Positions 1 through 33,309 of a DNA stretch of 33,309 nucleotides are shown here, in pieces. Positions within the stretch are counted from its first letter, which is position 1, and each line of letters opens with the position of its first letter. The DNA comes from Dysosmobacter sp. (GTDB lineage Bacteria; Bacillota; Clostridia; Oscillospirales; Oscillospiraceae), in assembly GCA_026169195.1 (NCBI GenBank), contig JAPFEH010000086.1:1-33309 (forward strand), written 5' to 3'. The translations under genes were made by a program, and so were the position numbers. Below the pieces are notes generated by a model. It was not told the DNA's origin. It did no database searches and saw only the letters and a program-made list of their open reading frames with translations.

Positions 1-164
1 ACATGGAGTCCCTCCCCAAGGCTGACATCGGCGGCTTTGTGGCTTGGATCGCCGGTTTCGGTGTTTCCTACATCAATATCGGTCTGCCCTCTGTCAACTG
101 TGTAGTCGCCGCTTTCTTGGTCAAGGCCATCTTTGACGTGGCTATGGACAAAAAGGCTGCTTAA
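1..164 (+). CDS. C-terminal end of a membrane permease (possibly NCS1 family), partial
   Basis: The frame is open from the window edge to TAA at 162-164 and gives about 53 residues. They hold two hydrophobic stretches, around GGFVAWIAGFGVSYINIG and VNCVVAAFLVKAIFDVA, separated by a short Gly-Leu-Pro-Ser turn, and end in a charged DKKAA tail. This pattern resembles the last two helices of nucleobase-cation-symport-1 permeases (cytosine, hydantoin, allantoin carriers), which often carry a Pro-(A/S)-(V/I)-N segment before the last helix. The assignment is by eye from a short fragment, so another multi-pass carrier is possible. The start and most of the protein lie outside the window. A strong terminator follows at 320-355, after about 155 bases with no gene. 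Confidence 0.5.
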   Translation, partial: MESLPKADIGGFVAWIAGFGVSYINIGLPSVNCVVAAFLVKAIFDVAMDKKAA

Positions 165-319
165 TTTCCGCGTAAGATGATCCTAGAAACAGATAGACAT
201 ATTTGAGAAAATAGTCTGGAATAGCAGGGGGCGATTTTCGATAGAATTTTAATTTTCTCGCAATATCTGTTACCACACAGGCTGCCATTAGGGCGCTGTA
301 AGATTTTCTGCCCCTTATG

Positions 320-355
320 AAAGCCCCCGGCCATGGCCGGGGGCTTTTCTTTTTA
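320..355 (+). terminator. Rho-independent terminator after the permease gene
   Basis: The arms AAGCCCCCGGCCA and TGGCCGGGGGCTT (321-346) pair perfectly over 13 bp and are followed by TTCTTTTT. The preceding A residues are few, so it mainly acts on the plus strand, ending the permease transcript. The remainder of 165-537 shows no gene I can support. Confidence 0.85.
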
Positions 356-537
356 TGCATTTAGGCTCTGATCATTTCTTCATGAAGCTATACAATTTTG
401 ATAGATATGGTTTATAAACTCCTATCAGAATGGTATGTTGCGACACATTCGATCAGCGTTCTGCCAACCATGTCTCTTTTCATTTTGCAAAACTTATCCT
501 ACCTTATCAAAAGCGCAAGCACCTTACATAGAGCCTG

Positions 538-2295
538 TTACTCGCTGTCCATTAACGCTGACCGCAAATTCATATTCATGATATACTCTTCCATAAACCG
601 GGGATTTGCGGCGAGCTCCAGATGTGTTGTTTTCTCTGGTAAACGGCGGCAGTGTTCCAGATATTCACGGTCCAGCAGTGCCATGCGGACGCCTTGACCG
701 GCGCCGTTGCCGATGGAATGGATGCGCTCTTTGGGAACGGCTGGCAGCAGCCCGATATACAGAGCGTTGTCAATATCAATGTAATTGCCGAAGGCTCCGG
801 CCAGATACAGGTCTACAACGTCCTCCGGTACCAGTCCTGCCTCTCCCAGCAGGGTGATACAGCCAGAGTAAATGGAACTTTTGGCCAGCTGGATCTGGCG
901 AATATCTTTTTGCGAGATGTAGACGGGATCCTCCCCCGATGTGAAGAAAAAGGCGGGGTTGAACGGCTCCAGACTGCGCAGATGCGTTAGGAAGGGGCTG
1001 TCGGGATGGTCCTGAGCATATTCCTCTGCTGTCAGCATACGGCCGCTTTCATCGATGATGCCGGCCCGCAGAAGCTCGGCGACTGCGTCGATGATGGCAG
1101 AACCGCAAAGCCCTTTGGGCTCTGTGTTGCCGATGACCTGCAGGTGGATCTGTCCGTCCCGAAGAGAGATTTTTTCAATCGCGCCTGACGTTCCCCGCAT
1201 CCCGCAGGCAATATTGCCGCCTTCCAGCGCTGGACCGCAGGCGGTGGACGCCACTTGATAGTGTCCGCCGCAGCCCACGGCGATTTCTCCGTTGGTGCCA
1301 AGGTCGATCATCAAACAGCGGTCTGCATCTTCCGGAAGCGTCAGGAGGACGGATGTGGTATCCGCGCCGACAAAACCGCCCAGCAGTGGCAGGAAGTCCA
1401 CCGTGCCGGCAGGAGCCATGTGGAGGCCGGCAAGACTGCCGGAACAATGGATCCGATCAGCGGTAATGTTGACAAAGGGATCGACGGAAAGCCCCTTTGG
1501 ATGCAGGCCGAAAAACAGATGCTGCATGGTACTGTTTCCGCAGAGGACTGCGTGATAAAGGTTTTTGCAAAAACCGGGGACTTGCTGTTCCACCGTATGC
1601 AGCAAACCGTTGATGGTTTCCAGCACATAGTGGTTCAGTTCCGTTAAACCACCGGGATTTTGCAGTGTGTGCAGAATGCGGCTGATGACATCTGCGCCGC
1701 AGGCAATCTGCCCGTTCAGGGCTGACTCGGCAGCCAGCAGTTCTCCGGTAAGAAGATCGTAGGCATACAGCGCCAGCGAGGTTGTCCCAATGTCAATGGC
1801 AGCGCCGTACAGCGTCTGCGTGGTATCCCCCGGCTCCACATCCAGAACGGTGTCTCCGTACTGTATAAAGGTGACCTCCTTGACGGTGTCGTCGGCCATC
1901 AGGGCGGAAAAGCGGCGGAGCACAGGGAGCCCGCAGCCGGAAAGGTAGGCGCCACAATGGTCGGGAAGCAGTTCCCGTCTGGTGCGGCATATCTTTGAAA
2001 CAGAGGGGGCCAGTGAGATTCTGTTTCCGGTGGTCCCGCCGGTCATGATGGAAGCACAGCGGGAGATCTGCTCATCTGTGAGCCAGACTTCCAGATCGCT
2101 TGTTACCTGCTCCTGACAGGCCAGTACACTGGTTCGCTCTCCTCCGCGAAGGATCTCCACACGGCATTTTCCGCAGGTTCCGCGTCCGCCGCAGACCAGA
2201 TCCAGCGGATACCCTGCTTCGGCACAGACTTGAGACAGCAGCCCCCCGTTTGTTTCAACGGTGGTGTTCTGTCGGACAAAATGAACTTGATACAT
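538..2295 (-). CDS. RACo-type corrinoid activation protein (2Fe-2S ferredoxin plus ASKHA ATPase, DUF4445)
   Basis: The 585-residue product matches reductive activators of corrinoid proteins. These use ATP to drive low-potential electrons onto an inactive cob(II)amide and restore Co(I) in corrinoid methyltransferase systems. The N-terminal 2Fe-2S ferredoxin domain has C35-x5-C41-x2-C44 and C60. The C-terminal ASKHA-type domain shows the phosphate-binding strings DIGTTSLALYAY and DLGTNGEIAVG and the adenosine-side motif GLCGSAIIDAV. The ATG at 2293-2295 is chosen over upstream in-frame starts because AGGAGG lies 8-10 bases before it and the ferredoxin fold begins at once (MYQVHF). It lies just downstream of the MetH-activation-like gene and shares its transcript. 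No methyltransferase or corrinoid protein gene is in the window, so the partner must be encoded elsewhere. Confidence 0.9.
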   Translation of the reverse strand: MYQVHFVRQNTTVETNGGLLSQVCAEAGYPLDLVCGGRGTCGKCRVEILRGGERTSVLACQEQVTSDLEVWLTDEQISRCASIMTGGTTGNRISLAPSVSKICRTRRELLPDHCGAYLSGCGLPVLRRFSALMADDTVKEVTFIQYGDTVLDVEPGDTTQTLYGAAIDIGTTSLALYAYDLLTGELLAAESALNGQIACGADVISRILHTLQNPGGLTELNHYVLETINGLLHTVEQQVPGFCKNLYHAVLCGNSTMQHLFFGLHPKGLSVDPFVNITADRIHCSGSLAGLHMAPAGTVDFLPLLGGFVGADTTSVLLTLPEDADRCLMIDLGTNGEIAVGCGGHYQVASTACGPALEGGNIACGMRGTSGAIEKISLRDGQIHLQVIGNTEPKGLCGSAIIDAVAELLRAGIIDESGRMLTAEEYAQDHPDSPFLTHLRSLEPFNPAFFFTSGEDPVYISQKDIRQIQLAKSSIYSGCITLLGEAGLVPEDVVDLYLAGAFGNYIDIDNALYIGLLPAVPKERIHSIGNGAGQGVRMALLDREYLEHCRRLPEKTTHLELAANPRFMEEYIMNMNLRSALMDSE

Positions 2296-2320
2296 GGTAC
2301 GATTCCTCCTGTCGAGACCG

Positions 2321-2980
2321 TTATTCACAAAAATAACTGGAGCTGCCCTCCATGCGGAAGAAGCATCCCACATTCGGACACTGGCTGCAGTCATGCTCCA
2401 CGGAACGCTTGGGATTGCGCGGGTCGGCGCCAAAGATATACAGCATGGATTTTTCGGGGGCCAGCATAAAGCTCTCTGTCAGATGAATGTGCTGCAAAGC
2501 GGGTTCATTTTGAAAGCAGGACAGAAGGTCCCGCTGCAGCTCCAGAGGGACACTGCCCTCCCCCGGCGAATACCGGCGGGTCAAATGACAGTTCATTGCT
2601 TCCACCCGGGCTTCGGCAATGCGGTTCATCTGGTCAGAACCGTTGAAGAGGATCTCATTGGTCAAATCATTGAGCAGATAACCTTCCAGAAAGTCACCTT
2701 GCTGAATCAGGGCATCCGCGGCTTGAAGAATTTCAGGTCCGCAGGAGGACAGGCACACCACCTGTTTTTCGCATCTGTCAATGTCTGGGATTCCCAGCTG
2801 CAAGGGTGTGTCCAGAATGCGGAAGCAGTGAATCATGTGCAGCTTCTCCCGCACCAGAGACTCCAGTTGAGGAAAGATTTCCTCGGAGCATTCATGGACA
2901 TAGGAGCCGGAGTCAATATGAAGCCGCCGAAAAATACGGTTTTGATCGTATTGGAGTTTTGCATGGATAAACTCAATCAC
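2321..2980 (-). CDS. Vitamin B12-dependent methionine synthase activation-domain-like protein
   Basis: A 219-residue protein similar in organisation to stand-alone relatives of the MetH activation domain, often found beside RACo genes in acetogenic and methyl-using Clostridia. Visible features are the N-terminal Arg/His-rich segment QNRIFRRLHID, a central CLSSCGPEI stretch, the motif EAMNCHLTRRYSPGEG (in MetH the equivalent RxSxGYG region contacts cofactor) and a C-terminal cysteine cluster DCSQCPNVGCFFR that could bind a metal. Translation starts at GTG 2980: AAGGAGG sits 7 bases upstream. The TGA of the preceding AraC remnant overlaps this GTG (GTGA), suggesting translational coupling. Its likely job is to dock on or help reactivate a corrinoid protein together with the RACo protein; this is inference from the pairing. 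Confidence 0.75.
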   Translation of the reverse strand: MIEFIHAKLQYDQNRIFRRLHIDSGSYVHECSEEIFPQLESLVREKLHMIHCFRILDTPLQLGIPDIDRCEKQVVCLSSCGPEILQAADALIQQGDFLEGYLLNDLTNEILFNGSDQMNRIAEARVEAMNCHLTRRYSPGEGSVPLELQRDLLSCFQNEPALQHIHLTESFMLAPEKSMLYIFGADPRNPKRSVEHDCSQCPNVGCFFRMEGSSSYFCE

Positions 2981-3105
2981 GAGATGGCCTCCTTCTCTGT
3001 GCCTGATAGATCATTCTTGTACTGACGCGGTGTTTTTCCGGTTGTTCGTTTGAAAACTTTTGTAAAATAGCTCTGGTCTCTAAAGCCTGTCATTCCGGAG
3101 ATTTC
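2977..3105 (-). pseudogene. Remnant of an AraC-family regulator (last helix-turn-helix only)
   Basis: The minus-strand frame reads EISGMTGFRDQSYFTKVFKR and continues TTGKTPRQYKNDL, which is the conserved second helix-turn-helix of AraC/XylS regulators (GF-x3-SYF-x3-FK-x2-x-G-x-TP-x2-Y). Everything upstream of about 3105 is unrelated, and an in-frame TAA lies at 3124-3126, so the effector domain and the first HTH are gone. An internal ATG at 3091-3093 could still give a 38-residue peptide ending in TGA at 2977-2979, overlapping the next gene's GTG. Either it is decay left by a deletion, or it is retained as a translated leader. Confidence 0.8.
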
Positions 3106-3131
3106 CGGAGGAGAGCCTGAAAATTATTGGT

Positions 3132-3160
3132 ATTATACCGTCACATTGAAACAAATTCAA
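3132..3160 (-). promoter_or_regulatory. Sigma-A promoter of the corrinoid-activation operon
   Basis: On the minus strand TTGAAT (3155-3160) and TATAAT (3132-3137) are 17 bp apart. Transcription would begin near 3125, at the breakpoint of the AraC remnant, and continue through the remnant into the two activation genes. Confidence 0.7.
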
Positions 3161-3274
3161 TAAAAAAAGAGTGTATTTTTGTAGTATTATGACTGATATT
3201 ACAAGAGGACGCAAAAAAGACTGTTTTTGACACCGGCATCTCTGATTCCCTGATTTTCCGGCCGGCGCTGCGGA

Positions 3275-3319
3275 TGAAAAAATCCCCCGATTCATGCGGC
3301 GGCATGAGTCGGGGGATCG
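3275..3319 (-). terminator. Rho-independent terminator of brnQ
   Basis: On the minus strand ATCCCCCGACTCATGC pairs with GCATGAATCGGGGGAT (one mismatch) around a GCCG loop and is followed by TTTTTT. It ends the minus-strand brnQ transcript. Confidence 0.85.
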
Positions 3320-3346
3320 TCAGATTTGATGGATCAGACGGGGGAT

Positions 3347-4621
3347 TCAAGCGCTGCGGAGCCGGCCGAAGAGATATCCCAAAAGTCCGCAGACGGCCGC
3401 GGGGAGGATCCAACCCATACAGACAGAGGAGAAGGGCATCCATGCAAAAAAGGGGAGAGAAAACCCGAAGGCAGCGGAGAGGGTCTCCAGAGAACTATAC
3501 AACAGGGCGCCAAGCGCGGCAAAACGAAAGACCCGGTCACAGGAGATGCGGCGGTCAAAAAAGGAGAGAACGATCAGCACCAGCGTGGGAGGATAGACGA
3601 TGTTCAGAATCGGGGAGGCGATGGAGACGATGGTATCCAGTCCCAGATTGGACACCACCGCACTGAACAGACAGATGATGACAGTCAGCCAGGTGTAACG
3701 GAGCTTTCCGCCGGAAAGCTTGGAGAAGAAGGAGGCGGCGCAGCTGACCAGCGCCACGGCGGTGGTGATGCAGGCCAGCGCCACCACAATGGAAAAGAGC
3801 AGGATTCCGGCGTCTCCCATGAGGCTCTGAACAATGGAGGTCACCAGAAACGTCCGCAGCACAGAAAGATCGAAAAAACTGGAAGTGGTCACGCCCAGAT
3901 AAGTCAGTCCCAGATAGACCACCAGCAGCGCTGCACCGGCGACAAAGCCGGCGCCAGCTACCACTCGGACCTGATCCTTGGGGGACGTGTAGCCCTTGGC
4001 CTGTGCGCTTTTGAGAATGATGATTCCGAAAATGACCGCTGCAAGGACATCCATGGTCTGATATCCGGCTTCAATACCGGTAATGGGGACACTCTCCACC
4101 AGAACCCGGTCAGGGACGGGACCGATCGGATCCAGTACACCTTTGATAATTAAGATCAGCAGCCCCAGCAGCAGAAGCGGAGTTAAGACTTTGCCGACAA
4201 TATCCACCACGGCAGATTCCCGCAGACACAGCAGCAGGATCACACCGAAGAAGAGAAAGGAGAATATCACCGGACTTACGCCGGAAATCAGGGGCGCGAC
4301 AGACATCTCATAAGTGGTGGCGGCTGTGCGGGGAATCGCCAGCATGGGGCCGATGCATAAAATAATAGCACTCAGCAGCAATGTGGAGGGCACTTTGCCG
4401 ATGCGGCGGGTCATGTTTTCCGGACTGCCGCTATGAAGAACGGCAAATAGGGCGACCAGAGCCAGTCCGATATCCGCCAAGTAATAGCAGGCGAACCCTA
4501 AAAACCAGTCCCGTCCGCAGCTTAGTCCAAGATATGGCGGGAAAATCACGTTGCCTGCTCCGAAAAACATAGAGAACAGGGCAAATCCAATGACGCAGAT
4601 GTCCTTGAGGGGATGTTTCAT
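3347..4621 (-). CDS. brnQ: Branched-chain amino acid carrier of the LIVCS family (BrnQ)
   Basis: The 424-residue polytopic protein imports leucine, isoleucine and valine with a cation. The diagnostic N-terminal segment FALFSMFFGAGNVIFPPYLG is present at residues 12-31, and about twelve hydrophobic segments follow, with the conserved string GPMLAIPRTAATTYEM in the third helix region, as in BrnQ of Firmicutes. The length fits the family (about 420-450). The ATG at 4619-4621 is preferred to upstream in-frame starts: GGAGG lies about 10 bases before it and the next upstream frame would cross the leader terminator. It is a single-gene unit with its own promoter at 4700-4728 and terminator at 3275-3319. 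A hairpin terminator inside its leader suggests control by attenuation. Confidence 0.92.
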   Translation of the reverse strand: MKHPLKDICVIGFALFSMFFGAGNVIFPPYLGLSCGRDWFLGFACYYLADIGLALVALFAVLHSGSPENMTRRIGKVPSTLLLSAIILCIGPMLAIPRTAATTYEMSVAPLISGVSPVIFSFLFFGVILLLCLRESAVVDIVGKVLTPLLLLGLLILIIKGVLDPIGPVPDRVLVESVPITGIEAGYQTMDVLAAVIFGIIILKSAQAKGYTSPKDQVRVVAGAGFVAGAALLVVYLGLTYLGVTTSSFFDLSVLRTFLVTSIVQSLMGDAGILLFSIVVALACITTAVALVSCAASFFSKLSGGKLRYTWLTVIICLFSAVVSNLGLDTIVSIASPILNIVYPPTLVLIVLSFFDRRISCDRVFRFAALGALLYSSLETLSAAFGFSLPFFAWMPFSSVCMGWILPAAVCGLLGYLFGRLRSA

Positions 4622-4656
4622 TGTGTAAAGCCTCCGGTACGTGGTGATATCTGGAC

Positions 4657-4680
4657 AATAAAAAAGGGGCCTTTGCCCCA
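4657..4680 (-). terminator. Terminator hairpin in the brnQ leader (possible attenuator)
   Basis: On the minus strand GGGGC-AAAG-GCCCC is followed by TTTTTTATT. It lies between the promoter (4700-4728) and the brnQ ATG (4621), beginning roughly 15-25 bases after the expected transcript start. I see no T-box sequence or leader peptide in the short leader. Confidence 0.65.
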
Positions 4681-4699
4681 ATCTATCCTGATTTCTTTT

Positions 4700-4728
4700 A
4701 TTCTAACGGATTTGTATTGCAAAGTCAA
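4700..4728 (-). promoter_or_regulatory. Sigma-A promoter of brnQ
   Basis: On the minus strand TTGACT (4723-4728) and TAGAAT (4700-4705) are separated by 17 bp. The predicted start near 4693 gives a leader of about 72 nt. Confidence 0.7.
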
Positions 4729-4891
4729 CGCCGGGGGATTGAGCTAGGGGGAAGGTTTTTGAATCCGGCCTGAGAAAGAATTTTTTACAGAGCGGGAACT
4801 TTTTTTCCTGATGCTCCGTCTTTCTACACAGAAACCGGAAGGGTAGAACCCGTTGCCGGGAAACCACGAAGAACATAAGGAGAATCAAGTG

Positions 4892-5578
4892 ATGAAAAAG
4901 AGACTGCTTACCCTGCTGCTGGCCCTTTCTCTGCTGCTGGCGCTGACGGCCTGCGGCGGTAAGAAAGAAGAGGAAAAACCGGAGACGCCGCCTCAGACGC
5001 AGGAGCCTGCCCAGCCTCAGGGAGAATCAGATACGCAGGAGGAACAGCCGGAAGAGGACGGGGAGGATGTACAGCCGGAGGAGCAGCCGGAAAAACCCGC
5101 TGAGCCTGAGAAGCCCGCCGAAAAGCCCGCTGAGAAGCCTGCCGAAAAGCCTGCGGAAAAGCCCGCAGCCAGCGTGGACCTGACCGCTTTTTATCAGAGT
5201 CTGACCAGTGGAGCGGATTGGCCTTCCATGATGCAGCAGGAGGGGGAGGCACTGGAGGCCTTTTATCCCGGCCTGTCCGCCATCAAGACCAAGCAGTGCG
5301 GCGTGTATACGGCGATGATCTCCGCGGCAGTGGGTGAACTGGCGCTGGTGGAAGTGGAAAATTCCAAGGATGTGCAGGCGGTCAAGGATATTTTTCAGGC
5401 CCGGATCAACTATCAGGTGGGCGACGATCAGAATCCCGGCGGTGCATGGTATCCTGACAGCATTGAGGGCTGGAAGAACGGCTCCCGGATCGTCTCCAAC
5501 GGCAACTATGTGATGCTGGTGGCGCTCAACGAAGGCGCGGATGCTGCCGTTGACAGCTTCAACGCCCTGTTTGCCTGA
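4892..5578 (+). CDS. DUF4358 lipoprotein with a Pro-Glu-Lys-Ala repeat linker
   Basis: The 228-residue precursor begins MKKRLLTLLLALSLLLALTAC: a lipoprotein signal peptide whose LTAC lipobox places the lipidated cysteine at residue 21. Residues 22-95 are a low-complexity acidic and proline-rich linker with five KPAE-type units. The remainder (DLTAFYQSLTSG to FNALFA) looks like the DUF4358 domain common in Clostridia, of unknown function. The start is the ATG at 4892, with AAGGAG 9 bases upstream; upstream in-frame codons would spoil the signal peptide. It should sit on the outer face of the membrane with the linker spanning the wall. It is transcribed divergently from brnQ and ended by a strong terminator. 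No promoter was convincing. Confidence 0.85.
   Translation: MKKRLLTLLLALSLLLALTACGGKKEEEKPETPPQTQEPAQPQGESDTQEEQPEEDGEDVQPEEQPEKPAEPEKPAEKPAEKPAEKPAEKPAASVDLTAFYQSLTSGADWPSMMQQEGEALEAFYPGLSAIKTKQCGVYTAMISAAVGELALVEVENSKDVQAVKDIFQARINYQVGDDQNPGGAWYPDSIEGWKNGSRIVSNGNYVMLVALNEGADAAVDSFNALFA
5108..5167 (+). repeat. Five tandem 12-bp units encoding EKPA
   Basis: Five consecutive units of the form GA(A/G)-AAG-CC(C/T)-GCN encode Glu-Lys-Pro-Ala inside the lipoprotein linker. Synonymous differences between units indicate that the repeat is not brand new, but the number may still vary between strains. Confidence 0.9.
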
Positions 5579-5605
5579 TGTTCAGCATCATGAACGTTCA
5601 AAAAT

Positions 5606-5647
5606 AAAAAGAGCGCGCTCCGCTGGTTTTGCGGAGCGCGCTTTTTT
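5606..5647 (+). terminator. Strong, probably bidirectional terminator
   Basis: AGCGCGCTCCGC and GCGGAGCGCGCT pair around TGGTTTT, with AAAAAG before and TTTTTT after. It lies between convergent genes (DUF4358 lipoprotein on plus, DUF362 protein on minus) and can serve both. Confidence 0.9.
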
Positions 5648-5655
5648 AACGGCAC

Positions 5656-6777
5656 TCAAATTTTGATCAATTCATACGTCCGGCTGCCCAGACCCAGCTT
5701 TTCGGCATGCTCCAGACAGACCTTCCAGTCCGTGTCCGGATGGGCGGCTTTGAAGTGGTCCGGATCCCCGCCGGCGCAGCTGCCGTCACAAAGAACGGAG
5801 TTGGGCATGGCGGGCTGTGCCAGCACGGCATCCGCACAGGCCTGATCCAATGCCACAGGGTCAAAGGAAGCAAACATTCCCACATTGGGAGCGATGGGGA
5901 CGTCATTTTCGCCGTGGCAGTCACAGTTGGGGGAGATATCCAGCACCAGAGAGATGTGGAAGCAGGGACGCCCGTCCACCACCGCCTTGGTGTACTCGGC
6001 GATTTTCTTGTTGAGGATCTCGGGAGCCTCGTCATCCCGGGAGGCAATGGCGTCCTTGGGGCAGATGGCCAGACACCGGGCGCAGCCGACACACTTATCC
6101 GTGTCAATGAAGGCCTTGCCGTCCGGACCGAACTGGGGTGCGCCGTGGGCGCAGATCCGGGCACAGGCCTGACAGCCAATGCACTTTTTCTGCTTCACAA
6201 AGGGCTTTCCCGCGTTGTGCTGCTCCATTTTTCCGGCGCGGGAGCCGCAGCCCATGCCGATGTTTTTCAAGGCGCCGCCCATACCGGCCTGTTCATGCCC
6301 CTTGAAATGCGTCAGAGAAATGAAAACATCGGCATCCATGATCGCGCGGCCGATCTTGGCGGCCTTGACGTATTCTCCGCCCTCAACAGGAACCTCCACC
6401 TCGTCATTGCCCTTCAAACCGTCTGCAATGAGAATGTGACAGCCGGTATTATAGGGGTTGAATCCGTTTTGATAGGCGGACTCAATGTGATCCAGCGCGT
6501 TTTTCCGTCCGCCGATGTACAGGGTGTTGCAGTCCGTCAGAAAAGGCTTGCCGCCCTGATCTTTCACAAGATCCACCACGACCTTCGCCCAGTTTGGCCG
6601 CAGATAGGCCAGATTGCCGGGCTCACCGAAATGCATTTTGATCGCCACGTATTTTCCCTGAAGGTCCATGTCGCCAAAGCCGGCGGTCATGATGAGGCGC
6701 GCCAGCTTCTGGGGAAGGTTTTCCCGCCAGCTGAGACAACGGAAATCTGCAAAATAGACGTTCGATGTTTTAGGCAT
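5656..6777 (-). CDS. DUF362 domain protein with two 4Fe-4S clusters
   Basis: The 373-residue protein has a DUF362 fold split around a ferredoxin insert. N-terminal motifs include AIKMHFGEPGN and FLTDCNTLYIGGR; the middle carries FKGHEQAGMGGALKNIGMG. Two 4Fe-4S motifs follow at roughly residues 200-245: CIGCQACARIC and CVGCARCLAIC. The C-terminal DUF362 part has the conserved string FASFDPVALDQACAD. Family members are cytoplasmic iron-sulfur proteins of undefined redox role in anaerobes. The start is the second of two close ATGs (6777): AGGAG is 8 bases from it but only 2 from the ATG at 6783. It lies 59 bases downstream of the 137-aa gene on the same strand and may be cotranscribed with it. 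Confidence 0.9.
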   Translation of the reverse strand: MPKTSNVYFADFRCLSWRENLPQKLARLIMTAGFGDMDLQGKYVAIKMHFGEPGNLAYLRPNWAKVVVDLVKDQGGKPFLTDCNTLYIGGRKNALDHIESAYQNGFNPYNTGCHILIADGLKGNDEVEVPVEGGEYVKAAKIGRAIMDADVFISLTHFKGHEQAGMGGALKNIGMGCGSRAGKMEQHNAGKPFVKQKKCIGCQACARICAHGAPQFGPDGKAFIDTDKCVGCARCLAICPKDAIASRDDEAPEILNKKIAEYTKAVVDGRPCFHISLVLDISPNCDCHGENDVPIAPNVGMFASFDPVALDQACADAVLAQPAMPNSVLCDGSCAGGDPDHFKAAHPDTDWKVCLEHAEKLGLGSRTYELIKI

Positions 6778-6836
6778 ATTCATATCTCCTCATACGTTAA
6801 ATTTACAGACAGTACAGAGAGAGGGGGGCGGCTCTG

Positions 6837-7250
6837 TCACTCGTCCAGTTCCACCGTGAGATTGTCGGTTCCGTGCTGGCTGAATTCTGCCATATAGGCG
6901 TCGATCCGTTCCATGAGGGCGGAGTAGTTTTCGCGGGTCAGGGGCTCGCCGTCCAAGTCCTTTAAGGCCAGCTCCTCCGCCAGAATTTCATAAAAGACCA
7001 CGTCCTCGTAGCTTTCAATGGCCTCGTGGATACCGCCGTCGGCAAAGGCGCGCGAAGGGATCAGCTCCCCTTGGTACAGCTCTACCAGCTTGCTCATTCG
7101 ATGGCGCAGGCAGTGGGAGAAGACGAGACTTTCCACCTGATCATATTCCTTGATCCGGTCATCCTCACGGGTAGAGTTGATGACCCAGTTTCCTATGTAC
7201 ACCAGATCCAGCAGATAACGGTATTGCTGCTCTGTCAGCTCGATTTTCAT
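6837..7250 (-). CDS. Protein of unknown function, 137 aa
   Basis: I do not recognise the family. The product is soluble and acidic with mostly helical character, starting MKIELTEQQYRYLLDLVYIG and ending TVELDE, with no cysteine cluster, signal peptide or membrane segment. The start at ATG 7248-7250 is supported by GGGAGG about 9 bases upstream and by loss of plausible protein sequence further up. A TATAAT box lies upstream at 7284-7289. It precedes the DUF362 gene with a 59-base gap, so the two may form an operon, but nothing in the sequence ties it to iron-sulfur chemistry. Confidence 0.75.
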   Translation of the reverse strand: MKIELTEQQYRYLLDLVYIGNWVINSTREDDRIKEYDQVESLVFSHCLRHRMSKLVELYQGELIPSRAFADGGIHEAIESYEDVVFYEILAEELALKDLDGEPLTRENYSALMERIDAYMAEFSQHGTDNLTVELDE

Positions 7251-7283
7251 GGGGAAACACCTCCCAGACAGTGATACAACATG

Positions 7284-7312
7284 ATTATAGCAAAGGAATC
7301 CGTAAAATTCCA
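7284..7312 (-). promoter_or_regulatory. Likely promoter of the 137-aa gene and the DUF362 gene
   Basis: A perfect TATAAT (7284-7289, minus strand) lies 17 bp from a weak -35 element TGGAAT (7307-7312), about 34 bases before the start codon at 7250. Confidence 0.5.
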
Positions 7313-7346
7313 CATAAAAAACAGGGCAAAAAGACTAAAATCTGTC

Positions 7347-7375
7347 TTGCGGCAAACCTTATGGCATAGTATAAT
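7347..7375 (+). promoter_or_regulatory. Promoter of the murI operon
   Basis: TTGCGG (7347-7352) and TATAAT (7370-7375) are 17 bp apart, 45 bases before the murI start. Confidence 0.65.
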
Positions 7376-7419
7376 AAATAATCTGACATGATATTTTTGC
7401 GTGATGAGGTGCGGAACGG

Positions 7420-8238
7420 ATGGATATGCGGCCCATCGGCGTATTTGACTCGGGTCTGGGAGGCCTGACGGCAGTACGCGCCCTGCGGCAGATCCTGCCG
7501 GAGGAACAATTGATTTATTTTGGCGATACCGCGCGGGTGCCCTATGGCGGGCGCTCCCGTGAGACCATTCTAAAGTATGCGCGGCAGGATGTCCGGTTTC
7601 TCAGATCCTTTGATTTGAAGGCGATTTTGATTGCCTGCGGAACGGTGACCACCACGTCGCTGGAAACCTTGCAGGCGGAAAATCCGCTGCCCATTGTGGG
7701 GGTGGTGGAACCGACCTGCCGCCGGGCGCTTTTGGTAACAAAAAACAAAAAGGTCGGGATCATCGCCACCTTGGCCTCGATCCGCTCCGGCGCTTATGAG
7801 GCGGTGCTGCGGCGGCTGGACCCGTCCGTGGAGGTGCTGGGAAAGCCCTGCCCCCTGTTTGTCCCGCTGGTGGAAAACGGGCGGTTCCGGCCCGGAGATG
7901 TGGTGATCGAAACGGTGGCGCGGGAATATCTGGAGCCGCTGAAGGCCGCCGGCATCGACACGCTGATTCTGGGATGCACCCACTATCCGCTGCTGACGGA
8001 GATCATCAGGGATGTGATGGGACCGGAGGTGACGCTGGTGTCGGCGGGAGAGGAATCTGCCTTTGAGCTGAAACGGCTTTTGAAGGCGGGCGGCCTGCGG
8101 GCGGAAGAGGGGGCGCACTGCGGCGGTGCGGACTTTTATGTCAGCGACCAGCCGGAGGATTTCGAGCGCATTGCGTCCGTATTTTTGCAGGAGAATATTC
8201 GATATGCGGCACGGAGGATTGACATTGACCAGTATTGA
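7420..8238 (+). CDS. murI: Glutamate racemase
   Basis: This 272-residue cytoplasmic enzyme makes D-glutamate for peptidoglycan. The N-terminal motif IGVFDSGLGGLTAV holds the catalytic aspartate/serine region (D10, S11), the first catalytic cysteine is C73 in IACGTVTT, and the second is C186 in LGCTHYPLL. The usual CNT triad is CGT here, so the asparagine after the first cysteine is replaced by glycine, while the rest of the active site appears intact. The ATG at 7420 has GAGGTG 8 bases upstream; a second ATG at 7426 is less well placed. The next gene starts inside murI, so murI, the DUF1934 gene and probably argS form an operon. Confidence 0.95.
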   Translation: MDMRPIGVFDSGLGGLTAVRALRQILPEEQLIYFGDTARVPYGGRSRETILKYARQDVRFLRSFDLKAILIACGTVTTTSLETLQAENPLPIVGVVEPTCRRALLVTKNKKVGIIATLASIRSGAYEAVLRRLDPSVEVLGKPCPLFVPLVENGRFRPGDVVIETVAREYLEPLKAAGIDTLILGCTHYPLLTEIIRDVMGPEVTLVSAGEESAFELKRLLKAGGLRAEEGAHCGGADFYVSDQPEDFERIASVFLQENIRYAARRIDIDQY

Positions 8239-8671
8239 ACCGAATACGCTGCCGGTGATGCTGTCCATCCGGGGCGAGCAGTATTTTGACGATGTGGATC
8301 CGGACAGCACGGAATTGATGACGGCGGGAACCATGCGGCTTGGAGGAGACGGCTCGATCCTGCTGGAATACCGGGAGACGGCTCTGACCGGCATGGAGGG
8401 GACCACCACGGCGTTTGAGATCCGTGGTCCAAGGGTCACACTTACCAGAACGGGAACTGTGAATTCTCAGATGGTGTTTGAAGAAGGCCGGCAGCATACG
8501 TCCTTGTATGAAACGCCCTTCGGGGAGCTGACCGTGGATATCCAGACCAGCCGCCTGCGGCATAATCTCAGCGAACGGGGCGGCATTATGGACATCAAAT
8601 ATTCCATTGCCGTGGAGCATACGGTCACGGGAAGGAACTGCTTTAAGATCCGCGTAAAGCCAAAGACGTGA
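8204..8671 (+). CDS. DUF1934 family protein (YwiB-like)
   Basis: A predicted beta-barrel protein of about 155 residues resembling the DUF1934/YwiB calycin-like family, which commonly lies beside argS in Firmicutes. Its LSIRGEQYFDD start, LLEYRETALTGMEGTTTAFEI core and ending MDIKYSIAVEHTVTGRNCFKIRVKP fit that family's short alternating-strand pattern. Function is not established; a lipocalin-like ligand role is only inferred from the fold. Start choice is open: ATG 8204 has AGGAG 10 bases upstream, while TTG 8225 has GGAGG 7 bases upstream and would give a 148-residue protein. Both lie within murI, so the genes overlap. It is followed 46 bases later by argS. Confidence 0.8.
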   Translation: MRHGGLTLTSIEPNTLPVMLSIRGEQYFDDVDPDSTELMTAGTMRLGGDGSILLEYRETALTGMEGTTTAFEIRGPRVTLTRTGTVNSQMVFEEGRQHTSLYETPFGELTVDIQTSRLRHNLSERGGIMDIKYSIAVEHTVTGRNCFKIRVKPKT

Positions 8672-8717
8672 CCGGAGAAACAGAGGAAACTATTTTAACA
8701 AAAGAGGTTTGAATGAT

Positions 8718-10463
8718 ATGATCAACATGATCCAAAACGCGAAAGAACAGGCGGCGGCGCTGGCGATGAACGCCTATCGCGCTGCCGTAGCCGACGGCAC
8801 GCTTCCGCAGGCGGAGGTGAAAACGGCTCCGGTGGAGATCCCCAAGGACACCGCCAACGGAGACTTTACCACAACCTTTGCGCTGGCGGCGTCCAAGGCC
8901 CTGCGGCAGCCGCCCCGGAACATTGCGCAGGCACTGCTGGATCACATGGATCTGACGGGGAGCTGCTTTACCTCTGCGGAGATCGCCGGCCCCGGCTTTT
9001 TGAATTTCCGGCTGGGGGACAGCTGGTATGAGGGCGTCTGCGCTGCGGTGGAGTCTGAGCAGGAGACCTACGGCACCAATGACGGACTGAAGGGCAAGCG
9101 CTATATGGTGGAATTTGTTTCCGCCAATCCGACCGGCCCGATGCACATGGGCAATGCCCGCGGCGGCGTTTTGGGAGACACGCTGGCCTCCGTGCTGACG
9201 GCCTGCGGCGCTGAGGTGACCCGGGAATTTTATGTCAATGATGCAGGCCACCAGATCGATAAGTTCGCCCACTCCATTGAAGCCCGCTATCTCCAGATCC
9301 TGCTGGGCGAGGAGAATGTGCCGTTTCCGGAGGACGGCTATCAAGGCGGCGATATCCGGGATCTGGCGCAGGCCTATTACGAGAAAAACGGCGACAGCCT
9401 GCTGCATGTTCCGGAGGCGGAGCGGCAGGAGGTTCTGGCACAATTCGGCCTGAGCGTGAACCTGCCCAAGATGAAGACCGACCTGCAGCGCTATAAGATC
9501 GAATATGACAACTGGTTCTATGAGTCTGCGCTTCATGAGAGCGGATATGTGGCCGAGACCGTGGACCTGCTGACGGAGAAGGGCTGGACCTATGAGAAGG
9601 AGGGCGCCTTGTGGCTCCGTACCGCCGACATTATGCGGGAGAATCTGCGGAAGGCCGGAAAAAAGGAAAAGGACATCGAGAAGCTGGATCTGAAGGACGA
9701 CGTACTGCGCCGTGCCAATGGCTTCTACACCTATTTTGCCGCGGATATTGCCTACCATCGTAATAAGTTTGCGGTTCGGGGCTTCGACAAGGTCATCAAC
9801 ATCTGGGGCGCCGACCACCACGGCCATGTGGCGCGCCTGAAGGGCGCGCTGGACGCGCTGGACCTCAACGGCAGCGAAAAGCTGGACATTGTGCTGATGC
9901 AGCTGGTCAAGCTCCTGCGGGACGGCGAGGTGGTCCGGATGTCCAAGCGTACCGGCAAGGCCATCAGCCTTTCCGACCTGCTGGACGAGGTCAGCGTGGA
10001 CGCCGCCCGCTGGTACTTCAATGCCAAGCCCGATACGCAGATGGAATTTGATCTGGGTCTGGCAGTCCGGGAGGACAGCGAAAACCCCATTTATTACGTG
10101 GAATATGCCCACGCGCGGATTTGCTCGCTGCTGCGGGCTTTGGCGGAGGAAGGCGTCAGCGTTCCCGCACAGGCGGATGTGGACATGGCTCTGCTGCGCG
10201 GTGAGACAGAGCAGGCGCTCATCAAGCAGCTGGCCCAGTTCTGCGAGGAGATCAAGCTGGCGGCACGGGATTATGACCCCAGCCACATCAACCGTTATCT
10301 GCAGGAGCTGGCGGCCTGCTTCCACCGGTTCTACAATGCCTGCCGCATCAAGGGTGAGGAGCCTGCGGTGCAGGGCGCGCGCTTGAAGCTGGCGGATGAG
10401 ACGCGGATCGTGCTGAAAAACGGCCTGCGCCTGATCGGTGTGGACGCGCCGGAGAAAATGTGA
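8718..10463 (+). CDS. argS: Arginyl-tRNA synthetase
   Basis: This 581-residue class I aminoacyl-tRNA synthetase charges tRNA-Arg. The N-terminal Add-1 domain (about residues 1-115) is followed by FVSANPTGPMHMGNARGG, containing the HMGN form of the HIGH signature, then NDAGHQI, the WGADHHGHVARLKGAL stretch and VRMSKRTGKAISLSDL (KMSK region). The C-terminal DALR anticodon-binding helix bundle includes YVEYAHARICSLLR and ends FYNACRIKGEE ... IGVDAPEKM. ATG 8718 is chosen because AAAGAGG lies about 10 bases before it; TTG 8709 and ATG 8727 are weaker options. It is the last gene of the murI operon, and a hairpin terminator follows. Confidence 0.97.
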   Translation: MINMIQNAKEQAAALAMNAYRAAVADGTLPQAEVKTAPVEIPKDTANGDFTTTFALAASKALRQPPRNIAQALLDHMDLTGSCFTSAEIAGPGFLNFRLGDSWYEGVCAAVESEQETYGTNDGLKGKRYMVEFVSANPTGPMHMGNARGGVLGDTLASVLTACGAEVTREFYVNDAGHQIDKFAHSIEARYLQILLGEENVPFPEDGYQGGDIRDLAQAYYEKNGDSLLHVPEAERQEVLAQFGLSVNLPKMKTDLQRYKIEYDNWFYESALHESGYVAETVDLLTEKGWTYEKEGALWLRTADIMRENLRKAGKKEKDIEKLDLKDDVLRRANGFYTYFAADIAYHRNKFAVRGFDKVINIWGADHHGHVARLKGALDALDLNGSEKLDIVLMQLVKLLRDGEVVRMSKRTGKAISLSDLLDEVSVDAARWYFNAKPDTQMEFDLGLAVREDSENPIYYVEYAHARICSLLRALAEEGVSVPAQADVDMALLRGETEQALIKQLAQFCEEIKLAARDYDPSHINRYLQELAACFHRFYNACRIKGEEPAVQGARLKLADETRIVLKNGLRLIGVDAPEKM

Positions 10464-10468
10464 CGCCT

Positions 10469-10508
10469 GCAAAGACCCTGTGCGGAAACGCGCGGGGTCT
10501 TTGTTTCT
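10469..10508 (+). terminator. Terminator after argS
   Basis: AAAGACCC pairs with GGGTCTTT, with further pairing of the inner TGCG...CGCG around GAAA, followed by the T-rich TTTGTTTCTG. Confidence 0.7.
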
Positions 10509-10530
10509 GATTCGTCATGATTCGATAGCA

Positions 10531-10553
10531 AACTGTTATGATTTGTAACAGTT
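10531..10553. promoter_or_regulatory. Perfect 8-bp inverted repeat before the lipoprotein gene
   Basis: AACTGTTA and TAACAGTT are separated by 7 bases and centred 74 bases before the start codon at 10616. It has no T-tract and looks more like a protein-binding dyad than a terminator. A weak TTGTAA-17-TATGGA promoter candidate starts within its right half. Confidence 0.5.
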
Positions 10554-10615
10554 TTGTCAGGAAGTTATGGAAAAAACATGATACGCTGACAGCATCAAAG
10601 AAGGAGGTCAACGCC

Positions 10616-11788
10616 ATGAAACGGACATGGATGCTGCTTTTGATGCTGTCGCTGCTGCTGACCGGATGCGGCAGAAAGCCGCAGACGCCGCCTGTCAGCG
10701 AACCGGAGGAACGCCCTCTGGGGGAAGTGGTGCAGGAGGCCTACGGGACGATCGCGCTGGGGAAGGATTTCCGCGTGTCGGTGGAAGCGCCGGACGGTGC
10801 GGTGACGGAACTGGACATCACAGAGGAAAACGCATGGAACGTGGAAGGTCCGGCCCATCTGCTGGCGGAAAGCTACACATGGTCTGCCGCTGCGGAAGCG
10901 GACTGGGAGAAATTGCTGAATGACGAGAACAGGGGATATTTGCTGACTGTATCTTCCAGAGACGGAAAGACCGTGCTTTTCTGCTGCTCGGGCAGCGATC
11001 TGGTGCGGCTGGAGCAGGACGGTACGGCAGTTTACTGCAAGGCGGTCAACCCCAAAGAGGGGACGGAGCCTTTTGAGGGAAAGCTGTATGACCAGCTGGA
11101 GGTGATCGCACGGGATGCCGTGGCCGATCAGGTGTGGCGCGTCACAGCGGACGGAACGCTGGAACCGGCGGATGCGGCGGAGCGCCTTATAGAGCAGGTG
11201 GCGGAACACTACCGCGCAGTTCCGGACTGGGTGGACTGGAAACCTGCGGAGCTTCAGGAAAACGGCGCGAAGGTCTATGACATCTATTGGGGAGACCCGC
11301 AGCAGTTTTGCTGCGGTATGGGCTTCCGGGTGAAGCTGGAAGACCCCATGAGCAGCGAGGCAGTCTATTGGCAGGCCGGAGCGGGTCTGGAGGAGCCGGA
11401 CAGCGAAGGGTTTGCCGGCTGGGGCAAAGAGGTCTATGTGGTGAAGGACGGAACCGGAGACTGGATGGTTGCGGATTACGGCACCGGCGGCTATTATGTG
11501 GAGCTCCCTGTCAGGGAGGAAACCGCCACGGCGGAGCAGCTGGTGGAGGCCTTCCGGCTGACGGAGGGGGAGAGCCATGACCGGATGATCCCGATCCGCC
11601 TGCTGTCCCTGTCTGAGACGGAGCTTGCCAAGCTGCCGGAGGCGATGGACACGCTGCCGGAGGAAACGGCAAAGGACTTGTGCCGCCGGCTGGAAGAGCA
11701 GCTGGACGCCACAAAGGAAAGCGGCGGCTGGGTACTGGAGGATCTGCGGGAAGTGCTGGGACCGTATGCGCGCTACTTGGATGTATAA
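10616..11788 (+). CDS. Lipoprotein of unknown function, 390 aa
   Basis: MKRTWMLLLMLSLLLTGC is a lipoprotein signal peptide with an LLTGC lipobox (lipidated cysteine at residue 18). The mature part begins with a short proline-rich linker and then an acidic, Trp- and Tyr-rich domain. I recognise no family. Repeated phrases such as YDIYWGDPQQFCCGMGFRVK and EVYVVKDGTGDWMVADYG suggest beta-rich domains of the NTF2-like or cystatin-like kind seen in Clostridial lipoproteins, but this is a guess. The ATG at 10616 has AAGGAGG 7-9 bases upstream; the ORF extends further up, but with no signal-peptide logic. It sits alone between two terminators. Confidence 0.8.
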   Translation: MKRTWMLLLMLSLLLTGCGRKPQTPPVSEPEERPLGEVVQEAYGTIALGKDFRVSVEAPDGAVTELDITEENAWNVEGPAHLLAESYTWSAAAEADWEKLLNDENRGYLLTVSSRDGKTVLFCCSGSDLVRLEQDGTAVYCKAVNPKEGTEPFEGKLYDQLEVIARDAVADQVWRVTADGTLEPADAAERLIEQVAEHYRAVPDWVDWKPAELQENGAKVYDIYWGDPQQFCCGMGFRVKLEDPMSSEAVYWQAGAGLEEPDSEGFAGWGKEVYVVKDGTGDWMVADYGTGGYYVELPVREETATAEQLVEAFRLTEGESHDRMIPIRLLSLSETELAKLPEAMDTLPEETAKDLCRRLEEQLDATKESGGWVLEDLREVLGPYARYLDV

Positions 11789-11810
11789 TCCCTCTGAATC
11801 GGTATAAACT

Positions 11811-11847
11811 AAGACTGCGGCCTTCGGCCGCAGTCTTGATTTTTTTA
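11811..11847 (+). terminator. Strong terminator after the 390-aa lipoprotein gene
   Basis: AAGACTGCGGCC and GGCCGCAGTCTT pair perfectly around TTC and are followed by GATTTTTTT. Confidence 0.92.
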
Positions 11848-11929
11848 GAAAAGGACGGCAGACAAACCGGAAACCAAGCGCACGGACTGCGTGCGTTCCG
11901 GAACTGTGTCCTGATGTGCGGAGGCAACG

Positions 11930-12460
11930 ATGCGGAAACGTCTGTTTTTGTGGGAACTGGCAGGATTTTTGTGGACTGCGGCGCTGGGTACGCTGCTGCA
12001 TTTTGCGTATGAATGGAGCGGCGGCAGCGTGGCGGCGGCCTTGGTGGGCGCCGTCAACGAATCCACATGGGAGCATATGAAGCTGCTGTTTGTGCCGCTG
12101 TTTCTGCTCTCCATGGGGCAGGTGTGCTTCATGGGAAAAACCTATCCTGATTTTCTGGCGGTGCGGGCTGTCAGCACCCTGACAGGGCTGGCACTGATTC
12201 CGGTGCTGTTTTACACCTATACCGGTGCATGGGGCCAGATGCGGAACTGGGCCAACATCGCGGTGTTTTTTCTGGCGGCGTTCGGCACGTTTGTGTTGGA
12301 TGCCTGCCTGCTGCGCAGGAACCGCCTGTCATCGCCGTGGCAGCAGCTGCTGGGGCTTGCGGTGCTGTGGGCGCTGGCGTTCTGCTTTATCTGGTGCACG
12401 TTCCGGCCGGTGCATCTGGCGCTCTGGCAGGACCCGCTCACCGGAAGGTACGGGATCTGA
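11930..12460 (+). CDS. DUF6512-like integral membrane protein
   Basis: The 176-residue protein has five predicted membrane segments: FLWELAGFLWTAALGTLLHF, the segment near LLFVPLFLLSMGQV, AVSTLTGLALIPVLFYTYTG, IAVFFLAAFGTFVLDACLL and LLGLAVLWALAFCFIWCTF. The motif VNESTWEHMKLLF between the first two is the hallmark I associate with the DUF6512 family of small Firmicute membrane proteins, whose function is unknown. The ATG at 11930 has GGAGG 6 bases upstream. The 82-base gap after the previous terminator holds an imperfect hairpin (CCGGAA/TTCCGG and CGCACG/CGTGCG at 11867-11901). No promoter was clear. Confidence 0.7.
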   Translation: MRKRLFLWELAGFLWTAALGTLLHFAYEWSGGSVAAALVGAVNESTWEHMKLLFVPLFLLSMGQVCFMGKTYPDFLAVRAVSTLTGLALIPVLFYTYTGAWGQMRNWANIAVFFLAAFGTFVLDACLLRRNRLSSPWQQLLGLAVLWALAFCFIWCTFRPVHLALWQDPLTGRYGI

Positions 12461-12491
12461 ACGGCGGGGGACCGGTCCCGCCGTTCAGATC
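12454..12491 (+). terminator. Hairpin overlapping the end of the DUF6512-like gene
   Basis: GATCTGAACGGCGGG pairs perfectly with CCCGCCGTTCAGATC over 15 bp; the stop codon (12458-12460) lies inside the left arm. Only a weak T-rich tail (TATTTTA) follows, so termination may be partial. Confidence 0.65.
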
Positions 12492-12511
12492 TATTTTACA
12501 ACGGACGGATA

Positions 12512-12541
12512 TTGACCGTATCTGCGCTTTCGGGGTATAAT
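12512..12541 (+). promoter_or_regulatory. Promoter of the xpaC-telA-TPM operon
   Basis: TTGACC (12512-12517) and TATAAT (12536-12541) are 18 bp apart. The start would be about 35 bases before the xpaC start codon. Confidence 0.75.
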
Positions 12542-12582
12542 ACCGTCCATCATAACATGGAGACAAGGGAGGTCTTGCAGTG

Positions 12583-13293
12583 ATGGATACCGGAAGCCGG
12601 AAGCCGGTGGCGCCTTTTTACGCGGTAGGGGCGGTGTGGCTGGTCTGCGGCCTGCTGCTGCCGCTGTATGAGCCGCTGCACTATGGACTGGTGGCGGCAG
12701 CGTCTGCGGGGGTATTTGCCGTGGTGAACGCCATCTGCAAAAACGGCGGCAGCATCGGCGGAACAGAGCAGGCACAGCCGGAGAAAAAGGAACCGGCAGA
12801 GGAGCATACCGGCAACCCGGAGCTGGATCAGATGCTCAAAAACGGGCGGCTCGCCATTGCGGAGATGAAGCGTCTGGATGAAAATATTGCAGATCCGGGG
12901 ATCTCCGCGGATATCGTCCGGCTGGAGCAGGTGTCCGGAACCATCTTTGATGAGGTAAAGCGGGACCCCAAGAAGCTGCCGCAGATCCGGCGCTTTATGG
13001 ACTATTATCTGCCGACGACCCTCAAGCTGCTCAACAGCTATGACCGCATGAGCGGCGCCGGTATTTCCGGAGACAATATCGACGGCACGCTTGCCAAGGT
13101 GGAGGGCATGATGCGCACCATTGTTGCCGCCTTTGAAAAGCAGCTAGACAGCCTGTATGGCGCGGAGGCGCTGGACATTTCCACGGACATCACGGTGCTG
13201 GAGACCATGATGGCACGGGAAGGTCTGACAGGCGGACAGAACAAGACGGCGTCCGGCGCAGAGGGCAAAACAGAGATCAAGCTGGAATTGTAA
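12583..13293 (+). CDS. XpaC-like membrane protein (5-bromo-4-chloroindolyl phosphate hydrolysis family)
   Basis: The 236-residue protein has two closely spaced N-terminal membrane segments (APFYAVGAVWLVCGLLLPLY and HYGLVAAASAGVFAVVNAIC) and then a charged, helical cytoplasmic domain: MLKNGRLAIAEMKRLDENIAD, then FMDYYLPTTLKLLNSYDRM, and an ending around VAAFEKQLDSLYGAEALDIS. This is the layout of XpaC-family proteins, which are usually encoded next to TelA homologues; the phosphatase name is historical and not a proven activity. ATG 12583 is used; GTG 12580 is an alternative, with AGGGAGG 7 bases before it. The next gene, telA, begins 37 bases downstream. Confidence 0.85.
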   Translation: MDTGSRKPVAPFYAVGAVWLVCGLLLPLYEPLHYGLVAAASAGVFAVVNAICKNGGSIGGTEQAQPEKKEPAEEHTGNPELDQMLKNGRLAIAEMKRLDENIADPGISADIVRLEQVSGTIFDEVKRDPKKLPQIRRFMDYYLPTTLKLLNSYDRMSGAGISGDNIDGTLAKVEGMMRTIVAAFEKQLDSLYGAEALDISTDITVLETMMAREGLTGGQNKTASGAEGKTEIKLEL

Positions 13294-13330
13294 TGCAGCT
13301 GAAAGTTTACATCATATGGAGGAGAGACAA

Positions 13331-14509
13331 ATGAGCGAGAACAACATGATGCCCCAGCTGACACTGGATCCCCGGAGCGAGGAGGAAACACCGGTTTTGA
13401 CGCTGGAGGCCGAGGCAGTGACCCCTGCCACACCGGCTCCGGCTCCCGCTGCCCGGCCGGAGGCGGAGCCGGTGAAGCTGGATGACAGCATGCTGTCGGA
13501 CAGCGAAAAGCAGATGGTGGAGGAATTCTCGAAAAAAATCGACGTGATGGATTCCAACCTGATTTTGCAATATGGTGCTGCGGCGCAGAAAAGCGTGGCG
13601 GGATTTTCTGAAAACGCGCTGGCCTCTGTGCGGTCCAAGGATCTGGGGGAGGTGGGAAAGTCCCTCTCCGAGCTGGTGGTAGAGCTGAAGGGCTTTGGAC
13701 AGGAAGAGGAGAAAAAGGGCTTTTTCGGCCTGTTCAAAAAAGCCGGCAACAAGCTGGAGACGATGAAAGCCCAGTACTCCAAGGTGGAAGCCAATGTGGA
13801 TCAGATCGTTCGGGAGCTGGAGCAGCATCAGGTGATGCTGCTGAAGGACATTGCCATGTTTGACCAGATGTACGAGCTGAATCTGAAGTATTATAAGGAA
13901 TTGACCATGTACATTCTGGCCGGCAAAAAGAAGCTGGCAGACCTCCGCGCCGGCGAACTGCCCGCGCTGAAGGAACGGGCGCAGCAGACCGGCGCGCAGG
14001 AAGATGCCCAGCGGTACAATGACATGGCGCAGATGTGCGAGCGCTTTGAAAAGAAGCTCCACGATTTGGAGCTGACCCGTGTGATTTCGATTCAGATGGG
14101 GCCGCAGACCCGGCTTCTGCAGAACAATGACGCCCTCATGGTGGAAAAGATCCAGTCTTCTCTGGTGAATACGATTCCGCTGTGGAAAAGCCAGATGGTG
14201 CTGGCGCTGGGACTGGAACACAGCCGGCAGGCCACGGCGGCGCAGAGCGCCGTTACGGAAATGACCAATGAGCTGCTGAAAAAGAATGCGGATATGCTGA
14301 AAATTGGCACCGTTGAGACAGCCAGAGAGGCGGAACGCAGCATTGTGGATATCGAAACGCTGCAGCACACCAACCAGCAGCTGATCGACACGCTGGACGA
14401 GGTGTTGAACATCCAGCGGGAGGGAGCACAGAAGCGGCAGGCCGCCGAAGCGGAGCTGGGTAAAATCGAGGGCCAGCTGAAACAGAAGCTGCTGGAGCTG
14501 CGCAATTAA
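13331..14509 (+). CDS. telA: TelA/KlaA-family toxic anion resistance protein
   Basis: The 392-residue, largely alpha-helical cytoplasmic protein matches the TelA family, named for tellurite resistance and linked in Firmicutes to cell-envelope stress. An Ala/Pro-rich N-terminal tail (to about residue 45) precedes the helical core. Recognisable strings include FGLFKKAGNKLETMKAQYSK, VMLLKDIAMFDQMYELNLKY, YYKELTMYILAGKKKL and QMGPQTRLLQNNDALMVEKIQ, all typical of TelA. The start is ATG 13331 with GGAGGAGA 5-8 bases upstream; ATG 13316 in frame would place the ribosome site inside the gene. It follows xpaC closely and precedes a TPM-domain gene by about 90 bases, so the three probably act at the membrane as one unit. 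Confidence 0.92.
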   Translation: MSENNMMPQLTLDPRSEEETPVLTLEAEAVTPATPAPAPAARPEAEPVKLDDSMLSDSEKQMVEEFSKKIDVMDSNLILQYGAAAQKSVAGFSENALASVRSKDLGEVGKSLSELVVELKGFGQEEEKKGFFGLFKKAGNKLETMKAQYSKVEANVDQIVRELEQHQVMLLKDIAMFDQMYELNLKYYKELTMYILAGKKKLADLRAGELPALKERAQQTGAQEDAQRYNDMAQMCERFEKKLHDLELTRVISIQMGPQTRLLQNNDALMVEKIQSSLVNTIPLWKSQMVLALGLEHSRQATAAQSAVTEMTNELLKKNADMLKIGTVETAREAERSIVDIETLQHTNQQLIDTLDEVLNIQREGAQKRQAAEAELGKIEGQLKQKLLELRN

Positions 14510-14602
14510 AAAGGACCGGCACGGTTCCGGAAAACATAGGAAATCTTGGCGTTCTCCGGCGGAAGGAGCGGGGGGACCGCGTGGATTTGAGGAACATCGC
14601 TT

Positions 14603-15697
14603 ATGAAAGTATTTCAAAAACGCTCCGTGGCGGCGCTTGTGATGGCGCTGGCCATTCTGGGGGGCATTTTGCTGGGGCAGATCCGGAAACCGTCGGACGT
14701 CAGCGCGCCTTCCACGGCTGTGGTGGGCACATATACGTATGTTTATGACCATGCAGGGGTTCTGACCGATGAGACCATGGCGCACATTGACGCCATGAAT
14801 GCCTCGCTGTTTGCGCAGACCGGTGCCCAGATCATGGTGGTAACGGTGGATACCACCGGCGGCACGGACATCATCGACTATGCGGCGGATCTGGGCAACC
14901 GGTACGGCGTAGGCTCCGCGGAGCGGGACAACGGCCTTGTGCTGGTGCTGGCGCTGGAGGATGTCGCGCAAAACGGCCTTTTGGGGGACTACGGCGCAGC
15001 CTATGGCGATGGCTTGCAGGATTACGGCGAGACTCTGAACAGTCTGCTGTATGCCCGCATGGAAGCGGATTTTGCCGCCGGAAGGTATGACGCGGCGGTG
15101 CAGGAGACGTTCGGCGCCTACATGGATTGGTTTTCGGATCTTTACGACGTGACGATTCGGGAAAATTATATTCCCCCCGTTCGGGAGACGTATTCCGCGG
15201 GAGACGGGTATTACACACAGACCACAGGCTATCTGGCACCTACGATGGGGATGGTATCCTCGGAGCTGTTGACGATTCTGGTGGTTTTGCTGGTTTTGTG
15301 GATCGCGCTGGACGGTGTGCGGTATGGCCGCTACCGCAGGCGCTACATGATGCCCAGCATGGGGATTCCCACCCGACGGTATTACCCTGTTTTCTGGGGG
15401 CGGCCCCGCCGCAGACGTCCGCCCGCAGGCCCGCGCCCGCCCAGAGGGACGGGAGGCGGTGTGACGCGTCCGCCCCGCAGCAGCGGGGGACGCCGTCCTC
15501 CGACGGGCGGCAGCCGCGGCGGAACGTTTGGCGGCGGCTCCTTCGGCGGGGGATTCGGCGGCAGTCGGGGGTCCTTCGGAGGCGGCGGCTCCTTTAGCAG
15601 AGGGTTCGGCGGCAGTCGGGGGTCCTTCGGGGGCGGCGGCAGCTTCAGCAGGAGTTCCGGCGGCAGCCGCGGCGGCTCCAGAGGCGGACGCCGGTAG
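14603..15697 (+). CDS. TPM-domain (YgcG-like) membrane protein with Gly/Ser-rich tail
   Basis: The 364-residue protein starts with an N-terminal membrane anchor (AALVMALAILGGILLGQI). An extracytoplasmic TPM/DUF477 domain spans about residues 45-175, with the usual YVYDHAGVLTDETMAHI start, GAQIMVVTVDTTGG strand and RDNGLVLVLALED motif. A second membrane helix follows (about LLTILVVLLVLWIALDGV), then an Arg/Pro-rich and finally a Gly/Ser/Phe-rich tail ending SRGGSRGGRR. TPM domains occur in photosystem II repair and membrane quality-control proteins, but the bacterial role is unclear. ATG 14603 has GAGGA about 9 bases upstream. The tail contains a 51-bp tandem repeat. It is the last gene of the xpaC operon. 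Confidence 0.87.
   Translation: MKVFQKRSVAALVMALAILGGILLGQIRKPSDVSAPSTAVVGTYTYVYDHAGVLTDETMAHIDAMNASLFAQTGAQIMVVTVDTTGGTDIIDYAADLGNRYGVGSAERDNGLVLVLALEDVAQNGLLGDYGAAYGDGLQDYGETLNSLLYARMEADFAAGRYDAAVQETFGAYMDWFSDLYDVTIRENYIPPVRETYSAGDGYYTQTTGYLAPTMGMVSSELLTILVVLLVLWIALDGVRYGRYRRRYMMPSMGIPTRRYYPVFWGRPRRRRPPAGPRPPRGTGGGVTRPPRSSGGRRPPTGGSRGGTFGGGSFGGGFGGSRGSFGGGGSFSRGFGGSRGSFGGGGSFSRSSGGSRGGSRGGRR
15554..15655 (+). repeat. Two 51-bp tandem repeats encoding a Gly/Ser/Phe-rich 17-mer
   Basis: The units starting at 15554 and 15605 share TTCGGCGGCAGTCGGGGG and nearly all following bases, encoding FGGSRGSFGGGGSFSRG-type segments in the TPM-protein tail. The near-identity at synonymous positions suggests a recent duplication. 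Confidence 0.85.
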
Positions 15698-15728
15698 GAG
15701 ACGGCTGAGAACAGGAAGAACAGGAACA

Positions 15729-15951
15729 CGGCGCAGCGGCAGCTGCGCCGTAGCGTGTCCCAAAAACCTCGCAGAGTTCGCCGCCCGCAGGCGGCGAATC
15801 AAGTGAAATCATGTTCTGCCGCGACATGTGCGTGGCAGAACATACTTCTCGCGGAGCGAGCGTCGAATGGTCCGCCAAGGGCGGACCACCGAGGCGCAGA
15901 GCATAGCGCGATCCCCTGCTCAAAAAAGTGCTTGCACTTTTTTGAAAGTTT
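15729..15951. repeat. Array of consecutive hairpins (structured intergenic element)
   Basis: Six inverted repeats follow each other with short gaps: CGGCGCAGC/GCTGCGCCG (15729-15750), TTCGCCGCC/GGCGGCGAA (15777-15798), ATGTTCTGCC/GGCAGAACAT (15811-15843), CTCGC/GCGAG (15848-15860), TGGTCCGCC/GGCGGACCA (15868-15888) and CAAAAAAGTGC/GCACTTTTTTG (15921-15944). The first stem recurs at 15953-15974 as the terminator, so the element is bracketed by direct copies of one palindrome. No reading frame across it is convincing. It may be a repeated mobile structured element or a non-coding RNA. Confidence 0.7.
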
Positions 15952-15981
15952 ACGGCGCAGCGGCAGCTGCGCCGTTTTTTT
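15952..15981 (+). terminator. Strong terminator, copy of the hairpin at 15729-15750
   Basis: ACGGCGCAGC and GCTGCGCCGT pair perfectly around GGCA and are followed by TTTTTT. This probably was the original terminator of the xpaC-telA-TPM operon. Confidence 0.9.
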
Positions 15982-16133
15982 GCGGGGAGGGGGCGGAGTG
16001 CCGCCCCGCTCCGGAGCATTTGGCAGCATGGTTTGGTGGAAACGCCGGAAAATGGAAAGTTTCGATACTATGACAAGCGGAGAACGCATATTGCCCATAA
16101 TTTAACAAGCTGGTAACAAGAGCGTGCAAACCC

Positions 16134-16162
16134 TTGATTTGCAGGGGATTTCATCATAGAGT
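16134..16162 (+). promoter_or_regulatory. Likely promoter of the S-layer gene
   Basis: TTGATT (16134-16139) and TAGAGT (16157-16162) are 17 bp apart, giving a leader of about 135 nt. A weaker alternative upstream is TTGCCC-17-TAACAA beginning at 16091. Confidence 0.5.
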
Positions 16163-16167
16163 GGCTA

Positions 16168-16250
16168 TGCCGAAAGGAACTTCGGCAGGGTTTTCATGAA
16201 ATGGGGAGACGAGACCGGGCACGGCGCAAGCCGAACCCGCTCCCTATTTC
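16168..16250 (+). ncRNA. Structured 5' leader of the S-layer mRNA
   Basis: A first hairpin TGCCGAA/TTCGGCA (16168-16187) is followed by a long stem-loop. Its outer arms GAAATGGGGAG (16198-16208) and CTCCCTATTTC (16240-16250) pair except for one G-U; inside are CGGG/CCCG and CGGC/GCCG closed by a GCAA tetraloop (GNRA type, 16226-16229). It lies between the likely promoter and a strong ribosome site, and could stabilise the abundant S-layer mRNA or control its translation. Confidence 0.5.
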
Positions 16251-16305
16251 ACAAAGGCCCGCGCCGGAGACCTCGCGGTAAATTTTTGAAGGAGGAAATC
16301 CCACC

Positions 16306-19300
16306 ATGAAGAAATTCCTTTCTCTGGTACTGGCTCTGGTAATGACCATGTCTTTGGTCACTGTCAGCGCCGGTGCCAAGGACTTCGCGGATGACGACAA
16401 GGTCACTTATGACGAAGCCGTCGCCGTGATGTCCGAAGTGAAGGTGCTGGACGGCTATGCCGACGGCTCCTTCAAGCCTCAGGGCGGTTTGACCCGTGGC
16501 GCTGCCGCCAAGATCATCTGCAACCTGATTCTGGGGCCCACCACCGCAGCTGAGCTGCACGCAGACACCGCTCCCTACAAGGATGTGCCTGTGGATCACA
16601 CCTTTGCAGGCTACATTGCCTACTGCGCCAAGGAAGGCATCATCAGCGGCTACGCTGACGGCGCTTTCCGTCCCTCCGCTCCTCTGACCGGCTATGCCTT
16701 CATGAAGATGCTGCTGGGCGCTCTGGGCTATGACGCCGAGATCGAGCAGTACACCGGCGCCAACTGGTCCATCAACGTGGCCAAGCGCGCTCTGAACATC
16801 GGTCTGAACAAGAGTCTGGAAGGCGACTTCAACGGCATCAAGCACGTGACCCGTGAAGAGGCCGCTCTGTATGCCTTCAACACGCTGAAGGCTGATCTGG
16901 TGGAGTATGACTCCCGCACCTCCGTCAACGTCGGCGGCGCTGAGGTTGTCATCGCCGGTTCCGAGGCCAAGGCCCAGAAGTGGAACAACTCTGCCACCAA
17001 GATCGAGAACATCAAGAAGGATGACTACATCCAGTTCGCCGAGCAGTATTTCACCAAGCTGGTTCTGGACGAGACTACGGATGCCTTTGGCCGTCCTGCT
17101 CGTGAGTGGAGCTACAAGGGTGACGAGATCGGCACCTATGTCAACACGGATCTGCTGAAGGAGTCCTACACTGAGAAGGTCACCGGCAAGGAGCTGTACA
17201 GCCTGCTGGGCAAGTCCGTCATTGATGATTATGACTTCTCCATCTATGTGGATGGCGAGACCGAGAAGAATATCCTGAACAAGTTTGGCGTTGAAACCTA
17301 CTTCACCGCTGGCAATCTGGTGAAGGGCAACGACAAGGCTGTTGGCGATACCGGCAACGGTGTTCTGACCGAGGTCTATGTGGACTCTGACGAGAAGGAA
17401 GTCACCATCGCTATCATCAACACCTATCTGGCAAAGGCTGACAGCGATTATGACAAAAAGCGCGACGAAGCAAGCTTCGATGTTTGGGGTCTGGATGACG
17501 CCGGCAAGAAGCAGTATGTGAAGCGCGTTGGAGACTATCAGGAAGACATGACTGTTTCCGGCGAGGATTTCGATGTCGAGGAGATCGAAGAGGGCAAGAT
17601 CGTTCTGGTGACCGTTGCTGACGGCGAGATCCAGACCATTGCCGAGCCTGAGACTCTGGATACTGTTGAGATCAGCGCTTTCAAGAAGAACAGCAACATC
17701 ACTGTGGAAGGCACCAAGTACAGCTATGCTGATACTGCCTGCTATGACAACAAGACTCTGGTGGTCTACACCAGCGAGGATGACATCACCGTGAACCTGA
17801 AGGATACCAACTACAACGTGGTTCTGGATCCCTATGGTTATGTCATCGGTATCGAAGAGGTTGAGCCTGAGGACAACTATGTCTTCATCACCGGTTATGA
17901 CGGTAATTACAGCAACATTTCCAGCCGCACTGCCGACATGGCTGCCATCTTCATGGACGGCTCCATGAAGGTCATTGAGGTCAACGTGAAGAAGAGCGAC
18001 GAAGCTCTGTTTGACGAGAGCCTGAAGCACGCCAGAGACGAGGACGGCAAGGTAAAATACAGTGCCGGTCTGATCAATACTTGGTGCACCTACACGGTCA
18101 ATGATGATAACGTGTACACCCTGAAGATTGCAAAAGACCAGTATGCGCAGGATGTCACCAGCAGCGATGAGGTTGAGATCAACAAGAAGCACATCTCTCT
18201 GAAGGCTGGTTCTGGCAGCAAGTATGTCTATGGCAACGACAAGACCGTCTATCTGGATGTGTCTCTGGACAACATCAACACTATGAAGGACGAGTTTACC
18301 AGCGTGATTGACGATGTGGAGTCTGTGACCACCGGCGTCAAGAACACGGATCTGCTGGTGAAGGGCGTCACCAAGAAGACTGTTGATGCAAAGAAGACTG
18401 CCGACTTCTATCCTTCTGAGGAAATCTACACCCTGTGGGATGGCGGCTACGCCATTGCCGTTGTTGTGATCGGCGAGGATCAGGGCGTTTCCTCCAACTA
18501 TGCCTATGTCACCAGCAGTGACGTGGAGCAGGAAGGCTATGACAAGACCACCAAGGAGCACACTTGGAGCCGTGAGGTCGTTATCAACGGCAAGCTGACC
18601 ACCATCTCCTATGTGGGTGACAGCATTAATGTCATTGATAAGACTGATATGAAGCAGGGCGAGTGGTACAAGGTTACCTATTACGCCGACGGCAACGTGA
18701 AGGGCGCTGAGGCTCTGTCCACCAAGCTTGCTGATGCCGACAAGAAGGACGAGTACGTCAACGATGTTGAGGACATCGAGGAAGCCGTTGAGGAGAAGGA
18801 TGTTGTTCTGTACAACCAGAAGATGGAAGCTTCTGATAACGCCTCTCTGCAGTATGAGGATGGCTCCCTGTATGTCAAGACCACCAAGAAGACCGGCTTC
18901 TCCGTCTCTCCCGAGGTGAAGGTTGTTCTGTGTAACGCTGATGGCAAGGGCAAGGCTTTCGACGAGATCGATGATACCTATGACGGCTACAAGGGTCTGG
19001 AAAACGGGGTGCTGCGCCTTCCGGATCGGGAGACGCTGATCCCGCTGACCCTCCGCCGCGAGCTGCGCGCCGCACGGGAGCGGCGGGGGACAGACCCCCA
19101 TGTCCTGCTCAAGCCCCGCGCGGGGACCCCGCTGGACGGCAGCTATCTTTCCCGACGGGTGCGGACCGTGCTGCTGAAATACGGGGTGGACGATATTCTG
19201 TTTCGGGACGTCTGCCGCCAGCCGCCCAAGCGCGGAGAAAAGGAACAGCTGGTGGCGCTGGCGGGTGAGATGCCCGGATTTTCCCGTGCCGACGCCGCCG

Positions 19301-19608
19301 CGCGGCTGGAGCTTTCGCAGGCAGCGCTGTACCGCCGCCTGCGGGAGCTGGTCGGGGAAGGCCGGCTGGTGCGGGTAGGCTCCATGTACTATCTGCCCGG
19401 AACTGTGGTTCCGGAGGAAGAGCAGATGGACGTGATCGGGGCGTACCTTGCACGGGAAGGCTCCGCCACGGCTGCCCAGCTGCGGCTTTTGCTGCGGACA
19501 GAGCGCCGCCAGTGCGCCAGAGCCTTGAAAAAATTCACGGAACAGGGCGCGCTCCGACGGGAGGGCGACCGGTATTTCCTGCCGGAACGGGAAACGGCAA
19601 ACCGATAA
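16306..19608 (+). CDS. S-layer protein with three SLH domains, fused in frame to a truncated tyrosine-recombinase-like segment
   Basis: A Sec signal peptide (residues 1-24, cleavage near SAGA) leads into three S-layer homology domains at about 26-78, 91-143 and 150-205, with YADGSFKPQGGLTRG and YADGAFRPSAPLTGY. These anchor to secondary cell-wall polymer. An Asp/Glu/Lys-rich beta-type region runs to about residue 898. Codons up to here are strongly biased (CTG, AAG, GAC, ACC), as in abundant proteins. From about L898 the character changes at once to an Arg-rich, GC-rich sequence. LENGVLRLPDRETLIPL, LLKPRAGTPLDGSYLSRRV and FRDVCR resemble the catalytic core of tyrosine recombinases after the first catalytic arginine; winged-helix-like segments follow (ADAAARLELSQAALYRRLREL). 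The GGAGG site 9 bases before ATG 16306 is strong. The true S-layer C-terminus is missing, and the recombinase N-terminus is missing too. Confidence 0.85.
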   Translation: MKKFLSLVLALVMTMSLVTVSAGAKDFADDDKVTYDEAVAVMSEVKVLDGYADGSFKPQGGLTRGAAAKIICNLILGPTTAAELHADTAPYKDVPVDHTFAGYIAYCAKEGIISGYADGAFRPSAPLTGYAFMKMLLGALGYDAEIEQYTGANWSINVAKRALNIGLNKSLEGDFNGIKHVTREEAALYAFNTLKADLVEYDSRTSVNVGGAEVVIAGSEAKAQKWNNSATKIENIKKDDYIQFAEQYFTKLVLDETTDAFGRPAREWSYKGDEIGTYVNTDLLKESYTEKVTGKELYSLLGKSVIDDYDFSIYVDGETEKNILNKFGVETYFTAGNLVKGNDKAVGDTGNGVLTEVYVDSDEKEVTIAIINTYLAKADSDYDKKRDEASFDVWGLDDAGKKQYVKRVGDYQEDMTVSGEDFDVEEIEEGKIVLVTVADGEIQTIAEPETLDTVEISAFKKNSNITVEGTKYSYADTACYDNKTLVVYTSEDDITVNLKDTNYNVVLDPYGYVIGIEEVEPEDNYVFITGYDGNYSNISSRTADMAAIFMDGSMKVIEVNVKKSDEALFDESLKHARDEDGKVKYSAGLINTWCTYTVNDDNVYTLKIAKDQYAQDVTSSDEVEINKKHISLKAGSGSKYVYGNDKTVYLDVSLDNINTMKDEFTSVIDDVESVTTGVKNTDLLVKGVTKKTVDAKKTADFYPSEEIYTLWDGGYAIAVVVIGEDQGVSSNYAYVTSSDVEQEGYDKTTKEHTWSREVVINGKLTTISYVGDSINVIDKTDMKQGEWYKVTYYADGNVKGAEALSTKLADADKKDEYVNDVEDIEEAVEEKDVVLYNQKMEASDNASLQYEDGSLYVKTTKKTGFSVSPEVKVVLCNADGKGKAFDEIDDTYDGYKGLENGVLRLPDRETLIPLTLRRELRAARERRGTDPHVLLKPRAGTPLDGSYLSRRVRTVLLKYGVDDILFRDVCRQPPKRGEKEQLVALAGEMPGFSRADAAARLELSQAALYRRLRELVGEGRLVRVGSMYYLPGTVVPEEEQMDVIGAYLAREGSATAAQLRLLLRTERRQCARALKKFTEQGALRREGDRYFLPERETANR
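18997..19608 (+). pseudogene. 5'-truncated tyrosine-recombinase-like gene with winged-helix C-terminus (fused part of the S-layer ORF)
   Basis: About 203 residues lack any N-terminal arm-binding or core-binding domain. LENGVLRLPDRETLIPL corresponds to the phage-integrase segment between the first catalytic Arg and the Lys/beta-hairpin; FRDVCR aligns with the usual FHDLRH box, but the His and Arg context is degenerate and no later HxxR or catalytic Tyr is seen. The remainder has two winged-helix-like units, around LSQAALYRRLRELVGEGRLVRVGSMYYLPG and LRLLLRTERRQCARALKKFTEQGALRREGDRYFLP. This could be a known integrase/HTH family in Oscillospiraceae. Its own start is absent and expression could only come from the S-layer promoter. 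Confidence 0.6.
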
Positions 19609-19612
19609 GAGA

Positions 19613-19654
19613 AAACAGCAGCCCCCCAACCACGCGGTTCGGGGGCTGCTGTTT
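19613..19654. terminator. Bidirectional terminator between convergent genes
   Basis: AAACAGCAGCCCCC pairs perfectly with GGGGGCTGCTGTTT, with T-rich tails on both sides. It ends the S-layer/recombinase ORF on plus and the serine hydrolase gene on minus. Confidence 0.88.
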
Positions 19655-19655
19655 G

Positions 19656-21728
19656 TTACCGGAATTGCAGGTGGAAACGGGCGGCGGGATCTCCCGCAAA
19701 GACCACAAAGCCACCTGCGGGCAGAACGGCGGACGTGTCGTTCCACAGTACGGAGGAGGCGGTCACCTGACCGGCGGCGTCATAGACCCAGAAGCCGGCG
19801 TCCTCCGGCAGCAGGACCGTCATGCTCCGGCCCGCGGCGCTGCCGGTTTGATACCAGCGGGCGCTGCCGTCTGCCGGAACGGTGGAATAGGACCAGCCCG
19901 CGCCGGTGTAGAGCGCGGGGACGTCCGCGGCTTCCAGATATCGCGCGCCGTTGCTTTCCAGATAGGTGGCATTGCCTTCCTCATAGACCCGCAGATCCTG
20001 ACCGTCCCGACCGCCGGTGCCGGGGAGCTGCAATTCATAGCGGGCGGTGTGCTCGTCCACAATGCGGCAGGGACCGGCATAGCCCGGCGCAAAGCGGGGC
20101 AGGCTCTGGCCGGCGGCGTCCCCCTGCGCGGCCACCAGATACAGCTGGGAGGAGTAGGTCTCGTCCAGCGGGAGAAACGTGCTGGAAAGGATCCGGTCCC
20201 AGCCGGCCTGCACGTCCGGAGAGACGGGATTTTCCGGAAGCTTTACTGCCGCATAATTGGCGGCGGGCAGTGCGCCCAGCCCCGGCAGCTGTCCGATGCC
20301 CTGCTGGTAAAGATAGGTCTGCCCGTTGGATTCCTGCACAAAGGTTACGGCTGTCTGCCCTGCGGCGTCGCGGAACGTGCCGTCGGCGCAGTAGCGGAAG
20401 GTCTGGGCGGGCAGATCCGGCAGGGTGAGAAGCCCCAGCGTGAGGATGCCGTCGGCAGTCAGCTCCACCTGATATTGCGCGGAGGTGGAGCCGTAATATC
20501 CGGCGTTTTTCATCAGCTCCGCCGGCATGGGCGCAGGAGCGGCCTCCGGCAGCTGGGGGACGGTTTCGTCCAGCGTGACGCCTTGGGCTTTCAGAGCCTC
20601 CGCCAGCATCCGGGAGGCGGCCATCTCGTTGTAGGTGGATACGCCGCCGGAGGACAGGACTGCCGCTGCCATGCGGTATTCCGGAAGAACGACCAGTCCT
20701 GCGTGATAGTACATGGTGTCGCCGCCTTTGACCAGCGCCTGAATGCCGCTTTGAGAAAAGGGGAACCACGCTACGCTGTCCCATCCGAGGCCGTAGCTGA
20801 GGGCGTCCGGCGCATCCGTTTCGGGCCAGAGGCCGCGGGCATATTCCGAAGCGGCCATGGCTTTCAGAGAAGCGGGCTGCAGCAGAGCCGTACCCGTCAG
20901 GGCGCCGCCGAAGGCGGCCAGATCTCCGGCGGAGGCGACCATGCCGCCGGCGCCTGCCAGATTCAGGCATTCCCGGGGCAGTGCGCGGGGATCGGCGCCG
21001 TGGTAGGTTTTTGCCAGCAGGGAAGGATCAAAGGAACCGTCAGGACCATAGGTGGCATCCAGTCCGGCGGGACGGAGAATACAGGCGTCTACATACGACA
21101 TGAAATCCATGCCGGAAACCGCCTCCACCACCAGCTGCGCCAGTGTGAACCCGTCGTTGCAGTAAACGCTGTACGCGCCGGGATCGGCCTTGAGACGCTG
21201 GGTGGACAGCTGCCGCAGCAGGGTGTCCGTGGCATAGGAGTTGGTGTCATCAAAGAGCATGGCGCTGGTAAAGGAGGACCCCATCAGACCGGAGGAATGG
21301 TTCAGCAGCATCCGCACGGTGATCTGGCGGTATCTGGGGTCGGCCATGGTAAAATCCTTGAGGTAGCGTGTGACCGGAGCGTCCAGAGAGAGCCGGTGCC
21401 GCTCTGCCAGCTGCAGGACAGCCACCGTGGTATAAATTTTACTGACGGAGCCGATGCCATAGAGAATTTCATCGGTCAAAGCGCGGTTTTCCGTTCGGGA
21501 ATAGACGCCGCAGCTGCCGGTCAGCCGGAGCGCGCCGTCCTGCCAGAGGGCGTATTGGACACTGTCGGCTCCGCCATAGGTCATGGCGCCCTGCGCTGCG
21601 GCGAGGGCGGCGGCTTCCAGAGAAGAGTCGGCGGGGGCAGCTGGTTCGGCGGCCAGCGCCCCTGTGGAAAGCTGTATCGTCAGAAAAAGCGCCAGCAGCA
21701 GGGCGGTGCCGCGTTTGATGTGGTTCAT
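19656..21728 (-). CDS. Secreted serine hydrolase of the beta-lactamase/penicillin-binding family
   Basis: The 690-residue protein has a Sec signal peptide (GTALLLALFLTIQLSTGALAA) and then a class C beta-lactamase/DD-peptidase-like domain of about 350 residues. The catalytic tetrad SVSK is at 94-97 (in LYGIGSVSKIYTT), the second motif is YCN at 189-191 and the third is HAG at 342-344. MLLNHSSGLMGS is a further family hallmark. The C-terminal 300 residues are an extra beta-rich part of unknown function, ending FVVFAGDPAARFHLQFR. Expected substrates are cell-wall peptides or esters; antibiotic hydrolysis is not implied. ATG 21728 has AAGGA 6 bases upstream. It is monocistronic, convergent with the S-layer gene. 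Confidence 0.88.
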   Translation of the reverse strand: MNHIKRGTALLLALFLTIQLSTGALAAEPAAPADSSLEAAALAAAQGAMTYGGADSVQYALWQDGALRLTGSCGVYSRTENRALTDEILYGIGSVSKIYTTVAVLQLAERHRLSLDAPVTRYLKDFTMADPRYRQITVRMLLNHSSGLMGSSFTSAMLFDDTNSYATDTLLRQLSTQRLKADPGAYSVYCNDGFTLAQLVVEAVSGMDFMSYVDACILRPAGLDATYGPDGSFDPSLLAKTYHGADPRALPRECLNLAGAGGMVASAGDLAAFGGALTGTALLQPASLKAMAASEYARGLWPETDAPDALSYGLGWDSVAWFPFSQSGIQALVKGGDTMYYHAGLVVLPEYRMAAAVLSSGGVSTYNEMAASRMLAEALKAQGVTLDETVPQLPEAAPAPMPAELMKNAGYYGSTSAQYQVELTADGILTLGLLTLPDLPAQTFRYCADGTFRDAAGQTAVTFVQESNGQTYLYQQGIGQLPGLGALPAANYAAVKLPENPVSPDVQAGWDRILSSTFLPLDETYSSQLYLVAAQGDAAGQSLPRFAPGYAGPCRIVDEHTARYELQLPGTGGRDGQDLRVYEEGNATYLESNGARYLEAADVPALYTGAGWSYSTVPADGSARWYQTGSAAGRSMTVLLPEDAGFWVYDAAGQVTASSVLWNDTSAVLPAGGFVVFAGDPAARFHLQFR

Positions 21729-21778
21729 AGAAGATCCTTTCCCGCCCCTGAGGGGCGTGATCGAGAGAATGGTACAAG

Positions 21779-21807
21779 GGTACACCTTCCATCAGGGGGA
21801 ATGTCAA
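21779..21807 (-). promoter_or_regulatory. Possible promoter of the serine hydrolase gene
   Basis: On the minus strand a perfect TTGACA (21802-21807) is 17 bp from TGTACC (21779-21784), a poor -10 element. The GTAC-containing sequence is partly repeated 8 bases further on, so it may also be an operator. Confidence 0.4.
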
Positions 21808-21872
21808 GGCTTTTTTGGAAAATGACACGATGCACCCGCCGGGTGGAGGTGTGAGGGAGATTGTGCAGGGGG

Positions 21873-22712
21873 TTACGGCTTTGCGGTCAAAAGCCCCAGA
21901 AGCGGTTCAAAATCAACGCCTTCCCGCATGGGAAGCGCTTCCTGCGCCGTCCGCTCTGCGCAGGCGCGCACAAAGTCCACAGCCTGACGGGCGGCGTCCG
22001 GCAGGGAGGCGCCTTTGACCAGCGCGCCGGTGAGAACGCTGGTGAACACATCTCCGGTTCCGTGAAATTCCTGCGGGACCCGTCGGGTCTGGATGGCGCT
22101 TGTCTGACCGGTTTTTGCGTCAAAGCACATGGCGCCGGTCAGCCCCGGTCCGGCGGAAGCGCCGGTCAGCACCACGGAGCGGCGGCCGTTCAGACTGAGC
22201 CGTTCTGCGATCTCCCGACAGCCGGATTCTCCGGCAGGGAGGTCTGTGTAGGGGATGTGCAGCAGCAGCGCCGCCTCCGTGAAATTGGGGGTGATCACAT
22301 CGGCCTGCGCGGCCAGACGGGCAGTGCCCTCGCACATGGCGGGCGTGTAGGTTTGATAAACCCGCCCGTGATCGCCCATGACCGGATCGACCACCACGAT
22401 GGTGTCCGGACTGCGAAAATCACGGATGAAGTCGGATACCATGCCGATTTGACACTCGCTGCCCAGAAAACCGCTGTAAATGGCATGAAAAGAGATGTCC
22501 AAGGACTTCCAGTGATGGGCGACCTTGGGGATTTCCTCCGTCATATCCAAAAAGGTAAAGCCCTCAAAGCCGCCCGTATGTGTGGAGAGAAAGGCGGTGG
22601 GCAGAGGGCAGCATTGAAGGCCCATGGCTGATAAAATGGGGATCGCGACCGTCAAGGAACAGCGGCCGAAGCCGGACATATCATGAATTGCGGCAACACG
22701 TGGCGTCAGCAT
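21873..22712 (-). CDS. Pyridoxamine/pyridoxal kinase
   Basis: The 279-residue cytoplasmic ribokinase-superfamily enzyme phosphorylates B6 vitamers in the salvage route to pyridoxal phosphate. It begins VAAIHDMSGFGRCSLTVAIP, the substrate-binding start typical of the PdxY/PdxK group. It also has STHTGGFEGF, VVVDPVMGDHG with the metal-binding aspartate, DVITPNFTEAALL, and the ATP-site motif FHGTGDVFTSVLTGAL, where the GTGD aspartate is the catalytic base. ATG 22712 is chosen because GAGGT lies 8 bases upstream; ATG 22727 has no spaced site. It is divergent from the TfoX-N gene with overlapping promoters. Confidence 0.9.
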   Translation of the reverse strand: MLTPRVAAIHDMSGFGRCSLTVAIPILSAMGLQCCPLPTAFLSTHTGGFEGFTFLDMTEEIPKVAHHWKSLDISFHAIYSGFLGSECQIGMVSDFIRDFRSPDTIVVVDPVMGDHGRVYQTYTPAMCEGTARLAAQADVITPNFTEAALLLHIPYTDLPAGESGCREIAERLSLNGRRSVVLTGASAGPGLTGAMCFDAKTGQTSAIQTRRVPQEFHGTGDVFTSVLTGALVKGASLPDAARQAVDFVRACAERTAQEALPMREGVDFEPLLGLLTAKP

Positions 22713-22749
22713 GCGAGCAGACCTCATTTCCTTTGTTTCAGATTCTTAT

Positions 22750-22778
22750 ATTGTATCGCAGATTTTCCTGTTGTTCAA
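22750..22778 (-). promoter_or_regulatory. Promoter of the pyridoxamine kinase gene
   Basis: On the minus strand TTGAAC (22773-22778) and TACAAT (22750-22755) are 17 bp apart. Its -35 box overlaps that of the plus-strand promoter at 22771-22799. Confidence 0.65.
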
Positions 22779-22799
22779 GGCGGGAAATTGTGTTATAAT
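22771..22799 (+). promoter_or_regulatory. Promoter of the TfoX-N gene and tRNA-Leu
   Basis: TTGTTC (22771-22776) and TATAAT (22794-22799) are 17 bp apart, about 29 bases before the start codon at 22828. Confidence 0.75.
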
Positions 22800-22827
22800 G
22801 CGAACAAATGCTGTGGAGGGTTTTATC

Positions 22828-23142
22828 ATGGCATCCGGTAAAGAGTACTTGGATTTTATATTGGAACAGCTGTCCGGTCTGGATGGGATCACACACCGGA
22901 CCATGATGGGGGAGTATATCCTCTATTACAGAGGGAAAATCGTCGGAGGCATCTATGATGACCGGCTGCTGGTAAAGCCGGTCAAGGCCGCCCTTATCCG
23001 GATGCCGGATGCAGCCTTTGAGCGCCCCTATGATGGCGCAAAGGAACTGCTGCTGGTTGACAATGTGGATGACAGCGCATTTTTGACAAAGCTGTTTGAA
23101 GCAATGTACGAGGAGCTTCCCGCTCCCAAGAAAAAGAAATAA
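22828..23142 (+). CDS. TfoX N-terminal domain protein
   Basis: The 104-residue protein consists of the TfoX/Sxy N-terminal domain alone: YLDFILEQLSGLDGITHRTM, then MGEYILYYRGKIVGGIYDDRLLVKP and ending in a Pro-Lys tail. In Proteobacteria full-length TfoX/Sxy controls competence. The isolated domain is widespread in Firmicutes and has no established function there, so no competence role should be assumed. The ATG at 22828 has GGAGGG 7 bases upstream. The tRNA-Leu gene begins only 30 bases after the stop codon with no terminator between, so both are probably on one transcript. Confidence 0.85.
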   Translation: MASGKEYLDFILEQLSGLDGITHRTMMGEYILYYRGKIVGGIYDDRLLVKPVKAALIRMPDAAFERPYDGAKELLLVDNVDDSAFLTKLFEAMYEELPAPKKKK

Positions 23143-23172
23143 CGGTCGGGAATTCCCCGGCAGTTCATACAC

Positions 23173-23257
23173 GCGGGCATGATGGAATTGGTAGACATGC
23201 GAGATTTAGGTTCTCGTGCAGCAATGCGTTGGGGTTCGAGTCCCCATGCCCGCACCA
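23173..23257 (+). tRNA. tRNA-Leu (anticodon TAG)
   Basis: The acceptor stem GCGGGCA (23173-23179) pairs with TGCCCGC (23247-23253), followed by A and an encoded CCA (23255-23257). The anticodon stem CGAGA/TCTCG encloses the loop TTTAGGT, with TAG at 23207-23209, reading CUA and related codons. The long variable arm and GGTTCGAGTCC T-arm are typical of class II tRNA-Leu. Confidence 0.97.
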
Positions 23258-23297
23258 ACTCTGGTAAACACTTTCAATCCAAAAGCTGCAAAGTATA

Positions 23298-23324
23298 CGG
23301 ACGCAAGCGTTTGCCGGATTTTTT
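23298..23324 (+). terminator. Probable terminator of the TfoX-N/tRNA-Leu transcript
   Basis: CGG-AC-GCAA pairs with TTGC-CG around GCGT with a small bulge and is followed by GATTTTTT. The stem is modest. Confidence 0.55.
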
Positions 23325-23450
23325 ATGCCCCCGGATTTAGGAGGTGTTACGAAAGATCCAAAACGCCATTTTCAAGGAATCTTGGGACTTGAACCTGTAT
23401 TACTCTAGATGAGCTGGTGTCTTTTTTCAAATCAAAAAGCGCGATAATCT

Positions 23451-23479
23451 TTGATATAAATGCTTCGTTGTGATACAAT
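23451..23479 (+). promoter_or_regulatory. Promoter of the 271-aa membrane protein gene
   Basis: TTGATA (23451-23456) and TACAAT (23474-23479) are 17 bp apart. The spacer resembles that of the promoter at 24624-24652 at 12 of 17 positions. Confidence 0.7.
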
Positions 23480-23549
23480 TAATGCACCTATAATAAGCAG
23501 CGTGAAGGCTAATAATAGGCATCTGTTAAACGCTTCTGGAGGCGACGCC

Positions 23550-24365
23550 ATGCCGCATAAAATATATCGGACAAAGAAATACGCTATTATGGGTACTGTT
23601 GTATGCTTCCTGTGGATATATCCTGTCACTATGTTGCTTAATCACGAATCTCTGTCTGAACTGCCTATCATCATAAAGATGGAGGGGCTCTTAAACATTT
23701 CGCTCTTGATTATGGGGGCGGTATTTCTTCGGTGCTTGATTCTGCTTTTCAAAAAGCGTCCTTTGTTACAGGCCGGAGAGAACGGGCTTCATTTGCAGGT
23801 TTCAAAGAAAAATTGCGGCATAATTCCTTGGAGACATATAGCGCATTTTGATTGCTTACCGGATCGGCGGGAAGTCAGAGTATATTTGCAGGGCCTGTGG
23901 GATGTTCCAGATGACTGCGGAGAAAAATTTGATATTCAGATCGATGAGAAGAGGCAGAGGATGATCGTTCTTCCTTTGCAGCACAAGGTTCGTAATCCGG
24001 CTCATGTCCGCGACGAGTTAGAGGAATGGTGGCTCTACTATTCTGAAGGAGAGACATCGCAATTTCCGGAGATAGATGAACGATCCCGCCGGCGAATTGC
24101 GTCAGCAAAGAAACACGGAGTTGCTTCAATATTGGTTCCGATGTACTTTATTCATTCAAAATTCTGGGTTCTGGTAATTATCGATTTCCTGTTTCTTGCG
24201 GCTCTGATTGAAAAGTGTACAGCGTTTTCCCGCCCAGTAGTATTAGCGATTGCTGTGGTTCCGACATTATTGCTGTCGTTCATCATTCGAAGACTACTGT
24301 CAAAAGCAATTTCTGCATTGGAATACAGTAAGGAACAGAACCAAGATCGGATGATTGGATTGTAA
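23550..24365 (+). CDS. Membrane protein of unknown function, 271 aa
   Basis: Two N-terminal membrane helices (AIMGTVVCFLWIYPVTMLL and the segment around ISLLIMGAVFLRCLILLF) lead to a soluble part of about 130 residues. The string LLQAGENGLHLQVSKKNCGIIPWRHI resembles bacterial PH-like domains in small Firmicute membrane proteins (STM3941-like). Two further helices follow near the C-terminus (WVLVIIDFLFLAALI and VVLAIAVVPTLLLSFII). ATG 23550 has GGAGG 7 bases upstream. Codon use is visibly less GC-rich (many ATA, TTA, GAA, AAA codons) than in neighbouring genes, which suggests acquisition. It is an orphan between tRNA-Leu and another small membrane protein gene. Function is unknown. Confidence 0.75.
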   Translation: MPHKIYRTKKYAIMGTVVCFLWIYPVTMLLNHESLSELPIIIKMEGLLNISLLIMGAVFLRCLILLFKKRPLLQAGENGLHLQVSKKNCGIIPWRHIAHFDCLPDRREVRVYLQGLWDVPDDCGEKFDIQIDEKRQRMIVLPLQHKVRNPAHVRDELEEWWLYYSEGETSQFPEIDERSRRRIASAKKHGVASILVPMYFIHSKFWVLVIIDFLFLAALIEKCTAFSRPVVLAIAVVPTLLLSFIIRRLLSKAISALEYSKEQNQDRMIGL

Positions 24366-24705
24366 GGTAGTTCAAATTGTGAGCTCGAAAGTGAGCACTC
24401 CGGCCACTTTTATTTCTGCGGAACAAAAAAACGTCATTCGTCCGCTTCCTTGCTCCTTCTTTCTAAATCGCAACCGCTGTGCTGGGGCGCGATTTGGTGT
24501 CGCCGCTTTTCCGGAAAACAAGAGGTTTGAACCTGTGCGGGCATGAAAACACCGGAGTCTGTTCAAAAGGGAGATGCCGCAGAAACGAAATTTGATTCCA
24601 GAAGGGCGGCAAAGCTTCAAGTGTTGATATGAATGAACCGTTATGATACAATTTACATATCAGAAGGGAAGATGTGATGTGAGCTCCATGGAAGGGGGAT
24701 CAACC
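24366..24705. other. Intergenic stretch without a supported gene
   Basis: 340 bases lie between two membrane protein genes. Short frames on both strands have no ribosome site and no recognisable protein character. The only element I can support is the promoter at 24624-24652. Confidence 0.6.
24624..24652 (+). promoter_or_regulatory. Promoter of the 77-aa membrane protein gene
   Basis: TTGATA (24624-24629) and TACAAT (24647-24652) are 17 bp apart, 54 bases before the start codon. It has the same hexamers and a similar spacer as the promoter at 23451-23479. Confidence 0.7.
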
Positions 24706-24939
24706 ATGTTCACAACAACGCCTCACAATCTCAGCGACGCCCAGCTTGGTCTGCTGCTGGTGGTTGTCTATCCGCTCTTGGGCGGCTCGTTTGTTCTCTA
24801 CAATGCCTACCGTATGGGGAGGCTGAAATGGAAGCCCGGCAAGCCGGCAAACCCCCGTTTGGTTACTTTTGTGATCCTCCTTGGAGTTATCCTGATCCCC
24901 CTGTTGCTGTCAGTGATTGATTCGATCGTTGCGCAGTAA
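24706..24939 (+). CDS. Small membrane protein of unknown function, 77 aa
   Basis: The protein has two hydrophobic segments, LGLLLVVVYPLLGGSFVLYN and LVTFVILLGVILIPLLLSVI, joined by a short basic loop (RMGRLKWKPGKPANPR), predicting a helical hairpin with the loop in the cytoplasm. ATG 24706 has AAGGGGG 7 bases upstream and gives a compact two-helix protein; upstream in-frame starts add only non-hydrophobic residues. I recognise no family. It has its own promoter and is followed by a bidirectional terminator. Confidence 0.7.
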   Translation: MFTTTPHNLSDAQLGLLLVVVYPLLGGSFVLYNAYRMGRLKWKPGKPANPRLVTFVILLGVILIPLLLSVIDSIVAQ

Positions 24940-25061
24940 ATCAGCTGCAAGTGACTGCGGCTCGGAGGATCCTGACAGAAGGTGCGGAGCGGCTGCCGCG
25001 GGCCTTTTTGCCGAACCGGAAAAAACTGCTGTCAAATAAAAGCGCAAGGTCAAACAAATGG

Positions 25062-25106
25062 AAAAGCTGCAGAAAACCGTGTTTCATGCGGTTCTCTGCA
25101 GCTTTT
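25062..25106. terminator. Strong bidirectional terminator
   Basis: AAAAGCTGCAGAAAACCG pairs with CGGTTCTCTGCAGCTTTT (one mismatch) around a 9-base loop, with further T residues after it. It separates the 77-aa gene from the convergent anti-sigma gene. Confidence 0.88.
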
Positions 25107-25180
25107 TTGAGAAGCTGCCATGGGACTCCAAATGACAGCATGGTGCAAAAGCGGGCAGGGGAGTCCGTGTTTCCGCCTGC

Positions 25181-25933
25181 TTATTGCTTGGATACGACTA
25201 CCAGCACAAGCTCCGATTCGGAGGTGTTGGAAGAGTCTGATTGATAGGTAATTCCGGCGGCATCCAGCTTCTGGCAGAGAATGCGGGCATCCTGCGGGGA
25301 CAGCTCGTAGCTTGCCGACTCCTCCGTTTCTGAATCGGGAGCATAGGCGGACAGATACTCCGCCCCCTCCGGCGGCAGATACAGAAAAGCGGCGTAAGCA
25401 GACGTCTGGGCGGCTGCGTAGGGGGTGGGGGCGCTGTCCTGTATGAGAGAACCGGCGCTTTTTTCCGATGCATCGGGATCGCCGGCGTTCCGCAGCTCCT
25501 GTGACGCGTCGGGCTGCTCCCCGGCTGCCGGTGCGGATATGTCAGCCGCTCCCTCTAAAGCGGTCTCCAGTGCAATGGAAGCGGGAGCCGCCTCCTGACG
25601 GGCGGAAAACAGCGGCCCGCTTTGCAGAAGGATCACCACAACGCAGCAGGCGGCCAAAGTCGGCAGCAGCTTCATCCACGGAGTTGTCTGTTTCTTTTTA
25701 GAAGCGGGTGTCTGCGCTTGGATGCGTGCCATGACAGCATCTGCAAAGCCGTCAGGAACTGCGGCATCCTCCGCAGTGGGAAATGCGGCGCGGATCGCCA
25801 GACAATCGTCCACATAAGACTGACAGGCGGAGCAATGGTCCAGATGGTCCTGAACGCGGACCATGTCCTCCGGAGACAGCTCTCCATCCACATACAGGTC
25901 CAGCAGGGCCGCGTATTCTTCACAATGTTTCAT
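25181..25933 (-). CDS. Anti-sigma factor with zinc-finger (zf-HC2) domain
   Basis: The 250-residue protein carries an N-terminal anti-sigma zinc-finger: CEEYAALLDLYVDGELSP and then HLDHCSACQSYVDDC, with the H-x3-C-x2-C metal ligands of ZAS domains. A single membrane helix follows (about LLPTLAACCVVVILLQSGPLF, residues 89-109). The outside part is an Ala/Ser/Asp-rich linker and a small C-terminal domain (ELSPQDARILCQKLDAAGITYQ). It should hold the adjacent ECF sigma factor inactive at the membrane until an envelope signal triggers release. Its ATG overlaps the sigma stop codon (ATGA, 25930-25933), so the two are translationally coupled. The start is well supported by GGAGG 7-11 bases upstream. 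Confidence 0.92.
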   Translation of the reverse strand: MKHCEEYAALLDLYVDGELSPEDMVRVQDHLDHCSACQSYVDDCLAIRAAFPTAEDAAVPDGFADAVMARIQAQTPASKKKQTTPWMKLLPTLAACCVVVILLQSGPLFSARQEAAPASIALETALEGAADISAPAAGEQPDASQELRNAGDPDASEKSAGSLIQDSAPTPYAAAQTSAYAAFLYLPPEGAEYLSAYAPDSETEESASYELSPQDARILCQKLDAAGITYQSDSSNTSESELVLVVVSKQ

Positions 25934-26544
25934 TTGCAGCCCTCCTTTTCTGCTTCTTTTGACGCAGGCGGCGCAGAAAAGTTCCCGCTTTCCAGTAAAA
26001 ATTTTCGCAATCGTTTTCGCCCGCGGTTGATACGGGATTTTACGGTTCCCAGATCCAAGGAGAGGATCTCCGAGATTTCGTCATAGCTGCGCTGATGGAT
26101 CTCACGCAGGATCAATACCTGCCGGTAGTCTTCCGGCAGGGCGGCAAGCCCTTCCTCGATCTGGCGGCGCAGTTCCGCCTGCTCCGCCAGCATATGGGGG
26201 GTAGGTGCGGGATCGACGGCATCAACGAAAACATCCTCGTCATTGAGGGAAGGACCGGCGGCAGAGCGGTGGCGGCCTTCCCGCCGCAGAAGATCCACAC
26301 AGGCATTGGATGCCAGCCGGTAGAGCCATGTGGAAAAGCTGGAGTCTCCGCGAAAAAAGGCCAGCCCCTGCCAGGCGGCGAGAAAGGCTTCCTGCGCCGC
26401 TTCCTCCGCATCCGCGGGGTTTTTGCACATCCGCAGGGTCAGGGCAAAGATCCGTTTTTCATACAAGCGTATCAACTGCGCAAAAGCTTCCTGATCGCCC
26501 TGACGGGCACTGTCGACCAGAATTTCTTCTTGCTTATCCGTCAT
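25930..26544 (-). CDS. ECF-type RNA polymerase sigma factor
   Basis: This 204-residue group 4 sigma-70 factor has region 2 at about residues 18-88 ([33 protein letters not shown], then [19 protein letters not shown] for promoter melting) and region 4 at about 130-185 ([45 protein letters not shown]). The linker ([20 protein letters not shown]) is acidic and somewhat long. Its ATG overlaps the dusB stop codon (ATGA, 26541-26544) and its own TGA overlaps the anti-sigma ATG. AGAGGGA lies about 7 bases before the start. The neighbouring membrane anti-sigma factor points to an extracytoplasmic signal. Closest familiar groups are SigW/RpoE-like. Confidence 0.93.
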
Positions 26545-27512
26545 GTCAAATCCCTCTTGATGCCTTTTGTCACTTGATATACATCTTCCAGCGTGTTCAT
26601 CCGGACAATCTGCTCTTTATAATAACCGGAGTGGGATACGCCCTTGAGGTACCAGCAGTAATGACGGCGGGCCTCCAGCACGGCGACCCGTTCGCCTTTG
26701 GCCTGTGCAGCCAGTTCAATCTGACGCACGGCGGTATCACATCGTTCCGCAAGGCCGGGCAGGGGAGGAATGGGAAGTTCCTCCAGCGCGGCGGCGGCCT
26801 GACGGAACAGCCATGGATTGCCGAAGCAGCCGCGGCCGATCATGGCCATATCGGCTTTGGTGTGCTGCAGAATACGGGCGGCATCCTCCGGCTTCCAGAT
26901 GTCGCCGTTGGCGATCACAGGGATGGAGACAGCCTCCTTTACCTGACGGATGCAGTTCCAGTCCGCCTGCCCGCCATAAACCTGAGCGCGGGTGCGGCCG
27001 TGGACCGCCACAGCCGCGGCGCCGGCCTGTTCCAGCGTTTGGGCGAATTCCACGCAGTTGCAGCTGCCCATATCCCAGCCCCGGCGAAACTTGGCAGTGA
27101 CCGGAGTATCCGGCAGGGCCCTGACAATGGCCTCCACGATCCGGCCGGCTTTCTCCGGATCCTTCATCAAAGCGGCGCCATCGCCGTTGTTGACGATCTT
27201 GCCCATGGGGCATCCCATGTTGATATCCAGAATATCCGCTCCGGTGGCTTCGATGGCAATTTGAGCGGCTTCCGCCATGCAGACGGGGTCGCTGCCGAAG
27301 ATCTGCACGGCGGCAGGATGCTCGCCGGGAAACTGCTGCAGCAGGGAGAAGGTCTTTTTATCATGGTAACAGAGCGCTTTGGAGGAAATCAGCTCTGTGA
27401 CGGTATAACCCGCACCCTGTTCAGAGCAGATCTGGCGGAAAGCCACGTCTGTGACGCCGGCCATGGGGGCCAGAGCAAGGCGGGACGGGATGGCAACCTT
27501 TCCAATATTCAT
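26541..27512 (-). CDS. dusB: tRNA-dihydrouridine synthase (DusB-like)
   Basis: This 323-residue FMN-dependent enzyme reduces uridine to dihydrouridine in tRNA D-loops. The TIM-barrel domain starts [16 protein letters not shown]. It has [24 protein letters not shown] with the catalytic cysteine in the NMGCP motif, [29 protein letters not shown] and VIANGDIW, and ends with the FMN-phosphate motif [15 protein letters not shown]-terminal helical tRNA-binding domain follows. ATG 27512 has AAAGGAG 8 bases upstream. It is the first gene of a three-gene minus-strand operon whose stop codon overlaps the sigma-factor start, so the sigma factor is probably expressed together with it. Confidence 0.93.
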
Positions 27513-27541
27513 GGCGGCGCTCCTTTCAAAAAATTCATATC

Positions 27542-27570
27542 ATCATACCATGAAATACAGAAAAAGTCCA
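27542..27570 (-). promoter_or_regulatory. Promoter of the dusB-sigma-anti-sigma operon
   Basis: On the minus strand TGGACT (27565-27570) and TATGAT (27542-27547) are 17 bp apart. The inverted repeat TGAAATAC/GTATTTCA (27551-27578) covers the spacer and -35 box and could be an operator. Confidence 0.55.
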
Positions 27571-27847
27571 GTATTTCAGAGGGGAACTCAGACACTGATA
27601 GGTTTATCAAACATGTTGGACAGTTGACTCTGTAACTGTTTTGTTTGCTGCATGTGATGTCCTGAAAAAGAGACGATACGGTTGATGCAAGCAATGGCTT
27701 TCTCATAGAGGCATGTCACGAATGGCTCACGGCGTTCATAATGGGATGATTTCGATGGTCATATCGGAAGCTGTTTTGGGAAATATAGAAAATGATGCCT
27801 TGATTTCGTGCATTGTCCCAAAGTTTCTGCGGTTTATCAAATAGTTG

Positions 27848-27877
27848 TTGACATTTGCGCCAAAGCCGGTATATGAT
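27848..27877 (+). promoter_or_regulatory. Promoter of the LacI-MBL-Tct operon
   Basis: A perfect TTGACA (27848-27853) and TATGAT (27872-27877) are 18 bp apart, followed about 12 bases later by the palindromic operator. Confidence 0.75.
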
Positions 27878-27889
27878 GTTGCCAGAAAA

Positions 27890-27907
27890 AATGAGAACGT
27901 TCTCATT
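27890..27907. promoter_or_regulatory. LacI-family operator (perfect 18-bp palindrome)
   Basis: AATGAGAACGTTCTCATT is a perfect palindrome with the central CG typical of LacI/GalR-family sites. It lies just after the -10 box and about 14 bases before the LacI-family start codon, so binding would block transcription from the operon's own promoter. Confidence 0.82.
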
Positions 27908-27921
27908 ATGGCGAGGGAGTT

Positions 27922-28917
27922 ATGGCCACAACGATTATCGATGTCGCAAAAAAATGTGGATATTCCAAGGCGACCGTTGCGCGGGCTTACTCATCGCCGC
28001 AAAGCGTCAGTGAACGGGCACGGGAGAAGATTTACGCGGCAGCGAAGGAGCTGCACTACGCGCCCAACGCCATCGCCCGTGCTATGGTTCGGCAGCGTAC
28101 CGAAAATATAGCCTTTATCATCCATGAAAAGCAGTATCCGGCTATTTTGAACCCGTTTTATTCTCCGATTCTGGAGGCCGCCATGCAGGAGGCTACCAAG
28201 CGGAATTACAGTATCTTCATCACGACCAGTCAGGATATGCGGCTGCCGAACGGTGAAATGTACATTGAGAAAAATATGGATGGAGTTATTTTTGCCGGTG
28301 AGGTGGCCGGCAGCTCCATTCAGGAATTTCAAAAGCAGAATATTCCAGTAGTGCTGCTGAACAACTGCCCTGATGCCGAGGAGTTTCTGAGTGTTACCAT
28401 TGACCACTTTCATGGAGCGGAGATCGCTGTGGAACATCTCTGTGACCGCGGACACCGGCGGATCGGTCTGCTGGCTGGCCGCTTCTCCCCCCATGTATTT
28501 GAAGCCCGTCTTCAGGGTTATCTCAGCGTACTGGAGCGGCATGGACTATCCGGCGACTCCCGGTTTATTGCGGATCTGGACCCGACGCTGGAAGACGGTG
28601 AACGGGTCATGACTGCCATGCTGGACCAGCCTGACCGGCCTACTGCATTTTTCTGCACCAATGATACCATTGCTGCCGGCGCCGTGAAAGCGGTCCTTCG
28701 CTCCGGACTGCGGGTACCGGAGGATATTGCCATTGTCGGATTTGATGACAGCTATATCAGTCAGGTCATTGAACCGGAGCTGACCACGATCCGGGTAGAT
28801 ACGCAGGCAATGGGGCGGCTGGCTGCACAAAAGCTGTTTGACATGATTGACGGTAAAGATGTGACAGAAAAACATGTGGAGATTCCCACAGAATTGATTA
28901 TCAGAAGTACAACCTGA
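27922..28917 (+). CDS. LacI-family transcriptional regulator
   Basis: The 331-residue protein has an N-terminal LacI helix-turn-helix (TIIDVAKKCGYSKATVARAY, residues 4-23), a hinge helix region (YAPNAIARAMVRQRTENIAF) and a periplasmic-binding-protein-like effector domain with FYSPILEAAMQEA, GAEIAVEHLCDRGHRRIGLLAG, FFCTNDTIAAGAVKAV and DIAIVGFDDSYISQVIEPELTTI. ATG 27922 is preceded by GAGGGAG at 2-9 bases. A perfect palindrome in its promoter indicates autoregulation. It probably senses the substrate or a product of the downstream Tct/MBL/PfkB system, but that ligand is not identifiable from sequence. Confidence 0.93.
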   Translation: MATTIIDVAKKCGYSKATVARAYSSPQSVSERAREKIYAAAKELHYAPNAIARAMVRQRTENIAFIIHEKQYPAILNPFYSPILEAAMQEATKRNYSIFITTSQDMRLPNGEMYIEKNMDGVIFAGEVAGSSIQEFQKQNIPVVLLNNCPDAEEFLSVTIDHFHGAEIAVEHLCDRGHRRIGLLAGRFSPHVFEARLQGYLSVLERHGLSGDSRFIADLDPTLEDGERVMTAMLDQPDRPTAFFCTNDTIAAGAVKAVLRSGLRVPEDIAIVGFDDSYISQVIEPELTTIRVDTQAMGRLAAQKLFDMIDGKDVTEKHVEIPTELIIRSTT

Positions 28918-28978
28918 CCACATTTTCGGATTTTTGAAGAAGCCGGAAGTACAGTGAAACATACACAGGAAGGGAGAG

Positions 28979-29989
28979 GTGGTTTTGCGGATCACAGTCA
29001 TCAATGTTGGATATGGCGATGCGATCTTATTCCAGCTGCCGGACGGATATACGATGCTGCTGGACGGCGGAAGCGCCCTTCCACAAGAATTTCAGGACGA
29101 TCCCTACCGTATTCCCGCTGCAGACTATCTGGATGCCATGGGTATTACACATTTGGACGCGGTGGTCATCTCCCATATCCATGAGGATCATGTCTGCGGT
29201 CTGGAACCGGTTTTCAAAAAGATTTCCGTTGGAAAACTCTTTGTACCCTATCCGGTCGCGCCATTCTTAACAGGACATGAGTTGCAAGCGGGTGCAGACG
29301 CCCCGCGCAGTGTTCCCTTATATACCGCGGCCTTGAACGCATACCGCAGGCTGCTTCTGGATGCTGTGGCTCACAATATCCCGGTACAGCAGATACAGGT
29401 TGGGGATACGGTTCAGGCTGCGCCGGATCTGCGGTTCCGTGTTCTTGCCCCCAAGCCGTCATCCATTGACCGCTACATGGCGCTTGTGGAGAAAGCCTAT
29501 TCCACGTCCGGCGATGTGACAGGTCTGCTGCGGCAGTTGGATGCTTCCTCCAACCGGACCAGCCTGTTGCTGCGGATCAAAACCGGCGGAATCGTTTTTC
29601 TCGCGGCGGCAGACAGCTGCCCCGGTCAGTGGGACGAGACTCCGGATTTTTTACTTGAAAATGCGAACGTTCTCAAATTGCCGCATCACGGGCAAAGAGA
29701 TTCGATTTCTGAACATTTCATGCGAGATATGCCGCTGTCATACGTCATCACCACGGCATCCTCGGACCGCCGTTACAACAGTGCCAACGAGGAAGTCTAT
29801 CGAACCATCATGGCATGGCATCCCGAGGGAGATGCGCCCAAGTTCCTCTTCTCCGATGAGCGCAGCTACCCTCCGTACTTCTCACAGCCTGAAGGGTTTC
29901 AGGCCATCACTCTTGAAGTAGATTCCGGAATCATGACACCGGGATTTATGAGGATACCCCAAAATACAGAAAAAGGAGAAAAAAGATGA
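28979..29989 (+). CDS. MBL-fold metallo-hydrolase (ComEC C-terminal-like)
   Basis: The 336-residue cytoplasmic protein has the metallo-beta-lactamase fold of the ComEC/Rec2 C-terminal type. It opens ITVINVGYGDAILFQLPDG and MLLDGGS, carries the metal-binding SHIHEDHVCGL (HxHxDH), and later AAADSCPGQW and LPHHGQRDSISEHF with further metal ligands (D, H). It has no membrane segments, so a ComEC transport role is ruled out; a lactonase or phosphodiesterase role is possible. The GTG at 28979 has GGAAGG about 5 bases upstream; TTG 28985 is an alternative. Its TGA overlaps the tctC ATG (29986-29989). It also contains a near-copy of the LacI operator at 29658-29677. Confidence 0.85.
   Translation: MVLRITVINVGYGDAILFQLPDGYTMLLDGGSALPQEFQDDPYRIPAADYLDAMGITHLDAVVISHIHEDHVCGLEPVFKKISVGKLFVPYPVAPFLTGHELQAGADAPRSVPLYTAALNAYRRLLLDAVAHNIPVQQIQVGDTVQAAPDLRFRVLAPKPSSIDRYMALVEKAYSTSGDVTGLLRQLDASSNRTSLLLRIKTGGIVFLAAADSCPGQWDETPDFLLENANVLKLPHHGQRDSISEHFMRDMPLSYVITTASSDRRYNSANEEVYRTIMAWHPEGDAPKFLFSDERSYPPYFSQPEGFQAITLEVDSGIMTPGFMRIPQNTEKGEKR
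29658..29677. promoter_or_regulatory. Candidate second LacI-family operator inside the MBL gene
   Basis: AAAATGCGAACGTTCTCAAA matches the operator at 27890-27907 in the core GAACGTTCTCA and flanks, with one change in each half (C for A, A for T). It lies about 1.77 kb downstream, a layout seen in loop-forming LacI systems. It could also be chance coding sequence. Confidence 0.35.
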
Positions 29990-30987
29990 AGAAATTCCTG
30001 TCTCTGGCGCTCACCCTGCTCATGGTGCTGAGCCTGGCCGCCTGCGGCGGCTCTGACCCCAAGACCCCGGCCGCGGATGGCGGCAAGGAACCCGCAGCTG
30101 ACTCCTTCCCTGAAAAGCAGATCACCATCATCATGCCTTGGAGCTTGGGCGGCGGTCCTGACACCATTGCCCGTCAGGTTGCCTCCTATGGCGAAAAGAT
30201 TCTCGGCGTTCCTGTGATTGTAGAGAACCACACCGGTGGAGCCGGCACCATCGCGATGAACGATGCGCTGCAGGCTGAGGACGATGGCTATACCATGGTA
30301 GTCGCCAATGGTCCCCTGTTCTCCCTGACTCCCAGCTTTGTGAACGTGAACTACACTCTGGACGACATCACCCCCCTGATTGGTATGCGGATCACGGAGT
30401 TCGTCATCCTTACCAATTCCAAGAGCAACATCACCAACATTGAAGAACTGAAGGCTTACGCTGAGGAGGGTAATACGATCAAGTATGCGACTACCGGCGG
30501 CCCCGGCAACGACAGCTACACCATGATCTCCGTCCTGTTCAAGCTGCTGGACATCCCCTCTGAGGCGGTGCCCTATGATGGCGGTCAGGAGGCAATCAAT
30601 GCTCTGGTAGGCGGCCATGTGGACGTGGCCATCGGTTCTCCTCCCACCTATCGTGATTATGTCATCAATGGCGAGCTGAACTGCCTTGGTACCTTCATCC
30701 CCGAGGGGCTGGATGTTGAGGGCATCGGTCACATCCCCTCCTTCAAGGAGCAGGGCGTTGATGTGGACTTTACCGGCATGGACTACTTCGCTGTCCGCTC
30801 CTCTGTGGATGATGCCAAGAAGGAAGTCCTGACCAACTTCATCAAGGAAGTCTATGCGGACGCTGAGTTTCAGGAATTCATGGCCGGTATGGGCATGAAG
30901 GCATGGGAATCCACTGAGAGTGAGATTCTGGATATGGTCAATGCGCAGAGCGAAGCCATGTCCAAGTACATTCCTCTGGTTCAGTAA
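29986..30987 (+). CDS. tctC: TctC-type tripartite tricarboxylate transporter substrate-binding lipoprotein
   Basis: MKKFLSLALTLLMVLSLAAC is a lipoprotein signal with an LAAC lipobox; the 333-residue precursor is then anchored on the outer membrane face. The mature part is the Bug/TctC fold: ITIIMPWSLGGGPDTIARQ, VIVENHTGGAGTIAMNDAL, YATTGGPGNDSYTM, VPYDGGQEAINALVGGHVDVAIG and ending YIPLVQ. It binds the transported substrate, usually a carboxylate or sugar acid, and delivers it to TctAB. ATG 29986 has AGGAG 8 bases upstream and overlaps the end of the MBL gene. Codon use is strongly biased, as expected for a highly expressed binding protein. Confidence 0.93.
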   Translation: MKKFLSLALTLLMVLSLAACGGSDPKTPAADGGKEPAADSFPEKQITIIMPWSLGGGPDTIARQVASYGEKILGVPVIVENHTGGAGTIAMNDALQAEDDGYTMVVANGPLFSLTPSFVNVNYTLDDITPLIGMRITEFVILTNSKSNITNIEELKAYAEEGNTIKYATTGGPGNDSYTMISVLFKLLDIPSEAVPYDGGQEAINALVGGHVDVAIGSPPTYRDYVINGELNCLGTFIPEGLDVEGIGHIPSFKEQGVDVDFTGMDYFAVRSSVDDAKKEVLTNFIKEVYADAEFQEFMAGMGMKAWESTESEILDMVNAQSEAMSKYIPLVQ

Positions 30988-30993
30988 CCGTTT

Positions 30994-31028
30994 TGGGCTC
31001 CCCGTGTCAAGCAGCCATGGGGAGCCCA
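30994..31028 (+). terminator. Hairpin between tctC and tctB
   Basis: TGGGCTCCCC pairs perfectly with GGGGAGCCCA around a 15-base loop and is followed by TTCTTTTAA. It could be a partial terminator or an mRNA-protecting stem that makes tctC more abundant than tctBA. Confidence 0.6.
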
Positions 31029-31050
31029 TTCTTTTAATTGAGGTGTCATC

Positions 31051-31515
31051 ATGAAGATCAAATACAATTCGGAGATCATCTCCGGACTTATTTTCTCTCT
31101 GGTCGGACTGGTTCTGTGGTTCCTGATTCCCTCTCAGGTCCAGACTCTGGAAAAAACAGCCATCAATGCGCAAACCTTTCCCCGAATTGCCATCGGAGGG
31201 CTGGTGCTGTTTTCCATCGGTCTTTTGCTGGAGGGGCTGTTTACGAAAGAAAAGCGGGAGATTGTTGTGACAGCAGAGAGCTTCCGCTCCACTGCCTTCA
31301 AAAAAGAGATGCGTTCGGTGGTATATGCGCTGTTTTTGATTGTGTACTGCCTGCTGATCGGACGTCTGGGCTATATCATCTCCACCGCGTTGCTGGTAGT
31401 TGCGGTGATGCTGTTCTATCGTGCGCGGAAATGGTATTACTATGCAATCCCTCTTGGCATGGTAGGCGTTGTGTACTATGTGTTCAAAGTCCTGCTGCGC
31501 ATTTCCCTGCCCTGA
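31051..31515 (+). CDS. tctB: TctB small membrane subunit of the tripartite tricarboxylate transporter
   Basis: The 154-residue protein has four predicted membrane helices: IISGLIFSLVGLVLWFLI, FPRIAIGGLVLFSIGLLLEG, SVVYALFLIVYCLLIGRLGYI with the next ALLVVAVMLFYRA, and YYAIPLGMVGVVYYVFKVLL. This is the usual TctB layout, and the protein partners the large TctA subunit. The start codon at 31051 has GAGGTG about 7 bases upstream. It lies between tctC (63 bases upstream, with a hairpin) and tctA (18 bases downstream). Confidence 0.9.
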   Translation: MKIKYNSEIISGLIFSLVGLVLWFLIPSQVQTLEKTAINAQTFPRIAIGGLVLFSIGLLLEGLFTKEKREIVVTAESFRSTAFKKEMRSVVYALFLIVYCLLIGRLGYIISTALLVVAVMLFYRARKWYYYAIPLGMVGVVYYVFKVLLRISLP

Positions 31516-31533
31516 CCAGAAAGGAGAAGGATT

Positions 31534-33039
31534 ATGGAACAATTTTTAGGCGGATTGGAAATTCTGGCACAGTGGCAGAATTTCCTGATTATCCCTCTGG
31601 GTCTGGCCATTGGCATTATTGTGGGTGCCATCCCCGGTCTGACCTCTGACCTTGGTATCATTCTCTGCATCCCCCTGACCTATGGCATGGACCCCACCAT
31701 GGCGATTTTGATGCTGCTGGCCATCTACTGCGGCGGTACCTATGGCGGCTCCATTACAGCAATCCTCATCAACACACCCGGTACATCGGCCAATGCGGCC
31801 ACGCTGTTCGACGGCTACCCGATGACGGTAAAGGGAAAGGCATTCAAGGCGCTGCAAATGGCGCTGTTTGCTTCGACCATCGGCGGTTTGATCAGTGCGC
31901 TTGCCTTGCTGTTTCTGGCGCCTCAGATCGCAAAGATCACCTTGCTGTTCGGGCCTGCAGAATACTTTGCTCTGGCGGTGTTTGGCCTGTCTGTCATTGC
32001 GGGCGTATCCAATAACAGCATTTTCAAGGGGCTGATCGGCGCTTGCATCGGCTTGTTCATGGCCACTGTCGGTATGGACAATATCAGCGGAACCACTCGT
32101 TTTACCTTTGGCAGCAACCGCCTCATGAGCGGCATTGACCTTATCATTGCCCTGATTGGACTGTTCGCCATCTCTGAGATCATGATGAAGTCCCAGTATG
32201 ACCCGAGAACGGATCACAAAACCATCAGTGCATCCAGCATTACCCGGGATAAAATCACAAAAGACGAATATCGCCGCTGCCGGAAGCCCATTGCTCTGGG
32301 TTCCCTCATCGGTGTTATCATTGGCGCCACCCCCGGTACCGGCGGCGGGCTGGCTGCTTTTATCGCCTATAACCAGACAAAACAGTCCTCCAAGCATCCG
32401 GAGACCTTCGGTCAGGGCGAGATCGAGGGCGTGGCGGCCTCTGAATCCGCCAACAATGGCGCCTGCGGTGCGACGATGATCCCCATGCTGACGCTTGGCG
32501 TTCCCGGTGACGGCGCGACTGCGATTCTCATGGGCGCCTTCATGATCCATGGCATGATCCCCGGCCCCACGCTGTTCAAGGAACAGGGCAATATCCTGTA
32601 TGCCATCATGCTGGGACTCATCGTGGTCAATGTATTCATGTACATCATCGGAAATGTGTTTACCAGATTCTACGCCCACATCACCCGGATTCCCTATGAG
32701 ATTCTGGCTGCCATCGTGCTGACTTTCTGCATTGCAGGCGCGTACTCGACCAACAATCGCCTGTATGATATCTATATCATCCTGATTTTCGGTATCGTGG
32801 CGTATTTCCTGCGGCGCATGGACTTCCAGCTGGTGCCCATTCTGCTGGGAATCGTTTTGGGACCTCTGGCTGAGAAAAATTTCCGTCGTGCACTGGTACT
32901 GTCCGATGGCAGTCTGGATATCTTCCTGACCCGCCCCATCAGCTGCGCGTTTATTGTGATCGCCATTGGTTCGATTGCATTGTTTGCATGGAGAAACCAC
33001 AAGGCAAAGATGGCTGAAAAGCAGGCCGGCGCACGGTAA
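31534..33039 (+). CDS. tctA: TctA large permease subunit of the tripartite tricarboxylate transporter
   Basis: The 501-residue protein has about eleven or twelve membrane helices and the TctA hallmark GGTYGGSITAILINTPGTSA followed by ATLFDGYPM, repeated in the second half in the form GATPGTGGGLAAFIAY and GVAASESANNGACGATMIPM. It forms the secondary, sodium- or proton-driven transport channel for the ligand delivered by TctC. ATG 31534 has AAAGGAGAAGG 4-9 bases upstream. The tctC-tctB-tctA order is the standard one. The substrate cannot be told from the sequence. Confidence 0.94.
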   Translation: MEQFLGGLEILAQWQNFLIIPLGLAIGIIVGAIPGLTSDLGIILCIPLTYGMDPTMAILMLLAIYCGGTYGGSITAILINTPGTSANAATLFDGYPMTVKGKAFKALQMALFASTIGGLISALALLFLAPQIAKITLLFGPAEYFALAVFGLSVIAGVSNNSIFKGLIGACIGLFMATVGMDNISGTTRFTFGSNRLMSGIDLIIALIGLFAISEIMMKSQYDPRTDHKTISASSITRDKITKDEYRRCRKPIALGSLIGVIIGATPGTGGGLAAFIAYNQTKQSSKHPETFGQGEIEGVAASESANNGACGATMIPMLTLGVPGDGATAILMGAFMIHGMIPGPTLFKEQGNILYAIMLGLIVVNVFMYIIGNVFTRFYAHITRIPYEILAAIVLTFCIAGAYSTNNRLYDIYIILIFGIVAYFLRRMDFQLVPILLGIVLGPLAEKNFRRALVLSDGSLDIFLTRPISCAFIVIAIGSIALFAWRNHKAKMAEKQAGAR

Positions 33040-33074
33040 TGGCGGCTTTGCCACAGAGCATCTGGAAAAAATCA

Positions 33075-33105
33075 CGGGGGAACAGCGGGACAGCTGTTCC
33101 CTCCG
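33075..33105 (+). terminator. Weak hairpin between tctA and the kinase gene
   Basis: GGGAACAGC pairs with GCTGTTCCC around a 6-base loop, followed by TCCGCTTTATT. The T-rich tail is poor, so it could be partial termination or an mRNA stem. Confidence 0.45.
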
Positions 33106-33136
33106 CTTTATTCAATCTATCATATGGAGGATGCGT

Positions 33137-33309
33137 ATGAACAAGCAATATGACGTTTTGGTGATCGGGCCTGTTTCTCTGGACCACAATATCGACTATC
33201 AGGGAAATGAACGCAAGGAAGTGGGGGGCGCAGTGGTGGCTTCCGGTTTTGCGGCGGCAAAAAGCGGCAACCGCACAGCCCTGTTCACCAAGCTGAATCC
33301 CGCTGACGC
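33137..33309 (+). CDS. PfkB-family carbohydrate kinase, N-terminal part (runs off the window)
   Basis: The 57 visible residues read DVLVIGPVSLDHNIDYQG and then KEVGGAVVASGFAAAKSGN and TALFTKLNP. This is the start of the ribokinase/PfkB fold, with the nucleoside- or sugar-binding aspartate (SLDHN) and the GG motif. ATG 33137 has GGAGG 6 bases upstream; ATG 33131 would leave no spacing. It follows tctA by 97 bases, so it is likely part of the operon and suggests that the imported substrate or its product is phosphorylated. The substrate is not identifiable. Confidence 0.8.
   Translation, partial: MNKQYDVLVIGPVSLDHNIDYQGNERKEVGGAVVASGFAAAKSGNRTALFTKLNPAD

Follow-up and report, generated by a model that had tools for sequence, protein, structure and literature searches.

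The window, by which we mean the whole stretch of 33,309 nucleotides analysed here, carries an S-layer gene fused in frame to the 3' part of a second gene, whose product belongs to a family that we call REC. This S-layer::REC fusion is genuinely present in the sequence. The fused open reading frame (ORF) probably records a past deletion of some 1.3-1.6 kb, which would have joined the S-layer gene to the gene downstream. REC proteins comprise two tyrosine-recombinase catalytic folds in tandem and a pair of winged helices, and their genes are closely associated with S-layer genes.

The fused ORF and its junction

Positions 16306-19608 of the forward strand formed a single ORF of 1100 uninterrupted codons, in which codons 1-897 encoded an S-layer (SLH) protein and the sequence from 18997 onward a different protein, the REC tail (Table 1). 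Both the in-frame fusion near 18997 and an abrupt change of composition there had been reported in a preliminary description of this DNA, and both were borne out: the homology switched at this point, the GC content rose from 0.52 to 0.68, and arginine accounted for 12 of the 896 codons before and 33 of the 203 codons after it, with GC3 values of 0.69-0.77 upstream and 0.78 downstream. The same description held that neither parent was complete. Indeed, homology to the S-layer family reached GYKGLE (residues 894-899) and then ended, the complete C-terminal body being absent past residues 897-899, and the tail aligned to REC only from residue 218 (56% identity to the REC protein of contig C59 of the same genome, 57% to that of O. 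valericigenes An860, and 38% to that of contig C73). Three SLH repeats had been claimed for the S-layer part; Pfam found two above the PF00395 cut-off.

Table 1 Features of the fused gene and its surroundings. Positions refer to the window unless a locus is named.
Feature	Position	Strand	Remark
S-layer leader hairpin of the window	16165-16300	+	long, immediately 5' of the ribosome-binding site; lacks the GGCUAGCC motif that most relatives carry
S-layer (SLH) protein, N-terminal 897 codons	16306-18996	+	homology to relatives; end of the parent missing
SLH repeat	16384-16509	+	Pfam PF00395
SLH repeat	16573-16689	+	Pfam PF00395
Junction	18997-19002	+	Leu-Glu codons CTGGAA; codon listing of relatives and alignment
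REC C-terminal part, about 200 residues	18997-19605	+	most of the second degenerate recombinase-like unit and two winged helices
Terminator-like hairpin 3' of the fused gene	19634-19649	+	pattern match only
tRNA-Leu	23173-23257		in the stretch right of the fusion
Leader hairpin, locus L155	4255-4365	+	match to model R1
Leader hairpin, locus L044	13530-13636	+	match to model R1

The closest S-layer match, P0002, showed 70% identity across 82% of the query, and the window's S-layer part was 60% identical to the S-layer gene located on the far left of contig C47. The eight aligned S-layer relatives had a further 135-309 residues beyond the junction, with 138-229 in the nearer ones (142 in P0002 and 229 in C47). 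Within the genome, the S-layer N-termini were similar at the protein level (95% for C47 and 90% for C73). In the C47 gene, the own-genome S-layer gene nearest to that of the window, codon 32 was an in-frame stop (L042, positions 100-102); lying near a contig end, it represents either assembly noise or a silent copy.

When the junction was compared in both families, Leu-Glu was found at the same position in seven of the eight S-layer relatives (as GLE; P0007 has Leu-Lys) and in the REC proteins of C59 and C73 (as DLE). The corresponding codons were CTGGAG in C47 and CTGGAA in L127 for the S-layer genes, and CTGGAG in both the C59 and C73 REC genes (TTTGAG in An860). Because CTGGAG or CTGGAA stands at this site in both families, a short microhomology is likely. 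After GYKGLE, the S-layer relatives read DAIDDLN or similar in the family alignment, and the window reads NGVLRLPDR. Terminator-like patterns such as the one behind the fused gene occurred at 11 sites in the whole window against 3.3 expected.

Origin of the fusion

The source assembly is a 95.6% complete draft of 90 contigs, among which the window is number 83. Outside the window, it carries two intact REC genes. On C59, REC comes after an S-layer gene that is incomplete at the contig edge and precedes what we read as an IS3-type-like segment; on C73, an S-layer gene starts 280 bp after REC and is itself interrupted by the end of the contig. The C59 protein and the REC of isolate O. valericigenes An860 (NZ_JAFBIV010000019.1) are 82.5% identical, and the gene of each has an S-layer gene in front of it, at 240 bp in C59 and about 235 bp in An860. 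These two are the closest relatives of the window tail that were seen, the best of 120 listed database proteins reaching 41%. The ancestral locus was probably arranged as in C59 and An860, with the S-layer gene followed by REC. Recombination between two short CTGGA(A/G) stretches would then have removed the S-layer C-terminus (about 140-230 codons), a spacer of about 0.24 kb, and the first 217 or so REC codons, and the frame would have stayed open by chance. The size of the deletion was estimated from the residues following the site in P0002 and C47, the C59 spacer, and 217 REC codons. The S-layer protein carries an N-terminal stretch that we take, by eye, to be an export signal; since the REC part follows it and would be exported, the window's REC copy is most likely dead, and the fusion is probably an accident in one lineage.

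The rearrangement between an S-layer locus and a recombinase locus proposed earlier stands as far as two incomplete parents joined in frame are concerned, but the second family is catalytically degenerate. The reciprocal product that had been suggested as a check did not appear: the genome has three REC places and no orphan N-terminal half, the REC N-terminal sequence occurring in the two full copies only. A search of the genome for the S-layer C-terminus gave no match at E≤1, which shows little, as this search had no positive control. Among 7993 scored candidates, limited to those sharing most words, no further S-layer::REC fusion was found; two passed (P0001 and P0243), and P0243 was rejected as a second fusion since it is a 630-aa REC with three units and no S-layer protein.

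That the halves came from different loci or strains and were wrongly joined during assembly is unlikely, though it is the strongest competitor of the deletion. In this draft, contigs C47, C73, and C23 end or begin inside S-layer 5' regions, and the fusion is a singleton, only P0001 and the three-unit REC having matched the tail. However, no 14-base word of positions 18901-19100 was found in five compared S-layer/REC stretches of the same genome (two 13-base words were shared), and the joined gene order agrees with C59 and An860. The protein cluster of the fusion comprises three sequences on two contigs, the longest of 33,312 bases compared with 33,309 here, although these contigs possibly came from one sample. 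The outer flanks are collinear with one relative: G241:C13 shares the arrangement and orientation of the TPM-domain gene to the left of the fusion and of the anti-sigma and ECF sigma genes to its right, the two sides being about 8 kb apart there vs 9.5 kb in the window and enclosing different genes. The genes to the right of the fusion are located elsewhere in relatives, where the PF00144 and kinase genes that follow it directly are not adjacent to the TPM gene, a point on the side of misassembly. Because this pair sits elsewhere in relatives, the TPM-to-anti-sigma stretch looks like a variable site. Within positions 19656-25000 of the window, the PF00144 gene and the kinase gene form a pair that is also found in relatives, at other places.

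A functional new S-layer protein, in which a basic DNA-binding-like domain had replaced the C-terminus, is improbable. The frame is open up to a stop and the terminator-like hairpin, and 1100 aa is an ordinary length for the family, but a single cluster was found, and the tail sets in at REC residue 218, part-way through unit 2, which starts near 176; it is therefore unlikely to fold as it does in REC.

Architecture of REC and loss of catalytic residues

The tail had been described as recombinase-like, with core motifs and winged helices. The family does have recombinase folds and both winged helices lie in the tail, but an intact recombinase core is absent from it, the second unit being degenerate. 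In the REC model, residues 3-165 superposed on residues 100-276 of XerA, and the fold was repeated at 176-314. REC thus has the catalytic-domain fold of the tyrosine recombinases and phage integrases (PF00589), and it lacks their catalytic residue set R, H, R, H/W, Y. Of the unit 1 residues, Arg-II was present in all 152 sequences compared, Tyr in 4, and Arg-I in 1, whereas His and His/Trp were present in none; an arginine directly followed the Arg-I position in 150. At the Arg-I and His positions of unit 2, Arg-I was occupied by arginine in 52 and His was present in none. Compared with the Xer/integrase tyrosine recombinases (XerA 4a8e, 5hxy), REC unit 1 is therefore without the catalytic Arg-I, His, His/Trp, and Tyr, and the loop expected to hold the catalytic Lys is shortened. 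Some databases name REC proteins tyrosine-type recombinase/integrase (several of the matches listed). Reading this family as recombinases is very likely a mistake: judged from these residues, recombinase activity of REC is very unlikely, and most likely REC is no integrase. Given the loss of most catalytic residues, inversion of cassettes by REC alone is very unlikely; its two degenerate folds and two winged helices suggest that REC most likely acts as a DNA-binding regulator associated with S-layer genes.

A recombinase fold with a degenerate active site is shared with MrpR (YopR; the master repressor of Bacillus phage SPbeta) and SroF of phi3T, a likeness that concerns the fold. MrpR-type proteins combine a core-binding domain with one catalytic-fold domain. 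In contrast, the REC model opens directly with the catalytic fold and has no separate core-binding domain, the catalytic-fold unit is present twice in tandem (three times in P0243), two winged helices are added, and the genes adjoin S-layer genes. MrpR, unlike REC, keeps Lys and Tyr. The three tandem units of P0243 are our reading of its sequence.

Distribution of REC and pairing with S-layer genes

In the genomes sampled, REC was nearly confined to the genus of the window, Oscillibacter/Dysosmobacter relatives. It was found at E≤1e-20 in 47 of 86 genomes of the genus and at E≤1e-10 in 6 of 150 genomes drawn from the family, these six being the source genome itself, a second member of its genus, one strong match in another genus (G197), and three weak matches. 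With the tail as query, matches came from 22 of 60 sampled relatives, all within this genus, whereas 23 genomes from other families yielded none. Named REC records (71 loci) belonged to Oscillibacter, Dysosmobacter, or Oscillospiraceae, a few being labelled just Clostridia or Eubacteriales.

From 80 fetched loci, mostly of same-genus genomes and covering part of the 86-genome matches, 74 distinct REC copies with a C-terminus were obtained (at least 150 bits, query end at 380 or later). A same-strand S-layer start lay 213-678 bp (median 307) downstream in 59 of them. As another 11 had less than 700 bp of sequence left, and four (L060, L069, L073, and L114) had no such start, 59 of 63 testable copies pair with an S-layer gene; in L114, the S-layer gene is upstream of REC. 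The neighbours of the REC copy in L060 (positions 1-7090), which has no S-layer gene, were by eye an apparent Cas9 fragment and a true tyrosine recombinase.

Leader RNA of the S-layer genes

Upstream of most S-layer genes examined, a long hairpin was found with GGCUAGCC near its tip. The leader of the window, a different yet strong hairpin, folded at -65.2 kcal/mol (z -5.9 vs 200 shuffles; z -5.3 on a wider stretch); GCTAGC was absent from the 350 nt upstream of its S-layer gene, and leader model R1 did not match it at E≤1. GCTAGC was present 50-140 nt upstream of 53 of 57 REC-linked S-layer genes and of 27 of 55 others; because of the latter, it is not specific to REC and was rejected as a REC target. 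Upstream words that seemed specific to REC-linked genes (GTTAAAAG, 15 of 57 vs 0 of 53) fail correction for the thousands of words tested.

RNAalifold predicted almost no structure (6 pairs) on the MAFFT alignment A4. A leader consensus was instead taken from individual folds and then counted in the same sequences, so the covariation count leans towards it: in 39 sequences, 148 cells changed on both sides vs 75.5 in shuffles, and slid controls were lower. Two of five covariation measures were weak; pairs changed on both sides numbered 21 vs 19.0 expected (reached by 47 of 500 shuffles) and further pair types 67 vs 61.4 (21 of 500). Model R1 recovered leaders outside its building set (L160, L192 twice, and L109) and missed, at E≤1, those of seven GCTAGC-bearing loci (L053, L101, L103, L106, L107, L120, and L124), so it covers one architecture only. 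Tested on a 192-nt stretch, the motif-bearing leaders reached fold z values of only -0.7 to -3.0. At the Rfam gathering threshold, no leader matched in 7 sources. One might speculate that two leaders pair with each other through the palindromic GCUAGC.

Convergent S-layer pairs and surface variation

In Lactobacillus acidophilus, the slpA/slpB pair switches the S-layer by inversion. The preliminary description had tentatively placed the fusion in a comparable system, with a recombinase gene next to switching S-layer cassettes; REC does adjoin S-layer genes, but most of its catalytic residues are lost. No switching was seen at the window locus, and neither was an slpA/slpB-type pair of two convergent S-layer genes with inverted 5' repeats; a search of the genome placed just this one S-layer gene on the window's contig. 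Elsewhere in the genus, convergent S-layer pairs were found (L134 and L155-L160), with starts 5.2-8.8 kb apart. All seven complete pairs had the leader element on exactly one gene, as did the divergent pair L163 (L161 and L162, cut by contig ends, were excluded from the pair count). In six of the seven (all but L134), the inverted 5' arms were measured; they were 646-702 nt long and 83-92% complementary. These pairs resemble promoter-sharing inversion systems and are a candidate invertible S-layer switch. They are like slpA/slpB and CwpV of C. difficile in their inverted 5' repeats and single leader, and differ in that no inversion was observed and no recombinase identified; they have no evident link to the window locus.

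That site-specific or programmed recombination of such a system made the fusion is highly improbable, for although REC genes adjoin S-layer genes and the pairs look like invertible segments, the window is without an inverted partner and the repeated part in the pairs is the S-layer 5' end, not codon 897; site-specific recombination by REC itself is very unlikely because of its lost residues.

Discussion

Deletion between neighbouring S-layer and REC genes is the reading that we prefer for the fused ORF. We give even chances to a broader proposal, according to which a dedicated, undescribed class of regulators, with tandem degenerate recombinase folds and two winged helices, would be encoded beside the S-layer genes of Oscillibacter/Dysosmobacter and control them by acting on promoter and structured leader; in the window, a regulator of this class would then have been lost through fusion to the very gene it controlled. 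No literature on Dysosmobacter and S-layers was found. The listed matches for Oscillibacter and S-layers, S-layers and tyrosine recombinases, and S-layer leader hairpins, consulted as listings with the starts of abstracts together with PMC10516654, contained nothing on these genes in those parts.

More useful than the fusion itself is that, in a common gut genus, proteins which some databases name as integrases, and which are suggestive of S-layer switching, have lost most catalytic residues and are coupled to S-layer genes. An integrase annotation should accordingly not be read as mobility or phase variation. The pairing of REC with S-layer genes is the part worth following, and through it the control of S-layers in little-studied commensals becomes directly testable.
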